64,000 nucleotides of DNA from Flavobacterium album. Its GTDB lineage: Bacteria; Bacteroidota; Bacteroidia; Flavobacteriales; Flavobacteriaceae. The DNA lies in contig NZ_CP029186.1 in the NCBI RefSeq assembly GCF_003096035.1, positions 1,873,001 to 1,937,000 on the forward strand, given 5' to 3'. A model generated the notes under the pieces. The model ran no database searches. It was not told the origin of the DNA and was given only the letters and a program-made list of their open reading frames with translations. Of this stretch, positions 1 to 64,000 are shown one piece after another. Position numbers and translations under genes: made by a program. The stretch's first letter is position 1. Each line of letters starts with the position of its first letter.

Positions 1-1
1 T

Positions 2-1195
2 GGTTTTGATATTAACCAGTCACGCGTAGACGAGCTAAATTCGGGAACAGACAGTACGCTTGAAGTAGAGGACGACATCCTTCGTGCCGTGCTTGTAAGC
101 AGCCCTTCGTCAGAAGCCGGCTTGTACTGCTCTACAAATCTTAATGATATTAAAGACTGCAATTATTTTGTCGTTACAGTTCCTACACCGGTAGATAAAA
201 ATAACAGGCCGGACCTTACGCCATTGTACAAATCCAGCGAAACCGTTGGGAAAGTACTTAAGAAAGGCGATATCGTAATTTACGAGTCAACCGTTTATCC
301 GGGCGTTACAGAAGAAGAATGTGTTCCTGTGCTTGAGAAGATAAGCGGCCTTAAATTCAATGAGGATTTCTTTGCAGGCTATTCGCCGGAAAGGATTAAC
401 CCGGGAGATAAAGAGCACACTGTAGAGAAAATACTAAAGGTGACTGCAGGTTCTACGCCTGAAATCGGCCAGAAAGTAAATGAACTTTATAAATCGGTAA
501 TTACTGCCGGTACGCACCTTGCCCCGACCATTAAGGTGGCCGAAGCGGCAAAAGTAATAGAGAACTCGCAAAGGGATATCAACATCGCTTTCGTAAACGA
601 ACTGGCCAAAATATTTAATTGCATGGATATCGATACCAATGCCGTACTGGAAGCTGCGGGCACAAAATGGAATTTCCTTCCGTTCAGGCCGGGACTTGTT
701 GGTGGCCACTGTATTGGTGTAGACCCTTATTACCTTGCCCAGAAAGCACAGGAAATGGGCTACCACCCTGAGATTATCCTGGCAGGAAGAAGGCTTAATG
801 ACAGCATGGGAGAGTATGTGGCATCGCAGGTTGTTAAGCTGATGATCAAAAGAAACATCACCATCAACAACTCAAACCTTTTGATGCTCGGTATCACATT
901 CAAGGAAAACTGTCCTGATGTGCGCAATACTAAGATCGTAGATGTTATAAAAGCACTTAAGGATTACGGCATCAATATCACGATATTCGACCCATGGGCC
1001 AACCCGGCAGAGGTGAAGCACGAGTACGGCCTTGAAACTGTTAGGGAAATGCCAAACAGCCAGTTTGATGCTGTAGTGCTCGGTGTTGCCCACAATGAGT
1101 TTAAAAACCTGGATTTTGCGCAGGTAAAAGCAGCCAACAGCATTGTTTATGATGTAAAAGGCATACTGGGGGCTAAAGCAGACGGAAAGCTTTAA
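2..1195 (+). CDS. UDP-N-acetylhexosamine 6-dehydrogenase, TviB/WbpA type (5' partial)
   Basis: Oxidises UDP-GlcNAc or UDP-GalNAc to the uronic acid with two NAD+, supplying an acidic sugar to the polysaccharide locus that follows. The reading frame is open from base 2, so the N-terminal NAD-binding glycine motif lies before the window; 397 codons are visible. Family marks are VPTPVD, the YSPERINPGDKEHT block, and the catalytic Cys (codon 710-712) in GGHCIGVDPYYL, which separates TviB/WbpA-type enzymes from UDP-glucose dehydrogenases. The C-terminal UDP-binding domain is complete, including GITFKENCPDVRNT. The next gene is a second, UDP-glucose-type dehydrogenase. GlcNAc versus GalNAc as substrate cannot be decided from sequence. 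Confidence 0.9.
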   Translation, partial: GFDINQSRVDELNSGTDSTLEVEDDILRAVLVSSPSSEAGLYCSTNLNDIKDCNYFVVTVPTPVDKNNRPDLTPLYKSSETVGKVLKKGDIVIYESTVYPGVTEEECVPVLEKISGLKFNEDFFAGYSPERINPGDKEHTVEKILKVTAGSTPEIGQKVNELYKSVITAGTHLAPTIKVAEAAKVIENSQRDINIAFVNELAKIFNCMDIDTNAVLEAAGTKWNFLPFRPGLVGGHCIGVDPYYLAQKAQEMGYHPEIILAGRRLNDSMGEYVASQVVKLMIKRNITINNSNLLMLGITFKENCPDVRNTKIVDVIKALKDYGINITIFDPWANPAEVKHEYGLETVREMPNSQFDAVVLGVAHNEFKNLDFAQVKAANSIVYDVKGILGAKADGKL

Positions 1196-1253
1196 GCGTA
1201 GGCTCAACTAATTTTATTATACTTGATTTTTAACAACTCTGTAGATATATACG

Positions 1254-2651
1254 ATGAAAATAACAAATATTTGCTGCATAGGGGCTGGTTATGTTGGAGG
1301 CCCTACAATGGCTGTTATCGCACACAAATGCCCGGACATTAAAGTTACTATTGTCGACCTTAATGCTGAGAGGATAGCTGCGTGGAACGATGAGAATACT
1401 GACAACCTTCCTGTTTACGAACCCGGACTTGACCAGATCGTATTGTCTGCAAGGGGCAGGAACCTTTTCTTCTCAACAGATGTTGAAAAAGCGATAGATG
1501 AAGCGCAAATGATTTTTATTTCGGTTAACACGCCTACCAAAACCTACGGGCTTGGCAAAGGTAAAGCGGCTGACCTTAAATATATCGAGCTTTGTGCAAG
1601 GCAGATAGCTGCAGTAGCAAAAGATGATAAGATTGTTGTTGAAAAATCGACACTTCCTGTGCGTACTGCAGAGGCAGTGAAAAATATTTTGGACAGCACC
1701 GGTAACGGCGTGAAATTCCAGATACTTTCTAACCCCGAATTCCTTGCAGAAGGAACGGCAGTAGAAGATTTGCTGAACCCGGACAGGGTACTTATTGGCG
1801 GTGATACCGATGCTGAAGGGCAGGCGGCTATCAATGCGCTTGTTGATGTGTATGCCAACTGGATCCCGAAAGAACGCATCCTTACTACGAATGTTTGGTC
1901 GTCTGAGCTTTCCAAGCTTACGGCTAATGCATTCCTGGCACAGCGTGTTTCTTCAATAAACGCAATGTCAGAGCTTTGTGAAAAAACCGGCGCCGATGTA
2001 AATGAGGTAGCACGTGCTATTGGTATGGACAGCCGTATCGGCCCGAAATTCCTTAAATCATCGGTAGGATTTGGTGGCTCATGTTTCCAGAAAGACATCC
2101 TTAACCTGGTTTATATCGCAAAATCATACGGACTTGATGAAGTAGCGGATTACTGGGAACAGGTAATTATAATGAACGACCACCAGAAAAGGCGTTTTGC
2201 TGCCAATATTGTAAAAACACTATACAACACCGTGTCGGGTAAAAAGATCACCTTCCTGGGGTGGGCTTTCAAAAAAGACACTAACGATACCCGCGAATCG
2301 GCTGCAATTTATGTTGCTGACGACCTGCTGCACGAGCAGGCTAATATCGCTGTTTTTGACCCTAAAGTAGAAGAAACTACAATTTTCAGGGACCTTGACT
2401 ACCTTGCTACAAGGAAGCCGGAGGAGAACAAAGCAGGAGTTACGGTATACCAGGACCCTTACGAGGCGTGCCGCGGTACCCATGCCATTGCTGTTTTGAC
2501 AGAGTGGGATGAGTTTAAAGGATATGACTGGCAAAAGATTTATGACAACATGAAGAAGCCGGCTTTCGTATTCGACGGAAGGAACGTTCTTAATGGTAAA
2601 GAGCTGAAGGAAATAGGATTTATTTTTACAGGTGTAGGTAAAGCCTACTAA
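1254..2651 (+). CDS. ugd: UDP-glucose 6-dehydrogenase
   Basis: Converts UDP-glucose to UDP-glucuronate, a cytosolic precursor step. The 465-residue protein starts with the Rossmann motif [10 protein letters not shown] (residues 9-18) and has the catalytic Cys277 in [10 protein letters not shown], close to the Cys276 numbering of animal enzymes. It resembles the long eukaryote-like UGDH class found in Bacteroidota rather than the roughly 390-residue enterobacterial class. The C-terminal domain has [14 protein letters not shown]. It lies 58 bp after another nucleotide-sugar dehydrogenase, and its product is the expected substrate of the 4-epimerase at 3321. The family call is firm. Confidence 0.95.
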
Positions 2652-2759
2652 TTAATAAATCCGGGGATGTAATAATAATGTATACCATGTTAGGCAATTG
2701 TTAATTGTGACTGACGGGGCGAAGCCATGAGGAAGCGGATTAATTAAAGAAAAAGAAAG

Positions 2760-3236
2760 ATGCCGTGGCACGTTATATATACAAAACCGAAGGCCGAAAA
2801 AAAAGTTTCCCAGGAACTTGCCGCAATGGGCATCGAAGTATATTGCCCGCTTATTTCAACAGTCAGGCAATGGTCTGACAGGAAGAAAAAAGTTGAAACG
2901 CCTCTGTTTACCTCTTATGTGTTTGTAAACATAGATGAAAAGAGGAAAAATGATGTCTTTAATGCCAAAGGTGTTGTAAGGTATCTTTTTTGGCTGGGCA
3001 GGCCCGCACTGGTAAGGGACGAGGAAATTGAAGAAATAAAAAAATGGCTTCACGCGGATGTTACGGACGTTGAAGTAGAGAATATCCAAAAGGGCGACCT
3101 TTTTGAAATAAAAGAGGGCCCTTTTAAAAATCATTTTGGCCTGGTAGAAGAAGTGAATAAAAACACAATCAGGCTGAAAGTGGAGTCGATAGGTGTGATG
3201 CTGACTATAAAATACAATACACCGGTATCCGGGTAA
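2760..3236 (+). CDS. UpxY-family NusG-like transcription antiterminator
   Basis: A NusG paralogue of the UpxY/RfaH kind, which lets RNA polymerase read through long surface-polysaccharide operons. The 158-residue protein begins with the NGN-domain signature PWHVIYTKPKAEKKV and ends with a KOW-like stretch (GPFKNHFGLVEEV). There are no secE or ribosomal-protein neighbours, so it is not housekeeping NusG. In Bacteroides such genes are usually first in the capsule operon; here it follows two dehydrogenase genes after a 108-bp gap, so it may open its own transcript covering the genes to 33 kb. That placement is inference. Confidence 0.88.
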   Translation: MPWHVIYTKPKAEKKVSQELAAMGIEVYCPLISTVRQWSDRKKKVETPLFTSYVFVNIDEKRKNDVFNAKGVVRYLFWLGRPALVRDEEIEEIKKWLHADVTDVEVENIQKGDLFEIKEGPFKNHFGLVEEVNKNTIRLKVESIGVMLTIKYNTPVSG

Positions 3237-3320
3237 AAAAGATTTCCCGGTACCTTTTAAACTGAATTTGATAAGCTATACAGTTGTTGAATTTATACAT
3301 AATATAAATTATTCATAATC

Positions 3321-4328
3321 ATGAAAATATTAGTTACGGGAGCGGCAGGTTTTATAGGATATCATCTTAGCCAAAGGCTATTGGCAATGGGCCATGACGT
3401 AGTGGGCCTTGATAATATCAATGATTACTATGACATCAACCTGAAACTCGGAAGGCTTAGAGAACTGGGTATTTCCGGCACTCCTGCTGACAATGTACTG
3501 CTTACGGGCGAAATATTTAATGATAGGTTCCAATTCATAAAAATGGGGCTTGAAGAAAGGGATAATTTATACAATCTCTTCGAAACACAAAACTTCGATA
3601 TCATCTGCAACCTTGCTGCACAGGCGGGTGTAAGGTTCAGCCTTGAAAAACCTTTTACTTATATTGACAGTAATATCCTGGGCTTCATGAACATTCTTGA
3701 AGCTTGCAGGAACTACAATGTGAAAAAGCTTGTTTACGCGAGCAGCTCCAGCGTATATGGGCTGAACGATAAGATACCGTTCTCAACCGACGATAATGTA
3801 GACCACCCTATAAGCCTGTATGCCGCCACAAAAAAGAGCAACGAGCTTATGGCGCATACCTACAGCCACCTGTTCGGCATCAAAACTACAGGCCTTCGTT
3901 TCTTTACGGTATATGGCCCATGGGGCAGGCCGGACATGGCAATGTTCCTGTTTACCGATGCGATATTGAACGACAAGCCTATTAAGGTATTTAACGACGG
4001 AAACCTGTCACGTGACTTTACTTATATCGACGATATCGTTGAAGGTATCGTTGCCACCCTTTTTGACGAGCAGCAGGAACCATTGTACAAAGTGTACAAC
4101 ATTGGCAACAGCAAGCCGGTAAAACTGCTGGATTTCATCTCTGAAATAGAAAAAAGCACAGGCAAAACAGCCCAAAAAGAATATTTGCCGATGCAGCCCG
4201 GCGATGTTGAAAAAACATGGGCGGATGTTGAGGCTTTGAAAAACGACTTTGATTACAGCCCGGATACGGATATTGCCGAAGGAGTAAGAGAATTCGTTAC
4301 TTGGTACAAATCTTATTATAACCAATAG
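3321..4328 (+). CDS. UDP-glucuronate 4-epimerase-like extended SDR
   Basis: NAD-dependent epimerase of 335 residues. It has the TGAAGFIG nucleotide loop (6-13), the LDNINDYYD segment typical of UDP-glucuronate 4-epimerases, the SSSSVYG strand with the catalytic Ser, and Tyr167/Lys171 (YAATK). The downstream RFFTVYGPWGRPDMA block is also typical of the CapI/LspL group. The likely reaction is UDP-GlcA to UDP-GalA, consistent with the ugd gene upstream. A related UDP-GlcNAc(A) epimerase activity cannot be excluded, because the dehydrogenase at the window start makes a HexNAc uronate. Confidence 0.88.
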   Translation: MKILVTGAAGFIGYHLSQRLLAMGHDVVGLDNINDYYDINLKLGRLRELGISGTPADNVLLTGEIFNDRFQFIKMGLEERDNLYNLFETQNFDIICNLAAQAGVRFSLEKPFTYIDSNILGFMNILEACRNYNVKKLVYASSSSVYGLNDKIPFSTDDNVDHPISLYAATKKSNELMAHTYSHLFGIKTTGLRFFTVYGPWGRPDMAMFLFTDAILNDKPIKVFNDGNLSRDFTYIDDIVEGIVATLFDEQQEPLYKVYNIGNSKPVKLLDFISEIEKSTGKTAQKEYLPMQPGDVEKTWADVEALKNDFDYSPDTDIAEGVREFVTWYKSYYNQ

Positions 4329-4397
4329 TCGGCCTATCGAATTCATTTACTGGTAAATAAAATGCAGTAATTTTTAGTACTTATATAAACATAATAA

Positions 4398-5195
4398 ATG
4401 AACCAAAATTACAAGACAGCAATAGAAGCCAGTATTGTGGCAGGAAAAGCGATCATGGAAATCTATGAAAAAGATTTCGCAGTAGATTATAAAGAAGATG
4501 CCTCACCATTAACCGAAGCCGACCAGGCAGCGAACGCGGTGATCATGGAGTATCTGGTTACTACCGGGATACCCGTGATAAGCGAGGAGAACAAGCAGCT
4601 TCCGTACGATGAGCGCAAAGGCTGGACTTCCTGCTGGATTGTTGACCCTCTTGACGGTACTAAGGAATTCATAAAGAAAAACGGTGAATTTACTGTAAAT
4701 ATTGCGTTAGTCACCAATGGTGTACCGCAGTTTGGCGTTATTTATGTACCTGCTGTAAAAACGGTATATTATGGCGACATCGCATCGCAAAATTCCTTTA
4801 AGGTTCAGCTTGATTCACACGACGTAAATATTGAAGATGTTTTGGCTAACGCCAAAGCTATCAAACCCGCTGCCAGCGAAACGGCAATGCGTGTTGTGGG
4901 CAGCCGCTCGCACATGAGTGCGGATACACAGGAATTTGTAGACTCACTTAAAGAAACGACCGACAAGGAAATTGAAATAGTTTCTAAAGGAAGCTCATTG
5001 AAGTTTTGCCTTGTGGCAGAAGGGAATGCCGATGTGTACCCGCGTTTCGCACCCACTATGGAGTGGGATACCGCTGCCGGGCAGGCCATCTGTAATGCAG
5101 TAGGCGTATTGGTTATAGACAACGGTACCAAGAAAGCTATGGTATATAATAAAGAGAATTTATTGAATCCTTATTTCCTGGTATCCCATGCGTGA
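4398..5195 (+). CDS. cysQ: 3'(2'),5'-bisphosphate nucleotidase CysQ
   Basis: Hydrolyses PAP, the by-product of PAPS-dependent sulfotransferases, to AMP and phosphate. The 265-residue protein shows the inositol-phosphatase-fold metal motifs: SEEN near residue 60, WIVDPLDGTKEF, and MEWDTAAGQAI near the C-terminus. It overlaps the DUF2061 gene by 8 bp and heads a block with cysC, cysD and cysN. With a sulfotransferase gene 7 kb downstream and no cysH or sulfite reductase gene in the window, recycling PAP from polysaccharide sulfation is the likely job. Confidence 0.92.
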   Translation: MNQNYKTAIEASIVAGKAIMEIYEKDFAVDYKEDASPLTEADQAANAVIMEYLVTTGIPVISEENKQLPYDERKGWTSCWIVDPLDGTKEFIKKNGEFTVNIALVTNGVPQFGVIYVPAVKTVYYGDIASQNSFKVQLDSHDVNIEDVLANAKAIKPAASETAMRVVGSRSHMSADTQEFVDSLKETTDKEIEIVSKGSSLKFCLVAEGNADVYPRFAPTMEWDTAAGQAICNAVGVLVIDNGTKKAMVYNKENLLNPYFLVSHA

Positions 5196-5634
5196 TAATT
5201 CCCATAAGAGGCATATCCTTAAAGCCATATCCTGGCGCCTTGTCGGCTCGATAGATACCATGCTGGTAAGCTGGTTCATATCGGGCGACCCAATGATAGG
5301 CCTTAAAGTGGGATTCTCTGAAGTCGCTACAAAAATGCTCCTGTATTACCTTCACGAGAGGGTGTGGTACAAGATCAACCTTTCAAAAGATAAGGTGCTG
5401 AGGGAAAGCCGCAAGCGCCATTTGGCCAAAACAGTTACCTGGAGGATGGTGGGCACAATAGATACTATGATATTGGCCTGGATAATTTCGGGCGACCCTA
5501 TGACGGGGCTTAAGATAGGATTCTCTGAAGTAGCCACTAAAATGATATTGTATTATATCCACGAGCGCGTGTGGTATAAGGTTAAATACGGTTTGCCAAA
5601 AAAGACGGAAGAAGAAGCAAGTGCTTATGAATAA
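5188..5634 (+). CDS. Tandem DUF2061 membrane protein
   Basis: A 148-residue protein made of two near-identical DUF2061 units offset by 69 residues. Compare RHILKAISWRLVGSIDTM with RHLAKTVTWRMVGTIDTM, followed in both by GFSEVATKM and YY-HERVWYK. Each unit has one clear hydrophobic stretch around W-(I/F)ISGDPM and a second amphipathic one, suggesting a small inner-membrane protein. It overlaps cysQ by 8 bp and cysC by 8 bp, so it is translationally coupled to sulfate activation genes. The function of DUF2061 is unknown; a role tied to sulfate or PAPS is suggested only by context. Confidence 0.88.
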   Translation: MRDNSHKRHILKAISWRLVGSIDTMLVSWFISGDPMIGLKVGFSEVATKMLLYYLHERVWYKINLSKDKVLRESRKRHLAKTVTWRMVGTIDTMILAWIISGDPMTGLKIGFSEVATKMILYYIHERVWYKVKYGLPKKTEEEASAYE

Positions 5635-6217
5635 TATAGTAAAACACGATTACATTGTTTCCCGTGAAAACCGGAACCAAAAAAACGGGCATAAATCATA
5701 TGTGTTGTGGTTTACCGGGCTTTCCGGCTCCGGAAAATCTACAATAGCCAACAGGGTAGAAGAGACGCTTTTCGAAGAAGGCATAAGCACTTATACGCTT
5801 GATGGTGACAACATCCGTTGCGGCATCAACAAAGGGCTGGGCTTTAGCGAAGAAGACAGACATGAGAACCTGAGGCGTATTGCCGAAGTGGCAAAACTGT
5901 TTGTAGATGCAGGGATAGTAACCGTTGGCGCTTTTGTTTCACCACTGCACAAAGACAGGCAGCTGGTAAAAGAGATCATTGGCGAAAGCGACTTTATCGA
6001 GATATTTGTCGATACCAGCCTGGAGGAATGTGAGCGCAGGGATGTAAAAGGCTTGTACAAAAAAGCCCGTGCCGGCGAGATAAAGAATTTCACAGGTATC
6101 GATGCTCCTTATGAAAAACCCGCTAACCCTGATGTTTTGATTGAAACTGAAAAGGAAAGTATTGAAGAAGCAGTAAAAAAAGTAGTTACATTTGTAAAGT
6201 ATAAATTAGGACTTTAA
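5627..6217 (+). CDS. cysC: Adenylylsulfate (APS) kinase
   Basis: Phosphorylates APS to PAPS, the sulfate donor of sulfotransferases. The P-loop GLSGSGKST is at residues 31-39 of the 196-residue form, followed by the DGDNIRCG APS-binding block and the SPLHKDRQ segment. The ATG at 5627 is preferred over the in-frame GTG at 5621 because it gives the usual length and an 8-bp overlap with the upstream stop. It stands alone rather than fused to CysN, and is followed 4 bp later by cysD. Confidence 0.94.
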   Translation: MNNIVKHDYIVSRENRNQKNGHKSYVLWFTGLSGSGKSTIANRVEETLFEEGISTYTLDGDNIRCGINKGLGFSEEDRHENLRRIAEVAKLFVDAGIVTVGAFVSPLHKDRQLVKEIIGESDFIEIFVDTSLEECERRDVKGLYKKARAGEIKNFTGIDAPYEKPANPDVLIETEKESIEEAVKKVVTFVKYKLGL

Positions 6218-6221
6218 AGCA

Positions 6222-7127
6222 ATGAGCAAATATTATTTAAATTATTTAGATGAATTAGAATCCGAAGCTATTTATATACTTCGGGAAGTGTGGGCACAAT
6301 TCCAGAATCCGGTTATCCTGTTTTCGGGCGGAAAGGATTCTATATTAGTAACGCACCTGGCTAAAAAAGCTTTTTATCCTGCAAAAATACCTTTTGCACT
6401 TTTGCATATAGACACAGGCCATAACTTCCCTGAGACCATGCAGTTTCGCGATGACCTTGTTAAGGAGCTTGGCGTAAACCTGCTTGTTGGTTCTGTACAG
6501 GAAGCGATAGACAAAGGAAGGGTTGCCGAAGAGCGTGGAAAGAACGCAACCCGTAATGCACTACAGATTACTACTTTGCTTGATGCGATTGAATCGAACA
6601 AAATAGATTGTGCTATAGGCGGCGGCAGGCGCGATGAGGAAAAAGCACGTGCCAAAGAACGTTTCTTCTCACACAGGGACGAGTTTGGACAATGGGACCC
6701 TAAAAACCAGCGCCCGGAACTTTGGAACCTGCTTAACGGCAAACATTTCCAGGGCGAGCATTTCAGGGCATTCCCAATCAGCAACTGGACGGAAATGGAC
6801 GTATGGAACTACATAAAAAGGGAAAACATAGCGATCCCGTCTTTATATTTAGCGCACCAGCGCGAAGTGGTTTGGCGTAACGATTCATGGATCCCGAACT
6901 CGGAGTTCCTTATACTGGAGCCGAAAGAAGAGATCATCACAAAACAGATACGTTTCAGGACACTGGGCGATATCACCATCACGGGCGGTATCGAGTCGGA
7001 TGCGGATACGCTGGAAAAGATCGTGGAAGAAGTATCTACGATGCGCCATACCGAAAGGGGTAACCGTTCGGACGACAAGCGTTCGGAGTCCTCAATGGAA
7101 GACAGGAAAAGGGAAGGATACTTTTAG
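6222..7127 (+). CDS. cysD: Sulfate adenylyltransferase subunit 2
   Basis: The PP-loop ATP pyrophosphatase subunit of ATP sulfurylase; with CysN it makes APS from sulfate and ATP. The SGGKDS PP-loop is at residues 35-40, and the 301-residue length is normal. The GGGRRDEEKARAKER and RFRTLGD blocks are typical of CysD. It is 4 bp after cysC and 93 bp before cysN; that spacer shows no riboswitch or clear promoter. It serves PAPS formation here, as no reductive assimilation genes are nearby. Confidence 0.95.
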   Translation: MSKYYLNYLDELESEAIYILREVWAQFQNPVILFSGGKDSILVTHLAKKAFYPAKIPFALLHIDTGHNFPETMQFRDDLVKELGVNLLVGSVQEAIDKGRVAEERGKNATRNALQITTLLDAIESNKIDCAIGGGRRDEEKARAKERFFSHRDEFGQWDPKNQRPELWNLLNGKHFQGEHFRAFPISNWTEMDVWNYIKRENIAIPSLYLAHQREVVWRNDSWIPNSEFLILEPKEEIITKQIRFRTLGDITITGGIESDADTLEKIVEEVSTMRHTERGNRSDDKRSESSMEDRKREGYF

Positions 7128-7220
7128 TATTCCCTTCAGGTACAATAAACAGATACAATCTTTTTATTCTTTTAACTTATATAGCCGCATAAGGCAAAGA
7201 CAATTAAACGAATTAATAAA

Positions 7221-8480
7221 ATGCAGATAGATAATAACCAGCTATTACGATTTACCACAGCAGGAAGCGTAGACGACGGAAAGAGTACGCTAATAGGCCG
7301 CTTGCTATACGATTCCAAATCTATTTTTGAAGACCAGCTTGAAGCGATCGAAGCGACCAGCAAAAGAAAAGGCCATGAAGGGGTAGATCTTGCATTGTTT
7401 ACAGACGGGCTGAGGGACGAACGTGAGCAGGGCATCACCATCGATGTGGCATACCGCTATTTCACTACGCCAAAAAGGAAATTCATCATAGCAGATACTC
7501 CCGGGCATATCCAGTATACAAGGAATATGGTTACGGGTGCATCTACGGCCAACGCTGCGATCATCCTGATCGATGCGCGCCACGGTGTTATCGAGCAGAC
7601 CAAGAGGCATGCTTACATTGCTTCCCTGCTGCAGATCCCGCATATTATTGTTTGCATCAACAAAATGGACCTTGTTGATTTCTCAGAAAAAGTATACAAC
7701 GATATCCTTACGCAGTTCGAGGAATTCTCTTCGAAACTATATGTCAAGGACGTTCGCTTTATCCCGATCAGCGCCCTGAACGGCGATAATGTAGTGAACC
7801 GCTCTACATCAATGGACTGGTACGAAGGCTCGCCATTGCTTAATGTATTGGAAACGCTTCACATCAGCAGTGATATCAATAAAATAGATGCGCGTTTTGC
7901 AGTGCAGACCGTATTGCGCCCGCAGCGCGAAGGCTTTATAGACTACAGAGGCTATGCCGGAAGGATATCAAGCGGTATCTACCGTGTAGGGGATGAGATC
8001 GTTGTGCTGCCTTCAGGGTTTACATCGAAAATAAAATCGATTAATGCCGGCGAAACAGAGGTAGAAGAAGCCTATGCGCCAATGTCGGTTGCCATGACGC
8101 TTGAAGATGATATCGACATCAGCCGTGGCAATATGATCGTTAAGAAGAACAATCAGCCGGAAATGAAGCAGGAATTCGACGTGATGCTGTGCTGGCTGAA
8201 CAACCAGCCTGCAAGGCCGGGAGCAAAATATACGCTGGTGCATACCTCTAACGAGCAGCGCGCTATTATAAAGAATGTTGTTTATAAGGTAGACATCAAT
8301 ACCTATGAGCGTAACAATGAGGATAAGAACCTTGCAATGAATGATATTGCCCGCGTTACCGTGCGTGCGGCACAAAATGTAATGCTGGATCCGTACCGCG
8401 ATAACCGTAATACGGGAAGCATTATACTTATAGATGAAGGCACTAACGAAACAGTTGCCGCGGGGATGATTGTTGCATAA
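7221..8480 (+). CDS. cysN: Sulfate adenylyltransferase subunit 1 (GTPase)
   Basis: The regulatory GTPase subunit of ATP sulfurylase. GTPase motifs are G1 GSVDDGKST (15-23), G3 DTPGHIQYTRNM and G4 NKMD, followed by EF-Tu-like beta-barrel domains. At 419 residues it lacks the CysC fusion seen in some bacteria, which fits the separate cysC upstream. It closes the cysQ-DUF2061-cysC-cysD-cysN block and is followed 46 bp later by the flippase gene. Confidence 0.95.
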   Translation: MQIDNNQLLRFTTAGSVDDGKSTLIGRLLYDSKSIFEDQLEAIEATSKRKGHEGVDLALFTDGLRDEREQGITIDVAYRYFTTPKRKFIIADTPGHIQYTRNMVTGASTANAAIILIDARHGVIEQTKRHAYIASLLQIPHIIVCINKMDLVDFSEKVYNDILTQFEEFSSKLYVKDVRFIPISALNGDNVVNRSTSMDWYEGSPLLNVLETLHISSDINKIDARFAVQTVLRPQREGFIDYRGYAGRISSGIYRVGDEIVVLPSGFTSKIKSINAGETEVEEAYAPMSVAMTLEDDIDISRGNMIVKKNNQPEMKQEFDVMLCWLNNQPARPGAKYTLVHTSNEQRAIIKNVVYKVDINTYERNNEDKNLAMNDIARVTVRAAQNVMLDPYRDNRNTGSIILIDEGTNETVAAGMIVA

Positions 8481-8526
8481 GCATTCCAAAAAGAATACGA
8501 TTGAATAATATTGAATACGCAGAAAG

Positions 8527-9972
8527 TTGAGTAAAAAAATAGTAAACCAAACCAAGAAGAGCCTGATATGGGATCTTACAGGGTCTGTGTTAAGGCAGTT
8601 TGCAGGTATATTTATATCTATTATCCTGGCCAGGCTCCTTACCCCGGCGGAGTTTGGTATTATCGGGATGGCGATGGTTTTCATTGGCATAACCGAGGTT
8701 TTTATCGATGTTGGCTTTACGAGCGGGCTTATACAGCAGCAAAACACAAAGGATATTGCGTACTCATCTATTTTTTATGTCAATTTAGGTATCAGCGCCC
8801 TGTTGTCTTTAATTATAGTCCTGGTCGCGCCTTATGTAAGCGACTTTTATAATGAGCCGGAAATAAAGTTTATTCTGTATTACCTTGCACTCATACCTAT
8901 AATTGCTGCACTGGGCAGGGTACAATCGACGATACTGAGTAAACGGATGGATTTCCGTAGCCTCACGATAAGGAGTATATCTGCTACTGTAGTAGGCGGT
9001 ATTGCCGGGGTAGTAGCTGCTTACAGCGGCCTTGGGGTATACAGCCTTGTTGTTCAGCAGATCACAACGATAAGTACCTCTACGGTGCTGTTATGGTTTT
9101 CTACAGGCTGGAGGCCAAAGCTGGAATTCTCAATGGTAGAAGTAAAGTCGCTGTTAGGGTATTCAAGCTATATTTTCCTTGACGGCGTGTTGCGCCAGAT
9201 CTTTAACAGGATTGATACCATATTTGTGGGTAAGTTCTTTTCGCCGTCTATCCTTGGTTTTTACTCAAGGGCAGATTCGTTAAGGGCACAGATCGATACC
9301 TATACGACAAACAGCCTTCGGAAGGTAATGTTTCCTGCGCTGAGTGCCCTTCAGGATGATTTTCAGGCATTCAAGCAGATATACCATAAGATATTCAATG
9401 TAATTACCGGGCTTACCGTAATGCTGGTAGGGCCGATTTACTTTTTGTCGCACCAGATCATCATCGGGATGCTGGGCCAGAAATGGGCGCCGAGTATAGT
9501 ATTCTTCCAGATATTGCTGTTCTCCACGCTTACAACGCCGCAAACCGGTATGATGGCACAGGCGGTGCTTGCCAAAGGATTTTCCAAACTAAGGTTTAAG
9601 CTTGGCCTGATACAAAGGGTGCTAAAGCTGGCGCCCATGATATTCGGCTACTTTTTCGGTATTGTGAATTTTGCGTATGCCGTTATAACAGTGGCAACCC
9701 TGGTATTCTTTATCTATGCTTATGTAATGGACTCGAAATTCCAGATAAGCTTTGTGAAGCAGGTAAAGGAATTATTGCTGCCAAATGTGGTTTTCGGTGT
9801 ATTCCTGTTGTTTTACCACTTGTTCCGCGAAGATATAAATGCATGGCTCTATGCGGCAGGGTTTGTAATATGTAATGGCTTATTTTTGCACCTTATCAAG
9901 CATGAAAGCCTTACTGTTGTATTCAATAATTTAAAAACTGTAAAAGAGAAAATTTCCAAATTTAAACGATAA
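8527..9972 (+). CDS. Polysaccharide flippase of the WzxC/MOP type
   Basis: A 481-residue polytopic membrane protein with about 12-14 hydrophobic segments, of the MOP exporter superfamily. The N-terminal pattern ILARLLTPAEFGIIGMA followed by DVGFTSGLIQ is characteristic of WzxC-like lipopolysaccharide or colanic-type translocases. It should flip the undecaprenyl-linked repeat unit to the periplasm. The start is a TTG at 8527, because no ATG precedes the conserved first helix. It is the only flippase candidate in the window and pairs with the polymerase at 14689. Confidence 0.9.
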   Translation: MSKKIVNQTKKSLIWDLTGSVLRQFAGIFISIILARLLTPAEFGIIGMAMVFIGITEVFIDVGFTSGLIQQQNTKDIAYSSIFYVNLGISALLSLIIVLVAPYVSDFYNEPEIKFILYYLALIPIIAALGRVQSTILSKRMDFRSLTIRSISATVVGGIAGVVAAYSGLGVYSLVVQQITTISTSTVLLWFSTGWRPKLEFSMVEVKSLLGYSSYIFLDGVLRQIFNRIDTIFVGKFFSPSILGFYSRADSLRAQIDTYTTNSLRKVMFPALSALQDDFQAFKQIYHKIFNVITGLTVMLVGPIYFLSHQIIIGMLGQKWAPSIVFFQILLFSTLTTPQTGMMAQAVLAKGFSKLRFKLGLIQRVLKLAPMIFGYFFGIVNFAYAVITVATLVFFIYAYVMDSKFQISFVKQVKELLLPNVVFGVFLLFYHLFREDINAWLYAAGFVICNGLFLHLIKHESLTVVFNNLKTVKEKISKFKR

Positions 9973-9983
9973 TCTATTCTATT

Positions 9984-11234
9984 ATGGCACTTTCTATATC
10001 TAAAACGAGATTAAACGGCCTTGTAAAGGTTAGTGGGGCAAAAAACAGTTCCCTGCGTCTGTTGGCGGCATCGCTCCTGACAGAAGATACACTATTTTTG
10101 ACCAACTTCCCTAATGGGCTGCTTGATGTGCAGGTGCATTTGAAAATGCTTGAAGCGTTGGGCAAAACTATCGTAAGTGTAGATGATACAGTAGCTATAG
10201 GTAAAGGCGCCGAAGCGATAAAGACACAGCTTATATGGGATGAAAGATCGATAAGGAATACCCTTTTGATCCTGGGTGCCCTGACATCAAGGTATGGCGA
10301 AGGTAAAGTTCCGCTGCCGGGTGGCTGTAAGCTGGGCGAAAGGAAATATGACCTGCACGTAATGCTCCTGGAAAAGCTTGGGGCAGAAGTATGGGAAGAA
10401 GGAGATTACCTGTGTGCGAAAGCTAAAACAGGAAGGCTGAGCGGGGCAGAGATCCATTTGCCGATGCGCTCTACCGGTGCTACAGAAAATACAATCATCG
10501 CTGCTTCTTTGGCATCAGGAAAAACTACATTATTCAACCCGCATATCAGGCCTGAAATCATGGACCTTATTGATATGCTTAATAAAATGGGCGCTAAGAT
10601 CAGGGTATTCGGGCAAAGGTCTATCGAGATCGAAGGCGTTGATTACCTATCAGGTGCTAAGCACGCAGTTATCCCTGATAACATGGAAGCGCTTACGTGG
10701 GCTATCGGATCAGTAATTACAAATGGCGAAGTAGAAATAGAGAACTTCCCGTACGAACACCTTGAAGTGCCATTGGTATACCTTAGGGAAAGCGGAATGA
10801 AGTTTTACAAAGGTGATACAAGCCTTATCGTAAAAGGCGGAACGGCTTACCCAATAGAGATCAGTACAGGACCTTACCCGGGCATCAACTCTGATATGCA
10901 GCCGCTTTTTGCTGTATACGGTGCTATGTCAAGGGGCGAATCTAAAATTGTCGACCTTCGTTTCCCGGGCAGGTATGCGTATGCAGAAGAACTTGCTAAA
11001 CTTGGCGTTGATTCTTATGTATCCGGAGATATGCTTGTAATCAATGGTGGTAACCCAATAAAAGGCGGGACTGTAAGGGCATTAGACCTTAGGGCAGGTA
11101 TCGCGCTGCTATTGGCAGGTATGACTTCTGACGAGGTAGTGACTATCGAAGAAGACTGGCAGATCTACAGGGGTTACGAGAACCTGTCTGAAAAGATACA
11201 GGCGCTGGGCGGAAAAAAACTTGAACTGGTATAA
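9984..11234 (+). CDS. MurA-like enolpyruvyl transferase in the polysaccharide locus
   Basis: A paralogue of UDP-GlcNAc 1-carboxyvinyltransferase, which moves enolpyruvate from PEP to the 3-OH of UDP-GlcNAc. Active-site residues are all present: Lys20/Asn21 (GAKNSS), Cys115 in PGGCKLGER, Arg120, Asp304 in GINSDMQ, and Arg370 in DLRAGIALL. The usual RP-x-DLH is changed to RKYDLH (121-122 Lys-Tyr), and at 416 residues it is slightly short of typical MurA. It lies between the flippase and an acetyltransferase gene, with a MurB homologue three genes later. I infer that it makes an enolpyruvyl sugar for the exopolysaccharide rather than for peptidoglycan; the exact nucleotide sugar is unknown. Confidence 0.88.
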   Translation: MALSISKTRLNGLVKVSGAKNSSLRLLAASLLTEDTLFLTNFPNGLLDVQVHLKMLEALGKTIVSVDDTVAIGKGAEAIKTQLIWDERSIRNTLLILGALTSRYGEGKVPLPGGCKLGERKYDLHVMLLEKLGAEVWEEGDYLCAKAKTGRLSGAEIHLPMRSTGATENTIIAASLASGKTTLFNPHIRPEIMDLIDMLNKMGAKIRVFGQRSIEIEGVDYLSGAKHAVIPDNMEALTWAIGSVITNGEVEIENFPYEHLEVPLVYLRESGMKFYKGDTSLIVKGGTAYPIEISTGPYPGINSDMQPLFAVYGAMSRGESKIVDLRFPGRYAYAEELAKLGVDSYVSGDMLVINGGNPIKGGTVRALDLRAGIALLLAGMTSDEVVTIEEDWQIYRGYENLSEKIQALGGKKLELV

Positions 11235-11256
11235 CGGATAACGTAACTGATTAGCT

Positions 11257-11769
11257 GTGAGTATATTCAAACTTATTTCCCAGGATCTAAATAATTATAG
11301 CGAAAAAGGGCTTCACAGGAAGCTGCTGAGCTTCTGGTTCAATATGCCCTTCAGGCTGATCCTTAATTACAGGATCGGGCATTACCTGTCGAAGAGGAGG
11401 AACATCCTCACCAATATAATTATTATGTATCTGAAGAAAAAGCAGCTGATAAAATATTCCTGCGATATTTCCTATCAGGCCAAAATTGGCAGGAATATAA
11501 AATTCCCGCACCCATTGGGCATCGTTATTGGTGTCGGGTCGGTGATAGACGACAATGTGATGATATGGCAGAATGTTACCCTTGGCAGTAAAGGCGCCGA
11601 CACGAAAGCCTATCCGCACATTAAATCTAATGTAAAGATATTCAGTGCTGCACAGATAATCGGCGGTGTAACTGTTGGTGAAAATTCCAGGATAGGCGCA
11701 TTTTCGGTAGTGCTGAAAGACGTGCCAGATAACTCGACAGCAATAGGTATTCCTGCAATAATAAAATAG
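11257..11769 (+). CDS. Hexapeptide-repeat acetyltransferase, serine acetyltransferase-like
   Basis: A 170-residue left-handed beta-helix acyltransferase. The C-terminal half carries CysE-like repeats (HPLGIVIGVGSVIDDNV, QNVTLGSKG, IIGGVTVGENSRIGAFSVV) and ends with GIPA. The N-terminus is much shorter than in true CysE, as in the sugar acetyltransferases of capsule loci. It starts at a GTG 22 bp after the MurA-like gene and precedes the sulfotransferase by 5 bp. O-acetylation of a glycan residue is more likely than cysteine synthesis, but the acceptor is unknown. Confidence 0.8.
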   Translation: MSIFKLISQDLNNYSEKGLHRKLLSFWFNMPFRLILNYRIGHYLSKRRNILTNIIIMYLKKKQLIKYSCDISYQAKIGRNIKFPHPLGIVIGVGSVIDDNVMIWQNVTLGSKGADTKAYPHIKSNVKIFSAAQIIGGVTVGENSRIGAFSVVLKDVPDNSTAIGIPAIIK

Positions 11770-11774
11770 ATATT

Positions 11775-12635
11775 ATGGTTCCAGATTTTATACTTGGTGG
11801 CGCTATGAAAAGCGGCACGACTTTTTTGAACAACCTGCTTTTAAACCATCCGGATGTAATTATTATTGACCGGAATATGGATCATGCATATTTTGATGAT
11901 GACAGGATATTCAAGCGTGGTAAGGACTGGTATTTGAGCCTTTTTGAAAAAGCGCTTAAGGATAAAAAAGAAGGCACTGTTATAGGGCAGACTTCGGCCG
12001 ACGTTAATTTTAACCCCGGCAGCGTAAAGAAGATCCTGGAGCACAACCCGGATATGAAGCTCATCTTCGTGCTCAGGCACCCGATAGAACGTACCTACTC
12101 GCTATACTGGCACCAGTACGGGATGGGAAGGGAATACAGGAATTTTGAGAAAGCCTTAAAAAAAGAGCCGGAAAAGATAAATAAATCGTATCACAACTTT
12201 AAGCACTACTCGTTTTTAGAGCGCAGCAGGTATGCCAAGCAATTTAAGGATATCGTTGGGGTAGTGCCGGATAAGAACCTGCTTATTTTAGATTTTGACT
12301 CACTTACTAAAGACACCAAGGCTTCGATAAATGTTGTACTGGAGTTTTTAGGCGTATCAAAAATAAATGATGTTGAAGAACTGAACTTTTCAAAATTGCC
12401 AAGGAACCCTGCCAAGATACCAACAAAGCATTCGATGGTATTGTTATCCGCATTCCTCCAGAAATTAGGAATGGACAGGGCGGGAAGAAGGATACTGAAC
12501 ATGTTCCGGGAAGAAGTGCGCCCCCCGAAAATGAACCCCGATACCCGCATCCTTTTAGAGGCCGAACTGAAAGATGATATTCAGTTCTTTGAAAAGGTTA
12601 AGTCTGATTTTGAAGCAAGAATCGGAAAAAAATAA
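11775..12635 (+). CDS. PAPS-dependent sulfotransferase
   Basis: Transfers sulfate from PAPS to a sugar hydroxyl, most likely on a lipid-linked repeat unit. The 286-residue protein has the 5'-phosphosulfate loop KSGTTFL at 12-18 and the 3'-phosphate motif with Arg101 and Ser109 (LRHPIERTYSLYWH), as in heparan-type sulfotransferases. No signal peptide is seen, so it should act in the cytosol. PAPS supply and PAP removal are encoded by the cysQ/C/D/N block in the same gene series. It sits between an acetyltransferase and a MurB-like reductase. Confidence 0.9.
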   Translation: MVPDFILGGAMKSGTTFLNNLLLNHPDVIIIDRNMDHAYFDDDRIFKRGKDWYLSLFEKALKDKKEGTVIGQTSADVNFNPGSVKKILEHNPDMKLIFVLRHPIERTYSLYWHQYGMGREYRNFEKALKKEPEKINKSYHNFKHYSFLERSRYAKQFKDIVGVVPDKNLLILDFDSLTKDTKASINVVLEFLGVSKINDVEELNFSKLPRNPAKIPTKHSMVLLSAFLQKLGMDRAGRRILNMFREEVRPPKMNPDTRILLEAELKDDIQFFEKVKSDFEARIGKK

Positions 12636-12650
12636 TTTAAACAGAATACA

Positions 12651-13511
12651 GTGAAGATAGAGAACAATTTCGACCTGACTAATTATAACAGCTACAAGAT
12701 AAAAGCAATATGCAACAGGGCTTTTTTTCCTAAAAATGAAGCTGATTTTATAGAAATATTTAAAGATTCCGGCCTTGAGAACAAAGTGATCATAGGTGGT
12801 GGCTACAATATAATATTTTCTAAAGATCGTTATGAGGAAGATTTTATAATTGTTGGCGAAAGCTATGCTTCTATAACACTGGAAGAAGGCAACGTGGTGG
12901 TATGCGAGGCAGGGGCTAGCACATTAAAGCTTACCGAATTTGCGCTTAAACATTCGCTGTCGGGTGTAGAGATATTTTATGATATACCAAGTTCTTTGGG
13001 CGGCGCAGTGGTTATGAATGCCGGCGCCAGCGGGGAAGAAATAAAAGATATCCTTGTAAAAGTAAGGTACCTTGACCTTACCGATATGCAGGTAAAAGAA
13101 ATCTATAAGGCGGATATTGGCTATGAATACAGGAACAGCCTTTTTCAGCGCGAGACCAACCAGGTCGTGCTAAAAGTATGGCTCCAGTTGCAGCCCGGAA
13201 ATGCCGAAGATATTAAGAATAAAATGGAGACGGTTAAGGAGGCACGCTGGGCTAAACAGCCTAAAGAATACCCGAACGCAGGTAGTGTCTTCAAAAGGCC
13301 GCCGGGACATTATGTGGGCCCTATGATCGATGAGCTCCAGCTGAAGGGATACCGTATTGGTGGAGCCGAAGTTTCTAAAAAGCACGGCGGCTTCATTATA
13401 AATGTAGACCATGCCACAGGAGAGGATATCATTAGTGTTATCAAACATGTGCAGTCAAAAGTAAGGGAGCGTTTTAATGTTGATCTGGAAATAGAACAAA
13501 GAATCATATAA
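12651..13511 (+). CDS. MurB-like UDP-N-acetylenolpyruvoylglucosamine reductase in the polysaccharide locus
   Basis: A FAD-dependent reductase that converts an enolpyruvyl ether to a lactyl ether using NADPH. The 286-residue length and the motif AGSVFKRPPG (Ser212 as proton donor) place it in the short type II MurB class. GGGYNIIF (49-56) binds FAD, and Arg161 (YRNS) and Glu282 (IEQRII) complete the catalytic set. It starts at GTG 12651. Bacteroidota normally carry a longer MurB with other murein genes; here no mur or fts genes are near, while a MurA-like gene lies 1.4 kb upstream. The pair predicts a muramic-acid-like sugar in the glycan. Confidence 0.87.
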   Translation: MKIENNFDLTNYNSYKIKAICNRAFFPKNEADFIEIFKDSGLENKVIIGGGYNIIFSKDRYEEDFIIVGESYASITLEEGNVVVCEAGASTLKLTEFALKHSLSGVEIFYDIPSSLGGAVVMNAGASGEEIKDILVKVRYLDLTDMQVKEIYKADIGYEYRNSLFQRETNQVVLKVWLQLQPGNAEDIKNKMETVKEARWAKQPKEYPNAGSVFKRPPGHYVGPMIDELQLKGYRIGGAEVSKKHGGFIINVDHATGEDIISVIKHVQSKVRERFNVDLEIEQRII

Positions 13512-13512
13512 C

Positions 13513-14673
13513 ATGAATATATTATTTTTAATATCGAACGATGGCGGCAATGGGGTTGGAGGGCATTATAATTCCCTTAACCAGGTAAGCATAGAAATGG
13601 CCAGAGAGCATAATGTAAAGATCGTTACATTAGGTTCTTCCTCAAGCCCTGTTATACTAAGCAATCCTAATTTTGCAAAGCACATCAAGGTAGGCAAAGG
13701 GCTAAAGAGTTTATTTACGCTGAACGCTGAATTAAAGAGCTTTGTAAAAACTTTCACTCCTGACGTGGTACATTGTTTCGATACACATTCCCTAAACAGG
13801 ATTCTCCCGATATCGGCCCTTTCAAAATACCCTGTGGTACTAAATAAATGCGGCGGAAGGAACCCGCTACAGGGCAATTACCAGCATGCGGATGCCATTG
13901 TTGTATTTAGTAAAGAAAACCAGGAATGGTTTATTAAGAATAAAAATTACGACAATAAAGACATTTTTATTATCCCGAACAGGGTAAGAAAACTGGATTT
14001 TCTCGATGAAAGCCAGAGGGTGGAGCAAAAAGATCCAAACAAAATAACTTTTGTAAGGGTAAGCAGGCTTGGAGGTGCCTATGAAAAAACACTTCTTGAC
14101 TCCTACAACCTAATAGAGGAGCTGGCTAAAAGATACCCGGTGGAATTTATTGTAATCGGGCGTATACAGAATAAGACAAGGTTTGAAGCCCTTACAAAAG
14201 AAGCAGTTGACAGGAAACTCCCTGTGAAATTCATTACAGATGAACGGGCTGCAAAAGGCTCCGACTTTTTATACCTGGCAGATTTTGTTGTAGGTACCGG
14301 CAGGAGCTTCATGGAGGCCACATCACTTGGTATCCCTTCACTTACACCGGTTGAGAATGCTAATTATCCAATGCTGGTGAACAAGGAGAACTTTGATGAG
14401 CTGTTCAGTACTAATTTCTCTGAAAGGAATAAAGCTGAAACAAAGCATGTGGATAAGAACCTGTCTAATATAGAGGAACTGATACAGGATAAAGCAAAAT
14501 ATGAGGCGGCAAAAAAAGATACACTCGACCTGTTTACGGAGTTTTTCGGGACCGGCGGTATCGTCACTAAATACAACGCAGTATACGATTATGCTTTAAA
14601 GAAGCCTGTTAAAAGGTTTAGCCTCATCAGGAAGAACTTAATTTACATAGTGAAATTTGCTTTGGGCAAATAG
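13513..14673 (+). CDS. Glycosyltransferase, GT4-like
   Basis: A 386-residue GT-B fold protein that starts one base after the MurB-like stop codon. The N-terminus MNILFLISNDGGNGVGGH is a glycine-rich acceptor-side loop. The C-terminal donor half has GRSFMEATSLGIPSL, a variant of the E-x7-E region in which the first Glu is not obvious. It should add one sugar of the repeat unit on the cytosolic side. Donor and linkage cannot be read from the sequence. Tight packing with the MurB-like and polymerase genes suggests a single transcript. Confidence 0.82.
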   Translation: MNILFLISNDGGNGVGGHYNSLNQVSIEMAREHNVKIVTLGSSSSPVILSNPNFAKHIKVGKGLKSLFTLNAELKSFVKTFTPDVVHCFDTHSLNRILPISALSKYPVVLNKCGGRNPLQGNYQHADAIVVFSKENQEWFIKNKNYDNKDIFIIPNRVRKLDFLDESQRVEQKDPNKITFVRVSRLGGAYEKTLLDSYNLIEELAKRYPVEFIVIGRIQNKTRFEALTKEAVDRKLPVKFITDERAAKGSDFLYLADFVVGTGRSFMEATSLGIPSLTPVENANYPMLVNKENFDELFSTNFSERNKAETKHVDKNLSNIEELIQDKAKYEAAKKDTLDLFTEFFGTGGIVTKYNAVYDYALKKPVKRFSLIRKNLIYIVKFALGK

Positions 14674-14688
14674 GTATATAAAAAATTA

Positions 14689-15984
14689 ATGAGAGAAAAT
14701 CAGTCAAAAGGTTTCGCGATATTACTGCTTTTTGTTTCCCCGGCCATTGCGCTGTTCAGTGCAGTGAAGCATTTGGAGTGGAAACATAAGAAGCTGGTCC
14801 TTATCCTTTTCATAACTATCTACGGTTCACTGCTAAAATACGGTGAAGGATCTGATGCGGCGGTTTACTACCAGCTGTTGAATAGTTATGATAATATGTC
14901 CTTTTCTGAATTCTTTTTGAGGTTAGAGCACATTATAACGTTCAATCCGTTGCCGGGCTCGCCCAACGACGTTTATGTACACGTGCTTGCCTTTTTTTCC
15001 AGCAGCATATTAGGGATGCACGACGTGTTTTTCCCTATTGTTGGATTTATATATGGCTACTTCTATGTTACAGCGATGTCCAAGATCCTGGTTTGGGAAA
15101 AAGGGCGGAAATTAACATTGTCATTACTGTTAATAGTTATACTGTTCATCATCCACAGGAGCGTTACGAGCTTTCAGACTGTTAGGACATGGACGGGAAT
15201 GTGGGTGCTGTTCAACGGGGTATTAGGGTACCATCAGACAAGGCAAAAAAAATATGTGCTGCTCATGTGCTGTGCACCTCTGATCCACTTTGCCTATTTT
15301 GTTATTGCGTTGCCGGCATTTGCGGCGCTTTATATCAGGAAGATACCTGCCAAGGTGATTATCGCGGTATATATTATTTCATTCTTTACCAGCTTTAATC
15401 CGGGAGGTATATTGGATGCGGCTAAGGAAAACTCACTTGCCGAAACGAAAGTAGGGGCCTACTACCGGGAAAATGCCGAAGGTGAAGGTATCGACCCGAT
15501 CATGGAGCGTATGGAAGAGTCTAATGCGGTGTGGTATGCCAAATACGGAAAAACCGACTCTGTATATTACGGAGGCCATGCTTTTGCATTTTTACTGATA
15601 CTTTCCGGCTATTTCAAAAAGAAAATGACACAGGTAGAAATAGGGCTCTTTGGAACGGGCCTGATGATGGCGATCCTGGCAAATTTCGGGGCATTTTCGT
15701 ATGCTTTCTACAGTCGGACTATGGCCAATGCGGTAGTGTACATATTAGGTGCCGTCAGCCTGCTTGCCATCCGGGGGGCTTTTTCGTTCAGGGATACCCA
15801 TAACCCGAGGCTCATGCGTTTTTTGAACTGGGTATGTATTCTGGTGTTTGTACCTAAAATGGTGTTTTTTGTAGCTGACCTTTTGGTAATGACAAGTGTC
15901 TTTATTTTAGGGCTGCCGTTCATAGGCTGGGTAAGCTCCGACTTAAATATTTCCATAAGGGAGATCATGGGTGAATTTTTGTAA
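14689..15984 (+). CDS. Wzy-type polysaccharide polymerase, EpsG-like
   Basis: A 431-residue membrane protein with about ten hydrophobic segments. The conserved stretch FQTVRTWTGMWV followed by HQTRQKKY and then PLIHFAYFVIALP matches the EpsG family (Arg-rich helix, short basic loop, Ile-His helix). It is proposed to polymerise flipped repeat units in the periplasm. It is the only polymerase candidate in the locus and sits next to a glycosyltransferase and the paired deacetylase genes. Members of this family diverge quickly, so the call rests on topology, motif and context. Confidence 0.8.
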   Translation: MRENQSKGFAILLLFVSPAIALFSAVKHLEWKHKKLVLILFITIYGSLLKYGEGSDAAVYYQLLNSYDNMSFSEFFLRLEHIITFNPLPGSPNDVYVHVLAFFSSSILGMHDVFFPIVGFIYGYFYVTAMSKILVWEKGRKLTLSLLLIVILFIIHRSVTSFQTVRTWTGMWVLFNGVLGYHQTRQKKYVLLMCCAPLIHFAYFVIALPAFAALYIRKIPAKVIIAVYIISFFTSFNPGGILDAAKENSLAETKVGAYYRENAEGEGIDPIMERMEESNAVWYAKYGKTDSVYYGGHAFAFLLILSGYFKKKMTQVEIGLFGTGLMMAILANFGAFSYAFYSRTMANAVVYILGAVSLLAIRGAFSFRDTHNPRLMRFLNWVCILVFVPKMVFFVADLLVMTSVFILGLPFIGWVSSDLNISIREIMGEFL

Positions 15985-15998
15985 ATAACTTATATATT

Positions 15999-17123
15999 AT
16001 GCTAGCGAAACTAATTAAAAATTTTTCGAATCTTCCGGGCTGGAGGTCAAACCGTAAAATAGTGGTCATTGAATCTGATGACTGGGGAAGCATAAGAATG
16101 TCTTCAAATGAGGCATATAAAGCAGTTGCAGCTGCAGGATTATCTGTTGATAAAGGTGCCGGCGGCAGGTATAACAGATACGATACGCTTGCTTCAAAAG
16201 AGGATCTTACTGCGCTGTTTGAAACTCTTTCCAGCGTTAAGGACAGCAATAATAAGGGGGCAAAGATCACGGCAGTAAGCCTTGTGTCCAACCCGGATTT
16301 TGATAAGATCAAAGCCGATAATTTTCAGAAATACCATTACGAGCCGTTTACAAAAACGCTTGAACGCTATAACAAAGCCGATGCATTCCCTTTGTGGAAA
16401 GAAGGCAGGGATGCGAATATTTTTGCACCCGAATTCCACGGCAGGGAACACCTTAATATCCAGGCGTGGCTAAGGGCGCTGCAGTCCGGCGACAAAGAAG
16501 CGCTGGTAGCTTTCGATAATAATATATGGGGATATAGCAGGAAAGATGGCAAAATTGGTTTCCAGGCAGCTTTTGACCTGGAGCTTGCTTCTGACCTTGC
16601 AATGCAAAAAGAAATAGTGAAAGACGGCCTTGCGCTGTTTGAAAAGCTTCATGGCTTTAAAGCACAGTTCTTCGTTCCCCCGAACGGCCCTCTGAACAAT
16701 GAACTGGAAAAGGTTGCCGCAGATGGTGGTATAATCTACATGTCATCTCCTAAAGTACAGGTAGAGCCACTCGGCGACGGTAAGACCAGGAAGAACATGA
16801 GGCATATTGGGAAGAAAAACAGCCATGGGCAGACTTATATTACCCGTAATGCGTTTTTTGAGCCTTCAGGTTCAGGGAAAGATGATGTAAACAGCTGTCT
16901 TGCCGAGATCGCCATGGCTTTCAAATGGAAAAAGCCAGCCGTGATCAGTTCGCACAGGGTGAATTTCATCGGAGGGCTGGATGTAGCAAACCGTGATAAC
17001 GGCTTAAAGCAATTGCACAAGCTGTTGACCGCCATTGTAAAAAGATGGCCTGATGTTGAATTTATGACTTCATCAGAGCTGGGGGACATTATTACTAAAC
17101 GTGATCAGCATAATGCTAAATAA
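15999..17123 (+). CDS. Polysaccharide deacetylase-like protein (NodB fold), copy 1
   Basis: A 374-residue protein without a signal peptide. It keeps two metal-binding elements of CE4 enzymes: Asp27-Asp28 in VIESDDWGSIRM and His147-x3-His151 in EFHGREHLN. The C-terminal SSHRVNF segment may carry a further active-site His. It is longer than the classical NodB domain, and the insert between the Asp and His motifs is large. It is a tandem paralogue of the next gene. N-deacetylation of a sugar on the lipid carrier is the likely role; Bacteroidota homologues are called polysaccharide (de)acetylases, mostly without experimental proof. Confidence 0.75.
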   Translation: MLAKLIKNFSNLPGWRSNRKIVVIESDDWGSIRMSSNEAYKAVAAAGLSVDKGAGGRYNRYDTLASKEDLTALFETLSSVKDSNNKGAKITAVSLVSNPDFDKIKADNFQKYHYEPFTKTLERYNKADAFPLWKEGRDANIFAPEFHGREHLNIQAWLRALQSGDKEALVAFDNNIWGYSRKDGKIGFQAAFDLELASDLAMQKEIVKDGLALFEKLHGFKAQFFVPPNGPLNNELEKVAADGGIIYMSSPKVQVEPLGDGKTRKNMRHIGKKNSHGQTYITRNAFFEPSGSGKDDVNSCLAEIAMAFKWKKPAVISSHRVNFIGGLDVANRDNGLKQLHKLLTAIVKRWPDVEFMTSSELGDIITKRDQHNAK

Positions 17124-18249
17124 TTTAAAGAATACTGTATCCAGGAGTCTTACCAATATCAAAGGTTGGAAGTCGGGCCGGAAAATCGTTGTTATTGACA
17201 GTGATGACTGGGGAAGCATCAGGATACCGAATAAAGAGGTGCGCGATGCTTTTCAGGACGCCGGGTATAACATCATATCCAACCCGTATTGCAAGTATGA
17301 TACATTGGCCAATACAGAAGACCTGGATAAGTTATTTAGCATACTGCTTAAATACAAGGATAAGAACGGCAACCACCCTGTTTTTACAGCCAATACCGTG
17401 GTTGCAAACCCTGACTTTGCCGCGATCAGGGAGTCGGGCTTTACAAAATATTCTTATAAGCCCTTTACAACGGCGCTTAAAGAGTATTATCCGCAGGAAG
17501 ATGTTTTTGGGAAGTGGCAGGAAGGCATGGACAATAAAATATTCCGTCCGCAATATCATGGCCGCGAGCATTTAAACGTGCCGCTATGGCTGGAGACATT
17601 AAGAAGCAACAATAAAATATTCGTAGATGCTTTCAATATGGGCTTTTGGGGTGTACCAAAAAACCTGCACAGCAAAGACATTTATAACATACAGGCCGCC
17701 TATAGTTCTGTAGATACTGAAAATGTTGCATTCTACAAAAGGTCGATACAGGAAGGCCTCGACCTTTTTGAGGCGATATTCCATTTCAGGTCGAAAACCT
17801 TTATTGCGAATAATTATACATGGTCGCCGGAATTGAATGAAACGCTGAACAATAGCGGGGTAACGGCTTTCCAGAGCATGAGGTACCAAAAGATACCTGA
17901 TAATACAAGTAAGGCAGGCGTAAAGCTGTCATCGGTACACACAGGTAAAAGAAATGCGCTTGGGCAGGTATACCTGGTACGGAATTGTGCTTTTGAGCCT
18001 TCGCAAATGTCCAAAAGCTTTGATAATGTAGGGAATTGCATAAAGGATATCGAGAATGCTTTTTTCTTCAAAAAACCGGCCATTATAGCTAGCCACAGGC
18101 TTAATTATATAGGGGCTATCGATCCTGGCAACAGGGATCGGAACCTTAAGTATTTAAACGACCTTTTAGACCAAATTATGAACAAATGGCCTGATGCAGA
18201 ATTTATGAGTTCCGACCAGCTGGCCCTCCTAATTCAAGATGGAAAATAA
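17113..18249 (+). CDS. Polysaccharide deacetylase-like protein (NodB fold), copy 2
   Basis: A tandem paralogue of the preceding gene, 378 residues from the ATG at 17113; an in-frame GTG at 17101 is less likely because the ATG lines up with the start of copy 1. It keeps VIDSDDWGSIRI (Asp31-Asp32) and the QYHGREHLN metal motif, plus ASHRLNYIGA near the end. It overlaps copy 1 by 11 bp, so the pair is translationally coupled. The copies differ strongly in the middle, suggesting different substrates or positions rather than simple dosage. Confidence 0.75.
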   Translation: MLNNLKNTVSRSLTNIKGWKSGRKIVVIDSDDWGSIRIPNKEVRDAFQDAGYNIISNPYCKYDTLANTEDLDKLFSILLKYKDKNGNHPVFTANTVVANPDFAAIRESGFTKYSYKPFTTALKEYYPQEDVFGKWQEGMDNKIFRPQYHGREHLNVPLWLETLRSNNKIFVDAFNMGFWGVPKNLHSKDIYNIQAAYSSVDTENVAFYKRSIQEGLDLFEAIFHFRSKTFIANNYTWSPELNETLNNSGVTAFQSMRYQKIPDNTSKAGVKLSSVHTGKRNALGQVYLVRNCAFEPSQMSKSFDNVGNCIKDIENAFFFKKPAIIASHRLNYIGAIDPGNRDRNLKYLNDLLDQIMNKWPDAEFMSSDQLALLIQDGK

Positions 18250-19345
18250 TAAACTCAAAGTATGCTTCCTCATACCCTCTGTATATTCCGGGGGGATAGA
18301 AACCTATTTGTTGCGATTTTTAAATTATCTCAGCAATAGCATGGATGTGACTGTTATTGTCAGGAAATCTACAAAAGGGGAGCTTTATGATGATTATATA
18401 GCAACCGGGGCAAAATTGGTATTCATGCCGCTTGGGTATTTTGAACCCGGGAAAATGGTTTCCTATTACAGGTTTTTTAAAAAGAACAGGTTTGATGTAG
18501 TATGCGATTTCAATGCTAACTTTGCGGGCCTGCCAATGTTCTTAAGCAAGCTTGCCGGGGTTAAAAAGAGGATAACGTTCTACAGGCAGGGCAGCCACCA
18601 TTTTAAAAAGACAGCGTTCAGGGTTGCGTATACCAATTTCCTGAATAGGCTTGTTTATAAATACAGCACGCATATTTTTGCCAATTCGGTATCGGGGCTC
18701 AAATTCTTTTTTGGGGACAAATACCCGGCAGATCCGCGTTTTAAAGTAATAAGAAATGGTGTCGGCGTTAGTAATTTCTCTGATTCCCAAACAAGTAAAA
18801 GCGAATTAAGGGAAAAACTGGAGCTGCCACGCGATAAATTTATAGTAGGGCATACGGGGCGTTTTGCAGAAGCAAAAAATCATTTTTTCCTGCTGGATGT
18901 TGCCCAAAAGCTTTTGGAAGCCGATAAGGACTTTTATTTTGTATTGATAGGCAATAACACGGACAAGCTTATACCGTATAGCGAAAAGCTGGGTATAAGG
19001 GACAGTATTTTATTTTTGGGATTCAAAGCCAATATTCCTGAATACCTGAAAGCTTTCGATGCGTTCTTTTTCCCTTCCGTTACCGAGGGGCAGCCGAATG
19101 CGCTTATTGAGGCAATGATATCCGGGCTCCCAATTGTCGCTTCAGATATAGGTCCTATAATGGAATGCATGCCTGAAAATGATACCAAAAGCCTTGTAAG
19201 CCCAACTGACGTACCGGCCGCAACGCAAAAGATACTTGAGGTGAAGCAAAACCCTGAAAAATTCACATACCAGAAGTTTGCTTCAGAGAACTTTGATGCC
19301 AAAGTGCAGTTTAAGATATTTAAAGACAGTTTATTACATCATTAA
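18239..19345 (+). CDS. Glycosyltransferase family 4
   Basis: A 368-residue GT-B glycosyltransferase. The N-terminus has PSVYSGGIETYLLRFL, typical of GT4. The donor half has GHTGRFAEAKNH and the retaining E-x7-E motif in TEGQPNALIEAMISG. It overlaps the deacetylase copy 2 stop by 11 bp and the next gene by one base. It should add a sugar during repeat-unit assembly; specificity is not predictable. Confidence 0.9.
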   Translation: MENNKLKVCFLIPSVYSGGIETYLLRFLNYLSNSMDVTVIVRKSTKGELYDDYIATGAKLVFMPLGYFEPGKMVSYYRFFKKNRFDVVCDFNANFAGLPMFLSKLAGVKKRITFYRQGSHHFKKTAFRVAYTNFLNRLVYKYSTHIFANSVSGLKFFFGDKYPADPRFKVIRNGVGVSNFSDSQTSKSELREKLELPRDKFIVGHTGRFAEAKNHFFLLDVAQKLLEADKDFYFVLIGNNTDKLIPYSEKLGIRDSILFLGFKANIPEYLKAFDAFFFPSVTEGQPNALIEAMISGLPIVASDIGPIMECMPENDTKSLVSPTDVPAATQKILEVKQNPEKFTYQKFASENFDAKVQFKIFKDSLLHH

Positions 19346-20502
19346 TGAGAAAAGTTTTATTTGTTCACGATGGCCCGCGATGGAAAAACGATTCCGGCGT
19401 GCAATTTGGGTCTATGGCAGACAAGGATATGTATCACAGATACCAATACCTGGGCGACAATGTAGAATTCATGATGCGGGTTTTTAAGGTAAATGATACT
19501 TCCAAGCTCATGAACGTTAATGAGTTTGGCCTGAATATCCATGAGATCACGCCGTTTAACAGGCCATCGCTCCTCAAAAATTATTTTAAAAGTAAAAAAG
19601 AGATCGAGCGCCAGGTTGATCAAGCCGACATTCTTGTTGTAAGGCTCCCGAGCACGATCGGGTCTGTTGCTGTAAAATATGCGAAGAAGATAAACAAGCC
19701 TTATATTGCAGAGGTGGTGTCGTGCCCGTGGGATGCGCTTACCAACCATAGCAGGCTGGGTAAAATGTATGCACCGGCATCCCGGGAAAAATTAAAAAAG
19801 CTTATTGAGGATACTAAGTACGTGATCTATGTGACCAAAGAGTTCCTTCAGGACAGGTACCCAACCAAATATAACTCGACCAACATATCGAATGTTATCC
19901 TGAAAAACCTGCCGGAAACAAATAAGCTGCTTGATTATTACGAAAAGTTCGACCCTAAAGGCAGGATTACATTTACAACATTAGGCGCTGTTGATATTTA
20001 TAAAGGCCAGCAGTTTGTGCTGCAGGCAATGCCTGCCCTGCTTAAGGACGGCTATGATATAATGTACAACATTGTTGGCGGCGGAAATAATGCAAGGCTT
20101 GCTGCACTGGCAAAAGAGCTTGGTGTGGAAGCCCATGTGAACTTTACAGGCAAGCTGCCGCATGAAGAGGTGTTCAACGTACTCGAAAAAACAGACATCT
20201 ACCTGCAGCCAAGCGATAGCGAAGGCCTCCCAAGGGGGCTTATTGAAGCAATGAGCAGGGGTTGTGCCGCGATTGGATCAAGGACAGGTGGTATACCTGA
20301 ATTGCTCAATAACGATTTCATCATAGAGCCAAAGAACGTTGCCGATCTTACAGCTAAAATAAGGGCTATGCTTAACAAGGAAACCCTCATAAAGGAGAGT
20401 AAGCATAACTTCGAAACGGCAAAAGATTACAGTTTTGAAATATTAGATTCGAGAAGAAAAGCATTTTACGACAAATTCTTAGAAAGCATCAATGAAAAAT
20501 AA
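19345..20502 (+). CDS. Glycosyltransferase family 4
   Basis: A 385-residue GT-B enzyme. The N-terminal half is unusual (FVHDGPRWKNDSGVQFG), while the donor half is a normal GT4 domain with GAVDIYKGQQF and the SEGLPRGLIEAMSRG E-x7-E motif, then SRTGGIPELL. It overlaps its upstream neighbour by one base and the pyruvyltransferase gene by 11 bp, so it is part of the same coupled set. Donor and acceptor are unknown. Confidence 0.9.
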   Translation: MRKVLFVHDGPRWKNDSGVQFGSMADKDMYHRYQYLGDNVEFMMRVFKVNDTSKLMNVNEFGLNIHEITPFNRPSLLKNYFKSKKEIERQVDQADILVVRLPSTIGSVAVKYAKKINKPYIAEVVSCPWDALTNHSRLGKMYAPASREKLKKLIEDTKYVIYVTKEFLQDRYPTKYNSTNISNVILKNLPETNKLLDYYEKFDPKGRITFTTLGAVDIYKGQQFVLQAMPALLKDGYDIMYNIVGGGNNARLAALAKELGVEAHVNFTGKLPHEEVFNVLEKTDIYLQPSDSEGLPRGLIEAMSRGCAAIGSRTGGIPELLNNDFIIEPKNVADLTAKIRAMLNKETLIKESKHNFETAKDYSFEILDSRRKAFYDKFLESINEK

Positions 20503-21832
20503 AATATTAGTTGTTCCCGGTAATACAGATTTGAATAGGGGAGATCAGGCATTAGTATGGGAATCGATCAGGGTTTTTGAGGATGTATTCCCTAACCTTG
20601 AGGTATATCTTTATGAATCAGGAGCCAACGAAAAAGAAAAAACGCTACAGAAAGCCCAATCGCTTAATATGGGATTTGAATTTATCCCAAGGATATTACA
20701 GCATCCAAGGGTAAAAAGCGGCAACACCTCGCAGGAGATCAATTACAGCAAGCTGGTATATATAAAATGGGGCTTTACCGCAGTGTTCGACCTATTTACA
20801 ACCCTGCTGCTTATTTCGCCTTTTTCATTTTTCAATGCGATAGGAAAAGCATGCCTTTCTAAAGACCAGAAAAAGTCACTGGCCCTTTTCCCGCAGTTAT
20901 CGGCTTTGGTCGTAAAAGGGGGCGGGTTCCTGCATAGCTATGGCAAGATCTATGATGCCTATGTAATGTACTATTTCTTATTTGACCTTATGCTGGCTCA
21001 CAGGTACAAGGTGAAGACAATAATACTCCCTAACTCGGTTGGGCCGCTTAAGAACAAGCTGGCAAAGTACCTTGTGAAGAAAGTAATCTCAAAATCGTCC
21101 TTCATTTCCGTTAGGGAAGATGTGTCTAAGAAATTCTTAAGCGATAAGCTGCACCTTGATGTAAAAACATATCCGGACCTTGGCTTCTTCCTTAAGTCTT
21201 CTTCGGAAAGCATGGAAGAATACCTGGCATCAAAAGGTTTTGATAAAACGAAAAAGAATATTGCCATAACATTAAGGCCTTACCGTTTTGACGGCTATGC
21301 CAATGCCGATGAGTTGTATGCTGCCTACCTGAACCAGCTGTCAGGATTTATTTCAGACCAGGTTGACCGTGGTTACAGGATAAGCCTTGTGGCGCACACC
21401 CTGGGGCCAAGTGCTCACGAAGATGACAGGATTGCACTGAAGGAAGTGCTTAACGCTATAGACAGCTCTAAAAAGGACTCGGTAATTTACCTGGAAGACT
21501 TTGACCTGAACTGCAAGCAGATGCAAAAAATATACTCGTACTATGATATCCTTGTAGGCACAAGGTTCCACTCGGTTATTTTTGCACTGAACGAGCATAC
21601 GCCTGCTATAGCCATTGCTTACGGAGGCAACAAAAGTTATGGTATCATGAAAGATATCGATGTTCCGGAATATGTGCTTGGCATTGAGTCGGTAACCGCC
21701 GCAAACCTTAATAAGCTTGTGGAGAAACTGGAAACAGAGCGTACTCATTACCTGGGCAAAATCGCTGATTACCAGATCAGGCTTGAAAAGGAACGAACTA
21801 AGTTAGTAAAAGAATTGCAAAGCATTTTTTAA
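20492..21832 (+). CDS. Polysaccharide pyruvyl transferase family protein
   Basis: A 446-residue protein of the PS_pyruv_trans family, which adds a 4,6- or 3,4-pyruvate ketal to a sugar using PEP. Visible signatures are GNTDLNRGDQALVWES at the N-terminus, the ILPNSVGPLKNK strand, REDVSKKFL, and the C-terminal GTRFHSVIFAL followed by YGGNKSYG. These fit the GT-B-like fold of this family. It overlaps the upstream glycosyltransferase by 11 bp and abuts the next. A pyruvate ketal would add another negative charge to the polymer. Some family members have other roles, so the activity is inferred. Confidence 0.82.
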   Translation: MKNKILVVPGNTDLNRGDQALVWESIRVFEDVFPNLEVYLYESGANEKEKTLQKAQSLNMGFEFIPRILQHPRVKSGNTSQEINYSKLVYIKWGFTAVFDLFTTLLLISPFSFFNAIGKACLSKDQKKSLALFPQLSALVVKGGGFLHSYGKIYDAYVMYYFLFDLMLAHRYKVKTIILPNSVGPLKNKLAKYLVKKVISKSSFISVREDVSKKFLSDKLHLDVKTYPDLGFFLKSSSESMEEYLASKGFDKTKKNIAITLRPYRFDGYANADELYAAYLNQLSGFISDQVDRGYRISLVAHTLGPSAHEDDRIALKEVLNAIDSSKKDSVIYLEDFDLNCKQMQKIYSYYDILVGTRFHSVIFALNEHTPAIAIAYGGNKSYGIMKDIDVPEYVLGIESVTAANLNKLVEKLETERTHYLGKIADYQIRLEKERTKLVKELQSIF

Positions 21833-22954
21833 ATGAAAAAGGTTCTCTTTGTTGCCAATATACATAAGCATTTTAATGCTTTTCACCTTCCTTATATCAA
21901 CTATTTGAAAAGCGAAGGGTATGAGGTGCATGTGGCCGCGAATGACCCGGAAACAAGGATAGCCGAAGCAGACAAGCAATATGACCTGCCGATAAACAGG
22001 AACCCTTTTTCTAAAAATAATATTACAGCCGTTCGCCAGCTAAAAAAGATAATTGCCAAAGAGCGTTATTCACTCATCCACTGCCATACGGCAATGGGGT
22101 CGGTGGTAGCGAGGCTGGCTGCTAAAAAATTCAGGAAAGAAGGCTGGCTTAAGGTTTTATATACAGTGCACGGTTTCCATTTTTACAAGGGGTCACCCAA
22201 AATGTACTGGCAGGTATATTACCCGATGGAGAAATACCTTTCTAAATATACGGATGGTATCATCACGATCAACGAAGAGGATTATGCCCTTATAAAAAAC
22301 AGTAATTTTAAGAATGGCGAAACATTCAAGGTTCCGGGAGTAGGTATAAATTCGGATAAGTTTAAGGGCCTTAGCTTTTCTGATGCGCCTGCTATCAGGG
22401 CTAAGAACGGATACTCAAATGATGTCTTTTTAATAATATACATTGCAGAGTTTATCACCCGAAAAAACCATAAATTTATTTTGGAATCGGTTGCAAAGCT
22501 GCAGGAAAAAATAAGCGATTTTAAATTCATCTTTGCAGGAAGGGGCATACTGAAAGAAACGATGGAAGAGCAGGCAGGGGCGCTTGGCGTTAACTCCAAA
22601 ATAGACTTTCTGGGTTTCCGTAAAGATATTGGCGAATTGATAATAATGTCGGATATTGGTGTGTCGGTGAGCAGGCAGGAAGGCCTGCCAATGAATGTGG
22701 CAGAAGAGATGTATGCCGGAAAGCCGGTCGTAGCTTCCTATATCAGGGGCCATTCGGACCTCGTAGATGATGGCGTTAGCGGGTTCCTTTACCAGCCTGG
22801 CGACCAGGAAGGCTTTGTAAGCCGTATCATTGAGTTATATAATAATAAGGAACTATACTCCAAAATGTCGGTTGCCGCATCCGAAAAAGCAACTAAATTT
22901 GCATTAGACAACTGCCTTGAAGAAATGAAAACGATCTATAAAAGATTCCTGTAA
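21833..22954 (+). CDS. Glycosyltransferase family 4, EpsD/PglA-like
   Basis: A 373-residue GT4 enzyme. It has the HKHFNAFHLPYINYLKSEGYEVHV N-terminal pattern in two parts (HFNAFHLPYI and SEGYEVHVAAN), IHCHTAMGSVVARLA, YTVHGFHFYKG, and the donor-site EGLPMNVAEEMYAGKPVVAS. This arrangement is typical of EpsD- and PglA-like enzymes that add the second sugar to a PglC-primed lipid. Its stop overlaps the PglC-type start by one base, which supports that role. Confidence 0.9.
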   Translation: MKKVLFVANIHKHFNAFHLPYINYLKSEGYEVHVAANDPETRIAEADKQYDLPINRNPFSKNNITAVRQLKKIIAKERYSLIHCHTAMGSVVARLAAKKFRKEGWLKVLYTVHGFHFYKGSPKMYWQVYYPMEKYLSKYTDGIITINEEDYALIKNSNFKNGETFKVPGVGINSDKFKGLSFSDAPAIRAKNGYSNDVFLIIYIAEFITRKNHKFILESVAKLQEKISDFKFIFAGRGILKETMEEQAGALGVNSKIDFLGFRKDIGELIIMSDIGVSVSRQEGLPMNVAEEMYAGKPVVASYIRGHSDLVDDGVSGFLYQPGDQEGFVSRIIELYNNKELYSKMSVAASEKATKFALDNCLEEMKTIYKRFL

Positions 22955-23568
22955 TGTACGCTAAAGTAATCAAACCCTTAATGGACTTTATCGTTGCCCT
23001 TGTGGCAGTGCTGCTGCTGAGCCCTGTATTTTTAGTGCTTCTTGTTATCCTCGCAATAGTTAACGATGGCAAGCCGCTGTTCTTCCAGCAGCGTCCGGGC
23101 AAAAACGGACGTGTTTTCAGCATCGTGAAGTTCAAGACCATGAATGATAAGAAAGACAGCCAGGGTAACCTGCTTCCTGATGAGCAGCGCATGACAAAGG
23201 CCGGCAGTTTTATAAGGAAAACATCGCTCGATGAGATACCGCAGCTGCTTAATGTGCTTAAAGGCGACATGAGCATTGTAGGTCCAAGGCCGCTATTGGT
23301 TAAATATTTACCTTTGTATACCGAAAGGCAGGCCAGGAGGCATGAAGTGCGACCGGGAATTACGGGCTGGGCACAGGTAAACGGAAGGAATGCGATCTCA
23401 TGGGAACAGAAATTTGAACTGGACGTTTATTATGTCGACCACATTTCTTTAGGGTTAGACATTAAAACACTATATTTAACAGTACTAAAGGTGATAAAGA
23501 GGAGCGATATCAATACTGATGGCGTTGCTACGACTATCCCTTTCACGGGAACAAAGAACGATAACTAA
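22954..23568 (+). CDS. pglC: PglC-type phosphoglycosyl transferase (initiating sugar transferase)
   Basis: Moves a phospho-sugar from a UDP-sugar to undecaprenyl phosphate, starting repeat-unit synthesis. The 204-residue monotopic enzyme has one N-terminal re-entrant hydrophobic helix (about 11-36), then FQQRPGKNGRVF, the catalytic Asp93-Glu94 pair (SLDEIPQ), GDMSIVGPRPLL and RPGITGWAQVNGRN. Residue numbering matches Campylobacter PglC. With PglD-, PglE- and PglF-type genes just downstream, the substrate is probably a UDP-bacillosamine derivative. Confidence 0.92.
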   Translation: MYAKVIKPLMDFIVALVAVLLLSPVFLVLLVILAIVNDGKPLFFQQRPGKNGRVFSIVKFKTMNDKKDSQGNLLPDEQRMTKAGSFIRKTSLDEIPQLLNVLKGDMSIVGPRPLLVKYLPLYTERQARRHEVRPGITGWAQVNGRNAISWEQKFELDVYYVDHISLGLDIKTLYLTVLKVIKRSDINTDGVATTIPFTGTKNDN

Positions 23569-23580
23569 ATAGAAACGGAT

Positions 23581-23805
23581 ATGGAAGATAAGTTTATTGA
23601 TGCGCTGAAAGAAGCGCTGGAGATGGAAGACCAGGAAATTAATTTTGATGATAATTTCAGGGATTATGATACATGGGATTCGCTTTCAAGGCTATCGCTT
23701 ATAGCGGTACTCGACAGTGAGTTCGACGTCCAGATCGAGGATGCTAAATTCGCAAAATTAATTACCGTAAGGGATTTGTATAATGCTGTAGTTCCAACCG
23801 AATAA
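23581..23805 (+). CDS. Acyl carrier protein
   Basis: A 74-residue acidic carrier protein. Ser34 in the WDSLSRL motif is the expected phosphopantetheine site, and the helix pattern before and after fits the ACP fold. It lies 12 bp after the PglC-type gene and 2 bp before a KAS III gene, not beside fabF or fabD. It is therefore a dedicated carrier for an acyl group used in the polysaccharide, and not the housekeeping AcpP. Confidence 0.88.
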   Translation: MEDKFIDALKEALEMEDQEINFDDNFRDYDTWDSLSRLSLIAVLDSEFDVQIEDAKFAKLITVRDLYNAVVPTE

Positions 23806-23807
23806 AT

Positions 23808-24866
23808 ATGGCTTTACTTGAATTTAAAAATATTGGGATTACGGGAATGGCAGCAGCCGTTCCTAAAAACGTGATTAATAACTACGAATACACCCAATAT
23901 TTTCCTGCTGAAGATGTTAAGGATATCGTAGACAAAGTAGGCATATTCGAAAGAAGGTTTGCCGAAGAAGGCACCTGCGCTTCCGACCTTTGCTTCCACG
24001 CTGCAGAAAAGCTTATCGCCGATATGCAGATCGACAAATCGGAGATCGATGTGCTGGTTTTCGTATCGCAGACCGCCGACTACCGTATGCCTGCAACTGC
24101 TATCATTTTGCAGGACAGGCTTGGCCTTAATAAAAGCACCATAGCATTCGACGTAAGCCTTGGTTGTTCCGGGTTCGTATACGGACTTTCTATCGTATAC
24201 AGCTTTATGCAGCAACAAGGCCTGAGGAAAGCGCTTTTACTTGATGGCGAAACACGCTCGAGGGTGTATAGCCCGAAAGACAGGAAAACGGCTTTCCTTT
24301 TTGGTGATGGTGGTATTGCTGCCATAATTGAAAAGAATGAAGCGTTTGGCCCAAGCTGGTTTTCGCTTAATTCAGACGGTTCCAAATCGTCGCTTATCAA
24401 GATGGATGCCGGCGGCTACCGCAACCCGAGCACGCCGGAAACCCTTGCAGAAAAAGTAGTTGACGAGTATGGCAACATCCGTTCGGATGAGCATGGCTAT
24501 ATGAATGGCGCCGATGTATTTAATTTTGTTTTGGCCGAAATACCAAAGGATATAAAGAACACGCTGGCTTTCTCCGGAAAAGACACCTCCGCGCTCGACT
24601 TTTTTGTATTCCACCAGGCAAATAATTACATGAACGAGTATTTGCAGAAAAAACTGAAGCTGGAAGCAGAAAAAGTGCCGTCTTCTGTAGCAAAATTCGG
24701 CAATACATCGTCCGTGTCGATACCGCTTACTATGGTGTCGGAACTTCAGGGCAAGCTGGAAGGCGAAAAGGAATTATACCTTTGCGGCTTCGGGGTAGGC
24801 ATGTCGTGGGCTTCGGCCATAATAAAAACCAAAGACTGCCATATAAGCGACTTAGTTGAAGTATGA
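23808..24866 (+). CDS. 3-oxoacyl-ACP synthase III family protein (KAS III)
   Basis: A thiolase-fold condensing enzyme of 352 residues with an intact Cys120-His269-Asn299 triad (SLGCSGF, FHQAN, GNTSS). FabH enzymes join acyl-CoA to malonyl-ACP to give 3-oxoacyl-ACP. It is placed between an ACP gene (2-bp gap) and an SDR gene (4-bp overlap), with sugar-nucleotide genes on both sides. The simplest reading is synthesis of a short 3-oxoacyl chain for an amino sugar. Direct acyl transfer to a sugar amine is another possibility in this superfamily. Confidence 0.88.
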   Translation: MALLEFKNIGITGMAAAVPKNVINNYEYTQYFPAEDVKDIVDKVGIFERRFAEEGTCASDLCFHAAEKLIADMQIDKSEIDVLVFVSQTADYRMPATAIILQDRLGLNKSTIAFDVSLGCSGFVYGLSIVYSFMQQQGLRKALLLDGETRSRVYSPKDRKTAFLFGDGGIAAIIEKNEAFGPSWFSLNSDGSKSSLIKMDAGGYRNPSTPETLAEKVVDEYGNIRSDEHGYMNGADVFNFVLAEIPKDIKNTLAFSGKDTSALDFFVFHQANNYMNEYLQKKLKLEAEKVPSSVAKFGNTSSVSIPLTMVSELQGKLEGEKELYLCGFGVGMSWASAIIKTKDCHISDLVEV

Positions 24867-25639
24867 TGAATACCGACCTTAATGCGTTTGCATTAGAAAA
24901 TAAAAATATAATAGTTACCGGCGCCACTTCGGGCATCGGGAAGCAGATAGCCATTTTATGCAGCAGGCTCGGCGCAACCGTTATCCTGTTAGGCAGGAAT
25001 AAAGAGCGCCTCGACGAGACCGTTGCAGCGCTAACCACTCATGAAAAACATATCGCCTTTAGCATCGATATCAACGATTTTGATGCCGTAGCCGATGTGG
25101 TGAAGGAAGTAGTGGCCCAAAAAGGCAAAATACACGGATTGGTAAACTGCGCTGGCGTTTCGCCTACCATCCCCTTCCGTACCTTATCGGTACAGAAGAT
25201 GCAGGAGGTTTTCAGTACCAATGTGGTAGCTGCCATGAACCTCGCCAAGATTGTATGCAAGCCGGCCAACATTGCCGCTGAGGGCGGAAGCATTGTTTTC
25301 ATAGCTTCGGTTATGGGCTCTGTGGGCGAAGTAGGCAAGTCATTATACGGCATGAGCAAAGGCGCACTGATAGCCGGTGCCAAATCGCTGGCTGTAGAAT
25401 ATGGCGCTAAAAAAATACGCTTCAATGCTATTTCACCGGGAGTTGTTGTGACACCGATGTCAATGTCTTCCGAATACAGCAAAGATGCCGATAAGCTCAG
25501 TTATGTTACCGGGCTTCATCCGCTTGGCCTTGGCCAGCCTGAGGATATTGCGCAGGGAACGGCATTTCTTCTGTCCGATGCCTCAAGGTGGATCACCGGT
25601 GCCGACCTGAAGATTGACGGGGGCTACACCGCACAATAG
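24863..25639 (+). CDS. SDR oxidoreductase, FabG-like
   Basis: A classical short-chain dehydrogenase of 258 residues. It has the cofactor loop VTGATSGIG (18-26), NCAGVSP, the catalytic Ser in IASVMGS, and Tyr/Lys in LYGMSKGAL, and ends with ITGADLKIDGGYTAQ as FabG proteins do. Its start overlaps the KAS III stop (ATGATG; the second ATG at 24866 is also possible). In context it probably reduces a 3-oxoacyl-ACP to the 3-hydroxyacyl form. It could instead act on a nucleotide sugar. Confidence 0.86.
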   Translation: MMNTDLNAFALENKNIIVTGATSGIGKQIAILCSRLGATVILLGRNKERLDETVAALTTHEKHIAFSIDINDFDAVADVVKEVVAQKGKIHGLVNCAGVSPTIPFRTLSVQKMQEVFSTNVVAAMNLAKIVCKPANIAAEGGSIVFIASVMGSVGEVGKSLYGMSKGALIAGAKSLAVEYGAKKIRFNAISPGVVVTPMSMSSEYSKDADKLSYVTGLHPLGLGQPEDIAQGTAFLLSDASRWITGADLKIDGGYTAQ

Positions 25640-25676
25640 CCATTTCTTACACAAACCAAAACCTTTTTATACTACC

Positions 25677-26330
25677 ATGATCCGGATCATTATAATAGGA
25701 GCAGGCGGGCATGCCGCAGAGATTGACGAATATATTGCTTACGCCAATAAATTGAATGGCATCCAGGATTATATTGTAGCCGGTTTTATTGACGACAATA
25801 AAAACAGCTACGATGCCTATTCGTTTTCAGGGCCTTTCCTGGGTGATATACAAAGCCATGTTGTAGATAAGGATGCAAAGTATATCATGGGCATTGCCAA
25901 CCTGGCATTCAGGAAAAAAATTACAGAAGATTTTCTTGAGAGGGGAGCCTCATTCCTTACATTCATACACCCGCTGGCCTATGTTTCGCAATCGGCGAAA
26001 ATAGGAGACGGCGTAGTTATGGGCCCTTATGTAAATGTAGGCCCTAATGTTGTGATAGGTAATTACACGCTTATAAATTCGAGGGCCAGCATGGGCCACG
26101 ATACAAAGGTGGGCGATTATAACTTTATAAGCCCCAACGTTTGTTTCTCAGGATTTACGACAATAGGCGACGGGAACCTGTTCGGGATAAATTCAGCTTC
26201 CATACCTAAAGTGACTATAGGGAATGGAAATAAGATAGCCGCCGGTATGATTATAGACCGCGACATTGAAGATGATACTACTTATTTCCATCGCTTCAAA
26301 GAAAAAGTCCTGGCGATACCAAAAACATAA
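25677..26330 (+). CDS. NeuD/PglD-family N-acyltransferase
   Basis: A 217-residue protein from the ATG at 25677; an upstream in-frame start would add an unrelated leader overlapping the SDR gene. The N-terminal Rossmann-like motif IIGAGGHAAE (7-16) binds the UDP-sugar. The C-terminal beta-helix carries RASMGHDTKVGDY with the catalytic-type His, as in PglD. PglD acetylates the C4 amine of UDP-4-amino-sugars from acetyl-CoA. Next to an ACP, KAS III and SDR, this copy may use a hydroxyacyl donor instead; that is inference. Confidence 0.85.
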   Translation: MIRIIIIGAGGHAAEIDEYIAYANKLNGIQDYIVAGFIDDNKNSYDAYSFSGPFLGDIQSHVVDKDAKYIMGIANLAFRKKITEDFLERGASFLTFIHPLAYVSQSAKIGDGVVMGPYVNVGPNVVIGNYTLINSRASMGHDTKVGDYNFISPNVCFSGFTTIGDGNLFGINSASIPKVTIGNGNKIAAGMIIDRDIEDDTTYFHRFKEKVLAIPKT

Positions 26331-26353
26331 CATGTAGTTGATATTTAATTATT

Positions 26354-26380
26354 GCAGCTTTTTGTGCTGCCTTTATTTTA
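26354..26380 (+). terminator. Weak intrinsic terminator-like hairpin
   Basis: In the 198-bp gap after the PglD-type gene there is a short GCAGC / GCTGC stem (26354-26358 and 26366-26370) followed by a T-rich run. The stem is only 5 bp. A second hairpin, AGCGCC / GGCGCT, sits at 26409-26424 but is followed by A's, so on the plus strand it is not a terminator. Together they may separate the upstream polysaccharide transcript from the aminotransferase gene. Confidence 0.35.
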
Positions 26381-26493
26381 TTATTCATTTTTGGCCGATA
26401 ATTTGGCAAGCGCCCTGAGGCGCTAAAAAATCAGGTATTGGCAGGATTATGTTATTATAATATTATAATCAAAAAAGGCTTACAAATTTGCAT

Positions 26494-26501
26494 TACATTT
26501 G
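26494..26501 (+). promoter_or_regulatory. Candidate Bacteroidota -7 box upstream of the aminotransferase gene
   Basis: TACATTTG fits the Bacteroidota -7 consensus TANNTTTG and lies 27 bp before the ATG at 26529, in the longest gap of the polysaccharide locus. No convincing TTTG -33 box was found 19-21 bp upstream, so support is partial. Confidence 0.4.
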
Positions 26502-26528
26502 TTTCACAATTTGAATTAACCTATTCTG

Positions 26529-27659
26529 ATGGCAGAAAATAAAATATGGCTCTCGTCTCCGCACATGGGTGGGACCGAGCAAAAATATGTTCAGGAAGCT
26601 TTTGATACCAACTGGGTAGCGCCTCTTGGGCCTAATGTTACCGGTTTTGAACAGGACCTTGAGAAATACCTTAAACAGGATGTTCATGTTGCTGCGTTAA
26701 GCTCCGGCACTGCAGCTATACATCTTGCGCTGGTTTTGTTAGGCATAAAACCGGGAGATGAGGTGATATGCCAGAGTATGACTTTCTCAGCATCGGCCAA
26801 CCCGATCATGTATGTAGGCGCAACGCCTGTATTTGTGGACAGCGAGCCGGAAACATGGAATATGTGCCCTAAATCGCTTGAAGAAGCTGTCGCAGACCGT
26901 ATCAAACAAGGAAAAAAACCGAAGGCGATAATTGGTGTACATCTTTACGGAATGCCATTTAAAGCCGATGAAATAAAGGTTATTGCGGCAAAGTACGACA
27001 TCCCGGTGGTAGAAGACAGTGCCGAAGCATTGGGCAGTACCTATAAAGGGCAGAAATGCGGTACTTTTGGAGATATAGCGATCTTGTCTTTCAATGGGAA
27101 TAAAATTATCACAACCTCCGGCGGGGGTGCGCTTGTAGCTAAAGACAAGGCAATGAAAGACAAAACAGTCTTTTTGTCTACACAGGCAAGGGACAACGCC
27201 CCGCACTACCAGCACAGCGAAGTTGGGTATAATTACAGGATGAGCAATATATGTGCCGGCATTGGCCGCGGGCAGATGGAAGTGTTAGAAAAGCATATTG
27301 GCCTGAGAAGGGAAATGAACCAGTTCTATGCCGATTTATTTAAAGATAATGAGCATGTCACCGTGTTTAGCGAACCTGGCAGCGATTACAAATCGAATCA
27401 TTGGTTAAGCGCCATCCTTGTAGACCCTAAGAGCGGCAAAACGCGCGAAGACCTTAGGCTGGAGCTTGAAAAACACAATATAGAGTCGCGCCCGTTGTGG
27501 AAGCCAATGCACATGCAGCCAATCTTTGAGGGTTATCCTTATTACGGAGGCAATGTAGCGGAAAACCTTTTTGAAAATGGATTATGCCTTCCGTCGGGAT
27601 CAAACCTTGTTTCTGAAGATAAAGAAAGGATAGCAAATGTCCTTAATTCATTTTTTTAA
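26529..27659 (+). CDS. PLP-dependent sugar aminotransferase, PglE/DegT type
   Basis: A DegT/DnrJ/EryC1/StrS-family aminotransferase of 376 residues. Lys192 in SFNGNKIITTSGGG forms the PLP aldimine. SSGTAAIHLAL (59-69) and VEDSAEALGS are the usual cofactor and substrate loops, and the N-terminus IWLSSPHMGGTEQKYV matches PglE/perosamine-synthase-like proteins. It should aminate the 4-keto sugar made by the downstream dehydratase to UDP-4-amino-4,6-dideoxy-GlcNAc, the substrate of the PglD-type enzyme. Confidence 0.9.
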   Translation: MAENKIWLSSPHMGGTEQKYVQEAFDTNWVAPLGPNVTGFEQDLEKYLKQDVHVAALSSGTAAIHLALVLLGIKPGDEVICQSMTFSASANPIMYVGATPVFVDSEPETWNMCPKSLEEAVADRIKQGKKPKAIIGVHLYGMPFKADEIKVIAAKYDIPVVEDSAEALGSTYKGQKCGTFGDIAILSFNGNKIITTSGGGALVAKDKAMKDKTVFLSTQARDNAPHYQHSEVGYNYRMSNICAGIGRGQMEVLEKHIGLRREMNQFYADLFKDNEHVTVFSEPGSDYKSNHWLSAILVDPKSGKTREDLRLELEKHNIESRPLWKPMHMQPIFEGYPYYGGNVAENLFENGLCLPSGSNLVSEDKERIANVLNSFF

Positions 27660-27746
27660 GATTTTTTTCTTGTTTAAAATGCCAATTGTAGCAGAATTGC
27701 TATATTTATGCTGCATTATACATAAATGACTGAATAAAGATTAATT

Positions 27747-29720
27747 GTGAGTAAGAAAGTTAAAAAGAACCTAGCCGGAGCGATGAACCACGCGCTCAAT
27801 AATACCAAGTTGTGGCATACTGTCAACAATTTAGGTTATCTGCCCCGTTGGATCATACTTATGATAGATTTGCTTGTAATCTCTATTACAGGGCTTTTGA
27901 CTTATTTAGTGATTCACAGGACGGGCGTATTGTATATAAAGCCAGACCTTTATGTTATAAGCATTCCGGTTTACCTGTTCGTCAGCCTGCTTTCTTTCAG
28001 GGCATTCAGGACGTATTCGGGTATTATACGGCACTCGTCCTATATTGATGCCGTAAAAATATTCTTCTCACAATTTACTTCGGCCACTTTACTGCTGGCC
28101 TTCAACAGTATCTACAAATCTACTACCGGCGATTTGCTGTACCTCAATATCGGGTTGTTTATCAATGCGATATTCTCGTTTACCAGCCTTTTCATTTACA
28201 GGGTATTGATAAAGCAGTTCTTTGAGAACTACCTGAATTCGTCAAAATCCCAAAACCTTGTAAAGGCTATCATATACGGTACAGATGCCAACGCCATAGC
28301 GGTTGCGAATGCGTTGAAGTCTGAAATACCGACAAGGTTCAAGCTTGTGGGCTTTGTAGACAAATACAGCCAGAACAAATCCAAGATGATCCTTGGCCTT
28401 CCGATATTGCAGCATAAGAAAAGGATTTCTGTACTGATGCGTATCTTTAAGGCCGAAGCGCTTATCATTGCCGACAAAAGCCTTTCTAAAGACGAGAAGC
28501 TGGCTATTGTAGATGAGTGCCTTGAATTCAACTACAAAGTATATACCGTTCCTTTGATTACCGACTGGGAAGACCAGAAAGAAATATCCAAAAAGGTTAA
28601 GAATTTCCAGATTCAGGATCTTTTGGAAAGAAAGCCTATCGTTCTTGACAACAACATGATCTCTGCCCAGCTTAAGGGTAAAACGGTTTTGATCACCGGT
28701 GCGGCTGGCTCAATAGGCAGTGAGATCGTGAGGCAGGTGATACAATTTAGCCCTACCAACGTAATCATGCTGGACCAGGCCGAAACGCCGCTCCACCATC
28801 TTTCGCTGGAAATGCAGAAGGCGGATACTAACAGCCATATTTGCTCGGTGATTTCCGATGTCAGGAACAAAGCAGCCTTGAATGAAGTGTTTAAAAAATA
28901 CCGCCCGGATGTAGTTTACCATGCAGCCGCCTATAAGCACGTGCCGCTCATGGAAGAAAACCCGGCCCAGGCGATATTCGTAAATGTGCTTGGTACCAAA
29001 AATGTTGCCGACCTTTCGTGCGAATACAAGGTAGACAGCTTTGTAATGGTATCTACCGATAAAGCCGTAAACCCAAGCAATGTAATGGGGGCTAGCAAGC
29101 GAATTGCCGAGAAGTACGTTCAGGCCCTTCATAACAAGCTGTCTTCAGAAGGGACTTCCAAAATTAAATTCATTACTACACGTTTCGGTAACGTATTGGG
29201 TTCTAACGGTTCTGTTGTGCCTTTGTTTACTAAGCAGATAGAAAACGGCGGCCCTATAACGCTCACACACCCTGATATCATCCGTTATTTCATGACGATA
29301 CCCGAAGCCTGCCAGCTTGTGCTTGAAGCAGGAGCCATGGGCAGGGGAGGTGAAATTTATATTTTCGACATGGGCAAGCCGGTAAAAATTATAGACCTTG
29401 CCAAAAAAATGATCAGGCTGGCCGGATTTATTCCGGATAAGGATATTGAAATTAAGATAGTAGGCCTTCGTCCGGGAGAAAAGCTTTACGAAGAGCTTCT
29501 TAATGACACAGCAAAAACCCTTCCAACGCACCATGAAAAGATTATGATTGCGCAGGAGATCTTTGAAGACTTTAGTGAATTGGGGGAGATGACCGAAAAT
29601 CTGATCAATACTGCAGAGAGTTATTCCAGTGAGGATATTGTTATGAAAATGAAACAGATAGTTCCGGAATTTATAAGCATGAATTCCGATTTTGCTTCCC
29701 TTGACCAAAAAGCGGTTTAG
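27747..29720 (+). CDS. PglF/WbpM-type UDP-GlcNAc 4,6-dehydratase
   Basis: A 657-residue membrane-anchored nucleotide-sugar dehydratase starting at GTG 27747. Four N-terminal hydrophobic helices precede a CoA-binding-like domain. The catalytic extended SDR domain has TGAAGSIG at 317-324, the STDKAVNP active-site motif (Thr-Asp-Lys in place of the usual Ser-Tyr-Lys) and GASKR. It makes the 4-keto-6-deoxy intermediate of the bacillosamine-type pathway. It is followed by the export genes. The family is firm; the exact stereochemistry (C5 retention or inversion) is not. Confidence 0.92.
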   Translation: MSKKVKKNLAGAMNHALNNTKLWHTVNNLGYLPRWIILMIDLLVISITGLLTYLVIHRTGVLYIKPDLYVISIPVYLFVSLLSFRAFRTYSGIIRHSSYIDAVKIFFSQFTSATLLLAFNSIYKSTTGDLLYLNIGLFINAIFSFTSLFIYRVLIKQFFENYLNSSKSQNLVKAIIYGTDANAIAVANALKSEIPTRFKLVGFVDKYSQNKSKMILGLPILQHKKRISVLMRIFKAEALIIADKSLSKDEKLAIVDECLEFNYKVYTVPLITDWEDQKEISKKVKNFQIQDLLERKPIVLDNNMISAQLKGKTVLITGAAGSIGSEIVRQVIQFSPTNVIMLDQAETPLHHLSLEMQKADTNSHICSVISDVRNKAALNEVFKKYRPDVVYHAAAYKHVPLMEENPAQAIFVNVLGTKNVADLSCEYKVDSFVMVSTDKAVNPSNVMGASKRIAEKYVQALHNKLSSEGTSKIKFITTRFGNVLGSNGSVVPLFTKQIENGGPITLTHPDIIRYFMTIPEACQLVLEAGAMGRGGEIYIFDMGKPVKIIDLAKKMIRLAGFIPDKDIEIKIVGLRPGEKLYEELLNDTAKTLPTHHEKIMIAQEIFEDFSELGEMTENLINTAESYSSEDIVMKMKQIVPEFISMNSDFASLDQKAV

Positions 29721-29746
29721 GGTAACTATTTATGGAAATTTAATTA

Positions 29747-29773
29747 TTTGCTAATAATAAAAAATTATCTTTG
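29747..29773 (+). promoter_or_regulatory. Candidate promoter of the export genes
   Basis: TATCTTTG at 29766-29773 matches the TANNTTTG -7 consensus, and TTTG at 29747-29750 could be the -33 box. The 15-bp gap is shorter than the usual 19 or so. It lies 63 bp before the Wza-like ATG, after a 115-bp AT-rich gap, so the export genes may have their own start. Confidence 0.4.
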
Positions 29774-29835
29774 CGCAGATTTTTTGCAAAATTCATCGGT
29801 AGAGGCCGAGTTGAATATTCACTAATTTTTTTCAA

Positions 29836-30603
29836 ATGTTAAAAAAAGTAATTGTTTTTCTTACCCTGGCGCTGCTTTTAACGTCTTGTGCATCCAGTAA
29901 AAAGATCTTGTATTTGAATAATGCAGGCAAGGAGGCCGAATTTGAAGCATTAAAATATGCTAATATAATCCAGCCGGATGACAACGTCCTTATCACAGTT
30001 ACCGCCGATGAGCCAACCCTGGCAGCTCAGTTTAACATGATGTATCTGTCTCTCCAGAGTAGTGGACTGAATAATGCCAACAACAGTAGCGCGCTTACAA
30101 CATACCTTGTTGACCAGAATGGTGAAATCGATTTTCCGGGCCTTGGTAAAATTAAACTGGCAGGATTAACCCGCGTTGATGCTGAAGTTAAGATCAAAGA
30201 CTTGTTAGTGAAGCATATAGCCAACCCCGGCGTGAATTTAAGGATAATGAATTTCAAGGTATCTGTCCTTGGTGAAGTTTTAAGGCCCGGGCAGATCCAG
30301 ATCGGAAGCGACAGGGCTACTATTCTTGAAGCTATAAGCATGGCAGGCGACCTCACCATTTATGGCAAGAGGAAAGAGGTAATGATTATTAGGGAAAAAC
30401 AAGGCGTAAAATCTATTAATTATGTTGACCTTACGGATGTGAACCTTGTTAATAGCCCTTTTTACTACCTTTCCCAAAACGATATAGTGTATGTTAAACC
30501 AAATCAGACAAGGGTAAATTCTTCTGTTGTAGGGCCTAACCTTACCTTGGGTATATCTGCTATTTCACTTTTGGTTACTATAATTGCCCTAAGCACAAGA
30601 TAA
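29836..30603 (+). CDS. Polysaccharide export lipoprotein, Wza-like
   Basis: An outer-membrane polysaccharide export protein of 255 residues. The signal peptide ends in the lipobox LTSC (Cys18). A Poly_export domain follows (QPDDNVLITVTADEP, GEIDFPGLGKIKLAGLT), then an SLBB-like stretch (VSVLGEVLRPGQIQI). A hydrophobic C-terminal helix (LGISAISLLVTIIAL) may cross the outer membrane, as in Wza. It lies 3 bp before the Wzc-like kinase gene, its usual partner. Confidence 0.9.
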   Translation: MLKKVIVFLTLALLLTSCASSKKILYLNNAGKEAEFEALKYANIIQPDDNVLITVTADEPTLAAQFNMMYLSLQSSGLNNANNSSALTTYLVDQNGEIDFPGLGKIKLAGLTRVDAEVKIKDLLVKHIANPGVNLRIMNFKVSVLGEVLRPGQIQIGSDRATILEAISMAGDLTIYGKRKEVMIIREKQGVKSINYVDLTDVNLVNSPFYYLSQNDIVYVKPNQTRVNSSVVGPNLTLGISAISLLVTIIALSTR

Positions 30604-30606
30604 TAT

Positions 30607-33012
30607 ATGGAAATGCGTAACGAACAAGAGATTTTAGAAAGCTCTGATCTGAATTTTAAACTAAAAGACACTTTTTTCAGGTATTTGTCAAAATGGCCAT
30701 GGTTCGTAATAAGCGTTGCTGTTGCCCTTTCGCTGGCTTTTATTTATTTACGATACAGTGTTCCTAAATATAGCGCCTCTGCAATCATCCTGGTAAAAGA
30801 TGATAAAAAAGGCGGGATGGTTTCTGAGCTTGCCGCGTTAAGTGAAATGGACATGATGAGCGGTATCAAAAGTACCGTAGATAATGAGATTGAAGTTATC
30901 AAGTCAAGGACAATTACCGAATTTGCAATAAAAGATCTTGAGCTGAATATACATTATACAAAGGAAGGTACTGTAAAAACGCTCGATTTGTATAAGTCAT
31001 CCCCTGTAAAAGTAATTTTAGCAAATAGGGATGCCATAAGGCAGCCGGGCCAATACAAGATCGAATTTAAGGGAGGTGATAAATTTACACTTCACGACGG
31101 AGAGGATAATAAGATCGGGGTTTATAAGTTTGGTGAATCTATAAAAAGCAGGACTGGCGACTTTACTGTGATCAACCAGTCTTCCGGTAAAGAAAAATTC
31201 ACGGTATCTGTTTACATAGAGCCAATTGCCCAGACAACACAGAATTTTCAGAACAGGCTTACAGTCGAGTTGATAAACGAGAAGACGAGTGTTGTTAAAT
31301 TAACAATTGTTGATGCGGTAAAAGAGCGTGCCGAGGATTTTCTTAATGCTGTAATCAGTAACTACAATCGCGATGCAATTGCCGATAAAAACATGGTTTT
31401 TAAAAATACGGCTAATTTCATTGATGACCGCCTGGAGCTTATTACTTCTGAGTTGGGTGATGTAGAAAAAAGTGGCGAAAATTATAAAAAGAATAATGGT
31501 GTAACCGATATAATCTCAGAAGCAGGTATTTTCCTTCAGAATGCTACCGAATTTGAAAAAGAATATATTGAGACCGAAACACAGTTAAGGATAGTAGCTT
31601 CATTAAAGGATTATGTAAAGACTTCAAAAAAGACAGATCTTATTCCGGATAATGTCCTTGCCAGCACTACCGAAAACGGAAGTACTACGCCGATGCTCAT
31701 AACGGAGTATAATGACCTGATGCTTAAAAGGAACAGGCTTATTGAAAGTGCGGGTCCCGAAAATAAAGTTATGATGCAGACAGATGCCCAATTGGCGGCA
31801 TTAAAGGAAAATGTTATATCTAACTTAGACAGGCTAAAGAATAGCCTTGAAATAAAGAAGAAAGACCTTATTGCACAACAGCGAAAGCTGGGAGGTAAGA
31901 TCTCCAGTGTGCCTACACAGGAGAGGGAGTATAAATCGATCGTGCGCCAGCAGAATCTAAAAGAAGCATTGTATATCTACCTTTTACAGAAGAGGGAAGA
32001 AACCGCAATATCCCTGGCATCTACAGCTCCTAACGCCAAGATAATAGATAGCGCCCTGGCACTAAACATCCCGGTGTCGCCTAAAACAAAAGTTATTTAC
32101 CTGGCAGCATTGTTCTTAGGATTGTTCATACCGTTTGGTGTCATATATATAATTGACCTTCTTGATTCTAAAATACACAGCCAAAGGGATCTTGAAAAGC
32201 TTTCAGTGCCGTTTTTGGGTGACGTTCCGAGGTTTGAAACAGAAACCAATGAGCTTGTTAATATCCACAGCAGGTCGAGTACGGCTGAGTCGCTCAGGAT
32301 CATCAGGACCAACCTTGAGTTTATGCTTAGTGGTGTAGCAAAAGATACTGCCAAAACAATCTTTGTAACATCTACAATACCTAAAGAGGGTAAGACATTT
32401 ATCTCTGTCAACCTTGCATCGACTATTGCCTTGTCAGGTAAGAAAGTACTGCTTGTCGGCCTTGATATCAGGAACCCTAAGCTGGATGAATATATCGCAT
32501 TGCCGTCAAAAGGTATTACCAACTTCCTTTCGTCAGGTGATACGGATATCCTTCCTTACATTATAAATGTTGAAGGTTTTGATAATCTCTTCATATTGCC
32601 TCCGGGTATCGTTCCGCCGAACCCTGCGGAACTACTGATGAGCCCTAAAGTAGAGAAGATGTTTAACGATCTTAAGGCTGAATACGATTACATTGTGGTG
32701 GATACGGCCCCTGTAAGCCTTGTGACAGATACAATCATCATTGCGAATTTTGCAGACTGTTTTGTTTACGTTGTCCGTGCGAACCACCTCGATAAGCGCA
32801 TGCTTGCACTGCCGGAATCGCTATACAAAGAAGGCAAGCTTCCTAACATGTCGACTATTCTTAATGACACGCACCAAAACAAAGGCTACGGCTATGGTTA
32901 TGGCTACGGTTACGGCTACGGATATGGTTACGGCTATGGCTACGGTTACGGTTATGGGCAGGATGTCAAAAAGCCTAAAACATGGAGAGAGAAATTATTC
33001 GGGAAGAAATAA
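30607..33012 (+). CDS. wzc: Wzc-like polysaccharide co-polymerase and tyrosine autokinase
   Basis: An 801-residue inner-membrane protein controlling chain length and export. It has a Wzz domain between two transmembrane helices (about 31-52 and 497-516), with a long coiled-coil periplasmic part. A cytoplasmic BY-kinase domain follows, with Walker A TIPKEGKT (Lys596), Walker A' LLVGLDIRNP and Walker B YDYIVVDTAP. The tail carries twelve Gly-Tyr dipeptides in a row, replacing the usual loose Tyr cluster that is autophosphorylated. It pairs with the Wza-like gene upstream and the convergent CpsB-type phosphatase gene. Confidence 0.93.
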   Translation: MEMRNEQEILESSDLNFKLKDTFFRYLSKWPWFVISVAVALSLAFIYLRYSVPKYSASAIILVKDDKKGGMVSELAALSEMDMMSGIKSTVDNEIEVIKSRTITEFAIKDLELNIHYTKEGTVKTLDLYKSSPVKVILANRDAIRQPGQYKIEFKGGDKFTLHDGEDNKIGVYKFGESIKSRTGDFTVINQSSGKEKFTVSVYIEPIAQTTQNFQNRLTVELINEKTSVVKLTIVDAVKERAEDFLNAVISNYNRDAIADKNMVFKNTANFIDDRLELITSELGDVEKSGENYKKNNGVTDIISEAGIFLQNATEFEKEYIETETQLRIVASLKDYVKTSKKTDLIPDNVLASTTENGSTTPMLITEYNDLMLKRNRLIESAGPENKVMMQTDAQLAALKENVISNLDRLKNSLEIKKKDLIAQQRKLGGKISSVPTQEREYKSIVRQQNLKEALYIYLLQKREETAISLASTAPNAKIIDSALALNIPVSPKTKVIYLAALFLGLFIPFGVIYIIDLLDSKIHSQRDLEKLSVPFLGDVPRFETETNELVNIHSRSSTAESLRIIRTNLEFMLSGVAKDTAKTIFVTSTIPKEGKTFISVNLASTIALSGKKVLLVGLDIRNPKLDEYIALPSKGITNFLSSGDTDILPYIINVEGFDNLFILPPGIVPPNPAELLMSPKVEKMFNDLKAEYDYIVVDTAPVSLVTDTIIIANFADCFVYVVRANHLDKRMLALPESLYKEGKLPNMSTILNDTHQNKGYGYGYGYGYGYGYGYGYGYGYGYGQDVKKPKTWREKLFGKK
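32884..32955 (+). repeat. In-frame 6-bp-unit repeat coding a (Gly-Tyr)12 tail
   Basis: Twelve consecutive GGN-TAY codon pairs form a 72-bp imperfect hexanucleotide repeat near the 3' end of the Wzc-like gene. Third-base differences (GGC/GGT/GGA, TAC/TAT) break up perfect identity. Any gain or loss of whole units would keep the frame and change the number of phosphorylatable tyrosines. Confidence 0.95.
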
Positions 33013-33036
33013 TCTGACCGTACAGTATAGAAAACA

Positions 33037-33067
33037 AATTCCCTTTTTACTCGCTAAAAAGGGAATT
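33037..33067. terminator. Bidirectional hairpin between wzc and the phosphatase gene
   Basis: A 13-bp perfect stem (33037-33049 and 33055-33067) with a 5-base loop, rich in A/T runs on both sides, lies between the convergent genes. The stop codon and last codons of the phosphatase gene (minus strand, ending at 33047) form part of the stem, so one sequence serves as coding end and terminator. Confidence 0.75.
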
Positions 33068-33784
33068 GTTGTTTAGGGCCTTTATCAAATTATCAGTTTG
33101 TTTCAGAAGGACAGGGTTTTTGAACGCTTCGGTGTGGCGTTCATGGTGAACGTCTGAGCCTGCAAAATCGATCATATTGTTATCAAGTAGCTTTTTGCAG
33201 ATATCGAACACAGGTCTCCCATAGTATCCTGTTACCGACAGCAGGTTTATCTGGAAGAGGCAACCTGCTCTTTTTAATTTCTTGTATTCTTCTTCTTTAA
33301 AATGATAGAACATATAGCGTTCAGGATGCGCCAGTACAGGTTTGTAGCCGGCAAGCTGTAGCTCGAAAATCACATCATACAACTGCATAGGCGGGTTCAG
33401 GTACGACATCTCCACCAATACATAGTTATCTTTAAGCGTCAGTAGTTCTTCGGCCTTAAGCAGTTTCTGGAATGTATCGTCAATAAGGTATTCGGCAGCG
33501 GCCTTAAATGGATTCGTAATATCTTTCTTTCCCAAAAAATCTTTTGTAGAAGCCTCTTTTGTTGTGATGCCCTGCTTAGTATTGTTCCATACCCCCGTTA
33601 GTACGTGCGGGGTTGTTATGAACTGCGAAAAGCCATATCCTTTAAGGGTATTGATAAGCGTAAGGGAGTTTTCCTCATCTGTTGCGCCGTCATCAATGCC
33701 GGGAAGCAGGTGGGAATGTATATCGACATAGCCATCGGGGATAAGGTCGGCGAGCCGGGTTTTGGGCTTATTGAATAAAAACAA
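33047..33784 (-). CDS. CpsB/CapC-type PHP-family tyrosine phosphatase
   Basis: A 245-residue manganese-dependent PHP phosphatase that removes phosphate from BY-kinases. Metal-binding motifs are His23-x-His25 (VDIHSHLLPGIDDGA), TTPHV, a middle Glu region, LAHPERY and GSDVHHERH. It lies convergent to the wzc gene, whose Tyr-rich tail is the probable substrate, and shares a terminator with it. Such kinase-phosphatase pairs set capsule amount. No signal peptide is present, in line with a cytosolic role. Confidence 0.92.
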   Translation of the reverse strand: MFLFNKPKTRLADLIPDGYVDIHSHLLPGIDDGATDEENSLTLINTLKGYGFSQFITTPHVLTGVWNNTKQGITTKEASTKDFLGKKDITNPFKAAAEYLIDDTFQKLLKAEELLTLKDNYVLVEMSYLNPPMQLYDVIFELQLAGYKPVLAHPERYMFYHFKEEEYKKLKRAGCLFQINLLSVTGYYGRPVFDICKKLLDNNMIDFAGSDVHHERHTEAFKNPVLLKQTDNLIKALNNNSLFSE

Positions 33785-33851
33785 GGCGATTCGGTTTTAA
33801 TTACCCCACAAAAATAGAATAAAACACGGTTCAAATAGCGGCAAGGCAATA

Positions 33852-34985
33852 TTAAATTTTAACATTTGACTGCCTGACATCTTTCAACACCTTTAGTAAA
33901 ACCACAACGGTAACCGCGATGAGTGGCAGCATCATGATAAGGTGCGGCTTGTTTACCATCAGTCCAAGGTAAATGGCAATACATACCAGGCATATGTAAG
34001 ATGTCGCAATAGCGGCTTTTTGTTTTTTAGTGAAAATAAAAACAAGCAGCACCAGGAAAAATGGATTGAAAAGTAACGCATTATAATTCTGCAATAATTC
34101 CGAATGCAGGGAGATCATCCCCATGAAACAGAAAAGCAGGCCCAACAGTCCTGTGATAGCAAGGTACGACCTCCTTACAAGCGCTTTGCGGGAAGCCGTA
34201 ATCATTAAAAGCAGGCATAGCGCGGCATAGGTGTAGAAGTTGTTCCATACTGAGATCCTTTTCTCCGCAGTACTTTTATAAATAGTTATGGCAGGCTGTG
34301 CCAAATGCCCGTCAGCTGTTTTTGTGTTGGCAAGGCCCTGCATAAGCTGGTCCGGCAGGAAAAGCCTGTCCATTTCCTTATCGGTCTTATAGCCAAAAAG
34401 CAGGTTGATGCCCAGGCTTTCGTAAAAACTGTTATTAAGGCGCTCAAAAATAATACGGCGGTTGGTTTTTCCCTTATCCGAATTCTCCATCGAAATTTTA
34501 TTGGGAGCATATTTATTAATGAGGTCGCCCGCCATTGTAGTGCAGTTACGGTCTATGAATTTATAGGTATAAAAGCGCTTGTCTGACTGAAGTGTTTCCT
34601 GCAATTCCGTAGCGATCTGCTGTTTTTGCGCCGTGGTAAGGTTAAGCTCCTGCTCAAAAACGTCGCGGTTGTAATATTTATAGGTGTATACAAAGTCCTC
34701 ATAAGAGCTTGTGGATAGCATATACTGAAGGTCGCCTTTTACAAACTTCAGGTAGAAATTAGGCGTATTAAAATCGAATGTCCCGTAATTGCATACCACA
34801 TCTATACCATTAATCGGGTCAAAGATCCGTATGGCGGTATGGCCGAAAACGGAGTAAAGTTCTTCTCCGGGGCCGCAGGTAAGCAAAGTTATTTTTGCCT
34901 GGTCCGACAACCGGTTTTGTGCAAATGCATTGAAGGATAGCGGTAAGAGCAGCAGGAGGGAAGCGAGTAAGGCTTTGAGTCGCAT
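33852..34985 (-). CDS. DUF4105-domain membrane protein
   Basis: A 377-residue protein with a signal peptide (cleavage near AFAQ), then a DUF4105 domain with LTCGPGEELYSVFGHTAIRI, YGTFDFNTPNFYLKF and DRNCTTMAGDL. The C-terminal third holds about five transmembrane helices. The conserved Cys and His residues recall a papain-like or NlpC-like fold, but no activity is established. It sits 12 bp downstream of the PorV/PorQ-like gene on the same strand, likely one transcript. Confidence 0.85.
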   Translation of the reverse strand: MRLKALLASLLLLLPLSFNAFAQNRLSDQAKITLLTCGPGEELYSVFGHTAIRIFDPINGIDVVCNYGTFDFNTPNFYLKFVKGDLQYMLSTSSYEDFVYTYKYYNRDVFEQELNLTTAQKQQIATELQETLQSDKRFYTYKFIDRNCTTMAGDLINKYAPNKISMENSDKGKTNRRIIFERLNNSFYESLGINLLFGYKTDKEMDRLFLPDQLMQGLANTKTADGHLAQPAITIYKSTAEKRISVWNNFYTYAALCLLLMITASRKALVRRSYLAITGLLGLLFCFMGMISLHSELLQNYNALLFNPFFLVLLVFIFTKKQKAAIATSYICLVCIAIYLGLMVNKPHLIMMLPLIAVTVVVLLKVLKDVRQSNVKI

Positions 34986-34997
34986 TGATGGTAGTTT

Positions 34998-36089
34998 TTA
35001 GCGCCTAAAGATACCTAAATCTACTTTAAGTGAAAAGATATTAGAGTATAATGCAGCGCTTTGGTCGCCGATGTCTGTCAGGGCATAATCTACGGCGATG
35101 CCCCTGTATTTGAAGCCGAGCCCGATGTTCGGCTGGAAACTCAGCGACTGCGAATTATCCAGCGCCTGTACGTTCTGGAAATTGCCAACGCCGCCCCTTA
35201 GGTACACCAGGTCGATATAGCCGAACTCAAACCCTATCGCAGGGTCGATACTCACGGCTTCGGTAGAAACAATATCATTGGTCTGCGCAAATTGCATGTT
35301 CAGGTTAGCTGCTGCCAAAATGCTGTAATCGTTGTGGATCATGAATTTTTTAGACATCCCCAATTGTGCTTTTGGCAGCGTGATCTCAGTAGTTGCAGGC
35401 AGCTCCTGGTTTTGTCCGGGAATGGCATTGCTGATGTCTCTATAGGCATCTTCATCAATTGCCCATGTATTGTACGTCGTGGTGATGTCGCGCAGCATCA
35501 GCCCGAACATCCAGTCGTCCTTATTTACGTACTGGAAGCCGAGGTCAAACCCAAAGCCCCAGGAGTTGGCAAATTTACCTATCGTCCTGCGGATAACTTT
35601 TGCATTTACGCCATAGCTAAAGCCATCCAGCGGCATGTCGCGCGCATAGGAAATGGTAAATGCATAATCGGCAGTCGAGAAAAGGCTGATACGATTATAG
35701 TCGATATTCCCCTGGTTGTCTATAAGCTGTGTGGTGTTAAGGATATCATCCACCCCAAAACGGATCACCGAAAGCCCAAGGGCGCTGCGGTTATCCAGCG
35801 GCATGGCAAAAGCGGCGTAATCATATTGGGCAATATTGGCAAAATAGCTGGCATGCATCAGGGCAAGTTGCTTATCCTTTACCTTAAGTAGTCCGGCAGG
35901 GTTCCAGTAGCCTGAATTCACGTCGCCGGTATGGCCCGTAACAGCATTGCTCATACCCAGGGCGGCCGCATCAACCCCAATGCTCATAAACTCATTGGAA
36001 TACTTTCTAACGGACTGGCTGTAAGTATAAACGGAAGTAAACAGAAAAAAAAGTAACGTTATCTTTCTCAAAGCTGTTATTTTGTGCAA
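34998..36089 (-). CDS. PorV/PorQ-family outer-membrane beta-barrel protein
   Basis: A 363-residue protein with a signal peptide and the family signature AAALGMSNAVTGHTGDVNSGYWNPAGL. It then has alternating beta-strands to a C-terminal barrel strand ending in FRR. PorV and PorQ are parts of type IX secretion in Bacteroidota; this member is closer to PorQ in order and length, but that is not certain. No ATG exists near the start: TTG at 36089 gives the form shown, and TTG at 36071 would give a compact signal peptide starting RKITLLFF. Confidence 0.8.
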   Translation of the reverse strand: MHKITALRKITLLFFLFTSVYTYSQSVRKYSNEFMSIGVDAAALGMSNAVTGHTGDVNSGYWNPAGLLKVKDKQLALMHASYFANIAQYDYAAFAMPLDNRSALGLSVIRFGVDDILNTTQLIDNQGNIDYNRISLFSTADYAFTISYARDMPLDGFSYGVNAKVIRRTIGKFANSWGFGFDLGFQYVNKDDWMFGLMLRDITTTYNTWAIDEDAYRDISNAIPGQNQELPATTEITLPKAQLGMSKKFMIHNDYSILAAANLNMQFAQTNDIVSTEAVSIDPAIGFEFGYIDLVYLRGGVGNFQNVQALDNSQSLSFQPNIGLGFKYRGIAVDYALTDIGDQSAALYSNIFSLKVDLGIFRR

Positions 36090-36172
36090 ATATGATATAA
36101 AATTCTCAATTACTAAACTCCATTTCTAACAACTTATTGTGTTAACTTTGTGCTATTAAAAATTTAGTGTCT

Positions 36173-36922
36173 ATGGCTTTTAAGAAACATGTTCCTAATC
36201 TTATAACACTTTGTAACCTCGCATGCGGGCTCATTGCTCTTATCTGGGCATTCAACATGAATTACGAATATGCATTTGTATGGGTTTGCCTAGGGATATT
36301 TTTTGATTTCTGGGATGGTTTCTTTGCACGGATACTTAAAGTACAGAGTGCTGTGGGGCTCCAGCTCGACTCGCTTGCCGATATGGTAACCAGCGGCGTT
36401 GTACCGGGCCTTATCATGTTCCAGATGCTTGTAGGTATAGCCGATAACCAACAGGAACTGAACCTGAGCCCTGATAATTACTACCTTGGACTTTTCCCTT
36501 ATGTAGGGTTTATTATAACACTGGCTTCCTGCTACAGGCTTGCCAAATTCAATGTTGATACGCGCCAGACAGATTCCTTTATAGGTTTGCCAACGCCGGC
36601 TAATGCACTGTTCATTACCAGCCTTGCCGTGATGACCGCTAAAGGTTCAACGCCGGAATTCATTGTTGACCTTTTAAGCAATCCCTATGTACTGGTAGGC
36701 ATCAGTATTTTAAGCGCCTTTATGCTCAACGCAGAGATACCTCTGTTCTCACTTAAAGTAAAATATTTCAATTGGGAGACCAATAAGATCCAGATCATTT
36801 TCCTTGTGGTTTCGGTACTTATGTTGTTTTTCTTCCAGTACCTGGCCATCCCGCTCATTATCCTGTTTTATGTGCTGCTTTCGGCTATAACCAACAAGCT
36901 CACTACAAAAACCGCCTCATAG
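36173..36922 (+). CDS. pssA: CDP-diacylglycerol-serine O-phosphatidyltransferase
   Basis: Makes phosphatidylserine, the precursor of phosphatidylethanolamine. The 249-residue membrane protein has the CDP-alcohol motif DGFFAR-x8-GLQLDSLAD and about seven hydrophobic helices. The ATG at 36173 is preferred to the in-frame GTG at 36167 since it directly precedes FKKHVPNLITLCNL. TAACTTTG at 36143-36150 fits a -7 box 22 bp upstream. A GH25 gene follows after 3 bp. Confidence 0.9.
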   Translation: MAFKKHVPNLITLCNLACGLIALIWAFNMNYEYAFVWVCLGIFFDFWDGFFARILKVQSAVGLQLDSLADMVTSGVVPGLIMFQMLVGIADNQQELNLSPDNYYLGLFPYVGFIITLASCYRLAKFNVDTRQTDSFIGLPTPANALFITSLAVMTAKGSTPEFIVDLLSNPYVLVGISILSAFMLNAEIPLFSLKVKYFNWETNKIQIIFLVVSVLMLFFFQYLAIPLIILFYVLLSAITNKLTTKTAS

Positions 36923-36925
36923 ATA

Positions 36926-37789
36926 ATGAAGCGCGTGCCGCCCAAAACTACGGTGAGAAAGGCGAAACCAAAGAAATCTGCTAAAAAAATAACTTCAGGG
37001 AAAATATTAAAGTATTCGTCCCTGATTTTGCTTGTGGCCTTCCTGGTTGCAGCTGTGTACCAATACCGTCATGGTGTATTATATTACCTTGGGTTTAAGA
37101 CCAACAAGCGAATTGAATCACTGACAAAGGAAGAACGCAGGATACAAGACCTTCGCATCTACGAGATACTCGCGCGTCATAAGGGCAAGGTATATGGTAT
37201 CGATGTGTCGCATTACCAGGGGCGGATACTATGGGACAGCCTGAAGCAAAGTAAAGCCGAATTCCCTATGCAGTTCGTATTCATCCGTGCCACGGCAGGC
37301 AGCGATGTTGCCGATACCGAATACAGCCGCAACTGGGATGGCGCCAAAGCCAGTGGGCTTATCCGTGGAGCCTACCACTATTACCGGCCTGATGAAAACT
37401 CCGTAAAGCAGGCCGAAAATTTCATAAAAACAGTAAAACTTTCCAAAGGCGACCTCCCGCCGGTGCTCGATATCGAAAAGATCCCGGCGGGGCAGAGCAT
37501 GGACAGCCTGAAAAGCGGCCTGAAGCGCTGGCTAACCAAAGTAGAGAAACATTATGGCGTAAAGCCAGTGCTCTATAGCGGTGAAAGCTTTTACACCGAT
37601 TTTCTTAAAGAGGAGTTTGAGGGCTACAACCTTTGGATCGCCAATTACAATTTTTTTGAGGATGAGATCCATAAAGAATGGCTCTTCTGGCAGTTTACCG
37701 ACAAGGCAAGCGTGGGTGGCATCGAAGGCCCCGTGGATGTGAATATTTATAATGGTACTATTGAAGATTTGAAGGGAATGGGAAAATAA
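36926..37789 (+). CDS. Glycoside hydrolase family 25 lysozyme, membrane anchored
   Basis: A muramidase-type hydrolase of 287 residues. A basic N-terminus is followed by one transmembrane helix (about 31-47), then the GH25 domain with YGIDVSHYQG, FIRATAG, GAYHYYRP and the acidic pair in PVLDIEK, then LWIANY and QFTDKASVGGI. It should cut peptidoglycan from the periplasmic side. It is 3 bp after pssA, so the two are probably cotranscribed, although their functions are not obviously linked. Confidence 0.9.
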   Translation: MKRVPPKTTVRKAKPKKSAKKITSGKILKYSSLILLVAFLVAAVYQYRHGVLYYLGFKTNKRIESLTKEERRIQDLRIYEILARHKGKVYGIDVSHYQGRILWDSLKQSKAEFPMQFVFIRATAGSDVADTEYSRNWDGAKASGLIRGAYHYYRPDENSVKQAENFIKTVKLSKGDLPPVLDIEKIPAGQSMDSLKSGLKRWLTKVEKHYGVKPVLYSGESFYTDFLKEEFEGYNLWIANYNFFEDEIHKEWLFWQFTDKASVGGIEGPVDVNIYNGTIEDLKGMGK

Positions 37790-37863
37790 TTTTCCCTTTT
37801 CCCAACCATTTACTGCTTTATGTTATCTTATAATATAAGAACCTATTTTTAATATCCTGTAAT

Positions 37864-38556
37864 ATGCTATTACTCTCCAAATTCATTTTTATTTGCTTCG
37901 CGGTTTCATTTGCGGCATCTGCCCAAAGTAAGGTTTCACTTTCTATTTTATTCTGTAGGAGTGATGAAATTGTTCCACCATACCCCGCAAATGAGTTTTG
38001 GCTGTTCAGGAATGATTCGCTTATGAAACACTATGAAAATGTGGCGGCCGGAATTATCGGAGAATTTCCCGATGGAGATTATGCTATAGAGTACAAAACA
38101 ATATTCGGTGTCAGGTCAGAACAATTTAAATTGAAATTTGAGAAGGACAGGTCAAACCTTCATGAACTCAAACTATGTGTTGACGATCTAAGCCCCGAAC
38201 TAAGGGCCAAAACATCAGCACTATTTATCGATTTGCTTAAAGACGATGAGGAGATTGTAATTGACTATTCGTTTAGTGGATGTTTTGCCAGTGGCAAAGA
38301 ATCAATGATAATTAAAAAGCACCGCGGCATATATTATATCCTCTATAAAGAAACAAAACGTAAACTGTTAGATAAGGAAGTATCGGCGTTAAGAGATATG
38401 GAGTTAGAACTTCGCAATTTGAGAAAAGCCGACTATGGATGTACTACCAATTCCAAAACTACGGTCACTTATAAAAGTGCCTCTATCTCATTTTCAGAAC
38501 CTTGCGGATATTGGGAAGGTTATTATCGTATAAAAGGAATACTAGAGCTCGAATAA
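37864..38556 (+). CDS. Secreted protein of unknown function
   Basis: Not recognised. The 230-residue protein has a clear signal peptide (hydrophobic 2-17, cleavage near ASAQ). The rest is hydrophilic with alternating beta and helix, including a CFASGKES segment and several lone Cys residues (CRSDE, CVDD, CTTN, CGYW) that could form disulfides in the periplasm. It stands alone in a small group of unknown genes between core genes. No domain assigned. Confidence 0.6.
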   Translation: MLLLSKFIFICFAVSFAASAQSKVSLSILFCRSDEIVPPYPANEFWLFRNDSLMKHYENVAAGIIGEFPDGDYAIEYKTIFGVRSEQFKLKFEKDRSNLHELKLCVDDLSPELRAKTSALFIDLLKDDEEIVIDYSFSGCFASGKESMIIKKHRGIYYILYKETKRKLLDKEVSALRDMELELRNLRKADYGCTTNSKTTVTYKSASISFSEPCGYWEGYYRIKGILELE

Positions 38557-38599
38557 ATTCCGTTTACTATAGATTAATTAATTTAAACCACACCATACT

Positions 38600-38998
38600 A
38601 TGAAATCAAACATCCTTTATGCCTGTTTACTTTTTGTGATAATGGCATGCTCCACATCAAAAAACGGCCAGTCGGCACTTACTGCCGACGGCAAAGTAGC
38701 AGATGATTATGGCTATAGCCAAACCAATCCCATAAAAGTCGGTGGAGGTACAAACGGCCCTGCCAATGAGCACAGATACTTGCGCAGGCTTACTGGCCCT
38801 AATGGCGAATCTATTGCTTATGAAAGGCTGGGCAGCTGCTGTGCCTTCGAAACAAAGAACAGCCCTTTTGGAAGTGGAATGCTGGACCGTTATGAAATTG
38901 AAATTGATGGCGACCCCGAAAAGAAGATACTTTATATCAACATGTACGACGAAGGCAAGCTTTATGCCCCGAAAGGATTTTTATTGGATGGGAAATAA
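38600..38998 (+). CDS. Small lipoprotein of unknown function
   Basis: A 132-residue protein with a lipoprotein signal (lipobox IMAC, Cys17). The mature part has DDYGYSQTNPIKVGGG, GSCCAFETKNSPFG and a C-terminal beta-rich stretch ending YAPKGF. I believe proteins with this pattern recur in Flavobacteriia, but I know of no function. Probably a periplasmic or outer-membrane-attached protein. Confidence 0.65.
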   Translation: MKSNILYACLLFVIMACSTSKNGQSALTADGKVADDYGYSQTNPIKVGGGTNGPANEHRYLRRLTGPNGESIAYERLGSCCAFETKNSPFGSGMLDRYEIEIDGDPEKKILYINMYDEGKLYAPKGFLLDGK

Positions 38999-39108
38999 CA
39001 CTTGGCGGAATTCTTACAATCAAGATAGTTTATTATTCCCTGATAAGCAAAACTTGCATATATTTGGAGCTGCCTGTAAATAGCCATGCAGTTATTAAGC
39101 AAACAATA

Positions 39109-39825
39109 ATGGAACAATTTAAGATAAGGAAAGACGGTTTCAAGGAAATAAGAAAAGCGCTGATTGTCAGGGGATTGTCTGTTGTGATTGTAGCGGTATT
39201 TGGCGCAGTTGCAATGAGCTATTTTGATAATAACTATCGGGACCAGGATGTAAATGTTTTGCCATTCGTGATTCCTTTACTGCTTGTAGCGGTTTGGTTT
39301 GCTCTCAACAAAGCCATTAAAAAGCAGAAAGAAATTTTCGAGAGCTATATACTTACTATTAATGATAATAGTATTGTCAGGGAAGCCTATAACACGCCAA
39401 CGATAACTATTGCAAATGGAGAAGTGCGGGAAATTACCAGGGATAGTAAAGGCAACTACATTATAAAAGGAAATTCATCCCTAAGTCCTATTGCTATTCC
39501 GTCGCAAATAGAGAATAGTGAAAAATTTGAAGCACTGCTCAGCGAAATAAAGCCGATGTCTATAAAAACAAGGGAGCCGTTTTTTCAGAAGTTCCGCATA
39601 CTGTTTCTAATTTTAACATTTGGCTTAATGGCTGGAGTTTATGTTCCTGAAAACAAGATAATTGTTGGTGTCTCAGGAATAATTTTACTTGCACTAATGG
39701 GATATTCCTCTTTTACGATACAAAAAAACAAGAATATTGACTATACCACTAAAAGAAAAATGTGGTGGGTATTAATAGTTGTTTTTTCAATAATAGGGAT
39801 GATGTACATGAAGCTTACAGCGTGA
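39109..39825 (+). CDS. Four-helix membrane protein of unknown function
   Basis: A 238-residue protein from the ATG at 39109; a TTG at 39064 would add 15 unlikely residues. Two hydrophobic helices near the N-terminus (LSVVIVAVFGAVAMSYF and VLPFVIPLLLVAVWFAL) and two or three near the C-terminus flank a soluble middle with beta character (NDNSIVREAYNTPTITI). The layout resembles PH-domain-like or DUF-type membrane proteins, but no family was recognised. Confidence 0.6.
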   Translation: MEQFKIRKDGFKEIRKALIVRGLSVVIVAVFGAVAMSYFDNNYRDQDVNVLPFVIPLLLVAVWFALNKAIKKQKEIFESYILTINDNSIVREAYNTPTITIANGEVREITRDSKGNYIIKGNSSLSPIAIPSQIENSEKFEALLSEIKPMSIKTREPFFQKFRILFLILTFGLMAGVYVPENKIIVGVSGIILLALMGYSSFTIQKNKNIDYTTKRKMWWVLIVVFSIIGMMYMKLTA

Positions 39826-39839
39826 AAGTAATCGGTGAA

Positions 39840-41408
39840 TTATGATCTAACAAGGTCTGCACACTTCAACGCGCATTTCTCACCATCGATTGCAGCTGAA
39901 ATAATACCGCCTGCATAACCGGCGCCTTCCCCGCACGGATACAGTCCTTTTATCTGCACATGCTCCAGGGTTACCGGGTCCCGAGGTATGCGCACAGGCG
40001 ATGATGTGCGTGATTCGGGTGCGTGCAGTATGGCCTCATTGGTCAGGTAGCCGCGCATCGACTTCCCGAATTCTTTAAAGCCCTCACGAAGGGTTTGTGT
40101 CAAAAATCCCGGAAATACTTTTCCAAGCTCTACTGGAGTAGTTCCCGGAACATACGATGTTTTCGGTATATCCGCCGATACTTTCGATTGTGTAAAATCA
40201 ACCATACGCTGTGCCGGTACACGCTGTGTTTCTCCTGCCAGGTGCCATGCCTGCTGTTCGATGGCTTTTTGGAATTCCATTCCCGCCAGCGCACCAAATT
40301 TGGCAAACGGCTTAAAGTCTTCCAGCTTCAGTTCGACCACAATACCCGAATTGGCCGTCTCCTGGTCACGTTTGGAGGGCGACCAGCCGTTAGTAACTAC
40401 TTCCCCCGGACTTGTGGCACATGGGGCTATCACACCGCCGGGGCACATGCAGAACGAGTACATTCCCCTTCCGCCAACCTGCTTTACAATGGCATAAGGA
40501 GCGGGTGGGAGATATTCTCCCCTGCCACTGTTGAAATCGCAGCTGTATTGTATGCTGTCAATAAGGCTTTGCGGATGCTCGGCACGTACACCAAGTGCAA
40601 ACGGTTTGGCCTCAATGTATATTTTTTTCCTGTCCAGCAGCTCAAAAATATCACGGGCCGAATGTCCTGTTGCCAGTATTACATTTTTTGCATTAATGGT
40701 GTCGCCGTTTTGGGTCACGACACCTTCCACAGCGTTATTCTTCACCAATATGTCGGTCACTCGTGTGTTGAAAAGTACCTGCCCGCCAAACTCGATTATC
40801 TTTTCGCGCATAGCCTTGATGATCTTGGGCAGCTTGTTGGTACCGATATGCGGGTGCGCTTCTACCAGTATCTCTTCGGATGCTCCAAAAGCCACGAATA
40901 GTTCAAGGATACGGTCTACATCGCCGCGCTTTTTAGAACGGGTATAAAGCTTTCCGTCAGAATAAGTGCCCGCGCCACCTTCACCATAACAATAGTTGGA
41001 ATCTTCATCAACAATATGGTCGCGGTTAATAGCCTTAAGGTCGCGGCGGCGTTCCTGCACGTCTTTCCCTCTCTCAAGGACAATTGGCTTAAGGCCAATC
41101 TCGATAAGCTGTAAAGCCGCAAACAATCCGGCAGGGCCTGCGCCAATGATGATAACTTCAGGCTTGTTGGAAACATCTTTATAATCGGGCAGTTGCAGCT
41201 TGCTTTCAGTATATTCCTCGTTATGATACACAGCCACTTTCAAGTTGACCTTCACCGACCTTTGGCGCGCATCTATGGATCGCTTCAATATAGCGACATG
41301 CCGAATTTCGGCGGGGCTTACCTGCATTAGCTTTGCAATGTGGGCAGTAAGCAGTTCCTGCTGTGCGGCTACTTCGGGTGCGACCTGTATCTGGAGTTCT
41401 CTTGGCAT
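39840..41408 (-). CDS. FAD-dependent oxidoreductase
   Basis: A 522-residue flavoprotein. About 85 N-terminal residues form a small alpha-beta domain, then the dinucleotide motif EVIIIGAGPAGLFAALQL, ERGKDVQERRRDL, and a Cys-rich strip SFCMCPGGVIAPCATSPGE. Near the end, LYPCGEGAGYAGGI is the second FAD contact. This architecture is that of a widespread family of NAD(P)/FAD-dependent proteins of unknown substrate. It is the last gene of a minus-strand set with DUF2891 and the L7/L12-like gene. Confidence 0.85.
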   Translation of the reverse strand: MPRELQIQVAPEVAAQQELLTAHIAKLMQVSPAEIRHVAILKRSIDARQRSVKVNLKVAVYHNEEYTESKLQLPDYKDVSNKPEVIIIGAGPAGLFAALQLIEIGLKPIVLERGKDVQERRRDLKAINRDHIVDEDSNYCYGEGGAGTYSDGKLYTRSKKRGDVDRILELFVAFGASEEILVEAHPHIGTNKLPKIIKAMREKIIEFGGQVLFNTRVTDILVKNNAVEGVVTQNGDTINAKNVILATGHSARDIFELLDRKKIYIEAKPFALGVRAEHPQSLIDSIQYSCDFNSGRGEYLPPAPYAIVKQVGGRGMYSFCMCPGGVIAPCATSPGEVVTNGWSPSKRDQETANSGIVVELKLEDFKPFAKFGALAGMEFQKAIEQQAWHLAGETQRVPAQRMVDFTQSKVSADIPKTSYVPGTTPVELGKVFPGFLTQTLREGFKEFGKSMRGYLTNEAILHAPESRTSSPVRIPRDPVTLEHVQIKGLYPCGEGAGYAGGIISAAIDGEKCALKCADLVRS

Positions 41409-41464
41409 GCCGCAAAAGTAATTATTTATTTTTTATTGATTATTTCTATTGTATCGTGGGAGAT

Positions 41465-41695
41465 TCATTTCTCATAAATCAATTTGCAATTGACCTCAAT
41501 CTTTTCTGCTTCCTCCAAAAACTTTTTCGCCAAATCCAGATCTGCAATATCAAGAACGATCTCTTTTCCGTTCAAAAGAGCATCAACATTCGATTTTGAT
41601 TCCTTCAATCCAAGGCCAAGCATTCCATGTTGTATATTAGTTAAGGATACTTTTTCTAATCCGGGTCTCCAGGTTTCCATAATAACTTTTGCCAT
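41465..41695 (-). CDS. Orphan protein resembling the L7/L12 C-terminal domain
   Basis: A 76-residue protein. The stretch LGLGLKESKSNVDALL lines up with the ribosomal L7/L12 C-terminal motif (GLGLKEAKDLVE), and the second helix AKKFLEEAEKIEV followed by a short strand also fits the beta-alpha-alpha-beta fold. It lacks the N-terminal dimer domain and hinge and is not near rplJ, so it is not the ribosomal stalk protein. It lies 6 bp after the DUF2891 stop, so it is coupled to that gene. Function unknown. Confidence 0.72.
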   Translation of the reverse strand: MAKVIMETWRPGLEKVSLTNIQHGMLGLGLKESKSNVDALLNGKEIVLDIADLDLAKKFLEEAEKIEVNCKLIYEK

Positions 41696-41701
41696 AAGAC
41701 A

Positions 41702-42754
41702 TTAGTCTTTTCGTTGATACGAATACAACGCAAAAGTCGCCAGCCAATGTTCTCCCTCATAATTTCCATCAGTAATAGCGGGAAGCGAATAGGCAATGTG
41801 CTTATCCGCCAACGTTTTCAGGTGTCCGAGTTCCTTAGGATACTGCTTTGCCAGATGATAAAAATTCCAGGCCCGGCTGAAGTTAAGGCCATCAAGGTGT
41901 ACCAAATAGCCATCGGTACGGTCGGATACTTTGCCGGGTTCCCATGTAAATTTTTTATCGAAGAGGGCAGGGGCAAAATCTTTCAGCCACTTCAGGAATT
42001 CTTTTTCCGGCATGATGCGCTGCATGATACCTATCTCTTCCAGGCAGGGCGAAAGGAAATCGGTACCGCTGGGTTCCCACGCAAACGGACAAACCATATC
42101 ATCTTTAAAAAGCCGCAATGCATTCTCGCGGATGCTGTTCTGCAACGGGATATTCTTCGCATGCACAGCATAATCCCACGCAAGATTTAATCCAAATGCA
42201 GTATTGGTATGCGTGCCATTTCGCAGTGAATAATTCAGCTTCGGCAAAAATTCGATATAGCGCTGTACTAAAAGATCGGTTAATGGCTGAAGGTTAGCGC
42301 CAAGCTCTTTAGCAAAAGGCTCATTATACGTATCCAGTTCCTGCTGCAGCTTCAAAAGCCACGCCCAGCCATAGGTGCGCTCGTAGGACTTCTCATGCTT
42401 TTTATTGAGGTAGGCTATCTCCTGTTGTATGTTTTCTTTCGAAAGGTTGATCTTCAGCTTATCAATGATCTCCTGTTTTCTGTCAAGATTGGGGAATTTC
42501 TTCAGCAGGTACACCAGGCTCCAGTGCCCGTGTACGGAAGAATGCCAGTCAAAGCATCCATAAAATGCAGGGTGTAGCTTTTTAGGCGCTGCTATCTCGG
42601 TGGAGTCGGCAAGCATTTGGCTGAGTTTGTTCGGATATTCCTGCTGCATGCATTTTAGTGGGAGGGTTGCGAGCTTATTGGCCTGTGGGAGGGTAAGCTG
42701 TTGGGAAAATGCAAGCGATGATATAAAAAGGAGTGCAGTGGTAAAGTATTTCAT
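41702..42754 (-). CDS. DUF2891 family protein
   Basis: A 350-residue protein from the ATG at 42754, where a signal peptide begins (KYFTTALLFISSLAFSQQ); an upstream in-frame start would hide it. Family features are LHPAFYGCFDWHSSVHGHW, EKSYERTYGWAWLLKL and RNGTHTNTAFGL, with a helical repeat layout like an alpha/alpha barrel. The His/Glu pattern hints at an enzyme, but none is known. It begins a minus-strand transcript with the L7/L12-like and FAD genes. Confidence 0.85.
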   Translation of the reverse strand: MKYFTTALLFISSLAFSQQLTLPQANKLATLPLKCMQQEYPNKLSQMLADSTEIAAPKKLHPAFYGCFDWHSSVHGHWSLVYLLKKFPNLDRKQEIIDKLKINLSKENIQQEIAYLNKKHEKSYERTYGWAWLLKLQQELDTYNEPFAKELGANLQPLTDLLVQRYIEFLPKLNYSLRNGTHTNTAFGLNLAWDYAVHAKNIPLQNSIRENALRLFKDDMVCPFAWEPSGTDFLSPCLEEIGIMQRIMPEKEFLKWLKDFAPALFDKKFTWEPGKVSDRTDGYLVHLDGLNFSRAWNFYHLAKQYPKELGHLKTLADKHIAYSLPAITDGNYEGEHWLATFALYSYQRKD

Positions 42755-42796
42755 TTTGTTGTGTTTGTCCAAAAATAAGGAATGATTTTGAATAGA

Positions 42797-42822
42797 CCCC
42801 AAAGGTTTTCAAAACCTTTGGG
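42797..42822. repeat. Perfect palindrome CCCAAAGGTTTT / AAAACCTTTGGG
   Basis: A 12-bp inverted repeat with a one-base centre (42798-42809 and 42811-42822) lies between two divergent gene starts, where a terminator is not expected. Nearly the same core recurs in the lptB terminator at 48524-48564, so it is probably a dispersed palindromic element. Confidence 0.7.
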
Positions 42823-42842
42823 ATCTGAGAAGGCAAACTTTG

Positions 42843-42850
42843 TAACTTTG
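42843..42850 (+). promoter_or_regulatory. Candidate -7 box for the 77-residue gene
   Basis: TAACTTTG fits TANNTTTG and sits 26 bp before the ATG at 42877. Two more ACTTTG copies lie within 30 bp, so this may also be part of a short ACTTTG-type repeat rather than a promoter. Confidence 0.35.
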
Positions 42851-42876
42851 CTACTCTGTACTTTGCCACTTAACAA

Positions 42877-43110
42877 ATGAGAAAAATAAAACTGATATGG
42901 GATTTCCGCGGACCTGAGTCAGCGAAAATAGCTGAGCACCACGAAAAGCACCTTAAGGAATATATTGCCATCGAACAATTGCCCGTTGATATAACCGGCT
43001 TTGATGTACTGAACGATATGTATGCCATCGCCTGGATGGTCGTGACCGATGATTATATGATCGCGGTACGGGATGCCCTTAGGCCGCATAGGGGGGAATT
43101 ATTTGGTTGA
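42877..43110 (+). CDS. Small conserved-looking protein of unknown function
   Basis: A 77-residue soluble protein starting IKLIWDFRGPESAKIAEHHE, with a predicted strand-helix-strand-helix layout and a His-rich first helix (EHHEKHLKEY). The WDFRGP opening and YAIAWMVV strand look constrained rather than random, and codon use is normal for the window. Its stop codon lies inside the first arm of a long inverted repeat. Function unknown. Confidence 0.65.
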   Translation: MRKIKLIWDFRGPESAKIAEHHEKHLKEYIAIEQLPVDITGFDVLNDMYAIAWMVVTDDYMIAVRDALRPHRGELFG

Positions 43111-43248
43111 TGGTTGTTAGTTGTCGGTTGATGGAGATTCATCATCTGCAAAATCAATATAAATAAGCCCGAAAGAATAATTCTTTCGGGCTTATTTATA
43201 TTACTGTTGGCGGGAAAGTGAAGCTTCCGACAACTGACAACCATCAAC
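43106..43248. repeat. Nested inverted repeat with a 22-bp terminator core
   Basis: The outer arms are 22 bp (43106-43127 and 43227-43248) with one mismatch. The inner palindrome is a perfect 22-bp stem (43156-43177 and 43181-43202) with a TAA loop. The inner part is an obvious bidirectional terminator between the 77-residue gene and recQ. The outer arms carry GTTGATGGTTGT-type sequence and look like a dispersed repeat unit. Confidence 0.85.
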
Positions 43249-43255
43249 TAATTCT

Positions 43256-45451
43256 CTAATTCGCTACTTCGCTGATAAACTTGATTCGCATCAGCCTCAA
43301 TTCTTCGGTGTCATATTCGCCGTCAAATTCTTTCAGGGCCTCTTTAATGCTGTCGGTTTCGCTTTCCATGTAGTAGTCCTGGATCTCTTCCTGCTGGTCT
43401 TCGTCCAGTATCTCATCGATCCAGTATTTTATGTTCAGCTTGGTGCCGGAGTATACGATCTGCTCCATTTCCTTCATCAGCGCATCCATATCAAGCCCTT
43501 TAGCTTTGGCAATATCATTCAGCGAAAGTTTCCGGTCGATATTCTGTATGATATACAATTTGAGCGCCGAATTGGCCCCGGTAGATTTCACTACAAGGTC
43601 GTCCGGGCGGGTGATGTCATTATCTTCCACATACCTTGCAATCAACTCTACGAATTCTTTTCCGTACTTTTTGGCCTTTCCTTCGCCTACACCGTGTACA
43701 TTGCCAAGCTCATCGAGAGAAACAGGATATTTTAGCGCCATATCTTCGAGCGAAGGATCCTGGAATACCACAAATGGAGGTACGCCCAGTTTTTTGGCTA
43801 CTTTTTTGCGGAGGTCGCGGAGCATCCCCATCAGTACCTCGTCGGCAACGCCCGATGATTTCGAAGCGGTTACGGTAGTTTCTTCATCTGTTTCATTATA
43901 ATCATGGTCTTCGCTCATCAGGAACGATACAGGGTTTTTGATGAAGTCAATACCCTTTTGCGGAAGCTTCAGTACCCCGTAGGTTTCTATGTCTTTAGAA
44001 AGGTAGCCTTCCACCAGTACCTGCCGTATCAATGCCATCCAGTATTTTTCGTCAAAGTCTTTTCCTTTGCCGAAATACTTTTGGGCATCGGTCTTATGCG
44101 CTTTTATAACGGCATTGATTTTCCCGATAAGCGTAAATATGATTTCTTTTGATTTGTAAAGCTGGTTGGTGTCACGTACTACTTCAAGCAGCGTAACCAC
44201 CTGGTCTTTAGCTTCGATTTTCTTTTTAGGGTTGCGTACGTTATCATCCATATCGGCCCCTTCGCCATTCTCCTCATCAAATTCCTCGCCGAAATAATGC
44301 AGAAGGAATTTACGCCTCGACATAGAGGTTTCGGCGTATGCCACGACTTCCTGGAGCAGTGCAAAGCCTATTTCCTGCTCGGCGACCGGCTTGCCGGACA
44401 TGAATTTTTCGAGTTTCTCGATGTCTTTGTAAGAGTAGTAGGCTAGGCAGTGGCCTTCGCCGCCATCACGGCCTGCACGACCCGTTTCCTGGTAATAGCT
44501 TTCCAGCGATTTTGGGATGTCATGGTGGATCACGAAGCGCACATCGGGCTTGTCGATCCCCATCCCGAAGGCAATGGTAGCTACCACCACATCTACATCC
44601 TCCATCAGGAACATGTCCTGGTGTCTGGCTCTCGTTTTCGCGTCAAGCCCTGCATGGTATGGAACAGCGCTTATGCCGTTTACCTGCAATACCTGCGCGA
44701 TTTCTTCCACTTTTTTGCGGCTCAGGCAGTAAATAACGCCCGATTTGCCTTTATGCTGGCGGATAAAACGTATGATATCCGATTCTACATTCTTGGTTTT
44801 AGGCCGTATCTCATAATACAGGTTCGGCCTGTTGAACGATGCCTTAAAGGTATTGGCATCGGTCATATCGAGGTTTTTCAGTATGTCCTCCTGCACTTTT
44901 GGCGTTGCCGTGGCGGTAAGGCCTATTACCGGTACATCGCCCAGCTGCTGGATTATAGCGCGGAGGTTTCGGTATTCCGGCCTGAAATCATGTCCCCATT
45001 CCGATATGCAGTGCGCCTCGTCTATGGCAACAAAAGATAGCGGAACCCCTTTAAGGAATGTTACATATTCTTCTTTGGTAAGCGATTCGGGGGCAACGTA
45101 CAATAATTTTGTGAGGCCGGAGGTAATGTCTTTCTTAACCTGGTTCACCTCTGTTTTTGTAAGCGATGAATTTAGTACGTGCGCTATGCCTGCTTCTGAA
45201 GAGAGGCTGCGGATGGCATCTACCTGGTTTTTCATGAGGGCGATAAGCGGCGATACTACTATCGCAACACCGTCAAGCACCAGTGCAGGCAGCTGGTAGC
45301 ACAGCGATTTGCCGCCCCCGGTAGGCATGATAACAAATGTGTTATTGCCCGAGATAATGCTTGATACCACATCTTCCTGGAGGCCCTTGAATTTGTTAAA
45401 ACCAAAATATTTTTTTAACTCTTTATGTAAGTCAATTTCGGTCAATTTCAT
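43256..45451 (-). CDS. recQ: ATP-dependent DNA helicase RecQ
   Basis: A 731-residue RecQ-family helicase. It has PTGGGKS (43-49), the DEAHCISEWGHDFRPEYR box II and aromatic-rich loop, and ARRAG-type motif VI (YYQETGRAGRDG). RQC and HRDC domains follow (LRDLRKKVAKKLGVPP). A C-terminal extension of about 100 residues carries a further helical region (GLDMDALMKEM). It repairs and restarts DNA replication. It is transcribed away from kdsD. Confidence 0.95.
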   Translation of the reverse strand: MKLTEIDLHKELKKYFGFNKFKGLQEDVVSSIISGNNTFVIMPTGGGKSLCYQLPALVLDGVAIVVSPLIALMKNQVDAIRSLSSEAGIAHVLNSSLTKTEVNQVKKDITSGLTKLLYVAPESLTKEEYVTFLKGVPLSFVAIDEAHCISEWGHDFRPEYRNLRAIIQQLGDVPVIGLTATATPKVQEDILKNLDMTDANTFKASFNRPNLYYEIRPKTKNVESDIIRFIRQHKGKSGVIYCLSRKKVEEIAQVLQVNGISAVPYHAGLDAKTRARHQDMFLMEDVDVVVATIAFGMGIDKPDVRFVIHHDIPKSLESYYQETGRAGRDGGEGHCLAYYSYKDIEKLEKFMSGKPVAEQEIGFALLQEVVAYAETSMSRRKFLLHYFGEEFDEENGEGADMDDNVRNPKKKIEAKDQVVTLLEVVRDTNQLYKSKEIIFTLIGKINAVIKAHKTDAQKYFGKGKDFDEKYWMALIRQVLVEGYLSKDIETYGVLKLPQKGIDFIKNPVSFLMSEDHDYNETDEETTVTASKSSGVADEVLMGMLRDLRKKVAKKLGVPPFVVFQDPSLEDMALKYPVSLDELGNVHGVGEGKAKKYGKEFVELIARYVEDNDITRPDDLVVKSTGANSALKLYIIQNIDRKLSLNDIAKAKGLDMDALMKEMEQIVYSGTKLNIKYWIDEILDEDQQEEIQDYYMESETDSIKEALKEFDGEYDTEELRLMRIKFISEVAN

Positions 45452-45539
45452 TATTTATTAATAGTAATTTACATAAATTTGCACAACCTAAAGATACAAA
45501 AATCTTTAATATTCACAACTTTTTAAACATTTCATCAGA

Positions 45540-46505
45540 TTGATAAACAAAGTCGCTATACTGGCTTCTGCCAAAAAAACCCTGCTGTCTGAAAGCGAGA
45601 GCATTGCAAGCCTTGTGAATTACCTTGATGACGATTTTGCCAGCACTGTTGAGATTATATATAATGCCACAGGCCGCGTTGTGGTTACCGGAATAGGAAA
45701 GAGCGCTATCATTGCTGCCAAAATCGTGGCCTCCCTTAACTCTACAGGCACCCCGGCAATGTTCCTGCATGCCGCCGAAGCTATTCATGGCGACCTCGGT
45801 ATGGTGCAGCCCGGAGATGTGGTTATCTGTATATCAAAAAGTGGTAACAGCCCCGAAATAAAAGTGCTTGCCCCATTGCTGAAACGTTACGGCAATGTGC
45901 TCATCGGCATGACAGGCAATAAAAATTCATTCCTGGCTAAAGAATCCGATTACGTTCTCAATGCGTATGTAGAAGCGGAGGCCGACCCAAATAACCTGGC
46001 ACCGACCAACAGTACTACGGCACAGCTTGTCCTGGGCGATGCGCTTACCGTATGCCTTATCGAGTTGCGTGGTTTCCGCAGCGAGGATTTTGCAAAATAC
46101 CATCCGGGCGGTGCGCTGGGCAAAAAGCTGCTCCTTCGCGTAGGCGACATGCTCGATGGGACGCATAAACCGATGGTTTCGCCCGATTGCAGCATTAAAA
46201 AAGCGATAGTCGAAATATCCGAGAAGAGGCTGGGGGTTACCGCGGTAATTGAAAATGACAAAGTCGTGGGCATTATAACCGATGGCGACATCAGGCGTAT
46301 GCTCAACGACCGTGACAACATTGCGGGAGTGACGGCTGCCGATATAATGACAAAGTCGCCCAAAACGATAAAGTCGACCGACATGGCGGCGGATGCCCTG
46401 AATACCATGGAAAACTACGCCATAACACAGCTCGTAGTGGCCGATGACGGCGAATATAAAGGCATACTGCACTTACATGATATTTTAAAAGAAGGAATCG
46501 TATAA
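45540..46505 (+). CDS. kdsD: Arabinose-5-phosphate isomerase KdsD/KpsF
   Basis: Converts ribulose-5-phosphate to arabinose-5-phosphate, the first step to KDO for lipopolysaccharide. The 321-residue protein starts at TTG 45540 and has a SIS domain (GIGKSAIIAAKI, CISKSGNSPEI, LAPTNSTTAQL) followed by two CBS domains. It abuts tatC with no gap and shares the operon with lptB, another lipopolysaccharide gene. The 88-bp divergent gap to recQ holds a TAAATTTG box at 45474-45481 that may be its -7 element. Confidence 0.94.
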   Translation: MINKVAILASAKKTLLSESESIASLVNYLDDDFASTVEIIYNATGRVVVTGIGKSAIIAAKIVASLNSTGTPAMFLHAAEAIHGDLGMVQPGDVVICISKSGNSPEIKVLAPLLKRYGNVLIGMTGNKNSFLAKESDYVLNAYVEAEADPNNLAPTNSTTAQLVLGDALTVCLIELRGFRSEDFAKYHPGGALGKKLLLRVGDMLDGTHKPMVSPDCSIKKAIVEISEKRLGVTAVIENDKVVGIITDGDIRRMLNDRDNIAGVTAADIMTKSPKTIKSTDMAADALNTMENYAITQLVVADDGEYKGILHLHDILKEGIV

Positions 46506-47336
46506 ATGGCAAAAAATAAAAAAGAGGCAGGCGAAATGTCCTTCCTGGATCATCTTGAAGAGCTGCGCTGGCTGCTTGTAAGGAGCACATTAGCTATCGT
46601 AATTGGTGCTTGTGTGGCGTTTACCTTCAGTGGGTATATATTCGATAATATCATTTTCGCACCCAAAAGATCGGATTTTATTACCTACCGTATTTTCTGC
46701 GACCTGGCCAACAAATACGACCTCGATAAAAGCTTTTGTGTTACCGAAATACCTTTCGACATTATAAGCCGCACCATGGACGGGCAGTTCAGCACCGACA
46801 TCTGGACATCCATCACCGCTGGGCTTATCCTGGTGTTTCCGTACATCCTTTACCTGGTATGGAAATTCATCAGCCCGGCGCTGTATGAAAAAGAAAAAAG
46901 ATACGCGGTATCGTTTATTCTTTCAACTTCGGTATTGTTCTTCCTGGGGGTACTGTTCGGCTATTTCCTCATTATGCCGCTTTCGATTAACTTCCTTGGG
47001 AACTATACCATCAGTAATGTTGTAAAAAATAATGTCGACTTAGACTCCTACCTTAGCCTTATAAAGACAACCGTGATATCGTGTGGGCTTGTATTCGAGC
47101 TGCCGATAATCATTTATTTCCTTGCGAAGTTAGGCCTCGTGACCGCCACATTTTTACGGAAATACAGGAGGTATGCCTATGTTATAATACTAATACTGGC
47201 CGCCATTGTAACGCCGCCCGACGTTGTGAGCCAGATGATAGTTACCATTCCGCTGGCGATATTGTTCGAGGCAAGTATATTTATAGCGGCGCGCATTAAT
47301 AAAAATAAAGAAAAAGAAGCACTTGCAAATGGCTGA
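46506..47336 (+). CDS. tatC: Twin-arginine translocase subunit TatC
   Basis: The substrate-binding core of the Tat export system. The 276-residue protein has the conserved N-terminal SFLDHLEELRW box and six transmembrane helices. A middle insert of about 30 residues between helices one and two (RIFCDLANKYDLDKSF) is typical of Bacteroidota TatC. Its ATG directly follows the kdsD stop, and its end overlaps the next gene by 8 bp. tatA is not in the window. Confidence 0.94.
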   Translation: MAKNKKEAGEMSFLDHLEELRWLLVRSTLAIVIGACVAFTFSGYIFDNIIFAPKRSDFITYRIFCDLANKYDLDKSFCVTEIPFDIISRTMDGQFSTDIWTSITAGLILVFPYILYLVWKFISPALYEKEKRYAVSFILSTSVLFFLGVLFGYFLIMPLSINFLGNYTISNVVKNNVDLDSYLSLIKTTVISCGLVFELPIIIYFLAKLGLVTATFLRKYRRYAYVIILILAAIVTPPDVVSQMIVTIPLAILFEASIFIAARINKNKEKEALANG

Positions 47337-47688
47337 TTTAGTACAGGAATTCAACGACTACCGCCAAAAGATGAACGATAAGCTCCTGGCGGACAACAAT
47401 AAGATCATTAAGCGTATCTTTAACCTGGATACCAATGCCTATATGGAAGGTGCGCTGGACGTAAAGACCAAAGAGTTGCTCGGCCTTGTGGCTTCGGCAG
47501 TGCTTCGGTGCGACGACTGTATCAAGTACCATTTAGAGACCAGCCATAAGGAAGGCCTCACCAAAGAACAGGTCATGGAAGCGCTGGGTATAGCAACACT
47601 TGTAGGCGGTACCATCGTAATACCCCACCTGCGCCGGGCCTATGAGTTTTGGGAAGCATTGGAGGAAAATGCAAAAGGCAACGTTTAA
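47329..47688 (+). CDS. AhpD-like carboxymuconolactone decarboxylase-family protein
   Basis: A 119-residue all-helical protein from the ATG at 47329, overlapping tatC by 8 bp. Cys61-x2-Cys64-x3-His68 (LRCDDCIKYHLE) is the AhpD-type redox motif, so a peroxidase or thiol-disulfide role is more likely than decarboxylase activity. It is translationally coupled to tatC and lies 18 bp before lptB. Confidence 0.88.
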   Translation: MADLVQEFNDYRQKMNDKLLADNNKIIKRIFNLDTNAYMEGALDVKTKELLGLVASAVLRCDDCIKYHLETSHKEGLTKEQVMEALGIATLVGGTIVIPHLRRAYEFWEALEENAKGNV

Positions 47689-47706
47689 CCCTAACGGTAA
47701 CGAATT

Positions 47707-48507
47707 ATGAAACTGAGAGCAGAGCATTTAGTAAAGACCTACAAGGGCCGCAGCGTTGTAAAAGGCATATCGGTAGAGGTGAACCAGGGCGAGATCGTAG
47801 GGCTTTTAGGGCCGAACGGTGCCGGTAAAACCACGTCGTTCTACATGATCGTGGGGCTGGTAAAGCCCAATGATGGCAAGATATTCCTCGACCAGACAGA
47901 GATAACCGATTTCCCGATGTATAAGCGCGCGCAACACGGCATTGGCTACCTGGCACAGGAAGCATCGGTATTCCGAAAACTTAGCATTGAGGATAATATC
48001 ATGAGCGTTCTGCAATTGACAAAACTTTCCAAACAGGAGCAGGAAGCCAAAATGGAAGCGCTGATCGAAGAGTTTTCATTAGGCCATATACGTACCAACA
48101 GGGGTGACCTTTTGTCCGGTGGGGAGAGGAGGCGTACCGAAATAGCACGCGCACTGGCAACCGACCCGAAATTCATCCTTCTTGATGAGCCTTTCGCGGG
48201 CGTTGACCCCGTTGCGGTGGAAGATATCCAGCGTATCGTGGCACAATTGAAAGATAAAAATATCGGCATCCTGATAACAGACCACAACGTACAGGAAACC
48301 CTTGCCATTACAGATAAGACCTACCTGATGTTCGAAGGGGGCATCCTGAAGGCCGGTGTACCCGAAGAGCTTGTTCAGGATGAAATGGTGCGGAAGGTGT
48401 ACCTTGGACAGAACTTTGAGCTGCGCCGCAAAAAGATCGACTTCCACAAGCCGAAACCGGGCAAAGAGGTGGAATCAGACAAAGAACCGGAACAGGAAAA
48501 TCTGTAA
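47707..48507 (+). CDS. lptB: LPS export ABC transporter ATPase
   Basis: The ATPase of the Lpt system, which pulls lipopolysaccharide from the inner membrane. It has GPNGAGKT (35-42), the LLSGGERRRTEIARAL signature, ILLDEPFAGVDP and the His switch TDHNVQET. At 266 residues it carries a charged C-terminal tail of about 25 residues (KPKPGKEVESDKEPEQ) beyond the usual end. It closes the kdsD-tatC-AhpD-like-lptB operon and is followed by a strong hairpin. Confidence 0.94.
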   Translation: MKLRAEHLVKTYKGRSVVKGISVEVNQGEIVGLLGPNGAGKTTSFYMIVGLVKPNDGKIFLDQTEITDFPMYKRAQHGIGYLAQEASVFRKLSIEDNIMSVLQLTKLSKQEQEAKMEALIEEFSLGHIRTNRGDLLSGGERRRTEIARALATDPKFILLDEPFAGVDPVAVEDIQRIVAQLKDKNIGILITDHNVQETLAITDKTYLMFEGGILKAGVPEELVQDEMVRKVYLGQNFELRRKKIDFHKPKPGKEVESDKEPEQENL

Positions 48508-48523
48508 TGCGAATAGAATAACA

Positions 48524-48564
48524 TAAAAGAGCCCAAAGGTTTTAAAAATCTTTGGGCTCTTTTA
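48524..48564 (+). terminator. Strong hairpin terminator after lptB
   Basis: A perfect 15-bp stem (48524-48538 and 48550-48564) with an 11-base AT-rich loop and flanking A and T runs. The core CCCAAAGGTTTT-like sequence is shared with the palindrome at 42797. Confidence 0.85.
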
Positions 48565-48855
48565 TTGAAATAAATTTTCAGGATTCATATCGATTGGAAA
48601 ATCCGCGGTCATCCGCCCAATCCGCGTTATCCGCGTTCCAAACTGAAAACTGTGACTGCGACTGACAACTATTTTTTGGCGTGCCGCTTCCGCAAGCTAC
48701 AGCGTCGGGCCATTGCTGTATCTGCTTCGTGCCGCAGCAGGATGCCGCCCTGCCTGCCGGCAGGCAGGTACTGTCCCTCACGCTCACGTTAATCATCATA
48801 TTTTCTATTCTGCATCGGACATCCGACCTCCGGCCTCTGACCTCCGACAAAAAAA
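48565..48855. repeat. Noncoding repeat-rich spacer between lptB and the GH3 gene
   Basis: About 290 bp with no credible gene. It holds tandem ATCCGC-type units (48600-48637), a perfect 20-bp palindrome at 48749-48768 in the CCTGCC/GGCAGG style, and ACCTCCG-type units near 48815-48847. The mix looks like decayed dispersed intergenic repeats. Open frames through it on both strands are repeat-derived and not counted. Confidence 0.6.
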
Positions 48856-51135
48856 CTACCTCAATTCAAACTCCGCCTCCTGCGTATCAACCGAACTCGT
48901 CCCTACAAAAACCTTAAACACTCCCGGCTCTACCAGATAATCACCATTATTGTTATAGAATCCAAGTTCGTTATCGCTCAATGTAAAAGTCACGGTTTTG
49001 GTTTCCCCCTTTTTCAAAGGCACCAATTCAAAGCCTTTGAGTTCTTTTACAGGGCGTGACAGGCTTGCCGCAATATCCCTGATGTATAATTGAACCACTT
49101 CCTTACCGTCATAATTCCCTGTGTTGGTCACTTCAACAGATACTTTTACCGGTTCACCATTGGCATAGGTTTTCTTATCCAGCTTTATAGTCCCGTACTT
49201 AAATGTAGTATAGCTCAACCCATACCCGAAAGCGAACAGCGGCGTTTTCTCCACATCCGAATAATGCGACCAGAACACATTGTTATCGGCATCTGTCGGC
49301 CTTCCGGTAGAATGCTGGTTATAGTAAATAGGCACCTGCCCTACATTGCGCGGAAAGCTCATCGGCAACTTCCCGCTTGGGTTATAATCGCCATACAATA
49401 CCTGCGCAACGGCATTGCCTGTTTCTGTCCCCAGCTGCCATGCTTCTACAATGGCAGGGATATGTTCCGCAGCCCATGGCAGTGCCAGCGGACGGCCGTT
49501 GTTAAGCACCAGAACCACATTAGGGTTCACTTTATAAACTTCCTCCAGCAATTCCTGCTGCAGTCCCGGCAGGTCGAGGTTGGTGCGGCTGCGGCCTTCA
49601 CCGCTCTGGAAGCCGTGCTCACCAAGCACCATCACCACAACATCGGCAGCTGCCGCTGCTTTTTTGGCGGCTTCAAACCCACTGCGGTCGGTGGTGTTCC
49701 AGGCTACTTCGGTAAGGAATGTCGGTTTGCCAAGGTAAGCTTCGCCACCCTTTTCATAGGTAAGTGTATTGCCTTTATACTGTTGCATCCCTTCCAGTAC
49801 CGATATGGCGGTTTCATCCTGCGAGGCGATCCTCCAGCTACCCAGCGGACTCGTCTTATCATTTGCAAGCGCACCGATGAGGGCTATTTTCTGCCCGTTC
49901 TTTTTAAGCGGCAGCAGGTTCTTTTCGTTCTTTAAAAGTACAATCGACTTCTTTGCCATATCCAGCACCGCATCGCGGTTGGCTTTGCTGCCAATGGTCG
50001 CTGCTTCGCGCTTTTCATCACAATAACGGTAGGGGTCGTCAAACAGGCCGAGCTCGAATTTTACCCTTAGTATCCTTCGCACGGCATCGTCTATCAGCTT
50101 TACATCCACTTTGCCATCGTTCACGAGCTTCACCAATTCGCTGACATACAAATGCGATTCCATATCCATATCCGCGCCTGCGGTTATGGCTTTCAGCGAA
50201 GCTTCTGCACCATCTTTAGCAAACCCATGCGCGATCATTTCCCGAATGGAAGCCCAGTCGGTGATCACGAAGCCGTCAAAGCCCCATTTGCCTTTCAGGA
50301 TGTCGCGCTGCAAAAAGCTGTTGCCCGTTGCCGGAACGCCGTTCAGCAGGTTAAAGGCATTCATAAATGTGCGCACCCCTGCCTCTTTCGCTGCTTTAAA
50401 AGGCGGCAGTACCGTATTAAAAAGTGTGGCATTGCCCATATCAACAGTGTTATAATCGCGGCCTCCCTCTATAAACCCATATCCCGCAAAGTGCTTGGCA
50501 CAGGCTGCGATAGTCGTAGGCTGCGAAAGGTCATCCCCCTGGAAGCCCTTTACGCGCGCTGCTGCCACTTTGCTACCCAAGTATGGATCTTCACCGGCAC
50601 CTTCCATAACGCGGCCCCAGCGGGCATCGCGGCTGATATCGACCATTGGCCCAAACGTCCAGTTGATACCCGATGCAGATGCCTCGCCTGCAGCCACCTC
50701 AGCCGACTTCCGTATAGCATCCATATCCCAACTCGCGGCTTCGGCAAAGGGGATAGGGCTTAAGGTTTTGTATCCGTGTATTACATCGAAACCGATGATT
50801 AGCGGGATGCCGAGGCGTGTTTCCTCCACAGCGATCTTCTGTACGGCGCGGACTTCCTTAACGCCGCGCACAGTGAGCATAGAACCTACCCAGCCTTTGC
50901 GCAGGTGCTCGTATTTAAGGGCGGCGCTTCCCTCTTTCGGCGAAGGCCCTGTTACATCCCAAAATCCGTTGTACTGGTTCATCTGGCCCACCTTTTCCTC
51001 AAGGGTCATTTTGGCCATTAATGCGTCGATCTTTTTCTCGATGTCCTGTTTTTTGTCCATTGCTTTCTTGTTCTGCGCCTGTGTAGTGCCGATGGCAAAA
51101 AGCGCCAGCAGCAGTAGTGTTTGTGTTTGTTTCAT
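48856..51135 (-). CDS. bglX: Periplasmic beta-glucosidase, GH3
   Basis: A 759-residue exo-acting beta-glucosidase. After a signal peptide (cleavage near TQAQ) it has the GH3 N-terminal barrel with the nucleophile Asp293 in VITDWAS and KHFAGYG. The C-terminal sandwich contains GEHGFQSGEGRSR, and a fibronectin III-like domain follows (VSVEVTNTGNYDGKEVVQLYI). Full length matches BglX. It is the last gene of a minus-strand set with two esterase genes, so release of glucose or xylose from deacetylated oligosaccharides is likely. Confidence 0.93.
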   Translation of the reverse strand: MKQTQTLLLLALFAIGTTQAQNKKAMDKKQDIEKKIDALMAKMTLEEKVGQMNQYNGFWDVTGPSPKEGSAALKYEHLRKGWVGSMLTVRGVKEVRAVQKIAVEETRLGIPLIIGFDVIHGYKTLSPIPFAEAASWDMDAIRKSAEVAAGEASASGINWTFGPMVDISRDARWGRVMEGAGEDPYLGSKVAAARVKGFQGDDLSQPTTIAACAKHFAGYGFIEGGRDYNTVDMGNATLFNTVLPPFKAAKEAGVRTFMNAFNLLNGVPATGNSFLQRDILKGKWGFDGFVITDWASIREMIAHGFAKDGAEASLKAITAGADMDMESHLYVSELVKLVNDGKVDVKLIDDAVRRILRVKFELGLFDDPYRYCDEKREAATIGSKANRDAVLDMAKKSIVLLKNEKNLLPLKKNGQKIALIGALANDKTSPLGSWRIASQDETAISVLEGMQQYKGNTLTYEKGGEAYLGKPTFLTEVAWNTTDRSGFEAAKKAAAAADVVVMVLGEHGFQSGEGRSRTNLDLPGLQQELLEEVYKVNPNVVLVLNNGRPLALPWAAEHIPAIVEAWQLGTETGNAVAQVLYGDYNPSGKLPMSFPRNVGQVPIYYNQHSTGRPTDADNNVFWSHYSDVEKTPLFAFGYGLSYTTFKYGTIKLDKKTYANGEPVKVSVEVTNTGNYDGKEVVQLYIRDIAASLSRPVKELKGFELVPLKKGETKTVTFTLSDNELGFYNNNGDYLVEPGVFKVFVGTSSVDTQEAEFELR

Positions 51136-51141
51136 GGTTAT

Positions 51142-52524
51142 TTATTCAGTAGTGAAGGAAGAAGCAGGAAGCCTCGCTCCGTTAAAGAGGTTCGCCTGTG
51201 CGGTATTCAGCCAGGCGTATCTTGCCTTCACTGGTTTTTTCACGTCTTTTGATTTAAGTACTATAGTGTTCTTTTCAATTTTAGCATCCGCTTTATGGAA
51301 TACTCCGTCATCGCCAGCCACTTCAAACAAAGCTGAGGTCTTGCCTTTAAATTTCAACCCTTCGGCATTGTCGAAATATACAATCAGCCTGTTCTTATCT
51401 GCTTTCAGGCTTTTGTACAACGGGCCGTTCACCACGCCTTTATTTATCCCGTAATGATCACTGAGTGCGAGGTTGGCCAGCCTGATTCCCACATCTTTTT
51501 TGTTCCGTGGATGAATATCATCCGTTGGGCTGATATCACTTACTACTACCATCCCGGTATTTTCGGTAGTATTTAGCACCCTTCGTTGGGAGTCCCGTAT
51601 CACCACGCCAAGGTCCATACTGCCTTCATAATTATAAGGTGCTATCTGCACGAAGTAAAAAGGGAATTCGCTTCCCCACACCCCGCGCCATGACTTTATC
51701 AGCCCGGCCAGAGTTTTATCGTAAGTATGCGAACCCACATTGCTTTCACCCTGGTACCAAAGCACCCCGGCGATCCTGTAGCCTACGAATGGCTGTATCA
51801 TGGCGTTATAAATGCGCCCCGGCTCCGATGGGCTCCACCCAACAGGCGTAAGGTCGGCTGCGGCTTTGCCAAGCACAGGGTCCTCATTGATAAATGCTTC
51901 CGGTATCCAAGGTTCGGCAGGCGAACCGCCCCAACTGGAATTGATAATGCCGATGGGTACGTTCTTCAGGTCTTCCTGCAGGTGCTGTGCGAAAAAGTAG
52001 CCCACCGCGCTGAAATTGCCCATGGTCTCAGGTGTGCATACTTCCCATTTGCCGGGAAAATTCATCTGCGGGTAGGGGGAGGCCAGCTTGGGCGCCGTAA
52101 AGAAACGGATGTTAGGATAGTTGGCTTTGGCCTTTTCTGCTTCAGCATTGTCAATTTTCATATTGGCCGACCATTCCATATTCGATTGCCCTGAGCAAAA
52201 CCACACCTCGCCAATCATTACATTGCTAAGCACAACCTCATTGTATCCTTTAAAATTAATAGTATAGGGCCCGCCTGCCCCGGGGGTCTTCACTATCAGT
52301 TCCCAGTAGGCCTGCCGTGTAGGCTTCAGCTTGTATTCTTTATTGTCCCAGCCTGTCTTTATGACAATGTCTTCAAACGGGCTGCCCCATCCCCACAGCT
52401 TTACATCGGTATTGCGCTGCAGTACCATATTATCTGAAAAAAAGGAGGGAAGCACAATGTTAGCCTTTACCACAGTCGATAACAATAAAAAACAGAAAAG
52501 GAGGAGTACGTTATTTTTTTTCAT
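51142..52524 (-). CDS. Sialate O-acetylesterase-like carbohydrate esterase
   Basis: A secreted SGNH-fold esterase of 460 residues with a signal peptide and the motif FCSGQSNMEW (nucleophile Ser114). The block DDIHPRNKKDVGIRLA supplies the Asp-x2-His pair. Proteins of this type remove O-acetyl groups from sialic acids or from plant glycans such as xylan. Gene context (CE2 upstream, GH3 6 bp downstream) favours plant glycans. Its start overlaps the CE2 stop. Confidence 0.88.
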   Translation of the reverse strand: MKKNNVLLLFCFLLLSTVVKANIVLPSFFSDNMVLQRNTDVKLWGWGSPFEDIVIKTGWDNKEYKLKPTRQAYWELIVKTPGAGGPYTINFKGYNEVVLSNVMIGEVWFCSGQSNMEWSANMKIDNAEAEKAKANYPNIRFFTAPKLASPYPQMNFPGKWEVCTPETMGNFSAVGYFFAQHLQEDLKNVPIGIINSSWGGSPAEPWIPEAFINEDPVLGKAAADLTPVGWSPSEPGRIYNAMIQPFVGYRIAGVLWYQGESNVGSHTYDKTLAGLIKSWRGVWGSEFPFYFVQIAPYNYEGSMDLGVVIRDSQRRVLNTTENTGMVVVSDISPTDDIHPRNKKDVGIRLANLALSDHYGINKGVVNGPLYKSLKADKNRLIVYFDNAEGLKFKGKTSALFEVAGDDGVFHKADAKIEKNTIVLKSKDVKKPVKARYAWLNTAQANLFNGARLPASSFTTE

Positions 52525-53600
52525 AGTAATTTTTTTAGGAATGGTGCCAGCTGGCCGGCCATTTTTTTATGGTCTTCAATGTCAGGATGGTACCCGCAAC
52601 CGTGGGGCGTTACCGATGTAAATGTGAAAAGCTGCACCGGCTTATGCGTTTTATCATTAGCAAAAGCATCCTTCACGCGATTAAGGCATTTGATGAACGT
52701 TTCATTTTTCGCGCCGCTTACCATAGGGCTGTTGAGCAACACGATCTGAGTTTTTGGCGAATGCTTATATACCGTTTTTATAAAGGCAATATAGTTGGCA
52801 ACATATTTTTCCTCGTTAAAAGGAAGCCTTGGTTTCGTACCATCGCCATCAGAAAAGTCGTTTGTGCCCAAACCAATGCAGGTGATATCCGGGTTAAAAT
52901 CGAAAGCATACGGTTTTGAGGTGTTCTTGTTCAAATACAGGTTCTCGTACACATCCGGCATAATGGCTTCTTTTTCATGTTCGTCGTTCCAGTTGCGATA
53001 CATCCCGATGCCGGAAACGGAATTTAGTATAAAGTCAGTACCCAATTCACGGGAGACGATCGGTCCATAGGCATAATAAGCATTGTGCTGGTCGAACCAT
53101 ACGCCTTTATCGCAGGGAATGGAGGCATAGTCGTTGCCCATACCGCACGTTATGGAATCGCCTATGAACTCTATTTTCTTTTTAGGCTGCACTTGTGGCT
53201 TTATCATCATAACATTAGAGCCGAGGAAAAGCACACTCCCGTTAGCCGCTTCGGTAGCTTTATACACTGTAAGGATATGTTCTTTGTCTCCTTTAAAATC
53301 AAAGGACAGTGGGGTAGGAGACGCCCCTATCTTGTATCGGTCATGATATTTTCCGTCAATTTCAACCACCACATAGCCATGGTCTTCGTGGGCATCTTCC
53401 GTACTGAGGTTCACAGTGCACGTGTCCCCCCGGAAAGCAAAGGTTACCGATGAACCGGGGCTTATCAAAGTTACCTTATCACCTGTTTTTTCAACACGGC
53501 CTTTTGTGAGGTAAAAATCGTTCGCCGGTAGTTTTGGTACTGTTGTGCACAACAACAGCGAAACAATAAAGAGCGTTATTATTTTTTGTGGAAAAACCAT
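52521..53600 (-). CDS. CE2-type acetyl esterase (SGNH hydrolase with jelly-roll domain)
   Basis: A 359-residue secreted esterase. An N-terminal jelly-roll of about 130 residues (SVTFAFRGDTCTVNL) precedes an SGNH domain with the nucleophile Ser149 in FIGDSITCG, then GLGTNDFSDGD and the catalytic His in HPDIEDHKKMA. This two-domain order defines CE2 enzymes, which favour 6-O-acetyl groups of gluco- and mannopyranosides. It is first in the minus-strand esterase and GH3 operon. Confidence 0.88.
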   Translation of the reverse strand: MVFPQKIITLFIVSLLLCTTVPKLPANDFYLTKGRVEKTGDKVTLISPGSSVTFAFRGDTCTVNLSTEDAHEDHGYVVVEIDGKYHDRYKIGASPTPLSFDFKGDKEHILTVYKATEAANGSVLFLGSNVMMIKPQVQPKKKIEFIGDSITCGMGNDYASIPCDKGVWFDQHNAYYAYGPIVSRELGTDFILNSVSGIGMYRNWNDEHEKEAIMPDVYENLYLNKNTSKPYAFDFNPDITCIGLGTNDFSDGDGTKPRLPFNEEKYVANYIAFIKTVYKHSPKTQIVLLNSPMVSGAKNETFIKCLNRVKDAFANDKTHKPVQLFTFTSVTPHGCGYHPDIEDHKKMAGQLAPFLKKLL

Positions 53601-53822
53601 AAATAGATGTTTAAGTAAAAGTAGTGAAAATAGGTAAAAACAATAGAACCTGTAAATACGATTGTGTCAAAACATAATAAGATTTTAAACCCTGTAGGGA
53701 TGCTTAACACAAATTTGTAGTGCCTCCCAAAAGCGGGTTAAAGGGAGGTTAATATTAATAAAAACAAGGTGTTAGGTACGATGAACCGTCGTAGCTTTAT
53801 ACTACAATTAAAAGAAAAAAAA

Positions 53823-54182
53823 ATGAAAAAGCTATTTTTATCGCTGGGGGCAATGCTGGTATTTGGCATCGCATCAGCACAGGTAAACAACCAAACAAGT
53901 ACGCAAAGCACATCTGGTACTTCGCAAATAAGGACTACTACCAGGCAGGATAATACCCTTGCGAAACCAAAACCGGTTATTACATCGGCAGAATCAAGCA
54001 ATATCTTTACGAACCAGGCACCGTCAGCAGTACCTGTAACGCCTTCGCCGGCAACAACCAACAGCATGACGAATACACCTACATCAAGTGACATGTCCCG
54101 TTCGTCAAATAATTCGGGCACAGCAACCACTACTTCGGGCCATGTAACCACCGGCACGACTTCAACAACAAGAACACCATAA
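53823..54182 (+). CDS. Small secreted Ser/Thr-rich protein, family copy 1
   Basis: A 119-residue protein from the ATG at 53823, where the signal peptide LFLSLGAMLVFGIASAQ begins; upstream in-frame starts are rejected. The mature part is low complexity, rich in Ser, Thr, Pro and Asn, without Cys, and probably disordered. It shares the signal peptide and the TSSDMSRSSNN block with the next gene, at both protein and DNA level. Function unknown. Confidence 0.7.
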   Translation: MKKLFLSLGAMLVFGIASAQVNNQTSTQSTSGTSQIRTTTRQDNTLAKPKPVITSAESSNIFTNQAPSAVPVTPSPATTNSMTNTPTSSDMSRSSNNSGTATTTSGHVTTGTTSTTRTP

Positions 54183-54192
54183 ATAACAGATC

Positions 54193-54630
54193 ATGAAAAA
54201 AGCAATTTTAATGCTGGGCGCAATGCTGGTATTTGGCATCGCATCAGCACAGGTAAATAACAACCAGGGAGACCTCCTGCAGACTCCGGGTGCAACAACG
54301 CCGCTAAGGACGACTATACAACAGGATAATTCAACTGCTACGCCAAAACCGGCTACTACACCGGGAGAACCGGTTGATACCTATTCGAAGCAGGCTCCGT
54401 CCGCAATGCAGGTAACACCTACAATGCCTTCACCTACAATGACCAATAACATGACCAATATGCCCACCTCAAGCGATATGTCCCGCTCATCGAACAACAC
54501 AGGTACGGTGAACGGTACTTCAGGTACAGGAACAGGCACCCCGGGCACAGTAACCGGTACCTCTGGTACGACTACCGGTACTTCTGGCGGGGCACCCATA
54601 GGAACAAGTCCAACAGTAAGAACACCATAA
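54193..54630 (+). CDS. Small secreted Ser/Thr/Gly-rich protein, family copy 2
   Basis: A 145-residue tandem paralogue of copy 1, 10 bp downstream. The signal peptide is almost identical to copy 1 (LGAMLVFGIASAQVNN), and the DNA around it matches base for base over about 35 bp. The C-terminus ends with repeated GTSGTGTGTPGTVTGTSG units. Likely an exported disordered protein; role unknown. Confidence 0.7.
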   Translation: MKKAILMLGAMLVFGIASAQVNNNQGDLLQTPGATTPLRTTIQQDNSTATPKPATTPGEPVDTYSKQAPSAMQVTPTMPSPTMTNNMTNMPTSSDMSRSSNNTGTVNGTSGTGTGTPGTVTGTSGTTTGTSGGAPIGTSPTVRTP

Positions 54631-54641
54631 ATTTATATATC

Positions 54642-54974
54642 ATGAAAAAAGCAATTTTTACGCTGGGAGCAATAATGGCATTTGGCCTTGCTTCGGCACA
54701 AACGGATACCACAAGTACCAGCAGCACACGAACTAAAACTAACAGCACCCATACGCAGACATCGCGCTCTACAACATCAGAGCAGCGTAAAGATGCAGCT
54801 GCAAAGGACAAGACCACCACTAAGAAAAGGAAGAACAGTGCCACGACTACCAGTACTACCACAACCTCCGGTAATGGTAACGGGACAGGAAGTTCAAACA
54901 GGAGCGGAACCGCAACGGGTACCCCGACAACCAACCCTACGACAATGCCTACCGGGACATCACCAAGGCCTTAA
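54642..54974 (+). CDS. Small secreted Thr/Lys-rich protein, family copy 3
   Basis: A 110-residue protein 11 bp after copy 2 with the related leader FTLGAIMAFGLASAQ. The mature part is different: Thr-rich at first, then a basic segment (RKDAAAKDKTTTKKRKN), then Gly/Ser/Thr repeats and a PTGTSPRP end. It is followed by a clear terminator, so the three copies probably form one transcript. Confidence 0.7.
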   Translation: MKKAIFTLGAIMAFGLASAQTDTTSTSSTRTKTNSTHTQTSRSTTSEQRKDAAAKDKTTTKKRKNSATTTSTTTTSGNGNGTGSSNRSGTATGTPTTNPTTMPTGTSPRP

Positions 54975-54982
54975 ATCTCACC

Positions 54983-55006
54983 ACCCTGCTCCGGCAGGGT
55001 TTTTTA
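54983..55006 (+). terminator. Intrinsic terminator after the small secreted gene trio
   Basis: Stem ACCCTGC / GCAGGGT (54983-54989 and 54994-55000) with a TCCG tetraloop, followed by a run of T's. A textbook rho-independent terminator. Confidence 0.9.
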
Positions 55007-55092
55007 TGCCTGATAAGGTATTGTTAAAGTGAATGGTATATAGCCTGTCGTTTCTTATTTTTAATTAAGCAAATAATCTCAATTTACGACCA

Positions 55093-55827
55093 ATGGAAAA
55101 GCTGAACGACCTAATGGTAACGCCGTCTAAAAAGACGATTAGTGATCTTGAATGCGCTATATCTGTACTTGGAGGCGCGTACCTGCTATACGATTCCTTC
55201 AAAAAAGAAAAGAAAAGCATCCTGGAGATGGCTGCCGCAGGATTTATGCTTTATCGTGGCATTAAGGGCTTACAGCGCAATGGTACTTTAGGCAACATCC
55301 CGTTAGGCAAAAAGCTGTTTGGCGAGCCGGCTAAGAAGCCGTCGGGCTCCAACATCAACATACACACCCGTATGATCGTGCAGCGCCCCGTAAACGAAGT
55401 ATATAATTTCTGGAGGCACCTGGGCAACCTTCCGCTATTCATGGACCATTTGGAAGGTGTTACTGTACTGAGCGACACCCACTCCGAATGGAAAGCAAGC
55501 CTGCCTGGCGGCATGGGTACCATTAGCTGGAAAGCCGAGATCGTTTCTGACGAGCCTCACAGGCACATCGGCTGGCGCTCCCTGCCGGGCTCCGCTATAT
55601 CAAATGCAGGTAAAGTAACCTTTAAGGATGCAGGCGAACTGGGCACGCTTGTGCATGTGGTTTTCTCGTATAGCATGCCTTTTGGCAGTATGGGTACCGA
55701 AATTGCACGGTTAATGAATCCCGTTTTCGAAAAATTAGTGCGTAAAGATGTGCTCGGCTTCAAGCGCTATATGGAAACCGGAACGCCGCAAAGGCTGCAG
55801 CAGGAAACGGTAGCTATCTATACGTAA
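55093..55827 (+). CDS. SRPBCC-domain protein with N-terminal DUF2892-like region
   Basis: A 244-residue protein. Residues 10-60 form a hydrophobic hairpin (VLGGAYLLYDSFKK, MAAAGFMLYRGIKGL) like DUF2892. The rest is an SRPBCC or polyketide-cyclase-like domain with VQRPVNEVYNFWRHLGNLPLFM and HIGWRSLPGS. Such proteins bind hydrophobic ligands and occur in stress-related gene groups. It is convergent with the MgtC gene. Confidence 0.85.
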   Translation: MEKLNDLMVTPSKKTISDLECAISVLGGAYLLYDSFKKEKKSILEMAAAGFMLYRGIKGLQRNGTLGNIPLGKKLFGEPAKKPSGSNINIHTRMIVQRPVNEVYNFWRHLGNLPLFMDHLEGVTVLSDTHSEWKASLPGGMGTISWKAEIVSDEPHRHIGWRSLPGSAISNAGKVTFKDAGELGTLVHVVFSYSMPFGSMGTEIARLMNPVFEKLVRKDVLGFKRYMETGTPQRLQQETVAIYT

Positions 55828-55882
55828 TTTAGTCGGATGCCCGAAGTCCGGGGTGGGTGACTTCCGAATTCAGACATCCGAT

Positions 55883-56554
55883 TCATTTATTCCAGGATAT
55901 TTCACGGATATAAGGTTCGCTTTTAAGGCGATCCACGGTTTTAAGAAAATGGCTGCTTGCCGAATCAGATAGCTGTATGGCTATGACCAGCTTCTTTTTT
56001 CGGTGAATGATGGAGAGGTCGGCAAAATCAATATCGTTCTCTTTTATCAGGATATTGACTATTTTTCTTGGATTGGCATCGGGATCAGCAGTTATAGTCA
56101 GTGACTTCTGATAGAATTTATTGGAAAATTTTTTCTGCAATGGCTGTATTCCCCAAAGTATCAGTAATGATAACACGGTAGCGATTCCTGCTGCAATGTA
56201 CATTCCCCCACCGGTAGCCATACCGATGCCCGAAACGGTCCAGATACCCGAGGCGGTTGTAAGGCCCAACACAGTACCCGGCTTCTTAAAAAGGATTGCA
56301 CCTGCACCTATGAAGCCAATACCGCTTACAATCTGCGCTGCCACCCTGGAGGGGTCGAGTTTGGTATAGTCTGCGCCTACAATGTCACTAAACCCGAACG
56401 AAGAGACCAGCATAATCAGGGCAGAGCCCATGCTTACCATCATATGGGTACGAAGCCCCGCGGCCCAGTCTTTTCGTTCGCGTTCCATGCCTATGGCGCC
56501 GCCAAAAATGGCAGCCAGTACAAGGCGCAGCAATATTTCATACCAGGTTATCAT
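55883..56554 (-). CDS. MgtC/SapB family membrane protein
   Basis: A 223-residue protein with five or six N-terminal transmembrane helices and the family signature GGAIGMERERKDWAAGLRTHMMVSMGSAL, read in pieces as IGMERERK and GLRTHMMV. The soluble C-terminal part looks ACT-like. MgtC proteins are linked to magnesium limitation and survival in acid or in hosts, often through inhibition of ATP synthase. It is not next to an Mg transporter here. Confidence 0.88.
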   Translation of the reverse strand: MITWYEILLRLVLAAIFGGAIGMERERKDWAAGLRTHMMVSMGSALIMLVSSFGFSDIVGADYTKLDPSRVAAQIVSGIGFIGAGAILFKKPGTVLGLTTASGIWTVSGIGMATGGGMYIAAGIATVLSLLILWGIQPLQKKFSNKFYQKSLTITADPDANPRKIVNILIKENDIDFADLSIIHRKKKLVIAIQLSDSASSHFLKTVDRLKSEPYIREISWNK

Positions 56555-56651
56555 TTATCTTCTTTGTATTTAGCGTAAATCCCGCTTTTCCCCTTCATCA
56601 TTTCAACACTTTGCAATAACATAGAAGTGGCCTGTAAATGACACAAGGGAA

Positions 56652-56858
56652 TTAATCAGTAGAAAATTCGTCCGCATAATAATCCGGGTCTTCACCCGGA
56701 CTGAACTTTTCGCCGCTGTCTTTTTCTACTTTTTCTGCATCCGGGTGGGTTTCATGCCTTTGGCTGTCCTGATTGCGCTGGCTTTGGTGAAGGTTATTTT
56801 CACCGCTTTCCTGGCCGCCCCGGTTTCCTTGTTGCGGATTGTCATTAATTTGTTCCAT
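56652..56858 (-). CDS. Small hydrophilic, probably disordered protein
   Basis: A 68-residue protein rich in Gln, Asn, Glu, Asp and Gly, without hydrophobic segments, ending in PGEDPDYYADEFSTD. The composition recalls hydrophilins. It follows the lipoprotein gene on the same strand after 11 bp, so the two probably share a transcript. No family recognised. Confidence 0.6.
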   Translation of the reverse strand: MEQINDNPQQGNRGGQESGENNLHQSQRNQDSQRHETHPDAEKVEKDSGEKFSPGEDPDYYADEFSTD

Positions 56859-56869
56859 GATTGTTCGTT

Positions 56870-57346
56870 TTAATTACCCTTTTGGTCTTCCGGCCTTGAT
56901 ACCCTTGAGTTGTTGCCCGTGCTTCCGGTACCGGTACCCATACCTGTGCCCGAGGTGCCGCCGCTGTTGATGGGCTTGCCGCTGGCATCCCTTGGCGTTT
57001 TGCTGCTGTTTTCTATCTCATCGGTTATTTCCTGCTCCGTAAGCTTTTTGCCTTTTGTAGAAGAGGATGTAGTTGACGACGTACCTGTTGAAGAGGAAGA
57101 AGAACCCGGATTTCCTGTAGCAGGTGAAGAGTTCCCGTTGCCGGAACCTGTCGATCCGGACATATCAGAACTTCCGGTATCTGTAGATGAGCTGTCAACA
57201 TAAACCGTATCCGTATCGGATTCGTACTTTGTAGTTTCTGTTTGGGTTTCTTTACGGCTGCAGCTTTCGCACGATGAAATCATATTCATGCCTGCTATTA
57301 GCAAAGATGCCATAACGCCGCTTTTTATTAATGATTGTCTTTTCAT
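56870..57346 (-). CDS. Ser/Gly/Thr-rich lipoprotein
   Basis: A 158-residue protein with a lipoprotein signal (lipobox ISSC, Cys26), a CESCSRKE start of the mature chain, then a long Ser/Gly/Thr linker. The only structured-looking part is KKLTEQEITDEIENSSKTPRDASGKPI near the end, in two pieces LTEQEITDEI and TPRDASGKPI. Probably a surface or periplasmic lipoprotein; function unknown. Confidence 0.6.
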   Translation of the reverse strand: MKRQSLIKSGVMASLLIAGMNMISSCESCSRKETQTETTKYESDTDTVYVDSSSTDTGSSDMSGSTGSGNGNSSPATGNPGSSSSSTGTSSTTSSSTKGKKLTEQEITDEIENSSKTPRDASGKPINSGGTSGTGMGTGTGSTGNNSRVSRPEDQKGN

Positions 57347-57456
57347 GATTTAGGTATTTAAAGGATTTACTTTTAAAATTACCTAATAAGGCAAAGCTGT
57401 TTTACTAATAAAAGTCTAATTGGCAAGAAAATAACATATAACGAAATTATTTCATC

Positions 57457-57572
57457 TCACAAAAAGTCGCCAAGACTTAAGACTTGAATCCTTACATTGC
57501 GAAGCAATCACTTTGCGGCTTCAAAACTCTTTTCCTCCATAAGGGTCTTGGCGGCTTTGCGACTTTGCGTGA
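57457..57572. repeat. Inverted repeat in the gap upstream of the lipoprotein gene
   Basis: Arms at about 57457-57480 and 57541-57572 share TCAC-AAAGTCGC-CAAGAC in inverted order; the right arm has 8 extra bases (GCGGCTTT). The 265-bp gap between the lipoprotein start and the SemiSWEET stop contains little else. It looks like a dispersed intergenic repeat rather than a gene. Confidence 0.55.
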
Positions 57573-57611
57573 AATTACTGAATCAAATATGTCAACTTGT
57601 ATTAGATTATA

Positions 57612-57896
57612 TCACTCTGCATCTTCTTTTTCTCCCGAAACGTATTTACACCACAATTTCATCCCTAAAATAATGCCGCACAATGCCGCCGCTATTACAT
57701 TGCCGAGCAGGACGGGCAGGTCGTTTCTTATGATGCCATATGCCGTCCATAACGCCAGCCCGATAAAAAGCATGGCATAGGTAGCTGCCGAAAGGCTTTT
57801 GGTAGAGCGCGTCCTGATAACTTTTATGGCTTGCGGGACATTGGCTATTGTAGTAAACAATGCCGCCACAAGGCCGAGTATTTCAATATAGTCCAT
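57612..57896 (-). CDS. SemiSWEET-family transporter
   Basis: A 94-residue protein with three transmembrane helices (EILGLVAALFTTIAN, AATYAMLFIGLALWT, VLLGNVIAAALCGII) and the PQ motif in ANVPQAIKVIRT. SemiSWEETs work as dimers to move small sugars, such as sucrose or glucose, down a gradient. It lies 11 bp after the KTSC gene on the same strand. The substrate cannot be read from sequence. Confidence 0.88.
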   Translation of the reverse strand: MDYIEILGLVAALFTTIANVPQAIKVIRTRSTKSLSAATYAMLFIGLALWTAYGIIRNDLPVLLGNVIAAALCGIILGMKLWCKYVSGEKEDAE

Positions 57897-57907
57897 GATA
57901 GCGGGGG

Positions 57908-58132
57908 TTATAGTTTTTTACCGAATTTTTCCCTTACGGTACGGCTGATATAGGTGCTCAGGCCTTTGCCCGAGGCCGCGAGCTTCTTCATCCTTTCAAT
58001 GATGCGCCTGCCGGCGCTTTCATAGGTATATTCGTAAACAGCGTCATGGTTGAATTCCACCCTGATGCTGTCGTCATGTATTTCGTAGCCGGTCACCCCG
58101 GAGTGGCCTTCCAAATTCTTATATCGTTCCAT
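57908..58132 (-). CDS. KTSC-domain protein
   Basis: A 74-residue protein from the ATG at 58132; an in-frame TTG at 58162 would give 84 residues. The GYEIHDDSIRVEFNHDAVYEY strand pair (pieces IRVEFNHDAVYEYTY) and GKGLSTYISRTVREKF resemble KTSC domains, short soluble folds found alone or beside nucleic-acid proteins. The KTSC motif itself is not literal. Role unknown; it is grouped with the SemiSWEET gene. Confidence 0.65.
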   Translation of the reverse strand: MERYKNLEGHSGVTGYEIHDDSIRVEFNHDAVYEYTYESAGRRIIERMKKLAASGKGLSTYISRTVREKFGKKL

Positions 58133-58284
58133 AGCGGCTGTGTCTGTTATAAAATTAGGCAACCTTTAAATTTCCCCAACCAACATTAACGCTTGATTAA
58201 CTTGCGGTTAACAGCACCACGTGCCGGCAGTGACTACCTTGCATGTGAGTAAGGATAACAGGAACAATAACTAAACAGGAAATT

Positions 58285-58587
58285 ATGAAAAGAATATTTT
58301 TATCGCTGGCAGCTGTATTCGCATTTGGGATAGCTTCAGCACAGACAGAGCCTAAGACTGTAAAGCCAATGCAGCCGGAACCGCCAAAGACCACCGATGT
58401 TAAGGATAAAGCCAAAGAAGATGCCGAGATCCAGAATGATGTGAATAAAGATCCGGAAGATGCCATAGTGCCCAGGAAGGATGAGCTTAAAACACGCGAC
58501 CATGTAAAAAGCACCCCCGACCCAAAGACAGTGAAGGATACCGTTGCCACTAAGAAAAAAATGCGAAAAAGCAAGAAAAGAAGTTAA
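58285..58587 (+). CDS. Small secreted charged protein, family copy 4
   Basis: A 100-residue protein with the leader FLSLAAVFAFGIASAQ, clearly related to the three copies at 53.8-55 kb. The mature chain is Lys/Asp/Glu/Pro-rich (KDKAKEDAEIQNDVNKDPED) and ends with KKMRKSKKRS. No Cys and no obvious fold. It has its own terminator just downstream. Function unknown. Confidence 0.7.
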   Translation: MKRIFLSLAAVFAFGIASAQTEPKTVKPMQPEPPKTTDVKDKAKEDAEIQNDVNKDPEDAIVPRKDELKTRDHVKSTPDPKTVKDTVATKKKMRKSKKRS

Positions 58588-58591
58588 GTAA

Positions 58592-58620
58592 AAGCTGCCC
58601 TGAAAAGGCGGCTTTTTTTT
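58592..58620 (+). terminator. Intrinsic terminator after small secreted copy 4
   Basis: Stem AAGCTGCC / GGCGGCTT (58592-58599 and 58607-58614) with one G-T pair and a 7-base loop, followed by T's to 58620. Confidence 0.88.
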
Positions 58621-58729
58621 GTGAAAACTTTAATGTTAACGTTAACCAAACCTTTAGAATGTTTCTTTTTTGGCGGGGTAATTTTACAATACAATATAGA
58701 AAGAACAGATAATTTAAAAATTTGGAATC

Positions 58730-59002
58730 ATGAAAAAGACTATCTTATCCCTCAGCGCATTATTTGCAGTAGCAGTTGCATCAGCACAATCATACCCTAA
58801 ACAACCGGACAAAACAGTTGTAGAATACGTATCTTACCAAAAACCTGTCCAGGCAGAAGTTAAAGAGCAGCCTGTGGATGCCAAAACAGACGTTCAGCAG
58901 GCGCAGCCCGGAACTGCTAAGAATGAGAAAACTTCGCAGGAAGTAAAAAGCACTACTGTTGCCGTAAACGATGAGAAATCGGCAGCAAAGAAAAGCCAGT
59001 AA
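58730..59002 (+). CDS. Small secreted charged protein, family copy 5
   Basis: A 90-residue protein with the leader ILSLSALFAVAVASAQ and a Lys/Glu/Gln/Val-rich mature chain (VEYVSYQKPVQAEVKEQ). It is the most diverged of the five small exported proteins. It lies 142 bp after copy 4, past that gene's terminator, so it has its own promoter, which I could not place with confidence. Confidence 0.68.
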   Translation: MKKTILSLSALFAVAVASAQSYPKQPDKTVVEYVSYQKPVQAEVKEQPVDAKTDVQQAQPGTAKNEKTSQEVKSTTVAVNDEKSAAKKSQ

Positions 59003-59022
59003 CAAATTTTCCTTTCTGATAG

Positions 59023-59057
59023 AAAGCTGTATTTATCCCAAATAGATACAGCTTTTT
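59023..59057 (+). terminator. Intrinsic terminator after small secreted copy 5
   Basis: Perfect 10-bp stem AAAGCTGTAT / ATACAGCTTT (59023-59032 and 59046-59055), followed by T's. Confidence 0.88.
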
Positions 59058-59065
59058 TCATGGCA

Positions 59066-59087
59066 CAAAAAAAGAGGCTGCTGCCTC
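59066..59087 (-). terminator. Intrinsic terminator of the 91-residue gene (minus strand)
   Basis: Stem GAGGC / GCCTC (59074-59078 and 59083-59087); on the minus strand it is followed by a run of T's (59067-59073). It lies just past the stop of the gene at 59094. Confidence 0.75.
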
Positions 59088-59093
59088 CTTATA

Positions 59094-59369
59094 TTACATA
59101 AAGCCATTTTTATTCGGATGGGTGTCCGTCCGTGTTATATTCCTTCCGTCCCTTACCGGTGTACGTTTTGTTATTTCGTGCAGCTCGTGGTCGTGGTAAT
59201 TGTGGTAAGCGCCCGTTTTAGACATCTTAGGGAAAGTAGCCAGTTCATCAGGGTTAACGATTGCCGGGTCTTCATACGGCATCATCGCGTTGTAATAACC
59301 TCCCTGTCCGTTCTCTGAATGTCCGCCTGTATCACCCTGATCCCGGCGGTCGTGTAATTGATTTGCCAT
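59094..59369 (-). CDS. Small hydrophilic protein, paralogue A
   Basis: A 91-residue soluble protein. The core PYEDPAIVNPDELATFPKMSK and the end TPVRDGRNITRTDTHPN (read as ELATFPK and VRDGRNI) recur in the gene at 59487. The middle is His/Asn-rich (HNYHDHELHEI). No signal peptide, Cys or membrane segment. It lies in a group with stress-type genes; function unknown. Confidence 0.65.
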   Translation of the reverse strand: MANQLHDRRDQGDTGGHSENGQGGYYNAMMPYEDPAIVNPDELATFPKMSKTGAYHNYHDHELHEITKRTPVRDGRNITRTDTHPNKNGFM

Positions 59370-59454
59370 AACCGTTTGATTTGTAGTTGTATAAAGATAC
59401 GATTTTTTAATATCGCCTTAACATTTTTACTGTTAAAATTATAGGCATACAATC

Positions 59455-59481
59455 AATAAAAAAAAGGGCGATTGCCCTTTT
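59455..59481 (-). terminator. Intrinsic terminator of the 90-residue gene (minus strand)
   Basis: Stem AAAAGGGC / GCCCTTTT (59462-59469 and 59474-59481) with a GATT loop; on the minus strand a T run follows. Confidence 0.85.
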
Positions 59482-59486
59482 GTTGT

Positions 59487-59759
59487 TTACAGGAACCCTT
59501 CATTATTCGGGTCATTGTCCGTACGGATGATGTTCCGTCCTTCCCGTACCGGCGACCTTCTGTTCACCAGATGGTCCTCGCTTTCCTTTTCAACTTCTCC
59601 TGCACTCGCTATCTTAGACCTCTTCGGGAACGTAGCCAGCTCTTCAGGGTTTAATACCGCCGGGTCTTCATAGGGCAGTGTGGTGTCGGGTTTCATATTC
59701 TTTATCTCGTTAAGCCTTTCATTGTCCGGCCTGTTACGGTCGTTTGCATTATTTTCCAT
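59487..59759 (-). CDS. Small hydrophilic protein, paralogue B
   Basis: A 90-residue paralogue of the gene at 59094. Shared parts are LPYEDPAVLNPEELATFPKRSK in the middle and SPVREGRNIIRTDNDPN at the end (compare ELATFPK and GRNI-RTD). The N-terminus and the segment between the two blocks differ. It lies 25 bp downstream of the SDR gene on the same strand, so it may be the end of a DUF892-SDR transcript. Function unknown. Confidence 0.65.
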   Translation of the reverse strand: MENNANDRNRPDNERLNEIKNMKPDTTLPYEDPAVLNPEELATFPKRSKIASAGEVEKESEDHLVNRRSPVREGRNIIRTDNDPNNEGFL

Positions 59760-59784
59760 GATATATGTGCTTTAAAGTTTATAA

Positions 59785-60639
59785 TTATCCTCCTGTCATT
59801 TCGCCGCCGTTTATATGGATTACCTGTCCTGTAATATAAGAGGCATCCTCGCTGGCAAGAAAAACATAGGCCGGGCCTACCTCGCTCGGCTGGCCTGCGC
59901 GTTTCATCGGGGTGTCCTGGCCAAATTTCGCTACCTCATCAGCCTCAAAAGTGGCAGGGATAAGGGGGGTCCATATCGGCCCGGGAGCAACGCCGTTGAC
60001 ACGTATCCCTTTTTCGGACAGCATTGCCGATGTAGAGCGGGTAAAAGAAACGATGGCACCCTTGGTACTGCTGTAATCAATGAGGTGCTCGCTGCCCCGA
60101 TACGCTGTCACCGATGTGGTATTGATTACCGAATCGCCTTTTTTCAGGTGCTTCAATGCTTCGCGTGTCACATAAAAGAACGGCATGATGTTGGTTTCAA
60201 ATGTCTCCCTTACCTGAGCACCCGTAATATCTTTGAATTCTTTTTTCGGGAATTGTACAGCGGCGTTGTTCACCAAAATATTCAGTCCGCCCAGTTCCTT
60301 CACTGTTTTGGCAACAACGTCCTTACAGAATTCCTCATCTTTAAGATCGCCGCTTATCAGCAGGCATTTTCGTCCCTGCTCTTCTATCAATTTCCTGGTG
60401 TCTTCGGCATCCTTATGCTCATCATAATACACTATTGCCACATCAGCGCCCTCATGGGCAAAATGCAATGCTGCACTCCTCCCGATACCGCTGTCGCCGC
60501 CTGTTATCAGCGCTGTTTTCCCCTTAAGCTTGTCACTGCCTTTGTAATTCTTGCGAATGAATTCTGGCTTTGGCGTCATTTTATGCTCATCGCCCGGCTG
60601 GCTTTGGGTTTGTCCCGGAAATGATTCTGGTTTGGCCAT
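59785..60639 (-). CDS. SDR oxidoreductase, YghA / general-stress-protein type
   Basis: A 284-residue SDR with a roughly 40-residue N-terminal extension before ALITGGDSGIGRSAAL (TGGDSGIG loop). It has NNAAVQFP, the catalytic Ser in TTSVTAYRG, Tyr/Lys in YSSTKGAI, and ends ITGQVIHINGGEMTGG. The extension with PGDEHKMTPKPEF is typical of the YghA/YdaD group induced by general stress. The substrate is not known. It follows the DUF892 gene by 17 bp. Confidence 0.9.
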   Translation of the reverse strand: MAKPESFPGQTQSQPGDEHKMTPKPEFIRKNYKGSDKLKGKTALITGGDSGIGRSAALHFAHEGADVAIVYYDEHKDAEDTRKLIEEQGRKCLLISGDLKDEEFCKDVVAKTVKELGGLNILVNNAAVQFPKKEFKDITGAQVRETFETNIMPFFYVTREALKHLKKGDSVINTTSVTAYRGSEHLIDYSSTKGAIVSFTRSTSAMLSEKGIRVNGVAPGPIWTPLIPATFEADEVAKFGQDTPMKRAGQPSEVGPAYVFLASEDASYITGQVIHINGGEMTGG

Positions 60640-60656
60640 GATTTTTTGATTTTGGT

Positions 60657-61184
60657 TTATATCTCTTTATCGGCTGCTTCGATGTTGATGTGCGATTCCG
60701 CAATAGCAGAAAGTAGCAGGTCGGTGCCTTTTTCTTCATTAAGCGTCTCTTCCAGCAGCGCCACGACATCTTCCTCCCTGAGCGCGATTGCAAAAGACCT
60801 CATAGTGCCGTAGCATGCAATTTCGTAGTGTTTTATCTTTTGCAGCACGCCTATTATCCCTGCGTCCCGCACCACGCCCTGCGTAGTGAATTCTATAAAA
60901 TCATGCGCTTCCTTTAAGAGGCACTGCACCGCCTCATACGTTTCTTCTTCAGCAGGAATACCCGTCGCCAGGAAAATCTTTTCGAGCCTTATAATATGGC
61001 TGTTGGTCACGATGCGGTGTTGCTCCAGCAACGAAACAAGGTCTTTCGAAAAGCTGTTATTGATGATGTCGCCAAGCATTGCCACCATTACGCCTTCTGC
61101 CCAATAAAGCTGCCTGAGCTGTCTTTCGAATAAGCCCCTCAACTCGCGCGCTTCGCTATAATCTTTTGCAACCGCTGCTATCAT
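60657..61184 (-). CDS. DUF892 (YciE/YciF) ferritin-like protein
   Basis: A 175-residue four-helix-bundle protein with LRGLFERQLRQLYWAEGVM, FIEFTTQGVVRDAGIIGVLQKIKHYEIACYG in parts (VVRDAGII, KIKHYEIACYG) and LNEEKGTDLLLSAIAE. Conserved Glu and His residues (E28-type, HYE, EE) could bind a di-iron centre. YciF-type proteins are stress-induced in enterobacteria; the role is unclear. It is first in a minus-strand set with the SDR and paralogue B genes. Confidence 0.85.
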   Translation of the reverse strand: MIAAVAKDYSEARELRGLFERQLRQLYWAEGVMVAMLGDIINNSFSKDLVSLLEQHRIVTNSHIIRLEKIFLATGIPAEEETYEAVQCLLKEAHDFIEFTTQGVVRDAGIIGVLQKIKHYEIACYGTMRSFAIALREEDVVALLEETLNEEKGTDLLLSAIAESHINIEAADKEI

Positions 61185-61425
61185 AATTCAGTGTTTAATT
61201 ATCTGTTCGGATGAGTTTTTTAGCAATCGTATTATAAAGTTACCAATCCCGTGAAGTACATCGTGGACAATTAACGCAGGATTAACAGGCACCCGGAAAC
61301 GCCATTATGCAGGTCGTCGTCAAAATTTAACATTTCAACGTTTTTTAGTTAATTTTTTCTTAATTTTTTTGAAGCTGATGTATGTTTGTCCCATCAAAAC
61401 ATCTATAATTTTACCACACCACACA

Positions 61426-61932
61426 ATGAAAAAGCTTTTACTACTGCCTGTTTTAGTATTTTTTGCAGCATGTTCCACTGATGATAATAACCTGAACCTA
61501 ACACAGGAAAATGAACTTACAAATGCCCAATACAGGGCTGCTGTCGCTGAAACGGATCCTTCGTGCCTGACAAGCGTATCTGCTTCGGTTTCGATCGATG
61601 TATCGCGCGGTATCGACCATCCTTATGCTGTTTTTACAGGGAATATGGTTGGTGCTTCGAGCAAGGGAACCTATAGGGCAAGGGTTGAAGTCGAAATGCT
61701 GTCAGACTGTGAAGATATAACAAGCGGCAATGGCCAGGTGACTATATTTGCAATGTCAGGGACTGTACAAAATCCCCTGTTTGGTACGGCAAACATAACT
61801 GTAGCCGGAAATTTATTGCCAGCTAACCCATGTTACCGATGGAGGTTTGTTGTAGACGGTTCTATAGCCGGTTCGAAATCGAAAAATGGCTGTTCTGTAG
61901 CATCGCCGTGGTATGATGCCCCTCTTTTTTAA
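61426..61932 (+). CDS. Lipoprotein of unknown function
   Basis: A 168-residue lipoprotein from the ATG at 61426; an in-frame start at 61369 would bury the signal. The lipobox is FAAC followed by STDDN, an acidic stretch that in Bacteroidota often marks surface lipoproteins. The mature part is beta-rich (SVSASVSIDVSRG, YRARVEVEML) with four Cys residues that could pair. No family recognised. Confidence 0.65.
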   Translation: MKKLLLLPVLVFFAACSTDDNNLNLTQENELTNAQYRAAVAETDPSCLTSVSASVSIDVSRGIDHPYAVFTGNMVGASSKGTYRARVEVEMLSDCEDITSGNGQVTIFAMSGTVQNPLFGTANITVAGNLLPANPCYRWRFVVDGSIAGSKSKNGCSVASPWYDAPLF

Positions 61933-61955
61933 ACTTTGATTTTTTTTAATAGTGG

Positions 61956-61986
61956 AAAAACCATCGGTCCTGCCGGTGGTTTTTTA
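61956..61986 (+). terminator. Intrinsic terminator after the lipoprotein gene
   Basis: Stem AAAAACCATCGG / CCGGTGGTTTTT (61956-61967 and 61973-61984) with one G-T pair and a 5-base loop, then T's. Confidence 0.88.
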
Positions 61987-62022
61987 TTTGTATACTTGGT
62001 AACTGTCTTGAAGAACAATATT

Positions 62023-62146
62023 TTAACCACATAGGCATATAGCTGTTAGAAAGATTTATGAGACTCAATTAAGTGACACACAGTATGAAGCTGCGCTTCA
62101 CTATGTGAAATAAATCGCTATGAAGCCTATGTTTCTATGTGGTTAA
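62023..62146. repeat. 124-bp inverted-repeat element, MITE-like
   Basis: Perfect 12-bp ends TTAACCACATAG / CTATGTGGTTAA (62023-62034 and 62135-62146). Further in, CATAGGCATATAGC pairs imperfectly with GCTATGAAGCCTATG (62117-62131), and a central hairpin lies around 62079-62108. No open frame or transposase is inside. It fills most of the 297-bp gap between two plus-strand genes. Whether it moved as a unit is unknown. Confidence 0.6.
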
Positions 62147-62229
62147 TTAAATTTTAGGTAGTTACTAAAAAAACGTCAAAAATATAGTGTATGCGCCAAA
62201 TGGTTTTTACTTTTACCAAAATGTGAATT

Positions 62230-63081
62230 ATGAAAAATCTTACTTTTTTGACTTTTGCTTCTTTATTGTTCTTATCCTGTGCAGAAGCTCCCGGCCAGCT
62301 GCGTGAACTGGGCACACTGGATCACAAAGAAATTTCCGGGTTGGAGTATATCAAAGGCTCCGGGCTTTGGGCACTGGAGGACAGTGGCAATAAAAATAAG
62401 ATATACAAAATCAATGAAGAGGGCGCAACAAAGGAAAGCATTACGATAAAAAACGCCAGGAACATTGATTGGGAAGAGCTTACGTCTGATACGGAAGGGA
62501 ATCTCTACATAGGCGATTTTGGGAATAACGACAATGACCGCCGCAACCTTGCCATATACAGGCTCAATGCGGGAAAATATGACTGCGTAGTATCAGTAAT
62601 TAAATTCCATTACCCGCAGCAGAAGGCATTTCCGCCAAAGAAATCAGAATTGATTTATGATGCTGAAGCTTTTTTTGAGCACAAGGGCAGCTTCTATATC
62701 TTTAGCAAAAACCGCAGTAAAGGTTTTGACGGAAGCTTTAATATCTACAGGGTGCCGAATAAGGCAGGCGATCATGCCGCTGAACTTTTAGGTACTTTAA
62801 AAGCGTGTAGCAATTATAATAAATGTGCTATCACCGGGGCCGACATCAGTCCCGATGGTACTAAGGCTGTTTTGCTTTCGGGTGGTAAAATATGGCTGCT
62901 GACCGGTTTTGGCGAAAATAATTTTGCCAATGCGAAAATGGAGGAGCTTGACCTTGGCCATGTATCGCAGAAAGAAGGGATATGCTTTAAGGATGATGAT
63001 ACCCTGCTTATCGCCGATGAAAAAGACGGCGGAAAAGGAGGGAAGCTCTATGAGGTAAAGCTGTCCCAACTGAAACACTAA
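62230..63081 (+). CDS. Secreted beta-propeller-like lipoprotein
   Basis: A 283-residue protein with a lipoprotein-like signal (LFLSC, Cys17). The mature chain has repeated strand blocks such as HKEISGLEYIKGSGLWALED, NLYIGDFGNNDNDRRNLAIY and ADISPDGTKAVLL, suggesting a six-bladed propeller of the SdiA-regulated or NHL type; I list them only as pieces. The acidic residues in GDFGNNDNDR could bind calcium. Function unknown. Confidence 0.65.
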   Translation: MKNLTFLTFASLLFLSCAEAPGQLRELGTLDHKEISGLEYIKGSGLWALEDSGNKNKIYKINEEGATKESITIKNARNIDWEELTSDTEGNLYIGDFGNNDNDRRNLAIYRLNAGKYDCVVSVIKFHYPQQKAFPPKKSELIYDAEAFFEHKGSFYIFSKNRSKGFDGSFNIYRVPNKAGDHAAELLGTLKACSNYNKCAITGADISPDGTKAVLLSGGKIWLLTGFGENNFANAKMEELDLGHVSQKEGICFKDDDTLLIADEKDGGKGGKLYEVKLSQLKH

Positions 63082-63121
63082 ATTTCTTTATGGTAAAAAT
63101 AAAAGTGGTAAAATAAAAGCT

Positions 63122-64000
63122 TTAGATTCCAAACGATAACCCAAAGGCCACACGCCCACCATCAGTGCCGTAAAAGTAAAATACTTTCGCTGTAATCACA
63201 TCCAGGCCGTTGAGCCATGCGCCGCCACCCACGCTTTGGTGCCATTTATTGGAAGTATCATCAGATACCCATATACGCCCGTAATCATAACCTCCGAAAA
63301 TCCCGTATTTCATTGGGATGAAACTGGTTTTCACGCGGCCTAACGTTAGCCGTATATCAGTGCTTTGGTACACCGACCTCTTTCCGGTAAAGCGTTCCCT
63401 GCGGTAGCCCCTCAGGTCGTTATCACCGCCAAGGGTAGCCGCCTGGTAAAATTCAAACCCGTTGCTGAAATTCGCCTTGCCTTTTACCGTTGTAGCAAAT
63501 ACAAGGTTCTCGTCGGGAGTTATCTTGTGGATAATGCCGACAGCACCTTCGGCATGCGGGAAATTGCGTTTCGTGTCATCAATGCTGGTCTTCCACCCGG
63601 CTGCCAGGTAAAAGAACATGCCAAGCGCAGGGAGGGAGGCATTGTCATAATTCTGGAAGCTGTACTTACCGTCTACTCCGGCATACTGCCTGTGCTCAAA
63701 AAGATAAGGTTTCAGTACGCCCGGCTGGTTTACATACCGGTTGAATGTACCGTCTACCTCAATGGTCTCAAAAATGGCCCCGAATTGCGTAAGGCTGCCA
63801 TTGCGGCTCTCTTTAAAGAATGAGGGAGCCGCACTGAATTTTTGCAGTTTTACCCGGTTATAATCCATGCCCAGCTGGTCATCCGGGTTCGTGGTCTCAT
63901 TGCCCATCCCGAAGTAGTTGATGCTGAAATTAGGGCTGGTAAATGCCACATCCATCCCGATGTTCCACCGTGCGGCAGCATTCATGAACTTACCGGTATA
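63122..64000 (-). CDS. Outer-membrane barrel protein, BamA/D15-like (5' partial)
   Basis: The reading frame stays open to base 64000, so the N-terminus lies outside the window; about 292 codons are visible. The sequence is a run of amphipathic strands with LGGDNDLRGYRRERFTGKRS, the conserved (V/L)RGY-x-R-x-x-F motif of the Omp85/D15 superfamily, and a C-terminal strand GGRVAFGLSFGI. In Flavobacteriia such barrels are often fused to a phosphoesterase domain; that part is not visible here. Confidence 0.8.
   Translation of the reverse strand, partial: YTGKFMNAAARWNIGMDVAFTSPNFSINYFGMGNETTNPDDQLGMDYNRVKLQKFSAAPSFFKESRNGSLTQFGAIFETIEVDGTFNRYVNQPGVLKPYLFEHRQYAGVDGKYSFQNYDNASLPALGMFFYLAAGWKTSIDDTKRNFPHAEGAVGIIHKITPDENLVFATTVKGKANFSNGFEFYQAATLGGDNDLRGYRRERFTGKRSVYQSTDIRLTLGRVKTSFIPMKYGIFGGYDYGRIWVSDDTSNKWHQSVGGGAWLNGLDVITAKVFYFYGTDGGRVAFGLSFGI

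Follow-up and report, generated by a model that had tools for sequence, protein, structure and literature searches.

A MurA–MurB pair in a surface-glycan locus of Flavobacterium album that probably lactylates an acidic sugar in the outer coat

MurA and MurB are known from murein synthesis, which raises the question of what a copy of each does in a gene cluster for an exopolysaccharide. The window analyzed here (64,000 nucleotides of Flavobacterium album contig NZ_CP029186.1, positions 1,873,001 to 1,937,000) carries such a pair, here termed MurA2 and MurB2. The data discussed below suggest that the probable role of the pair is to add lactic acid to an acidic coat sugar.

The pair and its gene cluster

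A first-pass annotation of this DNA had reported a MurA and a MurB reading frame, and both are present: MurA2 at 9984..11234 (+) and MurB2 at 12651..13511 (+). In profile searches, MurA2 matches PF00275 (8e-71), NF006873, and TIGR01072, the last with 9e-109 and 364 bits, which is below the equivalog cut-off of 392.7 that some of its relatives exceed. MurB2 matches PF02873, PF01565, and TIGR00179 (7e-66; 222 bits, above the cut-off of 144.5). The residues that had been listed as kept are retained in the MurA2 alignment (Cys115, Arg120, Asp304, and Arg370) and in MurB2 (Arg161, Ser212, and Glu282). Moreover, the MurA catalytic and PEP residues Lys22, Asn23, Cys115, Arg120, Asp305, Arg371, and Arg397 are conserved in at least 74 of the 75 MurA2 rows. 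MurB2 is thus a MurB-family FAD enolpyruvyl reductase, and MurA2 is, by its profile matches together with its clade and signature residues (see below), a MurA-family enolpyruvyl transferase with a changed sugar pocket.

As previously described, MurB2 comes third after MurA2 in the direction of transcription. The intervening genes encode a hexapeptide acetyltransferase like EpsC/CysE (11257..11769, +; PF00132; NF041874 at 130 bits, below the cut-off of 150), with a counterpart in 39 of 81 MurA2 loci, and a sulfotransferase (11775..12635, +; PF13469 and PF00685). A Wzx-type flippase gene (8527..9972, +; NF007773/NF058658, below cut-off) lies immediately upstream of MurA2, while MurB2 is adjoined by a gene for a GT4-type glycosyltransferase (13513..14673, +; PF13439), a type present in 49/81 loci and the candidate transferase of the lactyl sugar. 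The rest of the cluster (14689..30603, +) comprises a possible polymerase, glycosyltransferases, a pyruvyl transferase-like gene, KAS III, an SDR, PglD-, DegT-, and PglF-like genes, and an export protein; there are no Pfam matches for 14689-15984, 15999-17123, and 17101-18249, and no Rfam match at gathering score in the window.

The cluster also encodes full sets of enzymes for making uronic-acid sugar nucleotides, which the first-pass annotation missed. A gene for a TviB-like UDP-GlcNAc 6-dehydrogenase (1..1195, +) starts before the window (L008 9924-11195; NF011729 at 557 bits, below the cut-off of 592; TIGR03026 above cut-off) and is preceded by a TviC-like epimerase gene (L008 8858-9901; TviC model at 381 bits, below the cut-off of 760). 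The gene at 1254..2651 (+; TIGR03026 above cut-off, UDP-glucose dehydrogenase models below theirs) is UDP-glucose 6-dehydrogenase-like and would supply UDP-GlcA. The epimerase gene at 3321..4328 (+), with sugar-epimerase matches below their cut-offs and no NCBIfam match at 1e-60, is called CapI-like for an N-x-Y-Y-D motif that we take to mark such enzymes; judged from its sequence, it probably encodes a UDP-glucuronate 4-epimerase.

Genes for sulfate activation occupy 4398..8480 (+): CysQ (above cut-off), a DUF2061 match, and CysC-, CysD-, and CysN-like genes named by eye from sequence. The two genes had been described as a dedicated pair in a sulfated capsule locus. Its placement in a surface-glycan locus, separate from murein synthesis, stands, but the sulfation looks incidental; a sulfotransferase of the same family occurs in 9/81 loci and CysC in 11/81 in the flanking DNA examined, which rules out a trait peculiar to sulfated capsules.

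Separation from the murein enzymes

The genome is complete (3.98 Mb, one contig) and contains a single additional MurA (31% identity) and a single additional MurB, each distant from the cluster. Hence the pair does not represent the sole copies in this cell, the case in which the first-pass annotation would have regarded them as housekeeping genes. The other MurA of the genome clusters in the tree with the housekeeping MurA copies of other genomes, whereas MurA2 and its relatives are separated by a branch with SH-aLRT 100 from the 31 housekeeping MurA rows (30 loci from sampled genomes and the own copy). In a rooted tree that comprises 30 of the 75 MurA2 rows and nine of the 13 AroA, support for the MurA2 clade is 99/100. 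Separate murA and murB genes together with this tree position exclude that housekeeping copies lie by chance in a capsule locus. As to sampling, tblastn detects MurA2 in 80/80 fetched loci, and the 75-row MurA2 sets omit six of 81 loci (L061, L064, L065, L079, L080, and L084) that have no MurA2 reading frame in the caller's main cluster.

The MurA2 clade spans ten phyla and is found in few genomes. General carriage among the kin of two carriers is not supported: MurA2 is present in 1/118 for the Anabaenopsis carrier and in 2/197 for the Photobacterium carrier, the carrier itself being counted in both cases.

These data also bear on whether the pair is a spare or regulated second copy that backs up murein synthesis. 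The murein MurA and MurB (TIGR01072 and TIGR00179) belong to the same fold families and have the same catalytic residues and two-step chemistry; in addition, no separate housekeeping MurA was seen in two (G020 and G031) of 36 carrier genomes, hand-chosen from the 80 loci, that were surveyed for housekeeping MurA and MurB. However, MurA2 differs from murein MurA in its clade and sugar pocket, its neighbors are glycan genes, it is rare, and the host keeps its murein copies, which makes a backup role very improbable. Since a dedicated, non-murein MurA–MurB pair in a surface-glycan locus has a lactyl-ether sugar as its natural product, we are confident, irrespective of the substrate, that the pair makes such a sugar for a surface glycan. 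This part of the original proposal is upheld, while UDP-MurNAc as the product has become less likely.

The altered sugar pocket and the uronate genes

A changed substrate had been suspected from the Lys121-Tyr122 substitution next to the catalytic loop. The substitution is real and widespread (Lys121 in 71/75 and Tyr122 in 65/75 MurA2 rows), and the suspicion is strongly supported by ten positions that are invariant in 75/75 MurA2 rows with residues seen in 0/31 housekeeping MurA. Glu188, present in 31/31 housekeeping MurA, is replaced by Arg (MurA2 Arg189) in 75/75; Ile/Met/Val327 likewise by Arg (MurA2 Arg326) in 75/75; and Pro/Gln27 by Arg or Lys (MurA2 position 25) in 71/75. The sites of Arg189, Arg326, and Arg/Lys25 are basic in 0/31 housekeeping MurA, but in 8, 12, and 12, respectively, of 13 AroA (15 loci, two of which were removed by a length filter). 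Among columns that are basic in AroA and non-basic in housekeeping MurA, 3/6 are basic in MurA2, as compared to 3/311 other columns. The substrate of EPSP synthase (AroA) is carboxylated, and the compared positions presumably contact it. Like MurA2, EPSP synthase transfers an enolpyruvyl group to a ring hydroxyl; the two are nevertheless distinct, as MurA2 scores 77 bits with the EPSP synthase model TIGR01356, far below the cut-off of 287.

The surroundings of MurA2 point in the same direction. Genes of the TviB, TviC, and CapI types occur in 14, 14, and 10, respectively, of 34 MurA2 loci vs 0/40 control loci for each type, and a uronate dehydrogenase of any type in 15/34 vs 3/40, where the controls were centered on a different gene and hand-picked from the listed matches and the loci are related to each other. 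Uronate genes of the tested types are present in 40/83 loci, the other 43, cyanobacterial ones included, having none in the flanking DNA examined. A nucleotide-sugar dehydrogenase is encoded in 37/37 carrier genomes, yet also in 13/14 control genomes. Because the uronate set varies by locus (GlcA/GalA or GlcNAcA/GalNAcA), no single sugar is singled out.

On the strength of pocket and neighboring genes, we somewhat favor a UDP-hexuronate as the acceptor and a 3-O-lactyl uronic acid (e.g., "nosturonic acid") as the product over UDP-MurNAc. We infer substrate, product, stereochemistry, and transferase as parts of one scheme. MurA2 would use PEP to place an enolpyruvyl group on O3 of a nucleotide-activated hexuronic acid, which might be UDP-GlcA, UDP-GlcNAcA, or a galacto isomer, all suppliable by the dehydrogenases and epimerases of the cluster. 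MurB2, with NADPH and FAD, would then convert the enolpyruvyl ether to a 3-O-lactyl (1-carboxyethyl) uronic acid, and the neighboring glycosyltransferase would place it in the exopolysaccharide repeat unit. 3-O-lactyl-GlcA is known as a real exopolysaccharide sugar (PMC5983295).

In its first-pass form, the proposal had UDP-MurNAc, or an isomer built on a different carboxylate-free N-acetyl sugar, as the product of the pair and a building block of the polysaccharide. The retained catalytic residues of both enzymes fit this form, as do the MurNAc in the lipooligosaccharide of Psychrobacter arcticus and the (S)-lactyl isomer of MurNAc in Proteus penneri 62 (PMC4515632 and PMC10609480, respectively), and the carriers include a Psychrobacter (L047). 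Cells with housekeeping MurA and MurB already produce UDP-MurNAc, however, and the added positive charge where AroA is basic, in a pocket altered at ten positions, together with the uronate genes near MurA2, makes this product less likely; we regard it as an unlikely, albeit serious, alternative. Another possibility is that the acceptor is some other charged or altered nucleotide sugar, e.g., sulfated, phosphorylated, or with another nucleotide, in which case the product would still be a lactyl ether. The pocket gains basic Arg162, His187, Arg189, and Arg326, and Lys121-Tyr122 is located where, as we presume, MurA holds the uridine. Given that sulfation genes are nearby in a minority of loci while uronate genes are common, we consider this improbable.

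MurB partners and related systems

A MurB gene lies within 3132 bp of MurA2 in 66/80 loci, on the same strand in 65. With the MurA2 clade in ten phyla, the pair is confined to no single capsule, a point absent from the first-pass annotation. The MurB partners fall in three branches of the MurB tree, which leaves a single co-inherited MurA2–MurB2 unit unsupported. It is suggestive of MurB having been recruited more than once that the starred branches require at least two label changes, in a quick tree with very long rows. Five MurB loci that are pair partners were removed from the housekeeping MurB set, and L131 and L144 were excluded from the column counts; across the MurB groups, the signature common to the partners amounts to just six columns without clear meaning. 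Tentatively, a MurA-derived transferase with EPSP-synthase-like carboxylate recognition and repeatedly recruited MurBs, moving horizontally, may make UDP-3-O-lactyl uronic acids.

The 14/80 loci without MurB in the flanking DNA examined raise the possibility that synthesis in some loci stops at the enolpyruvyl ether and never reaches a lactyl ether, and the L066 and L078 genomes show one MurB each, away from MurA2. Yet three of the 14 loci are incomplete, in L079 the MurA2 contig also carries a MurB, ~15 kb away, a housekeeping MurB could substitute, and the window itself has MurB2; such an end product therefore seems very unlikely. A gene for a PQQ_2/BamB-like beta-propeller near MurA2 in three of the MurB-less loci (L035, L066, and L068) was considered as a substitute reductase, but nothing indicates that role.

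A MurA-like enzyme with a different acceptor has a precedent in NikO (PDB 4fqd) of nikkomycin synthesis, an enolpyruvyl transferase that acts on UMP (PMC6801904). NikO resembles MurA2, as proposed here, in this respect, while the similarity between the two is weak (95 bits). We know of no MurB step alongside NikO. Lactyl-ether sugars in surface polysaccharides are known from NMR, and such glycans, with nosturonic acid, MurNAc, or isomuramic acid residues, carry the O3 lactyl ether on GlcA or GlcNAc that is the expected product type. A lactyl uronic acid has been proven in Nostoc commune DRH-1 and V. alginolyticus CNCM I-5034. No biosynthetic gene for such glycans is named in the excerpts of PMC4515632, PMC10609480, and PMC5983295, and no dedicated MurA–MurB pair for lactyl-ether sugars in the open-licence literature searched. 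MurA2 leaves the nosturonic acid of Nostoc unexplained, since the Anabaenopsis carrier is alone in having it among the genomes sampled from its family.

If the proposed function is correct, murein chemistry is reused in the outer coat, and the MurA2 family becomes a gene marker that predicts lactyl-ether sugars and offers a gene route to nosturonic-type sugars. A murA or murB annotation in a glycan locus or on a plasmid would then be no sure sign of a role in murein. In the housekeeping MurA of Bacteroidota, an Asp takes the place of the fosfomycin cysteine. MurA2 retains this target, Cys115, and its function is therefore simple to probe: fosfomycin should block the coat sugar in Bacteroidota carriers while sparing murein synthesis.

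A second MurA and MurB in the host genome

The sulfated exopolysaccharide cluster carries a MurA-like gene, MurA2 (9984-11234), and a MurB-like gene, MurB2 (12651-13511). Both match their families over nearly the whole length with the catalytic residues kept, and the positions and identities assigned to them in the first-pass annotation hold. That annotation proposed that the pair makes UDP-MurNAc, or an isomer, for a surface glycan, and reasoned that these would be the housekeeping copies if the genome held no others. A search of the host genome, a single 3.98 Mb contig, revealed one additional MurA (at 121 kb, 31% identity), which groups with housekeeping MurA from other genomes in the tree, and one additional MurB (at 72 kb). 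These further copies count against the housekeeping reading. The first-pass annotation saw a real pair and its chemistry, and this is very probably a dedicated MurA/MurB pair making a lactyl-ether sugar for a surface polysaccharide. Given the changed pocket and the uronate context, GlcNAc is probably not the base of this sugar; we lean towards a uronic acid.

A muramic-acid capsule has reportedly been found in Vibrio vulnificus, to judge from the title of a cited work. The 3-O-lactyl glucuronic acid nosturonic acid is described as an EPS component of Vibrio alginolyticus CNCM I-5034 (PMC5983295) and, as cited there, of Nostoc commune DRH-1; MurNAc is described in the LOS of Psychrobacter arcticus (PMC4515632), and Proteus penneri 62 is reported to have the (S)-lactyl isomer of MurNAc (PMC10609480). 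Among the open-licence papers listed by searches for genes of lactyl or muramic glycan sugars, none deals with a MurA/MurB pair for a surface glycan.

Cys115, the fosfomycin target, is present in 75/75 MurA2, and Asp takes its place in 17 of 31 housekeeping MurA, including the host's own (host genome contig 1, 121102-122364). Passages in two papers tie this Asp to fosfomycin resistance (PMC4062475, PMC6801904). In this host the drug is therefore expected to act on MurA2 and leave murein synthesis unaffected, providing a handle for functional tests.

The sugar pocket and the uronate genes

In the alignment of 75 MurA2, the residues for PEP binding and catalysis are retained. Ten positions are invariant in all 75 and found in none of the 31 housekeeping MurA, in line with the changed substrate at which the first-pass annotation hinted: Arg162, Thr164, Pro186, His187, Arg189, Asn233, Ile301, Asn302, Ser303, and Arg326 (E. 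coli-type numbers 161, 163, 185, 186, 188, 232, 302, 303, 304, and 327, respectively). In MurA, Arg91 and Val163 are assigned to the diphosphate pocket and Asp305 to the glucosamine pocket (PMC10500568), and in a docking study Arg232, Thr304, and Glu188 surround one ligand (PMC12658796).

The columns were also compared with those of 13 AroA (EPSP synthase) sequences. Position 25 is Arg or Lys in 71/75 MurA2 (one row is gapped), in no housekeeping MurA, and in 12/13 AroA; position 326 is Arg in all MurA2, basic in no housekeeping MurA, and Lys in 12/13 AroA; position 189 is Arg in all MurA2, Glu in 31/31 housekeeping MurA, and Arg or Lys in 8/13 AroA. Six columns are basic in AroA but not in the housekeeping enzymes; MurA2 is basic at three of these, vs three of the other 311 columns (Fisher p 7e-5). 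In AroA, shikimate 3-phosphate is bound at its carboxylate by Arg27 and is contacted also by Lys340. The natural reading of the sequences is that the acceptor of MurA2 would be a ring with a carboxylate, i.e. a uronic acid.

The cluster starts with a TviC-like epimerase (before the window), a TviB-like UDP-GlcNAc dehydrogenase, a UDP-glucose dehydrogenase, and then a CapI-like epimerase, probably a UDP-glucuronate 4-epimerase; matches to the specific models score under their cut-offs, those of the dehydrogenases to the general dehydrogenase model over it. Such an epimerase lies immediately upstream of MurA2 in several relatives. We compared 34 MurA2 loci (all Bacteroidota except one Psychrobacter) with 40 controls anchored on priming transferases. 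With the caveat that the loci are related and the anchors differ, TviB-type genes occur in 14/34 vs 0/40, TviC-type in 14/34 vs 0/40, CapI-type in 10/34 vs 0/40, UDP-glucose dehydrogenase in 6/34 vs 1/40, and any uronate dehydrogenase in 15/34 vs 3/40. At least one uronate gene of the tested types was found in 40/83 loci and none in 43/83. A nucleotide-sugar dehydrogenase in 37/37 carrier genomes is compatible with the uronate reading, if weakly so because 13/14 control genomes have one too.

Spread and phylogeny of MurA2

A contig scan of genomes gave 129 confirmed matches, and the best 80 of these (58-90% identity) span ten phyla, assigned by record title: 44 Bacteroidota, 17 Pseudomonadota, 5 Verrucomicrobiota, 4 Thermodesulfobacteriota, 3 Cyanobacteriota, 2 Bacillota, and one each of Spirochaetota, Armatimonadota, Planctomycetota, and Actinomycetota, with one match lacking a phylum. 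The MurA2 family is far wider than the window's capsule. Carriers are rare: the host was the sole one among 296 genomes drawn from its phylum, and, with the known carrier counted each time, MurA2 occurs in 3/150 genomes of the genus, 1/118 of the Anabaenopsis carrier's family, and 2/197 of the Photobacterium carrier's. A separate housekeeping MurA is present in 34/36 sampled carriers, split into two pieces in G033; none is seen in G020 or G031.

In a quick tree, for which the program warned of long branches, a branch with SH-aLRT 100 separates the 75 MurA2 from the 31 housekeeping MurA, with a stem of 2.3 changes per column. In a careful AroA-rooted tree of 70 rows, MurA2 forms a clade (99/100) and housekeeping MurA does not, which suggests that MurA2 may derive from within MurA, the AroA root being weak.

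Seven plasmids carry a MurA2-type gene (57-62% identity). Five of these hits (H1, H3-H6), at 60-61% identity, are on large Rhizobium plasmids without listed annotation. Qingshengfaniella has a MurA2-MurB-glycosyltransferase trio amid unrelated catabolic genes. The MurB-MurA2 pair of Agrobacterium sp. MA01 lies among genes for O-antigen ligases, a tyrosine autokinase, an epimerase, and a member of the UDP-glucose dehydrogenase family.

MurB partners and other neighbours

With a broad MurB query set, a partner was found in 66 of the best 80 loci; none is more than 3132 bp from MurA2, 29 are no further away than 300 bp, and 65 share its strand. None was found in 14/80, of which three are incomplete and one (L079) has a MurB ~15 kb away on the same contig. 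In the MurB tree, which holds 63 partners, MurB2 falls in a group of 42 (38 of them Bacteroidota, the window's included), a second group of 16 comes from several phyla, and two rows are stray; three cyanobacterial partners group beside cyanobacterial housekeeping MurB (SH-aLRT 95). The starred branches require the label to change two or more times. We read this as one MurA2 family having probably recruited its reductase repeatedly, so that the enolpyruvyl product would be meant for reduction. In the Anabaenopsis genome (G024, contig 1), a fragmentary second MurB match in two pieces (2852482-2852837) lies just downstream of MurA2, with a whole MurB upstream.

Common neighbours among the 81 loci are GT4 transferases (49), flippases (45), acetyltransferase-like genes (39), and nucleotide-sugar dehydrogenases (31). 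A family near MurA2 in 11/81 loci (L044 12210-13232 and ten others) might amidate a polysaccharide carboxylate; the member tested carries a RimK-like ATP-grasp domain. A PQQ/BamB-like beta-propeller gene accompanies MurA2 in L035 (13097-14293), L066 (12449-13639), and L068 (8105-9307), three loci from different phyla with no MurB found in the locus DNA examined. In the window, adjoining paralogues of 374 and 382 aa (15999-17123 and 17101-18249) have no Pfam match and have kin in 7/81 MurA2 loci, and a protein with two DUF2061 stretches (5188-5634) lies between CysQ and a CysC-like gene.
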